Source: an uncultured Spartobacteria bacterium
GTDB lineage: Bacteria > Verrucomicrobiota > Verrucomicrobiia > Chthoniobacterales > Terrimicrobiaceae
DNA: 44,152 nt
Reading direction: 5' to 3'
Assembly: GCA_937890535.1 (NCBI GenBank)
Contig: CALBXK010000185.1
Span: 1 to 44,152 of the forward strand
Part shown: positions 1 to 44,152 of the stretch, piece after piece
How the letters are laid out: each line of letters begins with the position of its first letter
Numbering within the stretch: the first letter of the stretch is position 1
The notes under the pieces: model-generated
Seen by the model: only the letters and a program-made list of their open reading frames with translations
Databases searched by the model: none
Told to the model about the DNA's origin: nothing
Position numbers and translations under genes: made by a program

Positions 1-299
1 ATAATGGCTCGAAAGCCGAATCGATAGAGGGCTTGGGGGGCATGTTCCCGTGAGCTTCCACATCCAAAATTTGATCCCGAAAGGAGGATCTGCCAGGTGG
101 CAGTCCGACGCTCGTTCAAGGGATGGGACTTCTCCTCGCCGTCCGGGTGCCTGCGCTCGTCGTGAAACGCATATTCTCCCAGACCATCAAAGGTCACGCA
201 CTTCATGAAGCGGGCCGGGATGATGCGATCGGTATCAATATCCTCTCCCGGGATGTAAACCGCATGCCCTGCCACCTGAGTTATTTTTTCAAGGTTCAT
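1..299 (-). CDS. leuD: 3-isopropylmalate dehydratase small subunit (partial, runs off left edge)
   Basis: Manual reverse translation from ATG at 299 gives MNLEKITQVAGHAVYIPGEDIDTDRIIPARFMKCVTFDGL...GSNFGCGSSREHAPQAL; LeuD signature, adjacent to leuC. Not in ORF track because it is open at the edge. Confidence 0.93.
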   Translation of the reverse strand, partial: MNLEKITQVAGHAVYIPGEDIDTDRIIPARFMKCVTFDGLGEYAFHDERRHPDGEEKSHPLNERRTATWQILLSGSNFGCGSSREHAPQALYRFGFRAI

Positions 300-317
300 A
301 GTAAGAAATCCGTCAGA

Positions 318-1727
318 TTAGTTTAAGGTAAACACCTCGCGAGCGTCGCTGATGTTCCCGGTGATAGCGGCTGCGGCCACCATGAGGGGGCTCATGAGGA
401 TGGTGCGGCCGGTGGGGCTGCCTTGGCGGCCTTTGAAGTTTCGGTTGCTGGAACTGGCGCAAAGTTGATCTCCTACCAACTGGTCAGGGTTCATTCCGAG
501 GCACATCGAGCAACCGGCGCCTCGCCACTCAAAGCCCGCTTCGCGGAAGATTTCGGCCAGGCCCATTTTCTCTGCGATTTGGGAGACGCCCTGGGAGCCA
601 GGGACGACGATGGCCTTGACGCCGTTGTGGACCTTCCTGCCTTTGAGGTAGCGGGCGACTTCCGTGAGATCGCTGAGTCTTCCGTTGGTGCAGCTGCCGA
701 GGAATGCCACATCCACCTTGGTGCCTTTGATGGGTTGGCCGGCCTGCAGTTGCATGTGGACCAGAGCTTCTTCACCCGTGGCGCGATCCTTCGCCGGGAG
801 TTCATCCGCGGTCGGGATATTTTCATCGATGAAGATGGCTTGGCCTGGATTAATGCCCCAGGTCACGGTTGGGGCGATATCGGTCGCTTGATAGGTGATG
901 ACATCGTCATAGGCCGCATCGGGATCCGATGCGAAGGATTGCCAGCGTTTTACCGCCGCATCCCAATCCGCCTCTTTCGGGGCATAGGGGCGGCCTTTCA
1001 GATAATCGAAGGTGGTTTTGTCCGGATTGACGTATCCCACCCGGGCGCCGCCTTCGATGGACATGTTGCAGACCGTCATGCGCTCCTCCTGGGTGAAGGC
1101 ATCGAAGGTCGAGCCTCCATATTCATAGGCGTAACCGAGGCCTCCGTTCACTCCCAGCTTGCGGATGATGTGGAGAATGACGTCTTTGGCATAAACGCCG
1201 GGAGATAACTTTCCCTCAACGTTGATGCGGCGGACTTTCGGTTTGTGGATGGCCATGGTTTGGGTGGCCAAGACATCCCGGACCTGGCTGGTGCCAATGC
1301 CGAAGGCGATGGCCCCGAACGCGCCATGGGTGGAGGTGTGAGAATCCCCGCAGGCAATCGTCGTGCCTGGTTGGGTGATGCCCTGCTCGGGGCCGACAAT
1401 GTGGACGATCCCCTGCTTGCCGCTGGGGAGATCGAAAAAGGTGACGCCGGATTCTTCGCAGTTCTTGCGCAGAGCCTTGATCATTTCGTCGGCCAACGGG
1501 TCGGAGAAGGGTTCCTCCCGCTCGTCGGTGGGGACGATATGGTCCACGGTCGCAAAGGTCCTCTGGGGGTACAAGACCTTGAGGCCGAGATCCCGCAACA
1601 TGCCAAACGCCTGCGGGCTGGTGACCTCGTGAATGAGATGCGTCCCAATCAGGAGCTGGGTGGCCCCGTTGTCCAAGGTTCGTACGCTGTGGGCCTCCCA
1701 TACTTTGTCCAATAATGTCTTGCTCAT
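318..1727 (-). CDS. leuC: 3-isopropylmalate dehydratase large subunit
   Basis: [41 protein letters not shown]...[23 protein letters not shown]...SCTNGR; aconitase-family motifs. Confidence 0.97.
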
Positions 1728-1826
1728 GCTTTTGTAATCGTTTCGCCCCAAGGGAACGGAGAATCTTCGACGGAACGCGACCGGTGCGCAAGTTTCTTGT
1801 CAAACGGGCCGTCCTGAGCGACACTT

Positions 1827-2435
1827 TTGGGAACCCCAGATATGCATCCCATGCCTACCGAAAATTCGGACAACTGGTTTCTTAAGAAACACGAAAATGG
1901 AGAAGTCTTTGGCCCCGTGCCTCTGCAAAAGATTCGCGAATGGGCCCATTCCGCCCAAGTGAACTCCCAAGACATGTTGTCGAACGATAACGTGATTTGG
2001 ACCCAGGCTCCAATGATTGCCCAGATGGAGATGGACTGGCTGGTGGAGGTGAATGACCATCTGCTCTACGGACCGACGACGGCAGAGACCCTCCTGGAGT
2101 TTCATCAACTTGGTGAAATCTCGTCGGAGACGATCGTGCTCAATTGTTGCAGCGGGGAATCCTTACCTCTCGGCGAGGCGGCTTTCTATTCGGCGCCGGA
2201 ACGCGAGCCCGAGGAAGAAAAAATTCCGGCGAATCCGCTGATGAGGATGCTTGAACAATCTGGACGCGGGGGGGTGCGGGTGAACCTGCAGAACCGGGTC
2301 CGGGAGCTGGAGGTTGCCTTGTTGGACAAACGCCGCAAGCTCATGGCGGCGGAACACACTATCGTCGGTTTGGAGACGAAGATCAAAACGCTGGAGAGTC
2401 GAATCCGTGATATCAGCGGATTCCAGAAATCCTGA
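1827..2435 (+). CDS. GYF_2 (DUF4339)-like domain protein with C-terminal coiled coil
   Basis: NWFLKKHENGEVFGPVPLQKIREWAHSAQV resembles GYF_2; charged heptad-like C terminus. Confidence 0.6.
   Translation: MGTPDMHPMPTENSDNWFLKKHENGEVFGPVPLQKIREWAHSAQVNSQDMLSNDNVIWTQAPMIAQMEMDWLVEVNDHLLYGPTTAETLLEFHQLGEISSETIVLNCCSGESLPLGEAAFYSAPEREPEEEKIPANPLMRMLEQSGRGGVRVNLQNRVRELEVALLDKRRKLMAAEHTIVGLETKIKTLESRIRDISGFQKS
2323..2395 (+). repeat. 73-bp direct repeat copy 1 (inside 3' end of GYF_2 gene)
   Basis: tggacaaacgccgcaagctcatggcggcggaacac..atcgtcggtttggagacgaagatcaaaacgctgga; 71/73 identical to 3121-3193. Confidence 0.97.
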
Positions 2436-2459
2436 GCGATTGCTGGGCTGGGGACCTCG

Positions 2460-2708
2460 GTGGCCAGATTGCAGTGGCCAGGCGGGACTGCCCCCGAAAC
2501 TGCGGAAAGCATCCTTGAGCGCTTGGGTGTGAGCCCCACTGAAGCGATCAGGATGTTCTACACACAGATCACATTGAGAAATGGACTCCCTTTCGACGTC
2601 GCGATACCAAACTCAGTAACTCAGCAGGCGCTTAAGGACTCGAGAAGTGGACGCAATCTCACCTCGCATGAGAATGTTGAGGCGCTTTTTGAAAGCTGGG
2701 ACAAGTGA
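2460..2708 (+). CDS. RelB/DinJ-family antitoxin, N terminus possibly truncated
   Basis: AESILERLGVSPTEAIRMFYTQITLRNGLPFDV is DinJ-like; GTG start; usual N-terminal RHH strand not recognisable. Confidence 0.75.
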   Translation: MARLQWPGGTAPETAESILERLGVSPTEAIRMFYTQITLRNGLPFDVAIPNSVTQQALKDSRSGRNLTSHENVEALFESWDK

Positions 2709-2977
2709 AGGCAATCTACGAGACCAGTCAATTTCGGAAGGACATCAAAAAATTACAAAAGCAAGGAAAGGATATTGGAAAACTGAAAGATGTGGTCAAG
2801 CAGATTGCCAACGATCAGCGACTCGAGGACAGATATCGGGATCATGCACTGATCGGCCCTTGGCGAGGATCGCGGGATTGCCATATTGAACCCGACGGGT
2901 TGCTCATCTACCGGATAGATGATGGCTCTCTTTATCTTGAGCGGAGTGGCAGCCACAGCGGCTTATTTAAAAAGTAA
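2705..2977 (+). CDS. YafQ-family type II mRNA interferase toxin
   Basis: YETSQFRKDIKKLQKQGKDIGKL...DHALIGPWRGSRDCHIEPDGLLIYRIDDGSLYLERSGSHSGLF; overlaps the upstream antitoxin ORF by 4 bp. Confidence 0.88.
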   Translation: MKAIYETSQFRKDIKKLQKQGKDIGKLKDVVKQIANDQRLEDRYRDHALIGPWRGSRDCHIEPDGLLIYRIDDGSLYLERSGSHSGLFKK

Positions 2978-3120
2978 ATTCCCAACCAAGCGATCGACCG
3001 CCACCGCTGTCACTGTGGGTGCTGGGCTCCGCCGCACCCGGCGTGCCAGCGGTTCCGGGCAGGTCATCGCGGACGGGAAAGAGAAGTTTTGACATCGTGT
3101 TGCGTTTGCAACCCACTTGA

Positions 3121-3193
3121 TGGACAAACGCCGCAAGCTCATGGCGGCGGAACACGCCATCGTCGGTTTGGAGACGAAGATCAAAACGCTGGA
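3121..3193 (+). repeat. 73-bp direct repeat copy 2 (orphan tail of GYF_2 gene)
   Basis: 71/73 identical to 2323-2395. Confidence 0.97.
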
Positions 3194-3240
3194 AGGTGGC
3201 CCTCCAGCGGGTCAGGGAATCCGATCGACGGGCCGGGCTT

Positions 3241-4794
3241 TCAATCGATACGGTCCGGCTCCGGTAGCCGATAGAGTTCGAGACGGGGATTGACGATCTG
3301 TGGGGTGCGTGACTCACTTTTCCAGAGGAGCGTGCCGGTCTCGGTGACTTCGCGGACAAAGTTGTCGAATTCCTCACGGCTTTTCACTCGCGCTGAGGGG
3401 TGGTTTCTGTATTTCTGGCCGACCATGAGCGCGATATAGAGAATGCCTTGGGATTGGAGTTCACTCACAGAGCCAAAGTCGGCCGCGTATTGATTGGAGA
3501 GCACCTGTTGGGGGACGGAAAACGAGCGTTGTTCCATGGATTTTCCGCTCACCGCCACCAGTTGAACCCGCCGGTCCTGGACGATGACCGCATCGGGCGG
3601 GACGTTTTTTTCGATCCAGTGGGCGAGTTGCTTTCGGGTATCGATACCGAAACCCATCAGGCAATCGACCACCGGAGAGGCAAAGAGGACGCAGGTTCCC
3701 GCAAGGAGCGCGCTGTAAAGGATCCTACGCCGCCTTGGGAGCCATGTTCGCAGGAGAAAAAAGTGGCGGCAGAGATCGGCCAGGCCGATGCCGGCCAGGA
3801 GGCATACCGTGGCGCTGACCGGCAAAAAATACCGCTCGGCGGTCTTCGGGGTGAGGGAAATCATGAGGGCAAAGGCCAGCGGAAAAGCGGCAATGAGATA
3901 TTCCGGAAAAACGCGTTCTTTGGGCTGCAGGACCAGGCGCAGCACATACCATCCGGCAAAGATGAGAATGAGGAAATTGCTGTTTTTATAAAAAACCCCA
4001 ACGTATTTTTCGTTGAGAAAAGCGTGCTTGCCTCCGGTTCCCAGGAGCGCGACCTCTCGGCCGATGCCGTGAAACCCCTGTCCCGCTCCGGCCACCAATT
4101 GGTAGTTGATGATCCCCACCGCCACAACAAAGAGCGCCGTGTAAAGGAAGCAACATATCACGCGGCCTGGGCGGGGCCGGGCCAGGATGAGGACGGCGAT
4201 GGAAAGTGCCGCCATGACAATTCCGATGTACTTTCCCGAAAAGGCCAGCGCATTGGCGACCCCAAGAGCGGCGGCGTTTCCGCGCGAGGGATTGTCCCAA
4301 AAGCGGGTGACTGCCAGAAACGAAAGTCCGACACCCATCAAGAGAGCGGGATCTTCCTTGTAGTAGTGTGCCACCTCCACCAGCAGGGGATGCATCGCGA
4401 CGAAAACCCCTGAGGCCAGCCCGCCGGCCAAGCCGGCATAGCGGTAGCCGACCCAAGCAAACGCCACACTGGCGACGGCCCCGAATATCGCGATGCACCA
4501 GCGGCCCAACTCAACGACCGTTTGGGGTTCATTGCCGACACCGAGAAGCCAGGTGACCAAGTCCGTGGTGTTGCCCATCAGGAGGGGATGATGGAAATTC
4601 GTCGTGCCGTGAATCACCATCCAAACCTCGAGAGGTTCATCGAGATGGTAATAGTAGGGGAAGGAATTATTCCAGGTCCCGAGGATCAGACTCAGGGCAA
4701 AAACTGCCAAGGAAACTCCTATCATCGCCAGCGGCTTCCTGGAAATTGCTTCCGGGCCGGTGTCCCGAAAAATCTGTCGGAAGGCGGAGATCAC
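3241..4794 (-). CDS. ArnT/PMT-like glycosyltransferase family 39 membrane protein
   Basis: Multi-TM protein with YYYHLDEPLEVWMVIHGTTNFHHPLL; GTG start overlaps stop of upstream GT2 gene (GTGA). Confidence 0.8.
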   Translation of the reverse strand: MISAFRQIFRDTGPEAISRKPLAMIGVSLAVFALSLILGTWNNSFPYYYHLDEPLEVWMVIHGTTNFHHPLLMGNTTDLVTWLLGVGNEPQTVVELGRWCIAIFGAVASVAFAWVGYRYAGLAGGLASGVFVAMHPLLVEVAHYYKEDPALLMGVGLSFLAVTRFWDNPSRGNAAALGVANALAFSGKYIGIVMAALSIAVLILARPRPGRVICCFLYTALFVVAVGIINYQLVAGAGQGFHGIGREVALLGTGGKHAFLNEKYVGVFYKNSNFLILIFAGWYVLRLVLQPKERVFPEYLIAAFPLAFALMISLTPKTAERYFLPVSATVCLLAGIGLADLCRHFFLLRTWLPRRRRILYSALLAGTCVLFASPVVDCLMGFGIDTRKQLAHWIEKNVPPDAVIVQDRRVQLVAVSGKSMEQRSFSVPQQVLSNQYAADFGSVSELQSQGILYIALMVGQKYRNHPSARVKSREEFDNFVREVTETGTLLWKSESRTPQIVNPRLELYRLPEPDRID

Positions 4795-5531
4795 GGTCGG
4801 GTTTCGATCCGGCAGGAAATGCGGCGGCGGAAGAACCAGAGTAACCCCAGCATGTCGGCCAGGGGGCGCCACAAAAACGCGCCCAATCCATATTTCGACG
4901 TACCCCGTGTCCGGGCCCGGTGGGTCACCTCAACTTGTTTGATTCGATAACCGGCATTCACCGCCATCGCGGCCATGAAGGAATACATGGTGCGAATGGG
5001 CAAAAATGACCCGACGACCTCACTTCGAAAAGCCTTCAGGGTGCAGCCTGTGTCGCGGATGCCATCGCCCAAAATTTTCGAGCGCACCGCATTGGCAAAT
5101 CGGGACATGGCCAGTCGCAGCCGAGAATCCTGCCGGTTGGCCCGGACGCCCGCCACCATGTCAACACCCTCCAGGGCGTCCAGAAGGCGGGGAATGTCGT
5201 GGGGGTTGTTCTGCCCGTCTCCATCCAGTGTGACAATGGTCCCGCCCAGGCAGAGCTGCAATCCGTGATAAAGCGCGGCGGCCTGGCCTTGATTGGTCAA
5301 AAAATGCACGGCTCTCACGGCAGGCCATTCCCGGGCCCAGCGATCAATCTCCTCCGCGGTGGCATCCGTGCTTCCATCATTGACCAGCACAACCTCGGCG
5401 GAATCCCGCAGGCCTTGGCAAACCTCGCGGAGTTCCTCCAGCAACGGGCGGACGTTGTTTTCCTCGTTGTAGAAGGGAATAACGATCGAGAGGCTGGCGG
5501 ATGAACCGTCGGGCGGTCGAGGTGGAGTCAT
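4791..5531 (-). CDS. Glycosyltransferase family 2 (dolichol-phosphate mannosyltransferase-like)
   Basis: LSIVIPFYNEENNVRPLLEEL...VLVNDGSTDATAEEI...VTLDGDGQNNPHDIPRLLDAL. Confidence 0.92.
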   Translation of the reverse strand: MTPPRPPDGSSASLSIVIPFYNEENNVRPLLEELREVCQGLRDSAEVVLVNDGSTDATAEEIDRWAREWPAVRAVHFLTNQGQAAALYHGLQLCLGGTIVTLDGDGQNNPHDIPRLLDALEGVDMVAGVRANRQDSRLRLAMSRFANAVRSKILGDGIRDTGCTLKAFRSEVVGSFLPIRTMYSFMAAMAVNAGYRIKQVEVTHRARTRGTSKYGLGAFLWRPLADMLGLLWFFRRRISCRIETRP

Positions 5532-5556
5532 GAAAGAAGCGGCACTCCGTCGATCT

Positions 5557-5784
5557 TAGCAGACTGTTGAAAAACCCCGAAACGAAAAATATGATCGAAG
5601 AATGAGGAAAAGAATACATCAGAGCTGAAGTAAGGACCGGGATGACCCTAACGGGCTGCGGCCCTTTTGTGGCCGGGTGGCGTTGCGGCTCGGTCGCGGG
5701 GTGCACCCCGCTCGCTCACCGCGCCTGACCCGCCCCCAAAATGACTCGCAGTTTTTCATTCCGCTCTTTTTCAACAGTCTGCTA
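5557..5784. mobile_element. MITE-like 228-bp non-coding element with 18-bp perfect terminal inverted repeats
   Basis: TAGCAGACTGTTGAAAAA (5557-5574) and TTTTTCAACAGTCTGCTA (5767-5784); terminal TA on both sides. Confidence 0.75.
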
Positions 5785-5830
5785 GGGGACTGCAGACCCG
5801 GAGGCAAGTCGGCCATCCATTCAGGTTCTG

Positions 5831-6565
5831 CTAGGTCGAGTGAATAACGGCATCGGGCTTGAAATTTTTGAGAAAATCGGTGCCGGTCTCCTTTTTGATC
5901 TCGATCAAGGCACCAAGTTCGTAAAATACCGGAAAATCAAAGACGACATCTGTTCTTTTAGGCGGATGCTGGTCGGGATCGTAATCGTGTTGATTCCTCG
6001 GAGCAACCAAGGGCAACACTTGAGGACAGGAACTATTTTGAATTCGTTTCTTGCCAACAATCTGGAACCCCTCGATTTTCTTTTCTTCCAATAGCCTGGC
6101 TAAAATCAAATACAGCTCAAGGGATGTCATTCGATTGGGATGACCACTCCAGTCCGACCAGTACAATTTAAGGCCATGCGCCATCAGCGAAGGATCGGCA
6201 TCGAAGAACGGTTGTTTCAAAAATACGAAGTCCTTTGAGACTGCACACGCCTTTTGCAAGAAACGTTCAACGGCTCGCTGTGTATCAAGGTGTTCCAGAA
6301 TATGAAATAATATTGTAAAATTGACCAAAGGTTCTTCTGGCAAATCCAATATATCGAAATCCGATACCAAATGATTTTGTTTTGCGGTCTCCAATTTTGC
6401 CGCGCTAATGTCGAACCCCATCCCTTTCGATCCATTAAAAAAATATGTTCTGACGGATTCGATGCTTCCACCGTTGCTGCAACCGAAATCGAAAAATTGC
6501 ACGTCATGTTCCTTCACGACATTCGCAATCCCTTTCGCTTTCGCTTCCTCTCGGGTGATTAGCAT
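5831..6565 (-). CDS. Class I SAM-dependent methyltransferase-like protein
   Basis: VQFFDFGCSNGGSIESV...GMGFDISAAKLETAKQNHLVSDFDILDLP...ILFHILEHLD; start taken at ATG 6565 (longer ORF overlaps neighbour). Confidence 0.7.
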   Translation of the reverse strand: MLITREEAKAKGIANVVKEHDVQFFDFGCSNGGSIESVRTYFFNGSKGMGFDISAAKLETAKQNHLVSDFDILDLPEEPLVNFTILFHILEHLDTQRAVERFLQKACAVSKDFVFLKQPFFDADPSLMAHGLKLYWSDWSGHPNRMTSLELYLILARLLEEKKIEGFQIVGKKRIQNSSCPQVLPLVAPRNQHDYDPDQHPPKRTDVVFDFPVFYELGALIEIKKETGTDFLKNFKPDAVIHST

Positions 6566-6626
6566 CGAATACGATTTCCTTAAAACTGAAGATGGGATTC
6601 GGCCCCAGGGAAATTCATCGTATTTC

Positions 6627-8117
6627 TCAGGGCGATTTAAGATTCTCTGCGGCGGGGATGCCGTATTCCTGCATGAGGCGGTCACGACCGGATTCTGCCG
6701 CAGCGGCATCGAGCATGATGAAACCCGGATCCTCCTCGAAGGTGATCTTGTGAAATCCGTCCACTGGAGTCGCCACAGCACGGGCGATGTCGTCGAGGCT
6801 CTTGATTGTAACACCATTGACGCTTTTGACGACTCCTGGCGAAACGTTGCCGAAGCCGAGGGTATCCGGAGAGGGAAGAACCTGGCTAAGAAAGACAACC
6901 TTCCCGGTGTCCGGCGGAAGTTCCTCCTGATAGGCGTCGAGATAGACGAGGCGTTGCGGGGCTTCCTCCTTCCAGCGTGCCCCCCATTCCTGAAGATAGG
7001 GACGGGAAAGCTCCTGAAAAACCAAACCCCCGAGGATGAAATATCGGGGCTGGGTGTCGAAGATGTGAGAGGCGCTCACGGAGGCCGGGGAGGCGTCGGC
7101 GTCGAGGGTGACGGGAAGCGATTTTTCGATGCCGTCACGTTGAATCTTGAAGGTGAGGGTGTCGCCCAGATGAGAACGCGTGCTGATGAGATGGGAGAAG
7201 GAGATTTTTCCAAATTCAGGATCCTCAAAGTTGCCGTCCTGATCGATGGGCTGGTCGTTGAGCGCCAGGATGATATCTCCTTTGCGGAGTCCGGCCCGGT
7301 CGGCAGCGGCCCCGGGAGAGACGTGCGTGACATAGACGCCCCCGTCTTTTTTCAGCTTGATGTAGCGTCGAAACTGGGGATCGCGGGTGGGAGAAAATGC
7401 CACGCCAGCGCGCGGAAAGCCAGGGTCTGATTTGCCTTTCGCATCCTCAAGAAAATGCTGAATGACGGGGGCGGGAATCAGGTTGGCCGTCTGGGTGCGG
7501 GTGTCGTAGCGCATGAGGAGACCGAGGAGGCGTCCCTTGCGCACGGCGGGCATGGTGAAGCTTCCGTCCCGGTTTTCCAGGGGCGTACTTAGCCGGTAGG
7601 TCAGCAAGCCCAGATGATCCAGCGGATAGCGAGTGATGGTGATGGTGCTGATCGTGGCCAAGGTTTCGGCGATGCGGCCATTGGATTCCAACTGAAGGAT
7701 CATGGCCTGGTCTCCCACCCGGGCTCCGGAGTCGAGACGGAGGGCCGGTACGGAGCTGAGAAATTCAGGATCTGTCGGCTGAAGAAGGGCGAGGTTGCTG
7801 TCGTAATCCACCGCCACAACTGTGGCCGGCGTTTTTTCTGCGGTGCCTGATTTTTCCAACTCAACGTAGGTGTGGTTGGCGACAAGCTCGGCGGTGACGA
7901 GAACCTGGCCGTTCTCTACCACCGGACCGAGGCCGCGGTGCATGACGGATGGTTTCTTTGCCCAGGGCCGGAAAAAATCGAACGCCTGAGAGGTGGCGTA
8001 TACGCGGACGAGGGATTCGCTGCCAATGTCTCCGGGGGAGCTGTTGCGGGGCGAGAGGGTGGCTCCCGCCAGGACGGGCGCAGCGGAAAGGATGAGGATG
8101 GCGAGAATCGATTTCAT
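6627..8117 (-). CDS. HtrA/DegP-like PDZ protein, catalytic residues lost (pseudoprotease)
   Basis: Signal peptide; trypsin-fold-like segment with TAELVA and YDSNLALL in place of TNAHVV and HDCDLALL, no GNSGGP; PDZ GGVYVTHVSPGAAADRAGLRKGDIILALND. Confidence 0.75.
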   Translation of the reverse strand: MKSILAILILSAAPVLAGATLSPRNSSPGDIGSESLVRVYATSQAFDFFRPWAKKPSVMHRGLGPVVENGQVLVTAELVANHTYVELEKSGTAEKTPATVVAVDYDSNLALLQPTDPEFLSSVPALRLDSGARVGDQAMILQLESNGRIAETLATISTITITRYPLDHLGLLTYRLSTPLENRDGSFTMPAVRKGRLLGLLMRYDTRTQTANLIPAPVIQHFLEDAKGKSDPGFPRAGVAFSPTRDPQFRRYIKLKKDGGVYVTHVSPGAAADRAGLRKGDIILALNDQPIDQDGNFEDPEFGKISFSHLISTRSHLGDTLTFKIQRDGIEKSLPVTLDADASPASVSASHIFDTQPRYFILGGLVFQELSRPYLQEWGARWKEEAPQRLVYLDAYQEELPPDTGKVVFLSQVLPSPDTLGFGNVSPGVVKSVNGVTIKSLDDIARAVATPVDGFHKITFEEDPGFIMLDAAAAESGRDRLMQEYGIPAAENLKSP

Positions 8118-9586
8118 TTTTTTAGATTTTCCTCCGAGGCCAGACGGTAACGTTGTCGGATCCGGTCGCGGGCGGCTTCCACCGCCTCGCGTTCAAGGAC
8201 GATCGGACGTCCCAATCCAAGCATTTGGATTACATAATAATCGGACGGTTTGGCGAACGCCGCCGCGACATCGTCGATACGGGAAATTTTTCCCCCGTTG
8301 ATGGTGTCCACGATTTGATAGGTGAAGGGGGCGGCGTAAGCATTGACGGGATCGGCGAGGACGCTGCTGAGGGTGACGATTTCGGAGCGATCTCGGTAGA
8401 TGCCCTGGGAGATGAACTGATCGAAAGCGTAGCGCAGACGGAGATCGTTCGGGCGATGTTCGCGGATGAAGTTGGCATCGACAGGTTGGAAGACGAGCCC
8501 GCCGAACACGACGTAGCGAGGGGTTTCATCGTAGGCATTGGCTTGGAGGGTGAAGGGCCAAGAGTGACTCAAATCGACTTTCACTTTGAGCGGCTCGCCG
8601 TCGCGAAGAATCTCCAAATCGACAGAGTCACCGAGGAATTTTCGCTCCACAACCTCTGCCATTTCCACGGTTCCCTCCGCCATTTTTATGGTGCCGTCGC
8701 TGGCGATCGGGAGACCGTCAATGCTCAACAAGACGTCGCCGGTTTTCAAAAGACCTTCTGAAACGCCGCCGGAATAGACATCGCCGACCAAGACGCCGGA
8801 GTCACCGTCCGGAAGTTTCAGGGCACGCCTCATCCCGGGGTTGTGCAGGGGGTGGTAGCTCAGGGTCAGGTCCACATATTTGTCATAGCGTCCATCCTCA
8901 ACATCCTTGAGAAAGCGGTTTACGACCGGGGTGGGGATCATATAGCCAACGTTCTGGGCCACGTTCCCGCTGTAGCCTTGGAAGGCAACTCCCACGACGA
9001 GACCGTCCTGGAGCACGGGCCCCCCACTGTTTCCGGGATTGATCGCCGCATCGATTTGAATCGTCAAATGCGAGTCCACTCCCGAGTGCGAATAGGGTTG
9101 AAAATCGATGCGTGAGACCACTCCACGGGTGACCGAGAGCCGGTCTCCCCCGATCGGGTATCCATAGACCGAAACTGTTGATTCGATGGCGGGGACCCCG
9201 CCGAATTGAAGGCTGGCGGCATCTTGGAAAAACTTCGGGTCGTCAACGGTTAGAAGGGCGAGGTCGCAATCGTGGGCGACGAAGAGGACGCGGGCAGGAT
9301 AGGGCTTCGGGTCGCCTTCTTTGGAGACCGCGAGGAAGCGGGCGTTGCTCACGACATGCGCGTTGGTCATGATTCGGTTCTCCCCGATCATGAACCCGGC
9401 GCCGACGCCGCCGCTTACTTCGCCGGGGCTCCAGGGCACGCGATAGTTTGGAGCCTGGGAGGTCTCCTGAATACGTACCAAGCCGTTGGCGACTTTCGCT
9501 GCCGTGGCGGGTGCCGGGGACCTTGCGGGAGCAGATGCGGCCAGGCTAAAAAACCCGCAGAGAGTGAATCCGATGAGACGAAACAT
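8114..9586 (-). CDS. HtrA/DegP-like serine protease with PDZ domain
   Basis: Signal peptide; MTNAHVV, HDCDLALL, INPGNSGGPV triad motifs; overlaps downstream paralog by 4 bp. Confidence 0.88.
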   Translation of the reverse strand: MFRLIGFTLCGFFSLAASAPARSPAPATAAKVANGLVRIQETSQAPNYRVPWSPGEVSGGVGAGFMIGENRIMTNAHVVSNARFLAVSKEGDPKPYPARVLFVAHDCDLALLTVDDPKFFQDAASLQFGGVPAIESTVSVYGYPIGGDRLSVTRGVVSRIDFQPYSHSGVDSHLTIQIDAAINPGNSGGPVLQDGLVVGVAFQGYSGNVAQNVGYMIPTPVVNRFLKDVEDGRYDKYVDLTLSYHPLHNPGMRRALKLPDGDSGVLVGDVYSGGVSEGLLKTGDVLLSIDGLPIASDGTIKMAEGTVEMAEVVERKFLGDSVDLEILRDGEPLKVKVDLSHSWPFTLQANAYDETPRYVVFGGLVFQPVDANFIREHRPNDLRLRYAFDQFISQGIYRDRSEIVTLSSVLADPVNAYAAPFTYQIVDTINGGKISRIDDVAAAFAKPSDYYVIQMLGLGRPIVLEREAVEAARDRIRQRYRLASEENLKK

Positions 9587-9719
9587 GGGCGAAAGGTAAG
9601 CGGGATGTTCATTATGACAATCGGGAAAATTCCAAGCCGGCCCGGAATCTTGTCCCCGCGGAGACCCGGCTCTCCCTCTGTTGGGTCAATTTTTGGCTCA
9701 GTCCAAAAACAGAAATGAA

Positions 9720-9988
9720 CCACAGAGGTCACAGAGAACACAGAGGGAATATGGATAAGGAAGAGTAACTTACGTAAATCGTGACACGCTGGAGAATGTC
9801 GTCTGTCAGGGGTGTCGCTATTGAAGCTCTGCTTTTCTCCACGCGCCTTTGAAAGCCTGGCCGTTGCTGCGGATGCGCCTCATTCCTCCCAGAATTCGTT
9901 CCCTTCGGGCTGCGTTCAGCAGGCGATGTCCGAGGTTCCCACCGCTCCCGTTCTGTTGCAGCTCTGTGGTCTCTGTGACCTCTGTGGT
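9720..9988. repeat. Element bounded by inverted CACAGAG-rich repeats
   Basis: ccacagaggtcacagagaacacagag (9720-9745) versus reverse complement of 9963-9988 ccacagaggtcacagagaccacagag, 25/26 match. Confidence 0.7.
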
Positions 9989-10012
9989 GGACCCTTTTTT
10001 CCTTTTTTAGGC

Positions 10013-11113
10013 TCAGACGTTGAAGCGGAAGTCCATGACGTCGCCATCCTGCACGACGTAGTCCTTTCCTTCCACGCGGAGTTTTCCCACATCGCGGGCC
10101 TTGGCTTCAGATCCATAGGTGATGAGGTCATCAAAGGAGATCGTCTGGGCGGCAATGAAACCGCGCTCAAAATCACTGTGGATCACGCCGGCGGCGGTGG
10201 GGGCCTTGTCCCCGGCGTGGATGGTCCAGGCCCGGGTTTCTTTGGGGCCGGTGGTCAGGTACGTCCGAAGACCCAGGAGATGATAGACGGCCCGGATCAG
10301 GAGGCTCACGCCGCTGTCGGAGACTCCAAGGCCGCTCAGAAACTCCAAGGCCTCCTCCGGGGGCAACTCAGAGAGTTCGCTTTCGATCTGGGCGCTAATG
10401 ACGACGGCTTCGCTGCCCATATGGGCGGCGGCGTATTCACGCACCGCAAGAATGTAGGGATTGTCGGCCCGGGCGAGGTCGTTTTCGCCGACGTTACATG
10501 CAAAAATGACCGGCTTGCTGGTGAGAAGAAAAAACTCTTTGAGCGTTCTCTTTTCCTCGTCGGACAGGTCGGCGGTGAGAGCGGGCTTTCCGGCGTCGAG
10601 ATGGGGTAGGAGCTTTTCGGCCAGGGCGATTTCCGCCTTGGCGGTTTTATCCCCGGTTCGGGCTCCTTTTTGTTGGCGCTCGGCGCGTTTTTTCAACGCC
10701 GCCATATCGGCCAGAAGGAGTTCGGTGGTGATGATTTCAATGTCACGAACGGGATCGACCGATCCGGTGACGTGGTGGATGTCGTCATTTTCGAAGCAAC
10801 GGACCACTTGGACGATGGCATCGACCTCCCGGATGTGGGAAAGAAATTTATTGCCAAGGCCTTCGCCCTCGCTCGCTCCGGCGACCAGACCCGCGATATC
10901 AACAAACTCGATGGCGGCGGGAAGGATCTTCTCCGAACCGGAGAGGGCGGCGAGTTTCTCGAGGCGCTCGTCCGGCACGTTGACGATGCCGACATTGGGC
11001 TCGATGGTGCAAAAGGGAAAATTGGCCGCCTGGGCTTTGCGGGTTCGGGTGACGGCGTTGAAGAGGGTGGACTTGCCGACATTGGGCAACCCGACGATTC
11101 CAGATTTGAGCAT
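10013..11113 (-). CDS. ychF: Redox-regulated/ribosome-binding ATPase YchF
   Basis: MLKSGIVGLPNVGKSTLFNAVTRTRKAQAANFPFCTIEPNVGIV...; the 538-aa ORF extends upstream but the true start is ATG 11113. Confidence 0.96.
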   Translation of the reverse strand: MLKSGIVGLPNVGKSTLFNAVTRTRKAQAANFPFCTIEPNVGIVNVPDERLEKLAALSGSEKILPAAIEFVDIAGLVAGASEGEGLGNKFLSHIREVDAIVQVVRCFENDDIHHVTGSVDPVRDIEIITTELLLADMAALKKRAERQQKGARTGDKTAKAEIALAEKLLPHLDAGKPALTADLSDEEKRTLKEFFLLTSKPVIFACNVGENDLARADNPYILAVREYAAAHMGSEAVVISAQIESELSELPPEEALEFLSGLGVSDSGVSLLIRAVYHLLGLRTYLTTGPKETRAWTIHAGDKAPTAAGVIHSDFERGFIAAQTISFDDLITYGSEAKARDVGKLRVEGKDYVVQDGDVMDFRFNV

Positions 11114-11245
11114 GTGCAATGGTCGGTGAAGTTGAAGTCCGCCGCAAAGCAAATTCGTCGATCTTGCGGAATTGTGGTGATGGCCTGTTCGTTCCGTGGC
11201 TGATGAGTCATTGACGGTTGGCACCCTCGAAGGTATCTTGTCGGT

Positions 11246-11551
11246 GTGATTGCTGATTGTGTTGATCCCAAAGATTTGGAAGTCCTGATTTCTCCAGAGG
11301 TGCTGAGGGGGCATGGATTTCCGAAACCAAAGAAGGTCGCCATAACTTTCGCCGAGGATCATACCGGAAAGCCGTCGTACTTCGTTTATTTGGTCTTCCC
11401 AAACGCAACTTCGGATTCTGCAATCAGTTGGCACAAAATCCAGCCAATGATCGCTTGGGTTCGTGATGTGATCCAGCGCAAGGATGGCGAGCGGCATTGG
11501 CCCTACGTTCAGGTCAAGCGTGAGAAACAGATGCGCGGCGAACTCTTCTGA
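11246..11551 (+). CDS. Small protein of unknown function, partner of HEPN-like gene
   Basis: 101 aa, GTG start; stop overlaps ATG of next gene (TGATG). Confidence 0.55.
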   Translation: MIADCVDPKDLEVLISPEVLRGHGFPKPKKVAITFAEDHTGKPSYFVYLVFPNATSDSAISWHKIQPMIAWVRDVIQRKDGERHWPYVQVKREKQMRGELF

Positions 11552-12084
11552 TGTCCCGCTACAGTCGAGAGTTGCTAACTCAGGCCAGCATGTTGGCCGA
11601 ACTCGATTCGAATCGTCCCAAGCAGGCAAATCTTCGCCGATCTGTGTCGGCTTCTTATTATGCCCTGTTTCATTTTTTGGTCGAGGAGTCTACCCGTCTC
11701 GCTTTCGGAACCCAGCATCTTCAGAAACTGATACGAAACTTTGCGGGACGCGCTTTTGTCCACGGCAAAATGAAATCAGTGTGCGAGGATTTTCAGAAAC
11801 AGATTCCGTCTAGCAAGATTTTGAGACCGTGGTGGGGAAGGCTTCCGATTGCGGATAACCCTGACTTGATCCTGATCGCTAGCGCTTTTGTGGATTTGCA
11901 GCAACAACGACATACCGCTGACTACGATCTGAGTACGCTGTCATTACGGGCTGATGCTCGGAACGCAGCCACATCCGTGCAACAGTCTATGGCGGCGTGG
12001 TCGAAGCTACAGACCTTGGAGCCAGAGATCGCGAAGTTATTTGCAACATCTTTGATGCTGTGGCCAGGATTGAGTGGTCGGTGA
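11551..12084 (+). CDS. HEPN-superfamily-like protein
   Basis: LRRSVSASYYALFHFLVEES and ASAFVDLQQQRHTADYDLS resemble the HEPN pattern. Confidence 0.6.
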   Translation: MSRYSRELLTQASMLAELDSNRPKQANLRRSVSASYYALFHFLVEESTRLAFGTQHLQKLIRNFAGRAFVHGKMKSVCEDFQKQIPSSKILRPWWGRLPIADNPDLILIASAFVDLQQQRHTADYDLSTLSLRADARNAATSVQQSMAAWSKLQTLEPEIAKLFATSLMLWPGLSGR

Positions 12085-12130
12085 TGGCTTCTTTCTTGGT
12101 CTGGGGAAGCGAAGGCTCTAGGATTTTTCC

Positions 12131-12871
12131 GTGAAGCTGATCGATCTGACCACTGATCTCAATACCCTCCTCGGTGTCACCGAGATCCAGGATTACCCCC
12201 AGGCCGTGAACGGTTTGCAGGTGGAAAATGGCGGCGAAGTGACCCGTGTCGCGGTGGCGGTGGACGCGTGCGAGGCGGTGTTGCAGCAGGCGGTGGAGGC
12301 GAAGGCCGATCTGCTCGTCGTGCATCACGGATTATTTTGGAACGGGCTGGGACCGGTCACCGGGGCACAGTACCGGAAGCTTCGACTGGCCCTTGACAAT
12401 AACCTGGCTATTTTCAGCATGCACCTTCCCTTGGATGCCCATCCGGAACTGGGAAACAACGCCCTGCTTTGCGATGCGATAAGATTGCCTGCGAAGCGCC
12501 GACCGTTCCTGGAGATCGGCTGGCAGGCCGAGGAGGAAGTTTCCCGTGAGTCCTTATTGGCCAGGGTTTCGAAAGCGGTGGGCGGACCGGTTCATCTCGC
12601 ACCGGGTGGCCCCGAAACCTGTGGGAGGATCGGAGTCGCGACCGGTGGTGCCGGGAGCGAGATTTTTCGCGCCGTGGAGGAGGGAGTCGATACCTTTATT
12701 ACCGGGGAAGGGCCGCATTGGAGTTACACGGCGGCTGAGGAAGTTGGAGTGAATCTCCTCTATGCCGGTCACTATGCGACCGAGACTTTTGGGGTCAAGG
12801 CGTTGGGTGAGGAACTGCAACGGAAATTCAAACTCCCCTGGGAATTTCTCGATCATCCGACCGGGCTCTAA
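12131..12871 (+). CDS. Nif3-like dinuclear metal center hexameric protein
   Basis: QAVNGLQVENGGEVTRVAVAVDACEAVLQQAVEAKADLLVVHHGLFWNG...; C-terminal FITGEGPHWSYTAAEEVGVNLLYAGHYATETFGVKAL. Confidence 0.92.
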   Translation: MKLIDLTTDLNTLLGVTEIQDYPQAVNGLQVENGGEVTRVAVAVDACEAVLQQAVEAKADLLVVHHGLFWNGLGPVTGAQYRKLRLALDNNLAIFSMHLPLDAHPELGNNALLCDAIRLPAKRRPFLEIGWQAEEEVSRESLLARVSKAVGGPVHLAPGGPETCGRIGVATGGAGSEIFRAVEEGVDTFITGEGPHWSYTAAEEVGVNLLYAGHYATETFGVKALGEELQRKFKLPWEFLDHPTGL

Positions 12872-12960
12872 AGAAAGCAGGAAGGCAGGAAAATGGAATT
12901 GGAGGCTCTTAGTGGGAGAATTATCGGATCGACGATCTCAGTCCATCGTGATCCTCAGAG

Positions 12961-13572
12961 ATGATTTCTCGTTGTTTTTTCCAGAAAGATCCGGTGGATT
13001 GCGCCCGGGCGCTGGTGGGGTGTCGGTTGCGCTGGGGAGCCTGTACGGGAATTGTGGTGGAGACGGAGGCCTATGATACCGAGGGTGATGCTGCCTGTCA
13101 TACGGCCTTCCGGCCCGGGGCCCGGGCCTTTGTCCGGAATCATGGGGAAGGGACCGCTTATGTCTATTTTGCCTATGGGATGCATTGGATGCTCAACGTA
13201 TTGGTGAAGGGATGTCGGGAAGGTTTTGTGCTCATCCGGGCGGTGGAGCCATTGCGAGGTCTCCGGGCCATGCGGGTGGCGAGGGGCGTAACCCGGGACA
13301 GCCAACTGTGTTCCGGACCAGGGAAACTCACCCAGGCGATGGGAGTGACCGGGGCGCATCATGGGCTCGACCTCTGTAGGGATCCGGGGTTTGGGTTTCA
13401 AGCTTGCGGCGAAGCGGGTCCGGTGGCCGCCTCGCCCCGGATTGGTATTACCCGCGCCGCGGAGCGACCGTGGCGGTTCCATCTGGTGGGAAACGCCCAT
13501 GTGAGCGGGTCCAAGCAACAGAACCGTATTCGAGCCGGAACCCCAGAAAACGAAGAGGCCGGACGGAAATAA
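12961..13572 (+). CDS. DNA-3-methyladenine glycosylase (AAG/MPG family)
   Basis: DCARALVGCRLRWG...IVVETEAYDTEGDAACHTAFRPGARAF...GTAYVYFAYGMHWMLNVL. Confidence 0.93.
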   Translation: MISRCFFQKDPVDCARALVGCRLRWGACTGIVVETEAYDTEGDAACHTAFRPGARAFVRNHGEGTAYVYFAYGMHWMLNVLVKGCREGFVLIRAVEPLRGLRAMRVARGVTRDSQLCSGPGKLTQAMGVTGAHHGLDLCRDPGFGFQACGEAGPVAASPRIGITRAAERPWRFHLVGNAHVSGSKQQNRIRAGTPENEEAGRK

Positions 13573-13584
13573 ATCCGTCCGGCC
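13557..13584. terminator. Bidirectional hairpin terminator candidate between convergent genes
   Basis: 11-bp perfect stem ggccggacgga/tccgtccggcc between the glycosylase (+) and lipoprotein (-) 3' ends; no clear T tract. Confidence 0.6.
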
Positions 13585-13605
13585 AGAAACTCAATAAGCA
13601 GGAGC

Positions 13606-13725
13606 TTACTTCGAGTATCCCATGCTCGCTGGCGCTGGCGCTGGCGTGGACTTGCTTGCGCAAGCACCCAAACTGAGTGACGCGACGGCGACTGCAAGAG
13701 CCGCAAAAATTTTAACTAGTTTCAC
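13606..13725 (-). CDS. Small lipoprotein (39 aa) with APAPA tail
   Basis: GTG start after GGAGGGG; VKLVKIFAALAVAVASLSLGACASKSTPAPAPASMGYSK with lipobox LGAC. Confidence 0.65.
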   Translation of the reverse strand: MKLVKIFAALAVAVASLSLGACASKSTPAPAPASMGYSK

Positions 13726-13797
13726 AATATTTTCCCCTCCTTCCGTAGCTGGTAGCTGGGGCGAGAGTGCCAAATCCCCGGGAACTGACAATAAGAA

Positions 13798-14295
13798 TCA
13801 CTCAAAAATTTCTACCTGGGTTCCCTCCGCGATCTGGTCGAAGATTGCGATGATGTCCTCATTGCGCATGCGGACGCAGCCGCAACTGGCGGGGGAACCG
13901 ATCTGAGACTCGTGATTTGTTCCGTGAATGTAGATATAGCGGTCCCTGGTATTGGCGTTTTTCGGATCCAGACCCTCCAGCCAGAGGATGCGTGTAAGGA
14001 TGAGGTCTTCCTCGCCGCCTTCCCCGGCGATCTCGCCAGTCGGGCAGCGGGCTTTGAAGACAGTCCCGGCTGGTGCGTCTCTTCCAAATTTTTTCGAGAC
14101 GATAAATCGGCCAAGCGGTGTCTTAAAACTTCCGGGTTCAAAGCCGGGGCCGAATTTTGAAGTCGATACCGGATAGGTGGTCATCACTTGCCGCCCGTGA
14201 ACGACTTCCATCGTCTGGCGGGAAATCCTGACCAGAAGTTGAGGGGACTCCGGCAGCAAAGGAGCGTGGACATGTTTTTCAGAATGGTTAATCAT
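13798..14295 (-). CDS. L,D-transpeptidase (YkuD family)
   Basis: YIYIHGTNHESQIGSPASCGCVRMRNEDI catalytic motif. Confidence 0.92.
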   Translation of the reverse strand: MINHSEKHVHAPLLPESPQLLVRISRQTMEVVHGRQVMTTYPVSTSKFGPGFEPGSFKTPLGRFIVSKKFGRDAPAGTVFKARCPTGEIAGEGGEEDLILTRILWLEGLDPKNANTRDRYIYIHGTNHESQIGSPASCGCVRMRNEDIIAIFDQIAEGTQVEIFE

Positions 14296-14309
14296 GAGGT
14301 TACTTTCCT

Positions 14310-15308
14310 ATGTCCAAAGAATATCGAATTGCAGTGGTGGGTGCAACTGGCGCCGTAGGGGTCGAAATGCTTCGGGTCATGGAGCGGCGCAATTTTCCAG
14401 TTTCCAAGCTCAAATTGCTGGCCTCGCCACGTTCGGCCGGCACGACCCTGAAGTTCCGAGACGACGAGATCATGGTCGAGCCGCTTGGGGTGAATTCCTT
14501 TGAGGATATCGACGTGGCACTGTTCAGTGCCGGGGGGGGGATTTCCAAGGAATATGCGCCGATTGCGGTGCAGAGTCGGGCGGTGGTGGTGGATAACTCA
14601 TCGGCCTTCCGTCTTCAGCAGGATGTGCCTCTGGTGATTCCGGAAATCAATGGCGGCGATATCGCTGCTCACAAGGGAATCATCGCCAACCCCAACTGTA
14701 CCACAGCGGTCGCGCTCATGGCCTTGTATCCTCTGCATCAAAAGTTTCGTGTCAAGCGGGTCATTGCCTCCAGCTACCAGGCTGTTTCCGGGGCGGGAGC
14801 CCGGGCGATCGAGGAACTTAAGAGCCAGGTCAAAACCTTGGCAGGCGGAGGAGCCGCCAAGCCCGAAGTGTTTCCTCATCAGATTGCCTTCAATGTCATT
14901 CCGCAGGTGGATTCGTTCCTGGAGTCGGGATACACCAAGGAAGAGATGAAATTGCAGGAGGAGGGGAGGCGCATTATGCACCATCCGAATTTTAGAGCTT
15001 CGGTCACTTGTGTCCGGGTCCCGGTGTATCGGGCCCATTCCGTGGCAGTCACTGCAGAATTTGAATCGCCGGTGGCTGCCTACGAGGCTCGGGAGGCGAT
15101 TTCGGCGTTTCCGGGCGTCAGAATTTGCGATGACACTTCATCACAATCCTATCCGATGCCGTTGGAGGTGGCGGGCCAGGATGATTGCTTCGTGGGACGG
15201 ATTCGCGCGGACTGTGCCTTGGAAAACGGTCTTTCGTTTTGGGTCTGCGGGGATCAACTCCTCAAGGGGGCCGCTCTCAACGCTGTTCAGATTGCAGAGG
15301 CCCTCTGA
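14310..15308 (+). CDS. asd: Aspartate-semialdehyde dehydrogenase
   Basis: IAVVGATGAVGVEMLRVMERRNFPVSKLKLLASPRSAGTTL...IANPNCTTAVALMAL...SSYQAVSGAGARAI. Confidence 0.97.
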   Translation: MSKEYRIAVVGATGAVGVEMLRVMERRNFPVSKLKLLASPRSAGTTLKFRDDEIMVEPLGVNSFEDIDVALFSAGGGISKEYAPIAVQSRAVVVDNSSAFRLQQDVPLVIPEINGGDIAAHKGIIANPNCTTAVALMALYPLHQKFRVKRVIASSYQAVSGAGARAIEELKSQVKTLAGGGAAKPEVFPHQIAFNVIPQVDSFLESGYTKEEMKLQEEGRRIMHHPNFRASVTCVRVPVYRAHSVAVTAEFESPVAAYEAREAISAFPGVRICDDTSSQSYPMPLEVAGQDDCFVGRIRADCALENGLSFWVCGDQLLKGAALNAVQIAEAL

Positions 15309-15435
15309 GTTTCCCTCGCCATGATTGACTTCGGTTCACCGTTCACATCGGCTTGGAAACGCACCGAGACCATTCTGTTTCGGTCCTTTGCCCGTTGCTG
15401 AGTGAAGAGTCTGCGAAGTTCGTTGCGACTCGGAC

Positions 15436-16404
15436 TCAGGTGGTATTTGGAATTTTCGGTCGAAGACCGCTCTGATCCCTGGAGGAACGGGAGACCTGCA
15501 GAAGGGGCTTGATTCGTTGCAAGGTTGGCTCATTGAGACCCTTGATTTTATCCAGGTCCTCGATGGTGCGATAGGGGCGTTTTTTTATGATTCGGGCGGC
15601 GAGAACGGCGCCGATTCCAGGGAGGTTTTCCAGTTGGGCCTGGCTGGCGGTATTGATATCGAGGGGAAACTCGTTCGGGGTCTTTTGAATGGCCGCAAGT
15701 TCGCGATCTTCCCGGCGCTTATCGGCCCGCAAAGCTGCGATCCGGGAGGAATTGCTCAGTTTCCAGACGCCGGAACGATCCATGGCCGCCGCAAGCTCCA
15801 GGTCGGCCAGACCGGCCGCATATTCATCGCGTGAGGTGCCGTCCGGCCGCTCCCGGGAAATGCCTTTGGCGCGGGCCAATCCTTTTCGGACCAGAAGCGT
15901 GGAGAGATCCTCTCCACCAGCGGTGGTGATATAGGCATAGTAGCGGGGCCGACTCGAACGCCCCAAGGCCTTGGCAAATCCCGTATGAACGGTGAAGTCA
16001 TTTTTTAGGATGGATTGCACGAACTTGGTCGCGGCTTCTCCCTTGGCGATGAGATCGGAAGGATTCTCGACGCCAAAATGGCGGGCTTGCTCGCGCAATC
16101 GTCTCCGGTCGGAATCGAAGGAAATTCGCGTTTCCATGCAATCGACCCCATAGAGGCGAAAGGTTTCTTTGCGGGGCGCACCAGTGGTGGGATCAGAAAA
16201 TTCCACCAGGAAGCTGTCGCCGTCCGCCCAGTCGGCGGGAACCAAGCGGGCGTTTGCTATCGAGGTCAATTCCGCAGAGGCGTGGAGGAATTCTGTCGAG
16301 GTCGCGACCAGAATGATGGCGCTGAGCGCGATCACTCCACGGGGGAAGAGATTTTGGAAGACCAAGGACATTCCGCTCAGGATGGCAAAAAACGGCCGGG
16401 CCAT
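15436..16404 (-). CDS. Thermonuclease (SNase)-like protein with C-terminal helix-hairpin-helix (ComEA-like)
   Basis: VPADWADGDSFLVEF...FRLYGVDCMETR; C-terminal LDINTASQAQLENLPGIGAVLAARIIKKRPYRTIEDLDKIKGL. Confidence 0.88.
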   Translation of the reverse strand: MARPFFAILSGMSLVFQNLFPRGVIALSAIILVATSTEFLHASAELTSIANARLVPADWADGDSFLVEFSDPTTGAPRKETFRLYGVDCMETRISFDSDRRRLREQARHFGVENPSDLIAKGEAATKFVQSILKNDFTVHTGFAKALGRSSRPRYYAYITTAGGEDLSTLLVRKGLARAKGISRERPDGTSRDEYAAGLADLELAAAMDRSGVWKLSNSSRIAALRADKRREDRELAAIQKTPNEFPLDINTASQAQLENLPGIGAVLAARIIKKRPYRTIEDLDKIKGLNEPTLQRIKPLLQVSRSSRDQSGLRPKIPNTT

Positions 16405-16424
16405 CAACCCTGTCCTCTCTCAGC
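16393..16424. repeat. 32-bp direct repeat copy 1 flanking ATPase cassette
   Basis: cggccgggccatcaaccctgtcctctctcagc, 1 mismatch to 18025-18056. Confidence 0.97.
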
Positions 16425-16698
16425 GTCGGCGACGGAGCAAAAAGGAATTTCTTACCGGAGCAAAAGGGGACAGATGCGGTCATTGAGATCAATCTCGGAA
16501 CCCCCTCTGGCTAGCCGATCGGCCCCGGAGGCCGGCCCGACACACGCTGTCGTCGCGGAGGCGGCTTGGCGGGATTCAAAGACATGGAGCCTGCGTAGTT
16601 CCAGTTGGCTGAGCGGCTTCACCACCAAAGAAACGCCCTTTTGCAGGTTCGATAGGCTGTTTTTGCGAGAAACCAGAGGCAGATGGGAGGAGAATGAA

Positions 16699-16729
16699 CA
16701 AACATAATGCTTTTCATACATTATGTTTG
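16699..16729. promoter_or_regulatory. Palindromic operator/promoter candidate upstream of ATPase
   Basis: caaacataatg - 9 nt - cattatgtttg, 11-bp perfect arms, 18 bp upstream of the likely ATG at 16747. Confidence 0.6.
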
Positions 16730-16746
16730 AATGCATCATATTCCCA

Positions 16747-18015
16747 ATGAAGCTGGAATTTGTGAATCGGGAGGAGGAGTTGGGTGAGCTGGACGCGGCG
16801 GCGCGGCGCGGCGGGCTACTCATCGTCTTCGGGCGCCGGAGGGTCGGCAAGACCCGCATGCTGCGGCGATGGATGGATGGCCGGGGCGGAATGTTCAGCC
16901 AGGCATTGGAGGGTCCGTCGAATATGCAGATCGGGCAAATTTTTGCCGATATCCGCGACCAACTGGAAACGAAGATCGCGCCGGGCGGATGGGATGATTT
17001 GCTGGAGATCCTGAGTCTTCAGAGGAAGCCGTGGGTGCTTTGTTTGGACGAGTTTCCGTATCTGGCGTCGCGGGACGCGAGTCTGCCAAGCCGCTTGCAG
17101 CGGTGGCTGGACCACGGGATGCCGAATGGGTGCCTGCTGGTACTCTCCGGCTCTAGCATGCGGATGATGCACGATTTGTTCCTACACCGCACGGCACCGC
17201 TCTATGGAAGGGCGCAGAAGCTGTTGCAGGTGGGGCCGATGGATTATCAGGCGTTTTGTCATGCCTGCGGGCTGGATGCCAAAGCCGAGGTGGCGTTCGA
17301 GAAGTTTGCCTGCGTGGGCGGAATTCCGAAATACTGGGAATTCGTCGAGCCGGGAAAAGACACGGTGGATTTGGCGGAGTCGTTGTTTTTTGATTTCGCT
17401 CCCTACATGGAACAGGAGCCGAGGCGCATTCTTCATGACGAGGGATTGGCTGGAGCCAATGCGCTGGCGGTGCTGGAGGCCGTGGGGCGGGGAGCCTCGC
17501 GGGCCTCGGAGATCGCCGGTCGCCTGGGAACCGCACAGACAAACCTGTCGCGTCTGCTGCAGCAATTGATGGATGCGTCTGTGCTGTCCCGGGAGCTGCC
17601 TTTTGGCGAAAGCACCCGCACCTCCAAGCGCACGCTTTACCGGATCCAGGATCCCGCCCTGCGGTTTTGGTTCGGTGTTTATTCGCCGCACCGGAGCCTT
17701 TGGCGGACCTATTCGGTCGGGAAGAAACGTCTATTGATTCACTGCCATGCGGCTTCCGTTTTTGAAGACTGGTGCCGAAGCCTGTATCCGGGTTCCGGCC
17801 GGTATTGGGAAAAATCGCTCGAAATTGATTTGGTTTGTCCAGACCCGGAAGCCCCTGACAGGCTTTTGGTCGGAGAGGTGAAGTGGAAGCGCCTCGCCAA
17901 GCGGGAGCGGGAAAATTTCCGACGTGGTCTGATGGACAAATGGAGCCGCTGCGCGCTGGCATCCCGCCACCCCCATGTGCGCTTCGAGGTTTTTGACGCT
18001 GGAAAGATTCGTTAG
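16747..18015 (+). CDS. AAA+ ATPase of the archaeal-type ATP-binding family (COG1672/DUF234-like)
   Basis: MKLEFVNREEELGELDAAARRGGLLIVFGRRRVGKTRML...VLCLDEFPYLAS...; C-terminal DUF234-like nuclease-fold region EIDLVCPDPEAPDRLLVGEVKW. Confidence 0.85.
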   Translation: MKLEFVNREEELGELDAAARRGGLLIVFGRRRVGKTRMLRRWMDGRGGMFSQALEGPSNMQIGQIFADIRDQLETKIAPGGWDDLLEILSLQRKPWVLCLDEFPYLASRDASLPSRLQRWLDHGMPNGCLLVLSGSSMRMMHDLFLHRTAPLYGRAQKLLQVGPMDYQAFCHACGLDAKAEVAFEKFACVGGIPKYWEFVEPGKDTVDLAESLFFDFAPYMEQEPRRILHDEGLAGANALAVLEAVGRGASRASEIAGRLGTAQTNLSRLLQQLMDASVLSRELPFGESTRTSKRTLYRIQDPALRFWFGVYSPHRSLWRTYSVGKKRLLIHCHAASVFEDWCRSLYPGSGRYWEKSLEIDLVCPDPEAPDRLLVGEVKWKRLAKRERENFRRGLMDKWSRCALASRHPHVRFEVFDAGKIR

Positions 18016-18024
18016 CCCATGATG

Positions 18025-18056
18025 CGGCCGGGCCATCAACCCTGTCCTTTCTCAGC
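18025..18056. repeat. 32-bp direct repeat copy 2 flanking ATPase cassette
   Basis: cggccgggccatcaaccctgtcctttctcagc. Confidence 0.97.
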
Positions 18057-18525
18057 CGCCGAACGACGGAAGGAGCGGGCGACCGTATTTCATAAATGGC
18101 CAGGGGATGCTGGCAAGAATGAGAAGGGTGGCGATGGAGTAGCAAATGGCACCTCGGAGAAATTTACCTCGATCCGTCGCAGCGCGTTTCGATAGTGAGA
18201 ATCCGACCTGGGCAATAATCACAGCGAGCAACATGCCGGTGACGTGTTCCACGGCAAAAAACCGCATTTCGCCATTCTTCATCGCCGCTCCGAAATTGCT
18301 CATCGCCGCCCGGGTGATCGGGCTGAGGGCATAAACGACAAGGCCAATCAGAAGCTGGATATTGAGGAGACTGGTGAAGATGAGGCCGCTTTTGCGGTCT
18401 TTATTCGTCCACTCCGAGCCGAAGGCGACCCCGCTCCAAGTACGGAGAAGTGCCCAGAGGGCGGCTAGAATGATGAGCCAACGGAGAAGGCTGTGGACAT
18501 CGCTGAAGATGGGAAAGGAAGACAT
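18052..18525 (-). CDS. Conserved integral membrane protein of unknown function
   Basis: 157 aa, hydrophobic segments: LLRWLIILAALWALLRTW...GLIFTSLLNIQLLIGLVVYAL. Confidence 0.7.
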   Translation of the reverse strand: MSSFPIFSDVHSLLRWLIILAALWALLRTWSGVAFGSEWTNKDRKSGLIFTSLLNIQLLIGLVVYALSPITRAAMSNFGAAMKNGEMRFFAVEHVTGMLLAVIIAQVGFSLSKRAATDRGKFLRGAICYSIATLLILASIPWPFMKYGRPLLPSFGG

Positions 18526-18557
18526 TCGGAGCAGTCAACCGGGAGAAGCTCAGGGGG

Positions 18558-18731
18558 TCAATTCAATCCCGGTTTCCCGGAAAACGAGCGGGGTTCGCAG
18601 AGCACCTTCGAGGTGTTTGCCACCCGGGCGCATTTTCGACAATAATATTCGGGATCACGGACCAGAGCCTGAAGCTTGCCCGAATGCTTCTCGATGTCTC
18701 GCTTTGACCAATCGCAAAGTATTTTTGCCAT
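18558..18731 (-). CDS. Small cysteine-containing protein (57 aa), zinc-ribbon-like
   Basis: Manual translation MAKILCDWSKRDIEKHSGKLQALVRDPEYYCRKCARVANTSKVLCEPRSFSGKPGLN*; CxxC plus two further Cys. Below ORF-track length cutoff. Confidence 0.6.
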   Translation of the reverse strand: MAKILCDWSKRDIEKHSGKLQALVRDPEYYCRKCARVANTSKVLCEPRSFSGKPGLN

Positions 18732-18800
18732 CAAAGCAAAGGTAACGATGAGGGAGGGTTGCGCAAGCTGGGGCCGAACAATTCGCGAAATTTGGCGGGG

Positions 18801-19331
18801 CTAACTTTCTGCGGTGCCCGAACGCTTGACGAATGCGAGGACGGCTTCCTCGTTTCCCCTCGCGGCCCAAATCGCCCGGAGGAAGTCCGCAGGGTGAAGG
18901 TCATGGGTTTTGAGAAAATGGCGGTCCCCTCCGCAGCAATACATGATGTCGTGGCAAAGTCCGCCTTCCAGAAAGCAGCGTGCTTTGGCGGTGATGCGAG
19001 GAAGCCATTCCATGCCGCCCAGGGTGGCTTTGGGCGCGGGGAGATCGCCGCTGGCAGTTTCTTTTCGGTTGGGCTGGCCCTTCTGCTCATGGAGAAAATA
19101 ATCCCGGCGGGCAGCTGCAATGAGAAGAAAGGTGTCCCAGTCGGGTTCACCGGAGTGGATCCAGTCTTCTGCGAAATCGTGGACATTGATCGGTTTGAGC
19201 CCGATGGAATCCAAAAATTTCGTTTCCTCGGGGTCGAAGCATGCGGCGGAATCGCGGTTGCCGTTCTGATAGCAGGCGATCGCCTTATCGTAGCGGGCTC
19301 GCAGGCCTTGGGTCCAAGCGTTAAGTTCCAT
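18801..19331 (-). CDS. Hypothetical protein
   Basis: MELNAWTQGLRARYDKAIACYQNGNRDSAACFDPEETKFLDSIGLKPINVHDFAEDW; ATG 19331 overlaps the 3' end of rnhC. Confidence 0.7.
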   Translation of the reverse strand: MELNAWTQGLRARYDKAIACYQNGNRDSAACFDPEETKFLDSIGLKPINVHDFAEDWIHSGEPDWDTFLLIAAARRDYFLHEQKGQPNRKETASGDLPAPKATLGGMEWLPRITAKARCFLEGGLCHDIMYCCGGDRHFLKTHDLHPADFLRAIWAARGNEEAVLAFVKRSGTAES

Positions 19332-20271
19332 CCTCTGAGTTGAGCACTTCTGCGGAAGTTTTAAAATGCATTTTGGCGACTGCGGCGAGCGCGTCCCGTC
19401 CGCCTTCGGCGACGATTCGACGTGCGGTCGCTTTGACAGAGGCCGAAACTCCACGTCCCAGTGGGATCCCCGTCCGGGTCCCGGCGGCTTCCAACCACCC
19501 GATGAAGCTTTCCCTCGCCAGGATCGAGGCGGCGGCGACGGCAAAGTCCGATTCCGCCTTGGTGCGTTGATCGAGTTGAAGGGAACGACCGCGTTCCATC
19601 AGGGCTTTTTCCAGCACACTCCCGTTGGCAAATTTGTCGGAGAGGGCGCGTGGGCAATCGGGTCGGAGTTCACACAGATTTTCGATGATGCGCGCGTGGC
19701 CCCAAGCCAGAAGGCGGTTCAGGTTTCCGATTTTTTCGAAGAGGGCGTTGTAGCGTTCCGGGCTGATGGTGACGACGCTGTGGGGGGCACGGGATTTACG
19801 GATGCCGGCTGCGAGGGTGCGGATCCGGTTGTCCGAGGTGATGCGTTTGCTGTCGGTGACGCCAATGTCTTTGAAGGTTCGGGCCAGGCTCGCATCGACA
19901 TAGACTCCGGCAATGACCAGGGGACCAAAAAAGTCGCCCTTGCCGCTTTCGTCCACACCGAAATGAGGTTCGAAGAGTTCCGGTTGGAGAACTTCCTCGT
20001 AGCCGAGTCGCGCTTCGCCCAGGATTTCAGGTTCAAGAAGGAACTGGACAAATTCCTCAGTGCCTTTGCCTTGAATGACGACCTTGGGTCCTTTCTCATA
20101 GACGGAGATGGAGACTTTTTCCTTCTTCGCAAAAAAGAGCATATAGGGCCTGGTATCGAAATCGTATTCCTCGCGTTGGAGAAGGGATCTTAACTTCGCG
20201 GCTTGCTCCTTGCTGAGAGGCGTATTGTACAGGGTGATGGCTTTGGCGGACACAGACAGAAAAAGTATCAC
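19321..20271 (-). CDS. rnhC: Ribonuclease HIII
   Basis: HFGVDESGKGDFFGPLVIAGVYVD...VTDSKRITSDNRI; N-terminal TBP-like domain; start uncertain. Confidence 0.93.
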   Translation of the reverse strand: MILFLSVSAKAITLYNTPLSKEQAAKLRSLLQREEYDFDTRPYMLFFAKKEKVSISVYEKGPKVVIQGKGTEEFVQFLLEPEILGEARLGYEEVLQPELFEPHFGVDESGKGDFFGPLVIAGVYVDASLARTFKDIGVTDSKRITSDNRIRTLAAGIRKSRAPHSVVTISPERYNALFEKIGNLNRLLAWGHARIIENLCELRPDCPRALSDKFANGSVLEKALMERGRSLQLDQRTKAESDFAVAAASILARESFIGWLEAAGTRTGIPLGRGVSASVKATARRIVAEGGRDALAAVAKMHFKTSAEVLNSEDGT

Positions 20272-21265
20272 GCTCAGGCGGGGAGAGGCAGTGGAAAAAG
20301 ATCGGCAAAAGCTCTATCGCTGGTTTCGTCGTCATGGTCGCGATCTGCCCTGGCGCCGGACTCGGGATCCCTATGCCATTCTGGTTTCAGAATTTATGTT
20401 GCAACAAACCACCGTGACCGCCGTGGTGCCCTACTTTGAGCGTTGGATGGAGGCGTTTCCGACGCTCAGAGATTTGGCAAATGCGGACGAATCCCAGGTC
20501 ATGAGTCGCTGGCAGGGCTTGGGATATTACAGCCGGGCCCGCAACCTGCATCGGGTGGCGCGAGAGATCGAGCAATCGCATGGGGGGCGGGTTCCCCGCA
20601 CCCTGCCGGCCCTGCGGAGTCTTCCCGGCGTGGGAGAGTATACGGCCGGTGCCGTGATGGCCTTCGCCTTTGATTTTGCGGGGCCGGTTGTCGATGCGAA
20701 TATTGCCCGGGTGCTGGCGCGATTGGCGGATTGGCGGCATCCGATCGATAACGCAAAGGGAGTTCAGTTCTTGCGGAGGGCGGCCGAGAGTCTCTTGCCC
20801 GCAAAAGGCGGACGGCGGCACACCTCGGCCTTGATGGAATTGGGAGCGCGGGTTTGTCTGCCCAAGGCGCCGCATTGTGGAGAATGTCCGCTCCAGGAAT
20901 CTTGCCGTGCCGTCGTGCCGGAACGTCTCCCTGTCAAGCGGCCCCGTCGGGTCACGGAGGCGGTGCAGGAGGTCCGGGCCTTCGTTTGGGCGCGGGGAAA
21001 AATCTGGCTGGAGCGCTCACGAGGTCCTCGTTGGCTGGGGATGTGGGTTATGCCGGTGGCGAAGGTTCCTGAGCGTACTTCCGTGCACGAGGAGATTTAT
21101 CCGATCACGCGGTTCCGGGTGACGATGAATGTTGTGCCAGAGGGGAAAATGGACCGTACCTTGAGCGGCTTTTCTCCTGAGGAGCTTCCGCCGATGCCGT
21201 CGCCGCATCGACGCGCAGTTGCAGCCCTGCTGAGAAAGCGTCATAATCGCGTCCATGCCCGTTGA
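20210..21265 (+). CDS. mutY: A/G-specific adenine glycosylase
   Basis: [39 protein letters not shown]...[11 protein letters not shown]...[17 protein letters not shown] FeS motif; true start may be GTG at 20291. Confidence 0.94.
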
Positions 21266-22457
21266 ACCCTTTTGCAGCCTCCCCGATGCCGGAGGACATT
21301 TCGGCCCTTATGGTGGCAGGTTTGTCCCCGAGACCTTGGTCAGTGCCCTTGACGAACTCGAAGCCGAATATGAAAAGGCGCGGAACGATCCGGCCTTCCG
21401 TAAGGAATTTTCTGGATTGCTGGCGGACTTTTGTGGCCGCGCTACACCGTTGTATTTTGCCGAGAGGTTGACCGCTCAATTGGGGGGAGCCAGGATTTAT
21501 CTTAAGCGCGAGGACCTGCTGCACACCGGGGCCCATAAGATCAACAACGCCGTTGGGCAGGCGATCCTCTGCCGACGGATGGGAAAGAAACGCGTCATTG
21601 CGGAGACCGGGGCCGGTCAGCATGGGGTGGCCACAGCGACGGTGGCGGCCCGCTTCGGATTGGAGTGCGTGGTTTACATGGGAGCGGTGGACATGAAACG
21701 TCAGGCGCTCAATGTCGCCCGGATGGAATTTTTGGGGGCCGAGGTGGTGCCGGTCACCGCCGGGCAGGCGACCCTCAAGGAAGCGGTCAATGAGGCCATG
21801 CGCGATTGGGTGACCAATGTGCATTCGACCCATTATATTCTCGGCACGGCCTATGGCGCCCACCCCTATCCGATGATGGTGCGGGATTTTCATCGGATCA
21901 TCGGAGACGAGGCTCGGCGTCAGATCTTGCAACGCGAAGAGCGCCTGCCGGATTTGTTGATCGCCTGTGTGGGGGGGGGGAGCAATGCCATCGGACTGTT
22001 TTATCCCTTCTTGTCGGACGAAAATGTGCGGATGGTGGGTGTCGAGGCAGGCGGGGAGGGGATTGTGAAGGGGCGGCATGCCGCGCGCTTTCAAGGCGGA
22101 CGTCTGGGGGTCCTGCAAGGGGCCCGGACTTGGTTGCTGGCCGATGAAGACGGGCAGATCGAACCGACGCATTCCGTGTCTGCGGGACTGGATTATGCGG
22201 CGGTGGGTCCGGAGCATTGCCATTTGCGTGATCTTGGACGGGTGCAATACGACTATGCGACCGATGATGAAGCCCTGGCCGCCTTTCGCACTTTGGCCGA
22301 AGTTGAGGGCATTATTCCGGCCCTTGAGTCCGCCCACGCTGTGGCCCATGCCATCAAAGTGGTGCCGGAGATGCGGAGCGAGGACATTGTGATTGTGAAT
22401 CTCTCTGGACGGGGGGACAAGGATGTCGCTCAGGCGGCAGAGATGCTTTTGGTGTAA
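21255..22457 (+). CDS. trpB: Tryptophan synthase beta subunit
   Basis: [22 protein letters not shown]...[20 protein letters not shown]...[17 protein letters not shown]. Confidence 0.98.
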
Positions 22458-22534
22458 AGGACCTCCTTGCTCCCGATGGCGTTTTTTCGTGGACATTGAC
22501 GGGCTCCTCTTCAAGAAGCAGTTTCGTCATTCTT

Positions 22535-23305
22535 ATGTTTCGACAGCTTTTCCTTCTATCTTTGATCTTCCTCTTTGGGGCTTGCGCTTCGGTTAGCGTA
22601 AAGACGACCAAGGATCTTGCTCAGAATCGGGAGATTCATCTGCCGGATAAGATCTTGGTTCGACCGTTCGAATTTTGGGAGCCTGGGCTGCGGGTGGACC
22701 GTAGCGGAGAGAGTTTGGAGCGATTTAAATACGATTTGCAGGAGGAGTTTACCAGGGATCTGGTCGAACGTCTCACCAAACATGTGGCTCCTGCCAAGGC
22801 GATTGCGGCGACCGCTCCTTTGCCACGGGGAAATTATTGGTTGGTCACTGGAAGATTTGATCGCGTCTATCAAGGCAGTCGTCTCCTGAGATCGTCGATT
22901 GGGTTTGGCTTTGGGGCGACGAAGTTCGAGACCAGTGTTGTTATTTATGACCTTTCCCGCTCGAGCAGAAAACCCGTGCTTCTGATCGAGACCACCGGGG
23001 GTTCAAACGCAGCCGCCGGGGCGATTCCTTCCTTGGCGTATTTCTTCAATGGCGTGACCTCCTTGGGCTCCGTCTTCAACCTTCTGGAGGGCGTGCGCAG
23101 CGGCGTGAGCTATGATCGGGTCCGCACCAGTCGCGGGGTCACCTCCGCCACTGCGGAGCATTTGTACATTAAGGGGCTGACCGAAAACGACAACCTGAAG
23201 CCGAAGCGCTTGGGCCGGTTGCAGTATCCTTGGTGGCCCTTTAATCCCCGGGAGCCTCAGAAGGTTTCCGAAACGGTGACACCGGCAGAAAATACGGATC
23301 GCTGA
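22535..23305 (+). CDS. Lipoprotein, DUF4410-like
   Basis: MFRQLFLLSLIFLFGACASVSV lipobox; overall pattern DUF4410-like. Confidence 0.65.
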   Translation: MFRQLFLLSLIFLFGACASVSVKTTKDLAQNREIHLPDKILVRPFEFWEPGLRVDRSGESLERFKYDLQEEFTRDLVERLTKHVAPAKAIAATAPLPRGNYWLVTGRFDRVYQGSRLLRSSIGFGFGATKFETSVVIYDLSRSSRKPVLLIETTGGSNAAAGAIPSLAYFFNGVTSLGSVFNLLEGVRSGVSYDRVRTSRGVTSATAEHLYIKGLTENDNLKPKRLGRLQYPWWPFNPREPQKVSETVTPAENTDR

Positions 23306-23332
23306 GGGGAGATCGGTTCCGCTTTGCCCGGG

Positions 23333-24151
23333 TTATGAGAACCGGATGAAGTCCCGGAGGAATTGAATCCATAGAAAAAACATTCCTCGTGGGGTGTATC
23401 GGATCAATTTATCGCCTTCCGGTTTGAGAAGCCCGAGGTCAATGTTGTGACTGATCTGTTCCCTCATTTCCGATTGCATGGTGCTGATCGTTTCGTTGGG
23501 ATCTTCGGTCAGGAGTTGGGCGGATTCGATTCCTTGCCCCTTGAGAAATTGAGCATGGGTCTTCAACATTTCCGAGAAGGGGCCCAATCCAGAAAACCGG
23601 CGAACCTTCAGTTGGGGCGGAAGTTTTAGGCCATAGGAAAAGGGATAATTCCAGGTCATAAAAATGCGTCCATCAGACGCGCGGGATGTGAGCGTGGTAT
23701 AGTGGAAGGCGAACTCGTGTTGTTCGGCCAGGCAGATGCAGGCTTGAATCTTGCGGGTGCCCCCATCGAGAACCCGGAAGAACTGACGCGAATCTTCGTG
23801 GTTCCACCCGATGTCTTCCAAATGTTCGAATCCCTCGGTTTCGATCTCGTCGGTGATATCGGAAAATCCCGGAAAAGAGGCGCGATTGGGAGGGGTGCGG
23901 GGTTTGAGGGTTCTTTCGATGGGGATTCGCAGGTGGCGGATCCGGGTGAGGATCTCCAGCCACGGAAGGAATAACCAACTGGCGGTCAGGGCAACTCCCA
24001 GCCAAACGCTCCCGCCGAGCAACCATCCGGCCAGAAAGGATGTGGCGCCAAACCCGAGAGTGCCGAGACGAAAGAAGGCGCGATTTTCAAAGGATCGACA
24101 GGCCGCGCTCAGGACCGCCACACCAACAACGAGAATAAGGTTGGAAATCAT
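23333..24151 (-). CDS. Hypothetical membrane-anchored protein
   Basis: N-terminal hydrophobic segments then soluble domain; overlaps the glutaredoxin gene by 4 bp. Confidence 0.7.
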   Translation of the reverse strand: MISNLILVVGVAVLSAACRSFENRAFFRLGTLGFGATSFLAGWLLGGSVWLGVALTASWLFLPWLEILTRIRHLRIPIERTLKPRTPPNRASFPGFSDITDEIETEGFEHLEDIGWNHEDSRQFFRVLDGGTRKIQACICLAEQHEFAFHYTTLTSRASDGRIFMTWNYPFSYGLKLPPQLKVRRFSGLGPFSEMLKTHAQFLKGQGIESAQLLTEDPNETISTMQSEMREQISHNIDLGLLKPEGDKLIRYTPRGMFFLWIQFLRDFIRFS

Positions 24152-24390
24152 CGCGGCGCTATTCTGTGGGTTTCGAAGAATTTCTCAAGCTGCCCGGTGT
24201 CAAAATCCGCCAGCACCTCGCCGGAAGGAATTTCCAGAGTGGGGGTTAGAGCCTGGCCAGAAATCTCTCTCATGCGGGCGCGGGCGACCGGATCGGTCAG
24301 GACGTCGGATTTTTCAAATTGATAGCCCCGTTGTTCCAGCCAGCGAACAGCGTCGATGCACCAAGGGCACCAGGGTTTGATGTAGAGAAT
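24148..24390 (-). CDS. Glutaredoxin-like protein (CPWC)
   Basis: MILYIKPWCPWCIDAVRWLEQRGYQFEKSDVLTDPVARARMREISGQALTPTLEI. Confidence 0.9.
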   Translation of the reverse strand: MLYIKPWCPWCIDAVRWLEQRGYQFEKSDVLTDPVARARMREISGQALTPTLEIPSGEVLADFDTGQLEKFFETHRIAPR

Positions 24391-24461
24391 CATACGGAAA
24401 TGAAGTGGCAAACTTGGCACTTGTCAGCGCCGCGATCTGCTTTACAATGCTATCCCCATCT

Positions 24462-24536
24462 GGTGCCTTCGTCTAGGGGTTAGGACACGGCCCTCTCACG
24501 GCCGGTGCACGGGTTCGAATCCCGTAGGCACTGCCA
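24462..24536 (+). tRNA. tRNA-Glu(CTC), CCA encoded
   Basis: ggtgccttcgtctaggggttaggacacggccctctcacggccggtgcacgggttcgaatcccgtaggcactgcca; acceptor ggtgcct/aggcact, anticodon loop CTCTCAC. Confidence 0.97.
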
Positions 24537-24542
24537 GATTTT
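24506..24542 (+). repeat. attL: 37-bp core repeat overlapping tRNA 3' end
   Basis: tgcacgggttcgaatcccgtaggcactgccagatttt identical to 32779-32815. Confidence 0.96.
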
Positions 24543-24642
24543 TCAGCGGTGAAATCACCTTCTAACGCACATAGATAAAGGGTTTGCGGGGTTTCTGGCT
24601 TTTCTTCCATTTTTGCAGTTCGCCCCCGTTTTTGGCGGAAAG

Positions 24643-24661
24643 TTTGTCACATTTTGTCACA
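24643..24661 (+). promoter_or_regulatory. Candidate integrase arm-type sites, left end
   Basis: tttgtcaca t tttgtcaca, 10-bp repeat period; the TTGTCACA core recurs at the right end. Confidence 0.6.
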
Positions 24662-24795
24662 GGGATCGCCATTCCCCTTGACTCCCACTCCCGGCAAGCG
24701 TAGTCCTCACCTGTCCGTTGCTAGAACAGCGGGCCGCCAATTCTCACCCTCGGATTAATCACCCGAACGGCGAAAACATGAAAAACGAGAAAAGT

Positions 24796-24867
24796 AGCCC
24801 GCTTCCAGATAGTTCCGGTGTGATAGCCGGGGCGAAAGGTTCTAGCCTTCTGGGAGTGGGCTTTTTT
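24796..24867 (+). ncRNA. Candidate structured leader RNA/attenuator upstream of the 24873 ORF
   Basis: agcccgcttccaga/tctgggagtgggct 14-bp stem (two G-U), 39-nt loop, then tttttt, ending just before ATG 24873. Confidence 0.5.
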
Positions 24868-24872
24868 GTATC

Positions 24873-25328
24873 ATGAAGACATTAGAGAAAAGCAATCGGG
24901 CCAGCAAATCGAGCGGCAGAATCGTCACGAAACAATTCAAATTCGCCACTGACATCGTCAAGATGGCGGAAGAGTTGGCAGAGATGCGCGGCCAGACCGT
25001 GAATGAGGTCATCACGGATGCGCTACGGGCGAAGGTCGATGAGAAATCGCGCTCCGTCACGTTGACCCCTGAGAACGCACGACGGGCGCGGGAAGTCGCG
25101 GACCTGTTGGAAATCGGCTTCGAGGATTACGCAAACAGCGTCTTGGAGGAGTTCCTTGACGACGTTTATGGTGGTCGCGTCGGAGAGGTGGAAGGTTGCA
25201 GTCGGACGTTCGATAGCCGGGCGGAGGCGGAAAGGATTGTCCGTCGCATTGATAAATTCGACGAGGTCACCGATCGGCGATGGGTCATTGAGGAAAAAGC
25301 GCCGGGCGTGTTCTGCGCGGATTACTAG
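24873..25328 (+). CDS. Hypothetical protein with two RHH-like segments
   Basis: TKQFKFATDIVKMAEELAEMRGQTVNEVITDALRAKV and SVTLTPENARRAREVADLLEIGFEDYANSVLEEFLDDV; followed by a strong terminator. Confidence 0.75.
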   Translation: MKTLEKSNRASKSSGRIVTKQFKFATDIVKMAEELAEMRGQTVNEVITDALRAKVDEKSRSVTLTPENARRAREVADLLEIGFEDYANSVLEEFLDDVYGGRVGEVEGCSRTFDSRAEAERIVRRIDKFDEVTDRRWVIEEKAPGVFCADY

Positions 25329-25344
25329 AGCAACCCGAAACCAG

Positions 25345-25379
25345 AAAACCCCGCCCGGCGAAATGCTTGGCGGGGTTTT
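25345..25379 (+). terminator. Rho-independent terminator
   Basis: aaaaccccgcc cggcgaaatgctt ggcggggtttt, then t. Confidence 0.88.
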
Positions 25380-25659
25380 TCGTGCCCTCGATTATCGGGC
25401 GAGGGTTTGCCCTTGCTCTCGAATAAAACCCACTCCTCGGGCATCGTCGCGCAAGATTTGACGGAGAAAATCCGGCTCGAGCCTGTGACCAGATGGTGAT
25501 CGCATAACGGGGCTTGAAACCTTTGGTTCCTTGCCTTTCGCTTCGGCAATTGCGGCGTGGGTTTCCCGGCGTGTCATGCTCTGGGCGGATTCGTTCCCAC
25601 AACTAAAACCGCCATTGCGACGGTGAAAATTCCAAGCTGAAGAAGTTGTCGCGACATTG

Positions 25660-25727
25660 AAAAAAAGGTGCGCCCCGACTGGCTGAATTTCTCGAGGTGT
25701 GTGAACTTTTGAGACCAGTCGGGGCGC
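25660..25727 (-). terminator. Terminator at end of island minus-strand operon
   Basis: 13-bp perfect stem gcgccccgactgg (25670-25682)/ccagtcggggcgc (25715-25727), 32-nt loop; on the minus strand followed by acc then a T tract. Confidence 0.7.
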
Positions 25728-25773
25728 GGTTTTATCCGGTGCGTGCTTGGCAGCGTTTGCGCACCGGGAAATG

Positions 25774-26217
25774 TTACAGGGCGGCGAGTGCTTCGCGGGC
25801 CTTAACGACTGCGGGGTCGTTCTGGGCTTTTTCCTCGGCGGCAGCAAGTGCGGCGGCAAGGCGTTGGCGTTTCTCTTCGGCGGCAAGCTCGGCAGCGAGT
25901 TCGTCGGCCTTTGCTTTGGCAATGGCATCGCGGAGAGGCTGAATCAGCTTCACGGCGGCCTTGTAGCGGTCGGTGGCTTCGAGGTGATCCAAGGCGAGAA
26001 TCATTCCGCCAACTTTCGCGGCGTGTTCGATTCGTGCGACGGAAATGTCGGGGTAACATTCTGCCGACATCTGAAGTTCAATCTTCGCTTTGTCGGCCTG
26101 GGCGCGGAGAGCGTCCACTGAATCGCAAAGATTGCGAAGGGAGCAATCAGCGTTGTCGAGTTTGTTCTGGGCGGTTTCGAGTGGTGTCATAATCTTAGTC
26201 TTGGATTTTTCCGCCAT
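25774..26217 (-). CDS. Island hypothetical protein, coiled-coil/Ala-rich
   Basis: MAEKSKTKIMTPLETAQNKLDNADCSLRNLCDSVDALRAQADKAKIELQ...; start chosen at ATG 26217. Confidence 0.65.
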   Translation of the reverse strand: MAEKSKTKIMTPLETAQNKLDNADCSLRNLCDSVDALRAQADKAKIELQMSAECYPDISVARIEHAAKVGGMILALDHLEATDRYKAAVKLIQPLRDAIAKAKADELAAELAAEEKRQRLAAALAAAEEKAQNDPAVVKAREALAAL

Positions 26218-26773
26218 TTTTGATGAAAGCCATTTTCGCGGCGGGGTCGAAAAAGGTGTTGAACTGTGCATAGCTGACGACTTTCGCTCCGGGCGATGGC
26301 TTGGATGCCTTGACGGGAGCGGGCTGTGGGTCAACGACCTGTCCACCCATCGCGCAAAACTTGCGTTTCTGGATCATGTCGAGTTCCGAAAACTCCTCAC
26401 GGGTGCAGGTTGGACGCTCAAGGCCAAGGCGAGCGGCAACCGACTGTTGAAGTCCGGCAATAAGTGGTTCCCTCACTTCTTTGCGCGGATCGGTTGCGAG
26501 CGCGGCAACCGTGCTTCCAAGGCTTTGAAGGTTCGCGGCGGTGGCGGGCTTGGGAACCGGAGATGGTGCGGCAGGCTTCACGGCGGCGGCAGGCAACCGT
26601 TTGTCGGCCTGCTCAATAATGCGGGCCTCGAGAAGGCTTGTTACTTTTTGCGGCAAGTCTCCAAAGCAAATTTGTTTGTTAAGCGGAAGGGCTTCAAAGC
26701 GCGCCGTCACGGATGACAGTTTTGCTCTTGCGGATTCCAGTTGTTCACGGAGGGGGATGGTAGGATTACTCAT
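26195..26773 (-). CDS. Island hypothetical protein with two FxxL/F...K..F...GG...D motifs
   Basis: EEFSELDMIQKRKFCAMGGQVVD and AQFNTFFDPAAKMAFIKNGGKIQD; overlaps the upstream gene by 4 bp. Confidence 0.7.
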   Translation of the reverse strand: MSNPTIPLREQLESARAKLSSVTARFEALPLNKQICFGDLPQKVTSLLEARIIEQADKRLPAAAVKPAAPSPVPKPATAANLQSLGSTVAALATDPRKEVREPLIAGLQQSVAARLGLERPTCTREEFSELDMIQKRKFCAMGGQVVDPQPAPVKASKPSPGAKVVSYAQFNTFFDPAAKMAFIKNGGKIQD

Positions 26774-27126
26774 TTGTTACTAAGCCGTTTCCCGCGTCGT
26801 TTCTTCGTAACCTGCTTAAATTCACCGCTTTGAATCCCGCGCAAAAAGTCCCTGCCCTCAGCTATTGCCCGATTGATTCGATCCTCGGAAATATGGTGAT
26901 CGCGGCCAATGTGGGCTTGGCACCTATCGTCTAAGCGTAGGAGCTTGGCGACAATCGCCAGTCGTGCGGGATCTGCCCCGGCCCACAACGTCACCGTGAT
27001 GAAGCGGGACGCCATGAGGCGGGCATCCAGGGGGATGGGAGCGGGTTCCTGCTCGGGCGGATCGTCAAAGAAGATGTCGGCTTCCTCTATTTCGGTGATG
27101 GTTCCGGCGTCGTCAAAATAGCTCAT
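26770..27126 (-). CDS. Island hypothetical protein
   Basis: 118 aa, overlaps both neighbours by 4 bp. Confidence 0.65.
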   Translation of the reverse strand: MSYFDDAGTITEIEEADIFFDDPPEQEPAPIPLDARLMASRFITVTLWAGADPARLAIVAKLLRLDDRCQAHIGRDHHISEDRINRAIAEGRDFLRGIQSGEFKQVTKKRRGKRLSNK

Positions 27127-27305
27127 TTCTTCACCTCCCGTTGAAGCTTACTGGCCTCTTCCCAGAAACGAGCATTCGCCTCTTCCTGTGCGGGCAGGTC
27201 GCCAGACTCTCGGGCCTTGCGGCAAGCCTCCTCGAAGGGTGCCATCCGTTTGTGAAACTCTTCAAATCCTTGAATGAGTCCACGAGCAACATAGTTCGGT
27301 TTCAT
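27123..27305 (-). CDS. Island small hypothetical protein (60 aa)
   Basis: MKPNYVARGLIQGFEEFHKRMAPFEEACRKARESGDLPAQEEANARFWEEASKLQREVKK; overlaps both neighbours by 4 bp. Confidence 0.65.
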   Translation of the reverse strand: MKPNYVARGLIQGFEEFHKRMAPFEEACRKARESGDLPAQEEANARFWEEASKLQREVKK

Positions 27306-27979
27306 TGTGCTTCCTCCGAGGAACTAAGTCCCAAGCTCGCCACCATGGCCTTGACTGCTTTCAGTTGCTCCGGTGTTCCTGCCTGTCCCTCGGCATGATT
27401 GGCCAAGGTCCACGATGCCGACACAAGGGCGTTGTGCCTTGCGGTTTCCTCAGCGCCCGGTCCCTTCGGAAAGCACGTGTCGCCCTCTTCCAAGACTTCA
27501 CGAACGCTTTGCACGATCTTGTTGTCTCCGAGGTAAAGAAGTGTCCCGAGGGCGGAATAATAGCCTCCACTTGCTAGGGCGTGAAACTCCTTTCCAAATT
27601 TCTGCCAGTCTGCGCCGATCTGGATGGCGAGCCGTTGCGATTGCATATCGAGGGCAACTGATGCAGCTCTCAAAAAACAGCGAATCCCTTCCTTCATTTT
27701 GGAAACCGGGATTGTCTCCTCCTCGCCAGAGCGGAGCCGTTGAAGTTCAATTTCGCCCTTTTCGCAAATCTGACGTTGGCGTTGGATTTTGAGGTTTAAG
27801 AGGACTTCGGTTTGTCCGGTGGCCTCTGCGGCCTCCTTGGCGAGTTGCTGCGCCCTACGACGGGAACAGGCGAGCCGTTTCTGTATCTGCGAAACGTCCT
27901 CGCTCGGTTTCGGGCCAGGTTTATTTCGACGTTTGGCTTTGGTGGCATCTTGCTTTTTGGGTGGGGTGGGGTGGTGCAT
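27302..27979 (-). CDS. Terminase small subunit-like (Nu1-type-like) protein
   Basis: Basic N terminus with HTH-like segment, then LLNLKIQRQRQICEKGEIELQRLRSGEEETIPVSKMKEGIRCFLRAASVALDMQSQRLA, reminiscent of TerS proteins. Confidence 0.5.
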   Translation of the reverse strand: MHHPTPPKKQDATKAKRRNKPGPKPSEDVSQIQKRLACSRRRAQQLAKEAAEATGQTEVLLNLKIQRQRQICEKGEIELQRLRSGEEETIPVSKMKEGIRCFLRAASVALDMQSQRLAIQIGADWQKFGKEFHALASGGYYSALGTLLYLGDNKIVQSVREVLEEGDTCFPKGPGAEETARHNALVSASWTLANHAEGQAGTPEQLKAVKAMVASLGLSSSEEAQ

Positions 27980-27983
27980 AAAG

Positions 27984-28163
27984 TTAATTAATTGCGAAAT
28001 TGATTTTGTTTGTTGCGCGCGTGAGATTCAGCTGCTGTCGCTGGAACCTAACCTGTGAAAGGGTTTCTAGGACTCTCTTACCCCGGCGGGTGGTCTGGTC
28101 ACTAATGCGAGAACCTGCCCGCAATTGCGCGAGAATGGCTGTGGATTGGTTTTGTTTATTCAT
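27984..28163 (-). CDS. Small HTH-like protein (59 aa)
   Basis: MNKQNQSTAILAQLRAGSRISDQTTRRGKRVLETLSQVRFQRQQLNLTRATNKINFAIN; ATG overlaps the PriCT-2 gene stop. Confidence 0.5.
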   Translation of the reverse strand: MNKQNQSTAILAQLRAGSRISDQTTRRGKRVLETLSQVRFQRQQLNLTRATNKINFAIN

Positions 28164-28719
28164 TTGATGCTTTGCCTTGGTATGTTCCTTTGAACGCCTT
28201 GAGCAGGTGCGCGGCAAATACTGCTTCGGGATCGTCTGCACCTTTGATGTGTCCGTCTGCCTGCATCCGTCGCAACTCTCCAGCGATGCGCCTTGCCTCA
28301 TGCCTGTCTGTGTCTGGCATTGGGTGTGGCAGTGTTGGCTCCGCTGGTAGCCTGGACCGCAACCAGCTGGGCATAGGTGCGCGCTTGATGGCTGCAACCT
28401 CTTGTGATGTTAGCCCGACTGCCTTAGTGGGCTGTGCTTTCGCTTTAGCCCCGTTGCCCTTCCAGCCATGCGCCTTTGCAATGTGAGGGAGAGTGGCACC
28501 TGTTACTTGCATAAGCCTGCCCCGATATTTGTTCGCATATTCTCCCGCCCGCTGTTCAGGACTCCATGCGTTTAATATCTGGCAAGCGCGGTCGAGCGGA
28601 AGGATGGCAAAGACTGAAGAGCAGACCCGCAACCAAAGTTCATATTCTGGCCTTGGGGGAATGCATGAGAGCATATTTGCAATGTCTGATTCTGTGAAAG
28701 TGTGAGTAGCAGTGTTCAT
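28156..28719 (-). CDS. PriCT-2 (primase C-terminal 2)-like replication protein
   Basis: DIANMLSCIPPRPEYELWLRVCSSVFAILPLDRACQILNAWSPEQRAGEYANKYRGRLMQVTGATLPHIAKAHGW. Confidence 0.75.
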   Translation of the reverse strand: MNTATHTFTESDIANMLSCIPPRPEYELWLRVCSSVFAILPLDRACQILNAWSPEQRAGEYANKYRGRLMQVTGATLPHIAKAHGWKGNGAKAKAQPTKAVGLTSQEVAAIKRAPMPSWLRSRLPAEPTLPHPMPDTDRHEARRIAGELRRMQADGHIKGADDPEAVFAAHLLKAFKGTYQGKASNE

Positions 28720-28734
28720 GGTGTATTTCTGAGG

Positions 28735-28856
28735 AGGAGGGGTAGGGGGTAGGGGTAACCCTATATATAGGGGTTACCCCTTACCCCCTCTTCCCCTCCA
28801 AAGGGTAAAGGGGTAAAAGAGGGGTAATTTACCCCCTTACCCCCTTACCCCTTGTT
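28735..28856. repeat. GGGGTAA/TTACCCC repeat cluster, candidate replication origin
   Basis: Multiple ggggtaa and ttacccc units in both orientations around ggggtaaccctatatataggggttacccc, between the two replication genes. Confidence 0.6.
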
Positions 28857-30456
28857 GATATGTTCCGTCGTCATTTTTGCTGATGATTCCAAGACCCTTC
28901 ATGTCTCGATATCGGTTCCGGGCGGTATCACTTGAACACCCTTCCTCACTCGCAATCCGGGCCAGTAAGTCGGTATAGTTCGCTGGGGTTGTCAGGACTT
29001 TGGAGGCGAGGTCTTGCAAGGACGCCTTCTTCCCTGCCTCTTTGATGCGTGCCCGCTCTGCGGTTGGATCTCCACAAGTTACATGCATCCCTTGTGCGGT
29101 GTCGTACTTGAAGTTGTGGGCCTCAGATTGGGGCCAGTAACCATCCCGCAAGGGAGCGCCGTAGACAGAACTGATTTCATCCTTCCCTTTGGTGACGACG
29201 AGCGCCCCCTGCATCTTCCGGTGCAGTTGGGAACCATAGTGCCCCCGCGTTTTCCCGTATTCGGTGCCGGGGTTCTCATGCAGGACGATCACGACCAAAC
29301 AGTCATGCTGAATGGCAAACCGAAATTGACGGTCCACCAGTTCATTTGCCATCGCTTCATCGTTCAAGGTGGCGAGGAAGTCGGCCCCACCGTCGAAGAT
29401 CACGCATCGGATTTTTGATTCCTTTGCCACGGTCTCGGCGGCAGTTTCCACCAGTGCCCACCGTTCCGCCAAGGGGACAGCGAGAAGGGTGAATGAAGCT
29501 AAGTCTCCCGGCACCTCTGCCAATCCTGCCCGCTTTTGGACGGTTGTTTGCATGAGGCGGAAATGATTCTTCGGCCCTTGCTCGCAATCGAAATGCAGGA
29601 CAAAACCGTCGGCAGGTGGTGCGACAAATCCCAAGCAGTCGGAGCCGCTATCGGGATCTGAAATAAACGACGCCATGATTCCAGAAACGACGCCAGTCTT
29701 TCCGCTCTTCATTTGGCCTTGAATGACGACAAGGTTGCCCCTCTCGCCTATGACGTCGCCACGGTCATTTGTGAGCACTGGCGGCTCTTCTGGTGGCGGG
29801 GACGCAAGCCCTTTGAAAAGCGCGGCTCCCACCATCTCTTGCCTCCGGGCCATCATCGCCTCCTCGTCTGTGAGAGGTTGCCAGTTGGCGACGTCTAACG
29901 GGACAGCATCAAGGTTTAGGTGGGCATCGGGGTCATGGGACACAAAGCAGAGTCGGGAAACGTCTTTGCCTGATTGGTCCAAGGTAAGCCCATGTACATC
30001 TTTGAAGTATCGTTCCGCCGCCTTGAATGCCTCCAAGTGTCCGGTGCCATCTCCAGCGATAGGGGCGCGGATCGCGGCCTTTACGCCTTTCCCGGACGGA
30101 CTGAGGAAAGCAAGGATGACATGGGGGTCGGAGACCAATTTGCCAATTACCTCTTGAACCTGCCCCTCTGGCAGTTTGTCGATATCCACGGTGAGCACCC
30201 CTGAATGCTCCTCCAGCGACTCTGAATCCCGCTTCGAGAAGGTGCCCGACATCGTGACGGCGGGTAGAGTGCGTTTGAGTTTGTCGAAATCCGCTTTTCG
30301 TCCGGCTGCCAGGCACTCTTGAGCCTGTCGCACCTTGTCTATGATCTCGGGCCTTGGGGAGCGGATAGCGCCCACGAATTGAGAGATGGTGATGGTCTTC
30401 CCGCAAGCTGGATCTGTCACCTTGGGGAACGTACTGATTTGGGGGTCTGTGCTCAC
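28837..30456 (-). CDS. Primase/helicase-like replication protein (BT4734/VirE_N-like N terminus plus RecA-like AAA_25 ATPase)
   Basis: LEEHSGVLTVDIDKLPEGQVQEVIGKLVSDPHVILAFLSPSGKGVKAAIRA; GNLVVIQGQMKSGKTGVVSGIMASF Walker A; IRCVIFDGGADF Walker B-like. GTG start. Confidence 0.8.
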   Translation of the reverse strand: MSTDPQISTFPKVTDPACGKTITISQFVGAIRSPRPEIIDKVRQAQECLAAGRKADFDKLKRTLPAVTMSGTFSKRDSESLEEHSGVLTVDIDKLPEGQVQEVIGKLVSDPHVILAFLSPSGKGVKAAIRAPIAGDGTGHLEAFKAAERYFKDVHGLTLDQSGKDVSRLCFVSHDPDAHLNLDAVPLDVANWQPLTDEEAMMARRQEMVGAALFKGLASPPPEEPPVLTNDRGDVIGERGNLVVIQGQMKSGKTGVVSGIMASFISDPDSGSDCLGFVAPPADGFVLHFDCEQGPKNHFRLMQTTVQKRAGLAEVPGDLASFTLLAVPLAERWALVETAAETVAKESKIRCVIFDGGADFLATLNDEAMANELVDRQFRFAIQHDCLVVIVLHENPGTEYGKTRGHYGSQLHRKMQGALVVTKGKDEISSVYGAPLRDGYWPQSEAHNFKYDTAQGMHVTCGDPTAERARIKEAGKKASLQDLASKVLTTPANYTDLLARIASEEGCSSDTARNRYRDMKGLGIISKNDDGTYQQGVRG

Positions 30457-30629
30457 AGTTTCCCCTTTCTCAATGCATCGGCATCGGCTTGGCGGACCCG
30501 CTCGGCAAAGTCGCTGGCCTTGACATGCCCTGTTAATTGAGAGGTTCTCTCGAAACTTGTATCAGAGTTGTGGGCGCATTCTTTGCCGGGTGCGCCCGCT
30601 CTGTTTTTAGGCGGGGAGAGGTCTTTCAT
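30453..30629 (-). CDS. Small island protein (58 aa)
   Basis: Manual translation MKDLSPPKNRAGAPGKECAHNSDTSFERTSQLTGHVKASDFAERVRQADADALRKGKL*; overlaps both neighbours by 4 bp. Below ORF-track cutoff. Confidence 0.55.
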   Translation of the reverse strand: MKDLSPPKNRAGAPGKECAHNSDTSFERTSQLTGHVKASDFAERVRQADADALRKGKL

Positions 30630-30943
30630 TGGAGAACCTCCTGCAAGGATGCTGTGCGAAGCTTTTCAAGGGCGCTGAAAACCTCGGACTTCCGAAAAAG
30701 GCGATGTTTGCCGATTTTGAAAGACGGGATGAGTCCTTGCTGTGCGTATTGGTGAAAAGACCGAACCGGGATATTCACGATTGCTGCCATTTGTGGCGCA
30801 TGATGAAGTTCCGGCTCTGGCATTGGGGGGGGGATCTTCTTTGTCCGTTCCTTCTTTGCCGTTTCCGGCGTTTCGTTTAGTTCCGGCTCAATTGCCGATG
30901 GGGTAGCGTTAATTGCGGTCATACGCTGTTGGGGCAGTGTCAA
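30626..30943 (-). CDS. Excisionase/AlpA-like HTH protein
   Basis: HHAPQMAAIVNIPVRSFHQYAQQGLIPSFKIGKHRLFRKSEVFSALEKLR resembles HTH_17 excisionase. Confidence 0.75.
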   Translation of the reverse strand: MTLPQQRMTAINATPSAIEPELNETPETAKKERTKKIPPPMPEPELHHAPQMAAIVNIPVRSFHQYAQQGLIPSFKIGKHRLFRKSEVFSALEKLRTASLQEVLQ

Positions 30944-30972
30944 CTTGACGAATCTGATGCAGTTGTTTACGT

Positions 30973-31497
30973 TTGACGTTTATGAAGCTGCTTTCCCTTG
31001 GTGATATTTCAAAACTGACTGGATACAGTCGGGCCTCGATTCACAATTACGCGGTGGCGGATAGGATTCCCGGTGATCCCGTCACCCGACCGCCGGGCAA
31101 GCAATTCCGCTATGCCGATACGGAAAAACTTCGTGACTGGTGTAGTCTTCGAAAAGAAATTAGGGTATCAGCCCTGCCACGGAAAGGGGCGTCGGGTTCT
31201 CATTCTGCCAGAGTTCTCAGAACCTACAAAAAGGGAATGGACATCTTGAACGGAGATGATTTTGACCCTGACGACCTAAAGTTGGCCGGATGCATTCTTG
31301 ACGCAGCGGCCCCCCTTCTTTTCGAATTTCAGGACGGGCCTTCCCCGGTGGCGCGCGGGGTTTTGGCGGCGTTATCGCATCACCTCTTACTCAATAGAGC
31401 AATCAAGCGGGATGAGGAAGCGGCGATGAAAATCATTGATGCCTTCTATTCGGTTCAGCAGGGGATTGCGCACAAACTCAAGCACTCAGAGGTCTAA
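30973..31497 (+). CDS. MerR-like HTH regulator, divergent from replication operon
   Basis: MKLLSLGDISKLTGYSRASIHNYAVADRIPGDPVTRPPGKQFRYADTEKLRDW. Confidence 0.7.
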   Translation: MTFMKLLSLGDISKLTGYSRASIHNYAVADRIPGDPVTRPPGKQFRYADTEKLRDWCSLRKEIRVSALPRKGASGSHSARVLRTYKKGMDILNGDDFDPDDLKLAGCILDAAAPLLFEFQDGPSPVARGVLAALSHHLLLNRAIKRDEEAAMKIIDAFYSVQQGIAHKLKHSEV

Positions 31498-32719
31498 TTG
31501 AAAACCATTCCTCGGCCTGCGCTGGCGCCACAAGCGCGCGGTAGTTCTCCGTGATTATGCGCGGGCTGTTTCCTGCCTCCATTGCCACTTGCGCGACGTT
31601 TTGAACGGCGGCAACCCGGTAGGACACAAAAGAGTGTCGAAGTCCATTTCTCACGAATAGTAGGTCGGGGTTCGTCATTGCAGCTTTTGAGGCACGGAGC
31701 AAAACGGAATCATGGGAATATTGAGGGACAACCGGGCCGGATGATTTCGCGATGTTGGCCAACCATTCTTTCAGAGCGGGGACAATAGGGACGATGCGCC
31801 GGGCGGCTGTCTTGGCGATCCTCGCGCCAATGATGATGTGGCCAGTCGAAAGATTTACGTCTTTCCAATCTAGGCGATGAATTTCCGCCGTTCTCAGTCC
31901 GGCAAACCCTCCAATGGCCACAAGTGGCAAAAACTCTGGTGAGGTCGCTTCGAGGAGGGTGCGGAATTGCTGCGGTGTATATATTCCAATCTCGCCGCCG
32001 GGTTCGGTGGCGGTTTTCACCTTCTCGGCCTCGGTGCGGGCACCCTCTGGCAAGTATCCCTTGTCTTTCGCAAATGCGAAAACGGTTCGGAGCATGGCGC
32101 AATAATTGTTTCGAGTGCGTCCTTTCACTTTAATTGACGTGAGCCAGGCAGAAATATCGGCAGCCTTGATTGATTCAACAGGTGTCTTGAATGCCTTTCT
32201 TGGTCGGGAGAGGCGACTTGAACAGTCCTCAATATATCGGGCGGAACGTCCAAGGGATTCGATTTCTTCCAAAAACTCAGAGACGACGCGAGGGAAGGGC
32301 ACGTTCCTTTCTCCTTTTTGGTTTGCGAGGAAGTCGACGTAATGTTGCACGGCGATGACGATAGAGCCCCGGCCATCCAATATTTTTTGGGCCTCGGCAT
32401 ATTCTCGGGCCACTGTTGAGAGAGGAACCCCGACACCTTTTAGAACTTCCACGGCATCGGCCACCACTGCGGTTTGCCTGGGGGTGAGGGTGCCAACGTG
32501 GGCGGCTCCACTGGTGAGAGTCTTAATCTTCGCCTTGGCTGTCTTGCGGGCCTCCTCAATCGTTGAAGCCCTTTCCCTGATGCGCTTCCCGTCAGCGTAA
32601 TAGGCGAGCATATAACCCGACTTTCCGAAAGCGTTTGCTCGATAGATTGGGATTTTAACGCCGTTGGATTCGACTACCTCAACCGGGCCTCTTTTTGTGC
32701 TTTGGGATGGCTTTTTCAT
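31478..32719 (-). CDS. Tyrosine recombinase / phage integrase
   Basis: FAGLRTAEIHRLDWKDVNLSTGHIII...LRHSFVSYRVA...ENYRALV; R, HxxR, Y catalytic pattern; adjacent to attR. Start at ATG 32719 (track uses TTG 32725). Confidence 0.93.
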   Translation of the reverse strand: MKKPSQSTKRGPVEVVESNGVKIPIYRANAFGKSGYMLAYYADGKRIRERASTIEEARKTAKAKIKTLTSGAAHVGTLTPRQTAVVADAVEVLKGVGVPLSTVAREYAEAQKILDGRGSIVIAVQHYVDFLANQKGERNVPFPRVVSEFLEEIESLGRSARYIEDCSSRLSRPRKAFKTPVESIKAADISAWLTSIKVKGRTRNNYCAMLRTVFAFAKDKGYLPEGARTEAEKVKTATEPGGEIGIYTPQQFRTLLEATSPEFLPLVAIGGFAGLRTAEIHRLDWKDVNLSTGHIIIGARIAKTAARRIVPIVPALKEWLANIAKSSGPVVPQYSHDSVLLRASKAAMTNPDLLFVRNGLRHSFVSYRVAAVQNVAQVAMEAGNSPRIITENYRALVAPAQAEEWFSIRPLSA

Positions 32720-32726
32720 GGCCAAC

Positions 32727-32747
32727 TTGTCACAGAATTGTCACAGA
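32727..32747 (+). promoter_or_regulatory. Candidate integrase arm-type sites, right end
   Basis: ttgtcacaga a ttgtcacaga, 11-bp repeat period, same core and orientation as left end; immediately upstream of int. Confidence 0.6.
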
Positions 32748-32778
32748 GAGTCAATTCTAGAGTTCTTCCTAGGTAAAT

Positions 32779-32815
32779 TGCACGGGTTCGAATCCCGTAG
32801 GCACTGCCAGATTTT
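32779..32815 (+). repeat. attR: 37-bp partial tRNA-Glu repeat
   Basis: tgcacgggttcgaatcccgtaggcactgccagatttt. Confidence 0.96.
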
Positions 32816-32890
32816 CGAAGTCAAAAATGGCTTGGAACACCGGTAAATTCGGCTCTCACCAATTTTGTTTCATCGCAGCCGCAGCGTCGG

Positions 32891-33733
32891 TCAACCTTTG
32901 ACGCCTCCGAGTTGGATGCCGGAGATGAGTTGCTTTTGCATGACGACGAAAAGGATGATCAGCGGAATGACGTTCATCACCGTGGCCGCCATGATGAGCT
33001 CGGTTTGTTGGCCATACTGGCCCTGGAAGCTCAGGAGTCCAATCGGAATGGTGCGCATGGCGTCGTCCTTGACCATGACCAACGGCCAGAAAAAGGATTG
33101 AAAATTCCCCAGAAAAGTGAAAATCGACAGAGCAATGATTCCGGGTTTGGCCATGGGGAGGATGACATCGAGAAAAATTTGCAGGTGGTTGGCACCATCG
33201 ATATCGGCGGCTTCATCATAACTGCGGGGAATGCCGAGCATGAACTGCCGCAGGAGAAAGGTGCCGAAAGCAGAGAAGGCGGCGGGAATGATGAGCCCTT
33301 GGTAGGTGTTGATGAAATCGAGGCCGACCATGATTTGATAATTGGGCAACATCGTCACCATGCCGGGGATCATCATGGTGCCGAGGTAGAGGAGAAAAAC
33401 CTTGTCGCGTCCCGGCCACTGCAAACGGGCAAAGGCATAGGCCGCCATCGAACTGGTCAAAACCTGGAGAACGGTGACCCAGGCGGCGACGAAGATGCTG
33501 TTGAAGTACCATTTTGGGAAGTTGAGATCGAGAAACTTGCCGGTATAGGGATCCGGGCTCTGCCGCAGGACGATGGCATAGTTTTCCAGTTGAGGGTTGC
33601 GTGGTACGAGGCTGAGTTCCTCGACTTCATGGTGGGGTTTGATGCTGGTCCCCAACATCCAGAGGAACGGAACCGTCATGCCGATCGCAATCAGGATCAG
33701 GCCGACGTGTTTCAAGAGGGTGCGGATTTCCAT
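32891..33733 (-). CDS. Carbohydrate ABC transporter permease (MalG-like)
   Basis: VPFLWMLGTSIKPHHEV...EAADIDGANHLQIFLDVILPMAKPGIIALSIFTFLG. Confidence 0.93.
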   Translation of the reverse strand: MEIRTLLKHVGLILIAIGMTVPFLWMLGTSIKPHHEVEELSLVPRNPQLENYAIVLRQSPDPYTGKFLDLNFPKWYFNSIFVAAWVTVLQVLTSSMAAYAFARLQWPGRDKVFLLYLGTMMIPGMVTMLPNYQIMVGLDFINTYQGLIIPAAFSAFGTFLLRQFMLGIPRSYDEAADIDGANHLQIFLDVILPMAKPGIIALSIFTFLGNFQSFFWPLVMVKDDAMRTIPIGLLSFQGQYGQQTELIMAATVMNVIPLIILFVVMQKQLISGIQLGGVKG

Positions 33734-33738
33734 AAAAA

Positions 33739-34851
33739 TTATTCCGCTTCGGCGCTGTTTCCGTACCGCCAATTGATGAGGGTGATTCCCATGATGATGA
33801 TGAAGAGCACCCAGGAGACGGCGGCTCCATAGCCGAGATCGAGACGCTCAAACCCCTGAGTGTAGATGTAGTAGCTCAGGGTGGTCGTGGTGCCGGCCGG
33901 ACCGCCCTCCGTCATGAGGCGAGCCTGTTCGAATCCTCCCTGGAGACCGCCAATCAGCCCCATGACCACAATAAAGAACGTCGTGGGTGCGAGCTGCGGA
34001 AAGGTGATGAAGCGAAAGCGTTGCCAACCGCTGGCCCCATCAATATCCGAGGCCTCATAGAGTTCGGGGGAGATGTTGGAGATTCCAGCAAGGTAGAGAA
34101 TCATATTGTTCCCGCCGACTGCGGCCCAGACGCCCATCATGATCATGGCCTCCCGGGCTCCGAGTCCGAAGCCGCCGTTATTAAAATGTTCAGGCAGGGG
34201 GAGAAAGCCCAGGAGGGATTTTGTACTGGTCAGCCAGCCAGGAGGGTCAATCTGCCATCCGAAGAGATCGCCGAAGGCGACGAGGGTCTGGTTGATGAGA
34301 CCGAAGTTGGGATTATAGAGCTGCATCCAGAGAAGAATGGTTCCGGCTCCTGCGGTGAAACATGGCAGATAGTAGAATGTTCGGTATCCGATGGATCCGA
34401 AGTAGATGCCCGTCGAGGAAATGAGACCCAAGGCAAAGATGAGGAAGGCGGCGCTGTGAGAGCCGATGAAGAATAAGAATCCGGCAATGCAGAGGGTGAG
34501 GGCGGCCGCGACGAGGGAGAGCCGGAGAGTGCCCTGAGGTCCCCTGAGTTTTAGTTTTTGATTGAGCAAGACGGCCAGGGCGAGCGATCCCGCGATGCTG
34601 ATGGGCATTCCAATCAGGAGATAGAGAGTATTATAGAAGTAAAAATAGAAATTCGGATCTTGGAAGAGATCGACATAGTTTTGCAGTCCGATGAATTTGA
34701 GGGGAACCGAGGGTCGCAGGCTCCAGGTGGTAAAGCTCCCGATCAGGCTGATGACGATGGGGCCAAGAGTGAAAACGAGGAATCCCAGGAGATTGGGACC
34801 GAGAAAGAGCAGGGCAATCAGGGCGTTGCGGCGAAGAGGGGACGCGCTCAT
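33739..34851 (-). CDS. Carbohydrate ABC transporter permease (MalF-like)
   Basis: LYEASDIDGASGWQRFRFITFPQLAPTTFFIVVMGLIGG. Confidence 0.92.
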   Translation of the reverse strand: MSASPLRRNALIALLFLGPNLLGFLVFTLGPIVISLIGSFTTWSLRPSVPLKFIGLQNYVDLFQDPNFYFYFYNTLYLLIGMPISIAGSLALAVLLNQKLKLRGPQGTLRLSLVAAALTLCIAGFLFFIGSHSAAFLIFALGLISSTGIYFGSIGYRTFYYLPCFTAGAGTILLWMQLYNPNFGLINQTLVAFGDLFGWQIDPPGWLTSTKSLLGFLPLPEHFNNGGFGLGAREAMIMMGVWAAVGGNNMILYLAGISNISPELYEASDIDGASGWQRFRFITFPQLAPTTFFIVVMGLIGGLQGGFEQARLMTEGGPAGTTTTLSYYIYTQGFERLDLGYGAAVSWVLFIIIMGITLINWRYGNSAEAE

Positions 34852-36344
34852 TAGAGATTTTGATAGGCGGGTTTGCCAAACCGCTCGATGAAGAGGCTTT
34901 CCAGATTGGGATTTCGCTCCAGGGTTCTGCGCATGAGGGTTTGCAAATCGGATTGTGCCGCATCGAGAAGGGCTTGGGTGGAAATGTCTGGGGTGCTTTC
35001 CAAGCGGCTGATCTGGTTCCCAATGACGCGGAAGACATCACTGGTGAGGAGAAACGGACTTTGCCGCGGCGAGTAGCCGTAGCTCATGGCTTCCACGGTT
35101 CTATCCTGCAACTCCTGACGGGAAAGGGCGGGGGGGCCAGGGTCAACGCCAAGCTCGGAATATTCCGGATTGCCGGGCAGCCAATCCTCGCCTGCGTTGA
35201 GGAGTTCGGAGTAGGTGGGGCCAGCCAGGTATTGAAGAAACTTCAGGGCCTCCTCACGCCGTGGACTTTTGGCATTGATGCCAGCCACACGACTTTGAAC
35301 CTGGTAGGAGGGAGGTAATTTGGAAAATTTTGGAATGAGCACGGCCCCGAGTCGCAGAGGCTTCTTCAAAGGGTCTTTGATATCTTCCTCTTTGAGACCA
35401 TTTCTTGTCAGCTCATCCAGCTGTTGTTGATAGGCCTGACCGAAGGCGATGAGTGCCCAATGGCCTGTGATCGCCATGGCGAAGCGTCCGGCGGCGAATT
35501 GATTCAGATTGCCGGAGCCCCATCCCCCCTGGCCGCTCATGGCTTTGGCCTCAATGGTTGAGGGCATGAACTGGTGGGTAAAAAGAAACTCCCGGTGCAT
35601 CTCAAAAGCTCGATACAGTTCGGGAGATTCGGCGATGGTCAACTGGCCATCCGGGTCGAAAAATTCTCCGTGTTGTCCGGTAAAGAACTGCTGCCAGATC
35701 GCTCCGGTGACGGCGAAAATTCTCGAATCGTCACCAATTTTTGGGCTCGTTTGCGAGTTCACCTTTTTGGCCATGTCGATGAACTCTTTCCATGTCATGA
35801 GCCCTTGGGGGTAGGGAACGCCAAAATAGTCGAAGACATTTTTGTTATAGATGAGGATCGCTGCCCCAGTATTGCAGGGAAAGCCGTATTGCCGACTGTT
35901 GTAGGTGTATGTCTGGGCTCCCTCGGGCCACCCATCCTTCAAGGCCGAAAACCCCATGGTGACTGACGCATCGGTGACATCCCAGAGAACCCCAGATTCC
36001 ACGAAGGTTTCGATATCGGCACTGCCGAAATCGAAAATATCCGGTCCGACACCACTGCTGGACTGCAAAATAATTTTTTGGGTGCCTCCGTTGCCAAAGT
36101 CCAGGCGCAGCGAAAGGTCGGGATTTTCGGCATTAAAGGCGGCGATCTGGGCCGTCCGGGCCGGGTTGTTGTCGCTCACCCACACGAGGGGAACTTTGTC
36201 GCCCAGTTCCTGATCAGGATGCCAGATGGCGGCCACCCCGCACAATATGAGCAAGCCCGCGAAAATTGCCGCCAGAAACTTGGTGGTGCTCATGCGGGGT
36301 TGTTCATCAGGTTTTTCGGGCAGGCGCGGCGCGGAGTTTTTCAT
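34851..36344 (-). CDS. Extracellular sugar-binding protein of ABC transporter
   Basis: VPLVWVSDNNPARTAQIAAFNAENPDLSLRLDFGNGGTQKIILQSSSGVGPDIFDFG... Confidence 0.9.
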   Translation of the reverse strand: MKNSAPRLPEKPDEQPRMSTTKFLAAIFAGLLILCGVAAIWHPDQELGDKVPLVWVSDNNPARTAQIAAFNAENPDLSLRLDFGNGGTQKIILQSSSGVGPDIFDFGSADIETFVESGVLWDVTDASVTMGFSALKDGWPEGAQTYTYNSRQYGFPCNTGAAILIYNKNVFDYFGVPYPQGLMTWKEFIDMAKKVNSQTSPKIGDDSRIFAVTGAIWQQFFTGQHGEFFDPDGQLTIAESPELYRAFEMHREFLFTHQFMPSTIEAKAMSGQGGWGSGNLNQFAAGRFAMAITGHWALIAFGQAYQQQLDELTRNGLKEEDIKDPLKKPLRLGAVLIPKFSKLPPSYQVQSRVAGINAKSPRREEALKFLQYLAGPTYSELLNAGEDWLPGNPEYSELGVDPGPPALSRQELQDRTVEAMSYGYSPRQSPFLLTSDVFRVIGNQISRLESTPDISTQALLDAAQSDLQTLMRRTLERNPNLESLFIERFGKPAYQNL

Positions 36345-36380
36345 AATTGAGAAAAATCGCCGATAAGTTAATGAGAAAAT

Positions 36381-37430
36381 TCAAATTTTTTTGCGGGAGA
36401 GCGGCGGCGGACCGTGGGAAGCCCGTTCGATGAGGCGGGGACGGACAAGAATTGGTTTCACGTCGTGGGGTCTATTTTTTGAGGATCCCGGAGTCAGCGG
36501 TTTGACGGCGTGCGCAATCAAGAGTTCAATTTGCGGGTCGATGGTGGTGAGCGGGGGGCCGGCAAAGGGGCTGAAGGCTCTGTTGTCATAACCGATGATG
36601 GATACATCCTCGGGGACGCGGACCCCATGATCCTGGAGGCGGCGCATCAGACCCAGGGCCACCTGGTCGTTAATGGCGAGGATGGCAGAATTTTTTGAAT
36701 GGTGCTTTCTCCAAGCGTCGGCCAGGTGGGCTCCCATTGCGAAACTGTTTTCGTCACTGGGACATTCCAATAGGACGATGTCCCTTTGGAAATTCCATTT
36801 GAGGGCCCGGCAGCCCTCCTGCAGACCGGCGATTTTTTGCTTACTGTATGAACCGGTTCGGGAAAATCCCGCCGCGACCAAGCGGCGGTGGCCGAGTTTG
36901 TGCAGAAAAGCGAGCAGGGCTCTCATGGCGGCCCGCCGATCCGTGAGAATGCAGGGGCCATCCAGTTTCTGGAGGGGATCGATGTTTATCAGTGGGATTC
37001 CCGCCGTGGTCAGACACCGCGGGCCGGGGTCGCTGCCCAAGAGTCTGGAGGCAATCCCCACCACTCCGGCGCATCGCATGGCCGCGAAACGCTCCAGGGC
37101 GGCGTTTTCGTCTTCCGGGGTTCCGTCGACGATTCGCAAGAGCGGTTGCAATCCGAGACTTTGCAAATTCTCATGCAATAAGGTGATCTTGGGCGTGAGG
37201 AAATAGTCGTCCAAACCAGGGAGGCACACACCCACCTGATTCGTGCCTCCGCTCCGCAAACCCCGTCCCAACTGGCTTGGAGCAAATCCTCCGGTTCGCG
37301 CCGCCGCCTGAATTCGAGCCACCGTCTTGGCCCCGACTCCGGGCTGGCCATTCAAAGCCCTTGATATCGTCCAACGCGAAAGGTTGAGCGACCGGGCCAA
37401 TTGGGTTGTGGTACGAATGGGAGATTTCAT
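36381..37430 (-). CDS. LacI-family transcriptional regulator
   Basis: TTTQLARSLNLSRWTISRALNGQPGVGAKTVARIQAAARTGGF; periplasmic-binding-like domain. Confidence 0.93.
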   Translation of the reverse strand: MKSPIRTTTQLARSLNLSRWTISRALNGQPGVGAKTVARIQAAARTGGFAPSQLGRGLRSGGTNQVGVCLPGLDDYFLTPKITLLHENLQSLGLQPLLRIVDGTPEDENAALERFAAMRCAGVVGIASRLLGSDPGPRCLTTAGIPLINIDPLQKLDGPCILTDRRAAMRALLAFLHKLGHRRLVAAGFSRTGSYSKQKIAGLQEGCRALKWNFQRDIVLLECPSDENSFAMGAHLADAWRKHHSKNSAILAINDQVALGLMRRLQDHGVRVPEDVSIIGYDNRAFSPFAGPPLTTIDPQIELLIAHAVKPLTPGSSKNRPHDVKPILVRPRLIERASHGPPPLSRKKI

Positions 37431-37451
37431 TTGACGTTCAGCCGACGTTAT

Positions 37452-37467
37452 CCTAACACGTGTTTGG
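37452..37467. promoter_or_regulatory. Candidate LacI-family operator
   Basis: CCTAACACGTGTTTGG, palindromic core AACACGTGTT in the lacI/Gfo divergent intergenic region. Confidence 0.55.
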
Positions 37468-37493
37468 GTATATTAAGCAACTGCTCTTTGAAA

Positions 37494-38606
37494 ATGGATA
37501 TGAAAAGGAAGGAATTGCGTCTTGGAATTATTGGATTGGGAAGTATGGGTCGCAATCATGCGGACGCGATTTTGGCTGGAAAAGTTCCCCGCTGTCGATT
37601 GACGGCGGTGTGTGATGCCCAGGCCGGGACGATCCCGGTCTATGAAGGGGTGGCTGTCTTTACGGAGGTGAAGGAGTTCTTGGAATCCGGAATGGTGGAT
37701 GGAGTCCTCATTGCCACTCCGCATTATTCCCACACGCCCATAGGAATTGCCGCTCTTGAGGCCGGTCTTCATGTTCTCGTGGAAAAGCCGATTTCCGTTC
37801 ACAAGGCGGACTGCGAACGTCTCATTGCGGCGCATCGATCCAAGAAGCAGGTTTTTGCGGCGATGTTTAATCAACGTACGGATCCCCGGTATGTCAAATT
37901 GAGGGATTTGATTCGCTCGGGTGAACTGGGGAAAGTTCGGCGGATCAATTGGATCATCACCACCTGGTTCCGGACTGCTGCTTATTACGGCTCGGGAGGA
38001 TGGCGGGCGACCTGGGCCGGTGAGGGGGGAGGAGTTTTGCTCAACCAATGTCCCCATCAACTGGATCTTTGGCAGTGGCTTTTTGGGATGCCAGCGCAGG
38101 TGAGGGCGCATTGCCAGTTTGGGCGCTACCACGAGATTGAGGTGGAGGACGATGTCACCGCCTACATGGAGTATGCGGATGGCACGACGGGAGTTTTTAT
38201 TACTTCGACCGGGGAGGCTCCCGGAACCGATCGCCTGGAGGTCACCACAGAGCGGGGTCGGGTGGTTTTGGAGAATGGGCGTTTGCTCTACACCCGCAAC
38301 GAAATGGAAATGTCGGAATTCAGCCGGACCACCAAGGACATCTGGGCGCTTCCTGCGACCTGGGATGTTGAAATTCCGGTGTCCGGGCCGGGCGGTCAGC
38401 ACGCCGCCATCATGGAAAATTTCACCGAGGCGGTGCTGGACAATGCTCCTCTCATCGCTCCGGCAGCGGAGGGTCTGCGTTCCGTGGAACTGGGGAACGC
38501 CATGTTGCTTTCCGCCTTTCAGAACAAGACCATTGCCCTCCCGCTCGATGGACGGGTTTTTGAACGTCTTCTCAAGAAAAAATCCCAACAATCCCCCAAA
38601 CCATAA
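37494..38606 (+). CDS. Gfo/Idh/MocA-family oxidoreductase
   Basis: LRLGIIGLGSMGRNHADAIL...VLVEKPISVHKADCERLI... Confidence 0.93.
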   Translation: MDMKRKELRLGIIGLGSMGRNHADAILAGKVPRCRLTAVCDAQAGTIPVYEGVAVFTEVKEFLESGMVDGVLIATPHYSHTPIGIAALEAGLHVLVEKPISVHKADCERLIAAHRSKKQVFAAMFNQRTDPRYVKLRDLIRSGELGKVRRINWIITTWFRTAAYYGSGGWRATWAGEGGGVLLNQCPHQLDLWQWLFGMPAQVRAHCQFGRYHEIEVEDDVTAYMEYADGTTGVFITSTGEAPGTDRLEVTTERGRVVLENGRLLYTRNEMEMSEFSRTTKDIWALPATWDVEIPVSGPGGQHAAIMENFTEAVLDNAPLIAPAAEGLRSVELGNAMLLSAFQNKTIALPLDGRVFERLLKKKSQQSPKP

Positions 38607-38629
38607 ATAAATCCCCAGCCCTCCCAATT

Positions 38630-39400
38630 ATGAAAATCACCCAGGTCGCAGCGCAACTCTACACCTGTCGGGATCTAATCAAGACTCCGGCCGAGATCAT
38701 CACCACCCTCCGTCGCATTCGGGCCGTGGGCTACACGGCCGTCCAAGTCAGTGGCATGGGACCGATCGCCGAGGAGGAACTTAATAAAATTTTGGATGGC
38801 GAGGGATTGGTCTGTTGTGCAACTCATGAAGGATCTGATGAGGTCCTCAACGAGCCGCAGGTTGTAATTGAGCGATTGCAAAAATTGCGTTGCTCTTACA
38901 CTGCGTATCCCTATCCGGCTGGGGTGGATTTTTCGAGTCGGGAGAGCATTGGAACTCTGATTGGAAAACTCGACGCGGCGGGAAAGATGTTCGCTGAGGC
39001 AGGATTGACCCTTTGCTACCACAATCACAGCCACGAATTTCGCAAGCTGGGAGACAAGACCATCCTCGACCTCATTTATGAGGGGACTGATCCGCGACAC
39101 CTTCAGGGAGAGCTTGATACGTATTGGGTGCATTACGGGGGAGGGGAGAATGTGGAGTGGTGCGAAAAACTCGCCGGACGTCTGCCTCTTATTCACCTCA
39201 AGGATTTCCAGACCAACGCCGAGAACAAACCCGAGTTTGCAGAGATCGGAGTCGGGAATTTGAATTTCAAAAAGATCATCGCGGCGGCGGAGCAGTCCGG
39301 CTGCCAATGGTTTATCGTTGAGCAGGATGTTTGCCCCGGTGATCCGGTGGACTCTTTGGCGCAGAGCTTCGATTATATTCAAACCCACCTCGTTAATTAA
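38630..39400 (+). CDS. Sugar phosphate isomerase/epimerase (TIM barrel)
   Basis: LCYHNHSHEFRKLGDKTILDLIYE...GELDTYWVHYGGGENVEWCEKLAGRLPLIHLKDF. Confidence 0.9.
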   Translation: MKITQVAAQLYTCRDLIKTPAEIITTLRRIRAVGYTAVQVSGMGPIAEEELNKILDGEGLVCCATHEGSDEVLNEPQVVIERLQKLRCSYTAYPYPAGVDFSSRESIGTLIGKLDAAGKMFAEAGLTLCYHNHSHEFRKLGDKTILDLIYEGTDPRHLQGELDTYWVHYGGGENVEWCEKLAGRLPLIHLKDFQTNAENKPEFAEIGVGNLNFKKIIAAAEQSGCQWFIVEQDVCPGDPVDSLAQSFDYIQTHLVN

Positions 39401-39419
39401 AGTGGCATCTTCAGACGGA

Positions 39420-40496
39420 ATGACCTACGCCCCGCAAGGCAAGCCCGCGCCGGTTTGCCAATCCGGGGAATTTCCCTTTGCTGTCACTCACCTCGATCAC
39501 GGGCACATTTACGGACAATGCAACGGACTCATCGAGGCTGGAGGCGACCTGCGTTGGGTTTATGATTCCGATCCAGGCCGTCTGGCCGCGTTTTGTGAGA
39601 GATATCCTCAGGTACGTCCGGCGCCGAGTCTTGAGACCATTCTGGAGGATCCTGCGATTCAACTTGTGGCGGCGGCTGCCATTCCCAACCGGCGAGGGTC
39701 ACTTGGGTGTCAGGTGATGGAGGCCGGGAAGGATTACTTCACCGACAAGACGCCTTTCACGACCCTGGAGCAATTGGAGACTGCCCGGACAACGGCCGCG
39801 CGCACCGGCCAAAAATACATGGTCTATTTCAGCGAACGCCTGCACGTGGAATGCGCCGTGCTCGCGGGTCAACTCATTGCCGACGGTGTCATCGGACGGG
39901 TCATCCAGACGATCGGCACCGGTCCGCATCGGTTGAGTTTGTCCTCTCGTCCGGAGTGGTTCTTCCAACACGAAAAATACGGTGGGATTCTTTGTGACAT
40001 CGGGAGCCACCAATCCGAACAGTTCCTTCATTATACCGGAGCCAAATCCGCCAAAGTAAATTTCAGCGCCGTGGCCAACTTCAACAATCCGGATCATCCG
40101 GAATTGGAGGATTTTGGGGAGGCGTCCCTTACCGCCGACAATGGAGCCTCGGGATATTACCGGGTGGATTGGTTCACTCCTGAGGGTCTGCGCACCTGGG
40201 GGGATGGACGCACATTGATAACGGGGACGAAGGGCACCATCGAATTAAGAAAGTACATCGAAGTGGCCTCCGAAAATCCTGAGGGAGATCATCTCTACCT
40301 TGTGGACGAAAAGGGCGAGCATCGCATTTCCTGTGCCGGCAAGGTGGGGTTTCCCTTTTTCGGAGAACTGATTCTCGACGTTCTCAACCGGACCGAAAAG
40401 GCCATGACCCAGGAACACGCCTTTCGGGCGGCGGAGCTTTGCCTTCAGGCGCAAGCCGCTGCAGTGCGGATTGGACCAAAAAACGGTTTTCGATAA
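39420..40496 (+). CDS. Gfo/Idh/MocA-family oxidoreductase
   Basis: IYGQCNGLIEAGGDLRWVYDSDPGRLAAFCERYP...KDYFTDKTPFTTLEQLETAR; GTG 39402 is an alternative start. Confidence 0.88.
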   Translation: MTYAPQGKPAPVCQSGEFPFAVTHLDHGHIYGQCNGLIEAGGDLRWVYDSDPGRLAAFCERYPQVRPAPSLETILEDPAIQLVAAAAIPNRRGSLGCQVMEAGKDYFTDKTPFTTLEQLETARTTAARTGQKYMVYFSERLHVECAVLAGQLIADGVIGRVIQTIGTGPHRLSLSSRPEWFFQHEKYGGILCDIGSHQSEQFLHYTGAKSAKVNFSAVANFNNPDHPELEDFGEASLTADNGASGYYRVDWFTPEGLRTWGDGRTLITGTKGTIELRKYIEVASENPEGDHLYLVDEKGEHRISCAGKVGFPFFGELILDVLNRTEKAMTQEHAFRAAELCLQAQAAAVRIGPKNGFR

Positions 40497-40563
40497 GTGT
40501 TTTTTTCGTCCGGGCACTGACGTGTCCCCTGATCAGGATTGCAAGGCGCTCTGCGAAGGGGCG

Positions 40564-40989
40564 TTAGATATCGCTCGATTCCCTTCGGGCCATTCGGTGG
40601 CAGATCAATGTGATGGGAACGGCCAGGAGAAAGGCGGTGAGGAGATCCCACCAAGAATGATAGTCGAGGAAAACGATGAGCCAGCCATAAAGGAGTCCCA
40701 GAGGAAGGGTGAATCGAAGCGAGCGTTGGTCCAACAGCCAAAAAGAAGTGGCAACTGTGAGGTAAAATGCCATGTGCCCGCTGGGGAAACCGACCTGATC
40801 TCTGAGGACGGGCACCCAACGGTCAAGATGGGCGAGAAGCCAGGTGATTAAGATCGCCACCCCAGAGCGGGCCAGAAATGCGCTGATCCGGCGGGAGGAA
40901 GAATGCTTTCCCACGCTGCAGGCAATGAAAATCAAAAGCAGAACGGGATTCACCGCATCGGCAAGGAAATCCCATTGAGCGAATGTCAT
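40564..40989 (-). CDS. PAP2-superfamily phosphatase-like membrane protein
   Basis: VGFPSGHMAFYLTVATSFWLL...FLDYHSWWDLLTAFLLA. Confidence 0.7.
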   Translation of the reverse strand: MTFAQWDFLADAVNPVLLLIFIACSVGKHSSSRRISAFLARSGVAILITWLLAHLDRWVPVLRDQVGFPSGHMAFYLTVATSFWLLDQRSLRFTLPLGLLYGWLIVFLDYHSWWDLLTAFLLAVPITLICHRMARRESSDI

Positions 40990-41001
40990 GCCGCAGGATC
41001 C

Positions 41002-42858
41002 CTAGACGTTAAATTGAAGATCGTAGAGTTTTCGGTAAATGCCCGAATGAGCGATCAACTCGCTATGGGTCCCGATCTCCTGAACTTTTCCGTGGTCCAG
41101 CACAAGGATCTGGTCGGCCTTCAGAATGGTGGAGAGTCGATGGGCGATGGCGATGACGGTCCGGCCAGAGGCGAGGACATCGAGGGCGGACTGGATGTGT
41201 TTCTCCGAGGCGGAGTCGAGGGCGGAGGTCGCCTCGTCGAGGAGCAAAACAGGAGCGTTTTTCAGCAGGGCTCTGGCAATGGAGATTCGTTGCTGCTGTC
41301 CCCCTGAGAGCATGCAGCCCTTGTCGCCGACCACGGTGTCGTAGCCGTCCTTCTGGGCCAGGATGAAATCGTGAGCATGGGCCAGTTGGGCGGCATGGAC
41401 GATATCCTCCTTGGTGGCATCGAGCCGACCATAGGCGATGTTTTTTTGGATCGATTCGTGGAAGAGGAATGTGTCTTGGGTGACGATTCCAATCTGTTCG
41501 CGAAGCGAGTCCTGGGTCAGGCGGGTCATGTCCGTTCCATCCATGCGGACACATCCGGTGGTGGGGTCGTAGAATCGCATAATGAGTGAAAGCAGGGTGC
41601 TCTTGCCCGCCCCGCTCGCGCCCACGAGGGCGTAATATTTTCCCTGTTCAAAGCGGAAGTTAAAATCCTCCAGTGCGGGAATTCCTTCCCGGTAGCTGAA
41701 CGTGACATTTTCAAACGCGATCTCGCCCCGGCAAGTCGTGATCGGTTTGGCATCCGGTGCATCCGCCACCGAGGGTTTGCTTTTCATGAGTTCGAAGACG
41801 CTGGCGACAATGACTCCGCTGCGAACGAGAAGGAGATGGGTCCGGCTCAGGGTCTTTAACGGGTAGTAGATCAGGAAAACGCCAATACAGAGGGAGAGAA
41901 ATGTGGTGCCGCTCATCCCGACCGAATAGACATAATAGAGACCGATCGCGATGCCGATGGCGGCGAGACTTTCCACGACAGGAGCGGTGGCGTCCATCAG
42001 GCGCCGGGCGCGAATATTCATGCGAAATTGCATGTGGCTGGAGGCGTTGAATCGGGCCAGTTCGTGTTGGGTGCGCGAGAAGGATTTGATCACCTTGATA
42101 CCAGTGATCATCTCGTGCAGGACGACCATCATTTGCTGGCCTTCACCTTGTTCAGCCTTCGCGGCCTGGCGGATCCTTTTCCCTAGAAAGAGCATAGGCC
42201 CAATGCAAAGAGGCATGAGAATCAAGGCGCCGAGAGTGAATCTCCAGTCGAGTTTGAATAAGACAAAAAGTCCGGAAATGATGGTTGCGGGTTGGGAAAT
42301 CAACTGGGTGTTGATGGTGGTGAGGACCGTCTGCATGGCCCGGGTCTCATTGATGACCCGCTGAAACAAGTTGCCGGCCCGGGCTTCGTTGAAATATTCG
42401 AGGGATTGCCCGGTGATCCGCTCCATCAATTCCGCCCGGATATCGATCAGCACTTTTTGGCTCGTCCATTCGCTGCAATAATTGTTCAGGAAATCCAGAA
42501 GACTGCGCAGCATCATCACTGTGGGGATGAGCAGGCAGGCGACCCCAACCAAAAAACCCTTTGAGACGCTGTCGAGGTGAAGAATGTTGACGGCGAGATA
42601 ATTGAGCGGCTTGGCCATGACGCCCAAATTTTGTATCTCCTGCACGAGGTTGGTCTCCGCGTTCGAGGAGAAAACCACCTTACCCACAAAGTTGATGATC
42701 AGCGGAATGGCACCGCTGATCGCTCCGAAGCCGACGCCGCAGATCGTCCCGATGATGAAAATGGTCCGGTACGGCTTGAGATAGGCCGACAGTTGTATAT
42801 AGGGGGCAACGCCCTGGCGAAAGCTGGTTACGAATGTAGTCAATTTCCTGAGGACCAT
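41002..42858 (-). CDS. ABC exporter, fused permease-ATPase (MsbA-like)
   Basis: YYALVGASGAGKSTLLSLIMRFYDPTTG; MLSGGQQQRISIARALLKNAPVLLLDEATSALDSASE. Confidence 0.93.
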   Translation of the reverse strand: MVLRKLTTFVTSFRQGVAPYIQLSAYLKPYRTIFIIGTICGVGFGAISGAIPLIINFVGKVVFSSNAETNLVQEIQNLGVMAKPLNYLAVNILHLDSVSKGFLVGVACLLIPTVMMLRSLLDFLNNYCSEWTSQKVLIDIRAELMERITGQSLEYFNEARAGNLFQRVINETRAMQTVLTTINTQLISQPATIISGLFVLFKLDWRFTLGALILMPLCIGPMLFLGKRIRQAAKAEQGEGQQMMVVLHEMITGIKVIKSFSRTQHELARFNASSHMQFRMNIRARRLMDATAPVVESLAAIGIAIGLYYVYSVGMSGTTFLSLCIGVFLIYYPLKTLSRTHLLLVRSGVIVASVFELMKSKPSVADAPDAKPITTCRGEIAFENVTFSYREGIPALEDFNFRFEQGKYYALVGASGAGKSTLLSLIMRFYDPTTGCVRMDGTDMTRLTQDSLREQIGIVTQDTFLFHESIQKNIAYGRLDATKEDIVHAAQLAHAHDFILAQKDGYDTVVGDKGCMLSGGQQQRISIARALLKNAPVLLLDEATSALDSASEKHIQSALDVLASGRTVIAIAHRLSTILKADQILVLDHGKVQEIGTHSELIAHSGIYRKLYDLQFNV

Positions 42859-43003
42859 GGGGCGGGAAAGATACAATCGGGTTGCCGGGCGAAGTGCAAG
42901 GGCGAGGGTTGGGCGGAACGAGAGTATGGGTTGGGGTGCCCACTCCAGTTCGTCCGGGCGCCGTTGTTCCCCAACGCCAAGATTCCCTCGACGCAATGTC
43001 GGA

Positions 43004-43897
43004 TTAGTGCGCTCCGACGACCCAGGCATTCTCCCGGATCTTTCGGAGCGGGCGTTTCGGATCCGGCTGGTAGGGGATACGGGCGCGTTTAGGCGAGTAG
43101 TGGGTGACGAGACTGCGCCTGGTATGTTGGTTTTGAATTTGTGCCCCGCCGTGCATCAAATCCGCCGCCCACATCAAGGCGGTGCCTTTGGAAATATGCA
43201 GCAGTTCCCGGTGCAGGCCTTGCTCGGCTGCAAGGTTTTCGAGTGAGGCTGAGTAGCCGGGTCCGTCCGGGTCGCCTGGTCGCAGGGCTTTGGTGCCATC
43301 TGCAAAGATGAGGTCATCCGTCCGATGGCTGCCAGGGTAGTAGAACAACTCGCCGGAGCTGGCCACGACATCTTCGAGCGCGATCCAGGACGCGGCGAAT
43401 TGAGCGGGCGGTTCGACATAGACGAAAGCCGAGTCCTGGTGACAACCCTGCTGGGAACCGTTCTCAAAATAGAGGCTCTGAAAGGCCACGACCTCGTCGT
43501 CGAAAATATCGGTGAGAAAATCGAGAATGGCCGGGGCGAAGATGAGGTCCTGGGCGGCCTCGATCCGGGTGTGGAGATCCAGGACTTTGGCTTCTTTGTT
43601 GTGGAGGAGGGCGATGCGGGCGGGTTCATGGTGGTGTCCGTCGGCGTCCCAGTAGGTCATTTTGAGATCGCTCGCGGAGTCGTCGAGGGTGCGGCGTGCG
43701 GCTTCAAGAAAGCGATCTGGGGCTGGATCGGGAACGGCCTGATCGAAAATGGCATATCCAGAGCGAACCCAGTCGAGAAGGCTCTCGGTTGGGGTTCGGT
43801 GCGGGATAGAGCCAGCCAGAAGGCGGTCCGCCGCACCCGGCAAGTCGGGCCAAAGAAATTGTTCTGCGGCGCTGGTGTCCTTGGGGCGGAGTTTCAC
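43004..43897 (-). CDS. Phytanoyl-CoA dioxygenase (PhyH)-like protein
   Basis: QSLYFENGSQQGCHQDSAFVYVEPPAQFAASWIALEDVVASSGELFYYPGSHR; HxD motif with distal His candidates. Confidence 0.85.
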   Translation of the reverse strand: MKLRPKDTSAAEQFLWPDLPGAADRLLAGSIPHRTPTESLLDWVRSGYAIFDQAVPDPAPDRFLEAARRTLDDSASDLKMTYWDADGHHHEPARIALLHNKEAKVLDLHTRIEAAQDLIFAPAILDFLTDIFDDEVVAFQSLYFENGSQQGCHQDSAFVYVEPPAQFAASWIALEDVVASSGELFYYPGSHRTDDLIFADGTKALRPGDPDGPGYSASLENLAAEQGLHRELLHISKGTALMWAADLMHGGAQIQNQHTRRSLVTHYSPKRARIPYQPDPKRPLRKIRENAWVVGAH

Positions 43898-44152
43898 CCC
43901 TTGCAGGTAGTCAAAGGCGTTGGAGTTGTCCAGTTCTGGTGTTGAGGGCTTAATTGGGAAGGAGGCAGATGAGGATGGAGGTATTGAGTTGCGGCGACGA
44001 ATCGCGCAGTGTCATTTTGTTTTCATTGATCCGGCAAGAGATGAAAGTATTCAGTAACTACAGATATTTCAGGTGCCTCTGGGTTGACGGACAGAATGCC
44101 TGGAGAAAGAATTTAAGATTTGTGAACAATACTTCCGAGAGGGCTCCCCTCA

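Follow-up and report, generated by a model that had tools for sequence, protein, structure and literature searches.

The 8.3-kb element described here, which sits in a tRNA-Glu gene of a Verrucomicrobiota draft genome, is probably a phage satellite, i.e., a parasite that copies its own DNA but depends on the particles of a phage, and would work in the manner of a PICI, without membership of that family being claimed, since the orientation of its integrase departs from the PICI pattern. From gene content and origin sequence, it most likely belongs to a previously unnamed group in which one origin core is kept whilst the packaging protein and the recognition repeats change. As read from the predicted proteins, the strongest argument is not the element's own candidate TerS, but the differing and recognisable TerS proteins of its relatives, which are not accompanied by large terminases. 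The window, meaning the whole stretch of DNA that was analysed, is a 44-kb contig (44,152 nucleotides) of an incomplete host draft genome (G000; 3.7 Mb in 410 contigs).

According to a repeat scan, a perfect 37-bp direct repeat, by far the longest exact direct repeat of the region, encloses 8.27 kb, and the sole tRNA that ARAGORN detected within the window is the intact tRNA-Glu(CTC) on the left (Table 1). Both results agree with the preliminary description, which had reported att repeats with a whole tRNA on the left and a 3' fragment on the right. GC content is nearly alike inside (0.547) and outside (0.565) the element, which is thus invisible from composition alone. As for the empty tRNA-Glu sites that had been proposed as a check, the left flank is kept in G079, G082 and G084, where the glutaredoxin-tRNA-Glu neighbourhood holds no integrase or primase beside the tRNA, whereas the right flank is non-syntenic, so that the claim is confined to there being no element beside the tRNA in these three genomes. 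The insertion therefore looks recent or variable.

The genes are laid out as first described: the integrase converges on an HTH regulator, which stands back to back with the excisionase-like gene at the head of a minus-strand operon that spans 30943 to 25774 and in which several neighbouring genes overlap by 4 nt. At the distal end, beside attL, an RHH gene is convergent with this operon, and relatives of its product occur, among 215 genomes of the order, only in the G087 and G051 elements. The excisionase-like and primase-helicase assignments hold up in profile searches, for which the Pfam, PHROG and PADLOC sets were run, and the C-terminus of the primase/helicase appears to be a winged-helix-like segment. 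The PriCT-2-like call is weak: the G079 orthologue has a PriCT_2 match at E 0.003, and the window ORF itself has none. The 192-aa protein has a relative adjoining the tape-measure gene of the G087 element (E 1.1e-5; pairwise 8.9e-8); phrog_12259, tried as a lead for this protein, gave no match anywhere, controls included. Neither inspection of the ORFs nor the Pfam and PHROG profiles revealed a capsid, tail, portal, large terminase or relaxase, in keeping with the earlier reading, and a defence-gene scan of the window proteins returned primase-domain matches only. A close-relative search with the window primase as single query found no relatives among viral contigs.

Table 1. Features of the element in the window, and related elements in other genomes of the order (gene calls outside the window made with a simple longest-ORF script).
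Feature	Position or site	Strand	Content or basis
tRNA-Glu(CTC)	24462..24536	+	Intact, integration target; ARAGORN
attL	24506..24542	+	37-bp perfect direct repeat: tRNA-Glu 3' half + 6 nt
RHH-type DNA-binding protein, 151 aa	24873..25328	+	PSK_trans_fac 1e-5, just below curated cut-off
Coiled-coil-like small protein, ~147 aa, start codon uncertain	25774..26217	-	ORF; no convincing family
192-aa protein	26195..26773	-	ORF; repeated F..L.P..K..F...GGK..D-type motif
118-aa protein, no assigned function	26770..27126	-	ORF; overlaps next gene by 4 nt
60-aa protein, no assigned function	27123..27305	-	ORF; 4-nt overlaps
Candidate TerS, 225 aa	27302..27979	-	Basic N-terminus, HTH-like segment, helical; identity by position only
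PriCT-2-like protein, 187 aa	28156..28719	-	54% identity to G079 orthologue
Replication origin (predicted)	28733..28860	.	GGGGTAA iterons, inverted arrays around palindrome CCTATATATAGG (28760-28771)
Primase/helicase, 539 aa	28837..30456	-	BT4734-like_N 4e-28 + RecA-like AAA_25 5e-7
58-aa protein, no assigned function	30453..30629	-	ORF; 4-nt overlaps
Excisionase-like HTH_17 protein, 105 aa	30626..30943	-	HTH_17 1.1e-7; phrog_66 1.8e-6
HTH regulator, likely repressor	30973..31497, ATG at 30982	+	Divergent from xis; weak HTH matches
Tyrosine integrase, 415 aa	31478..32725	-	PF00589 2.9e-7; phrog_1 6e-26
attR	32779..32815	+	37-bp repeat, tRNA 3' part only
G079 element	~6.4 kb, tRNA-Arg, 47-bp att, split across two contig ends		int, primase/helicase, origin, PriCT-2, TerS
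G199 element	7.6 kb, tRNA-Leu, 38-bp att		int converging with divergent regulator, helicase, origin, TerS
G084 contig 111 element	6.9 kb, tRNA-Lys, 43-bp att		Integrase, helicase
G084 contig 62 element	6.4 kb, tRNA-Arg, 41-bp att		Related primase + integrase
G087 element	13.4 kb, tRNA-Ala, 46-bp att		RHH and 192-aa-type genes in common with window; tail tape-measure
G051 element	9.5 kb, tRNA-Pro, 50-bp att		RHH gene, ERCC4 nuclease, Nu1-type TerS

The repeat cluster that had been noted earlier resolves as a PICI-style origin just 3' of the helicase gene: CCCCTATATATAGGG lies 63 nt past the helicase stop, and the iterons are oppositely oriented around the core. The same core is found with GGGGCAA iterons in G079 and with GTGGAAA iterons on contig 111 of G084, and G199 has a CCTATATATATAGG core with TTGAGGTG iterons; in each of these genomes, as in G000, the origin is 3' of the helicase gene, while G019 shows a looser version of it. 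The exact 12-mer CCTATATATAGG was met only three times when 216 genomes of the order were scanned, in each case at the origin of such an element and with differing iterons; the reversed 12-mer, used as a control in the 216 genomes, occurs once each in two other genomes. Among the IMG/VR matches listed for CCCTATATATAGGG, 13 of the 78 scorable sites carry a 7-mer common to both sides in 5 or more copies, a two-sided arrangement seen at 169 of 24,000 random positions; with at least 6 copies, the figures are 10/78 at the listed CCCTATATATAGGG sites, 110/24,000 at random positions and 0/40 at other TATATATA sites. In the 10 loci where a related helicase and the core are no more than 300 nt apart, the core is 3' of the helicase in all and upstream in none; five of these 10 had been picked by the core itself. 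In four IMG/VR phage replication modules (L105, L127, L229 and L236), at least some of them in full phages, a RecA-like helicase gene is followed within ~150 nt by a like palindrome and iterons, although the iteron sequences differ from those of the window. From these sequence matches, the predicted origin core is one that extends beyond the family of the window element and into IMG/VR phages; it was absent from the literature searched.

A search of related genomes for a similar gene order, as the preliminary description had advised, found compact tRNA-flanked relatives within the order, namely in G079, G084 (two), G199, G087 and G051, with sizes of 6.4-13.4 kb and repeats of 38-50 bp. The nearest relative among the genomes compared is G079, a MAG named 'Chthoniobacter flavus', whose primase/helicase shares 61-71% identity with that of the window. 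Its TerS matches phrog_4102 (1.8e-13) and that of G199 matches phrog_57 (9.3e-5), so the two belong to different families; the G051 TerS matches phrog_57 weakly (0.0029) and aligns at z = 9 to a TerS that matches phrog_57 strongly. No large terminase, portal or capsid was recognised in the TerS-bearing sister elements. The G199 integrase has the same orientation pattern as that of the window, converging on the regulator, and the integrase of the G084 contig 111 element is 50% identical to the G079 integrase. The tape-measure protein of the G087 element (phrog_9483, 1.6e-12) was the only structural gene product recognised there. Both G084 elements and those of G087 and G051 have parts in common with the window element, but not everything, and the group is a mosaic, since the G087 and G051 elements lack the exact origin core. 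Confinement of the homologues to full prophages had been named as an outcome that would refute a satellite, and this was not what was seen: the nearest relatives are compact and integrated at tRNA genes, although helicases of more distant kinship are also present in full prophages and beside a relaxase gene.

The label 'TerS-like' that had been given to the 225-aa protein did not find sequence support. No terminase match was obtained in Pfam, PHROGs or phage tblastn. Nothing significant came from searches of genome contigs and viral contigs, from a comparison of profiles or from shuffled alignments, in which the top score (z = 2.7, against the G199 TerS) was reached by 1.3% of shuffles. A single-sequence AlphaFold model, of low confidence (pLDDT 51.5), gave a best Foldseek E of 0.66. 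The candidate identity therefore rests on position: in G079, a recognised TerS occupies the matching slot, directly after PriCT-2. Used as a single query, this G079 TerS found no relatives among viral contigs. A weak TerS match in G187 reads through stops and was judged to be due to chance.

The preliminary description had left the choice between a phage satellite and a minimal integrative replicon, and it is now the satellite that is favoured, since sister elements with the same core carry TerS without a large terminase and since the origin, with its two iteron sets, is PICI-like; what did not gain support is the identity of the window's own TerS. According to the replicon reading, the element would not be specialised for packaging, but would excise, replicate from the iteron origin and spread through natural transformation, generalised transduction or a mobilisation origin that escaped recognition; in that case, the 225-aa protein would act as a regulator. 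The lack of homology support for TerS in the window speaks for this, as do a related helicase beside a relaxase-like gene (G371, L040) and a relative in G081 with integrase and primase, after which come type I restriction-modification genes but no recognised TerS. However, TerS is present in three of the sister or related elements, and we know of no use for it without a phage terminase; a tail tape-measure protein is encoded in the G087 relative and the window element has no relaxase, so that a bare replicon is rather unlikely. A prophage remnant whose structural genes were lost through decay or deletion is highly improbable and already largely contradicted: distantly related helicases do occur in full prophages or phages with large terminase and portal (L039 in G474; L104 and L106 in IMG/VR), but the att sites are intact and identical, the reading frames run without interruption and are closely coupled, and independent elements with a comparably compact layout occupy different tRNA sites across different genera.

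When compared with PICIs as published (PMC6092414), the window element shares a specific att site used by an integrase (here tyrosine integrase and 37-bp tRNA-Glu repeats), a divergent regulatory pair (the regulator at 30973(+) against xis at 30943(-)), xis, primase/rep and the absence of structural genes. A defining PICI feature, an origin in which two iteron sets flank an AT-rich region (PMC6092414), is likewise present after the primase/rep gene. With regard to terS or cos for packaging, some PICIs have terS; among the genes after the origin, the window has a candidate lacking homology support, and the G079 and G199 sisters have profile-supported TerS. In contrast, the PICI integrase is co-directional with the master repressor and opposite to xis-pri-rep, whilst in the window it runs with the xis-primase operon and converges with the regulator. 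Further differences are the BT4734-type primase fused to a RecA-like helicase, PriCT-2 as a separate gene after the origin, the Verrucomicrobiota host and the compact size of 8.3 kb. Phage-dependent induction and packaging in infectious particles, which belong to the PICI definition, are predicted for the window element. True membership of the described PICI family is thus scarcely credible, the shared functional order (int, divergent regulators, xis, primase-rep, ori, terS) and origin organisation (PMC6092414) being outweighed by the converging integrase and the BT4734-type primase domain, with PICIs compared by their published description. The PICMI of Vibrionaceae (PMC10803314) are similarly very small (~6.7 kb), with a core of integrase, AlpA/HTH_17-type regulator and primase, but integrate next to fis, whereas tRNA-Glu is the site of the window element, which also carries a candidate TerS and an iteron origin.

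As a phage satellite, the element would be held silent by the plus-strand regulator, which would keep the xis-primase operon off until a helper phage lifts the repression. Int and Xis would then excise it by recombination of the 37-bp repeats, and the helicase, probably via its C-terminal winged-helix-like segment, would bind the GGGGTAA iterons and open the TA-rich CCTATATATAGG centre, allowing the element to replicate. The satellite TerS would steer the large terminase of the helper, so that satellite DNA is packaged in helper particles, and upon entry into a new cell Int would insert the element into tRNA-Glu. To our knowledge, a TerS without a large terminase makes sense only with a helper. 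Variation of TerS and iterons around a kept replication core is what a retuning of packaging towards different helpers would produce. Counted against the satellite reading were the lack of significant similarity between the candidate and any TerS, the absence of viral-contig matches for the window primase and TerS in close-relative searches, the integrase orientation unlike that of PICIs, and the failure to identify a helper phage or to find a GpA-type large terminase in G000, G079, G084 and G199.

This last search covered GpA-type large terminases, and G000 is an incomplete draft. Weak partial matches to phrog_2 in four genomes were set aside as evidence of a helper. G051, at a locus separate from its element, has a Nu1-type TerS, a large terminase and portal-like genes, and this locus is plausible as a helper type. 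Prophages of the order (e.g., L078 in G051, L079 in G037 and L077 in G019) share the Nu1-type TerS with the G051 element but, unlike the satellite-like elements, encode a large terminase, a portal and further structural proteins, and are likewise plausible as the helper type.

A wider proposal, which we put forward tentatively, is that of a satellite lineage of Chthoniobacterales-type Verrucomicrobiota hosts that keeps the CCTATATATAGG core and swaps iteron code and TerS per element, with the same core marking a wide class of origins, in phages and satellites alike, that has yet to be described, and with some relatives bringing their own tape-measure (G087), which may re-specify helper tails. 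If the satellite reading is true, PICI-like phage parasitism would extend to Verrucomicrobiota, and no description of such an element was met in the literature searched, which left out some key satellite surveys. The elements would also form a natural series, with one origin core and differing iterons and terminases, and would open two questions to testing: how initiator helicases come to recognise altered origins, and how satellites move from one helper to another. Finally, the CCTATATATAGG core would be a cheap sequence handle for more such elements: its third match led to the G084 contig 111 element, which was absent from the primase-search list.

Origin-like palindromes of the CCCTATATATAGGG type, which form the core of the origin in the window element, were also present on seven different phage contigs from IMG/VR (L189, L212, L219, L229, L236, L105 and L127), where they lie directly 3' of RecA-like helicase genes and are flanked by varied iterons of 7-8 nt. 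The arrangement of a palindrome with iterons 3' of a RecA-like helicase looks like a general, previously undescribed class of origin.

Further elements and genes were located in several genomes (table below). An ERCC4-type nuclease recurs among related elements, placed just after the helicase/replication genes. In addition, the tRNA-Ala element of G087 carries a gene for a tail tape-measure protein of 683 aa, similar to its counterpart in Verrucomicrobia phage P8625. Apart from this gene no structural genes were recognised in the element; as a satellite, it may change the tails of its helper. A 593-aa coiled-coil-like protein is encoded in the tRNA-Pro element of G051, a genome that also carries a full prophage-like locus (L078) whose TerS is Nu1-type.

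Coordinates of further elements and genes
Feature	Locus	Position	Remarks
tRNA-Ala element	L315 (G087:C13)	3013-16426	13.4 kb; integrase, helicase, RHH, 192-aa-type gene
tRNA-Pro element	L319 (G051:C28)	8650-18152	9.5 kb; RHH relative, ERCC4 nuclease, Nu1-type TerS
ERCC4-type nuclease	L319	14762-15226	in tRNA-Pro element
ERCC4-type nuclease	L044	8987-9463	
ERCC4-type nuclease	L031	614-1114	
TerS-like gene	L075 (G035)	11892-12497	phrog_57, 2.3e-11
TerS-like gene	L076 (G034)	2177-2782	same gene as in L075
Primase locus	L033 (G081:C54)	5899-14683	integrase, BT4734/PriCT-2 primase, then directly type I restriction-modification-like genes
Integrase	L082 (G000:C59)	482-1744	40% identical to window integrase; near contig start
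Integrase	L083 (G000:C139)	36-1289	48% identical to window integrase; near contig start

The TerS-like gene shared by G035 and G034 adjoins the same host gene in both genomes, and no large terminase is adjacent to it in either; in G035, a large BT4734-primase gene lies nearby. At the primase locus of G081, the restriction-modification-like genes are possibly defence cargo, and a search for an att repeat found none.

The two further integrases in the genome of the window (G000) probably mark additional integrated elements. Finally, in G079:C43 (L094, about 2858-3070) the 3' end of tRNA-Glu is repeated as a 16-nt copy ~200 nt past the intact tRNA, and this copy may be a relic attachment site.

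Follow-up and report, generated by a model that had tools for sequence, protein, structure and literature searches.

An array of repeated words at the 3′ end of a primase-helicase gene

The 44,152-nucleotide stretch of verrucomicrobial DNA analysed here (the window) carries a dense cluster of GGGGTAA/TTACCCC repeats, raising the question of whether this cluster is an origin of replication and, if so, for what kind of replicon. The initial annotation, made from the letters alone, described such a cluster in both orientations around an AT core, overlapping the stop codon of a primase-helicase gene and lying between two replication genes, and all of this was recovered with a shift of a few bases, as the string that it quoted starts at 28731, not 28735, and ends at 28851. 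Exact GGGGTAA heptamers occur at 28752, 28810 and 28821 and exact TTACCCC heptamers at 28774, 28781, 28829, 28837 and 28845, with imperfect GGGGTA copies at 28739 and 28746. Eight of the 11 exact copies in the whole window are found within ~120 bp, while the densest 122-bp stretch in Markov-simulated windows with the dinucleotide make-up of the window (n=200) held at most two. The cluster is genuine and much denser than chance would give.

Inverted repeats surround the AT core, a 14-mer that occurs only once in the genome. On the minus (coding) strand, the array runs through three words in forward orientation, three in reverse and two more in forward orientation up to the core CCCCTATATATAGGG, beyond which come one reverse word and two imperfect reverse words. 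The array fills the 117-bp spacer between the primase-helicase gene (rep) and a PriCT-like gene, and starts within the rep stop codon (28837-28839), which falls inside a repeat. Its parts are as follows.

28733..28851, unstranded: putative replication origin (symmetric word array plus core); 8 words against at most 2 in simulated windows
28739..28758, plus strand: inner word set on one side of the core, two imperfect GGGGTA and one GGGGTAA
28759..28772, unstranded: palindromic AT core CCCTATATATAGGG, presumed melting site; identical in the sibling element L003
28774..28787, minus strand: inner word set on the opposite side of the core, TTACCCC twice
28803..28851, unstranded: outer inverted word set, GGGTAA three times facing TTACCC three times; overlaps the rep stop codon, order same in the sibling

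An integrative element with a replication module

A perfect 37-bp direct repeat bounds the ~8.3 kb (24506-32815) in which the array resides, and the 3′ end of a tRNA-Glu gene (24462-24536) contains its left copy. This context was absent from the initial annotation. The element encodes the following features.

24506..24542, plus strand: attachment repeat in the 3′ end of tRNA-Glu, 37-bp perfect direct repeat
28156..28719, minus strand: PriCT-like primase-associated protein, next gene past the array (phrog_2597 DNA primase, E=0.015)
28837..30456, minus strand: initiator gene rep, BT4734-like primase domain, AAA_25 RecA-fold helicase and winged helix (PF08800, E=4e-28; PF13481, E=5e-7)
28840..29067, minus strand: C-terminal winged-helix domain of Rep, proposed word reader (structure models, Foldseek)
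30626..30943, minus strand: AlpA-like excisionase/regulator (HTH_17; phrog_66)
30973..31497, plus strand: putative helix-turn-helix regulator, divergent (weak matches only)
31478..32725, minus strand: tyrosine integrase (PF00589, phrog_1)
32779..32815, plus strand: second attachment repeat, 37-bp perfect direct repeat

The attachment repeats, integrase, AlpA-like gene, primase-helicase and PriCT-like gene together mark the locus as a small integrative element equipped with a replication module. The gene set of phage-inducible chromosomal islands (PICIs), known from Gram-positive and Gram-negative bacteria, comprises int, pri-rep and ori, in the Gram-negative islands an AlpA-type gene as well, and in some cases terS (PMC6092414). 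Int, an AlpA-type regulator, pri-rep, a candidate ori and a specific attachment site are all present in the window element, and no terS was recognised there. Judged by its gene content, this is a verrucomicrobial integrative element bounded by attachment sites, with a PICI-like layout; our searches of the open-access literature turned up no account of satellites of this kind in Verrucomicrobiota. At the left end of the element, 24873-25328 encodes a ribbon-helix-helix type protein (PSK_trans_fac/RHH), a possible antitoxin or regulator.

A sibling element with the same layout and a different word

A sibling element (L003) was identified in a Chthoniobacter flavus MAG (Verrucomicrobiota) of the same genus as the window. 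Its rep is 71% identical to the window rep and is followed by the equivalent spacer, although the sibling adjoins a tRNA-Arg and the window element a tRNA-Glu. The core CCCCTATATATAGGG is identical in both, the word order is the same, and the alignment is 83% identical. The words themselves have changed: GGGTAA/TTACCC occurs nine times in the window and never in the sibling, whereas GGGCAA/TTGCCC occurs nine times in the sibling and never in the window, with at least seven words at matching positions sharing the identical T to C change. As direct and inverted copies have all switched, this fits a protein that reads the sequence; base pairing alone would not impose it. Conservation of the spacer in related elements, which the initial annotation proposed as a check, thus holds for the architecture and core and does not hold for the letters of the words.

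Three further observations concern the sibling. The match of its PriCT-like gene to PriCT_2 (E=0.003) is below the Pfam cut-off. Between that gene and the tRNA-Arg lies a terS-like gene (1946-2383; phrog_4102, E=1.5e-13), which suggests packaging by a helper phage. The sibling rep is split at about residue 235 between contig ends (starts of L003 and L018; contigs C9 and C35 of G079), perhaps reflecting excised or variant copies that coexist.

Private words beside related helicases

The equivalent layout was found at the 3′ flanks of related helicase genes in Verrucomicrobiota and on viral contigs, with a word that differs by locus: CACCTC (L008), CGTGTC (L009), ACCCCG (L141), ACCGCC (L232), GGATCA (L234), ACGCCC (L235), CGGTAAA (L067), CACTTTAA (L079/L151) and more, and TGGTTTA, TGGTATA and TGGTGCA at three related viral-contig helicases. 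In the verrucomicrobial set, the top word was repeated 6-10 times in its own array at 10 of 15 loci (p=0.003 each, the smallest value this test allows), and a locus's top word averaged ~0.1 occurrences in the arrays of other loci; the arrays of L006, L007 and L237 were not significant by this word test. A class-wide search added six verrucomicrobial homologs, a count that leaves out L236 as a weak partial match, and five of the six had a significant array (p=0.005 each, again the test floor) with words that all differed. Word sharing between the two arms of a locus, with the core set only by the first AT hexamer and the arms of other loci as the comparison, totalled 393 over 33 loci, against a permutation mean of 58 (sd 22, maximum 221 in 100,000 permutations). 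The window array had no DNA match among phage and plasmid records, as expected if words are private.

The array keeps its place 3′ of rep irrespective of the next gene, which is PriCT in the window and sibling, a BT4734/PriCT primase in L084 and, in L142, a succinyl-CoA ligase-like gene, identified by eye, that appears chromosomal. The order in L084 (3510-5876) is helicase, array, BT4734/PriCT primase, and that in the window is BT4734-helicase, array, PriCT; judged by these gene orders, the array is at the module joint of a split primase-helicase.

A single-protein search of viral contigs returned no relatives, and the relatives came through alignment-based searches. Scanning viral contigs for the core ACCCCTATATATAGGG gave 37 matches, most of them in unrelated surroundings where no word array is present; the core by itself is therefore not diagnostic. 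The exceptions, L021, L022, L028 and L038, lie near helicase genes and have their own words. L022 has the core at 1216 with repeated GAAACAC words, downstream of a DUF5906/VapE-like helicase (1326-3179), and the array layout may therefore cross helicase superfamilies. In L028 (4908, 5010-5453 and 5426-7639), a Toprim/AAA_25 helicase gene is followed by a PDDEXK gene, and the core with its ACTGTGGAG words comes after both, such that a nuclease gene lies between helicase and array.

Arrays accompany a C-terminal extension of the initiator

The window Rep has 539 residues, and its structure model (mean pLDDT 91.6) contains a RecA core resembling Rad51, Twinkle, DnaB and KaiC and a C-terminal helix-helix-helix-strand-strand unit. 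Modelled alone (pLDDT 82), this unit gave Foldseek matches to MarR/IclR/SmtB/DtxR winged helices at weak E-values of 0.005-0.02; a PDB sequence search with the helicase profile returned no match. Archaeo-eukaryotic primases include BT4734-like proteins and are known to partner with RecA helicases of the RepA type (PMC5862659). The predicted C-terminal winged helix is the proposed reader of the GGGGTAA word.

Among helicase homologs, the residues that follow the GHxG[ST] motif fall into two clear sizes, at most 97 or at least 132. Significant arrays were detected beside 24 of 56 long-class helicases, which carry the C-terminal extension, and beside none of 28 short-class helicases (Fisher p=7.5e-6; gene-internal control, 2/56), the former figure not being a prevalence, as one of the search profiles (A2) derived from helicases already known to have arrays. 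The Bacteroides primase-helicases L065, L066 and L068 have the extension and no array at the rep 3′ flank. In pairs with different words the C-terminal domain evolves faster than the AAA domain, as in window and sibling (AAA 75%, C-terminal domain 55% identity), and the same-word pair L061/L141 shows the reverse (AAA 56%, C-terminal domain 67%). L160 and L164, however, have a common word and a C-terminal domain identity of only 48%. That divergence of the domain tracks change of the word is, on this mixed sequence record, only suggestive.

Alternative explanations of the array

Of the other roles that the array could serve, that of an operator or promoter, at which the initiator or another element protein would bind the words and regulate the PriCT-like gene or its own operon, survives best. 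The genes on either side of the array run in the same direction, palindromic words would be apt for a dimeric regulator, and the repeats of iteron plasmids commonly double as origin and operator. Nevertheless, no promoter-like or terminator-like site was found within the array, two mirrored sets around a TATA core are rare for operators, and the array tracks the 3′ end of the helicase gene and not a particular downstream gene, including where that gene appears chromosomal. A purely regulatory role is opposed by these observations and we consider it unlikely.

A signal in single strands, either a priming-site hairpin or an mRNA stem-loop, has in its favour the unusually stable folding of the array in single-stranded DNA (-42.9 kcal/mol, z=-4.2). 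Any inverted word array folds strongly, though, and the direct copies agree as well, while pairing alone would not force one spelling on them. With no Rfam family and no terminator in the array, this explanation appears less likely still. A G-quadruplex, which the initial annotation had also entertained, would account for the runs of 4-5 G in window and sibling but fails as a general principle, since many relatives of the same layout have words that lack G runs (TGGTTTA, CACTTTAA, CGGTAAA and GGATCA); it is very improbable here. Equally improbable is neutral low-complexity expansion by slippage, to which short G-rich repeats can be subject, as core, word order and mirrored layout are kept between siblings while all words change together, and the array recurs beside related helicases.

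A probable self-addressed replication origin

The array is thus quite likely to be the autonomous-replication origin of an excisable integrative element. The iteron-type origin of the initial annotation gains support from the layout and position kept in the sibling, the concerted change of words and the restriction of arrays to C-terminally extended helicases. From the computed anatomy of the array, its conservation, the privacy of the words and the link with the C-terminal domain, we infer that Rep binds, melts, loads and primes in the following manner. Integrase- and AlpA-dependent excision of the element would come first. Rep, a presumed hexameric helicase, would then bind the GGGGTAA words through its winged helix, so that an assembly forms on either side of the TATATATA core, and the inverted arrangement of the words would point the two helicases towards one another. 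Once the AT core had melted, the two helicases would load in opposite directions, and the fused primase domain and the neighbouring PriCT protein would prime both forks.

In PICIs the origin comes directly after rep on its 3′ side, invariably with an AT-rich region between two sets of iterons, and such a region drives plasmid replication; in 2018 this mirrored-iteron origin was described as exclusive to PICIs, "shared by ... no other known bacterial replicon" (PMC6092414). As in SaPIs and PICIs, the window array is immediately 3′ of the primase/initiator gene, as are those of its relatives, and a terS-like gene occurs in the sibling. The differences are an initiator that combines, judged by domain content, a BT4734-like primase domain with a RecA-fold AAA_25 helicase; other host phyla; a core that is a short GC-clamped TATA palindrome; and no known helper phage. 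By analogy, the array is best read as a SaPI/PICI-type origin that serves a RecA-fold helicase and occurs in other lineages.

In SCCmec, the Cch2 helicase uses its C-terminal domain to bind direct repeats that lie just past the end of the gene encoding it (PMC7581432). The position of an initiator helicase's repeats is alike in the two systems, but SCCmec has another helicase and primase and three short direct iterons, unmirrored and with no TATA palindrome. RSF1010/IncQ plasmids combine a RecA-fold hexameric helicase, RepA, with an oriV that contains iterons. The iterons are bound by a separate RepC, whereas in the window reader and helicase are apparently one polypeptide. The alpha protein of P4 is a satellite's primase-helicase-initiator fusion that recognises repeats, although in P4 ori and crr are distinct sites and alpha comes from a different helicase family. 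P4 has itself been compared with PICIs (PMC6092414). A PICI-like layout with a different helicase family, in Verrucomicrobiota elements and on viral contigs, suggests convergence or module exchange.

While this kind of origin was already known, what is new here is a PICI-like origin with another initiator family and the pattern of private words. Searches of the open-access literature turned up no paper on this type of origin in Verrucomicrobiota or with AAA_25/BT4734 initiators, which is weak evidence because open-access papers alone were covered. Our broader proposition, which we hold at slightly better than even, is that self-addressed origins cross lineages, with RecA-fold and winged-helix initiators using private words of 6-9 bp around a GC-clamped TATA palindrome, and with word and reader drifting together. 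As layout and core stay constant through this drift, every element would be its own incompatibility group. With the origin word next to its presumed reader, the initiator's reading code and plasmid-like compatibility become testable from sequence and, if the proposition is true, the winged-helix code would be learnable from natural helicase-word pairs. The layout also gives a simple rule for locating replication origins across the thousands of elements yet to be studied, and it supplies candidate replicons in phyla where genetic tools are scarce.
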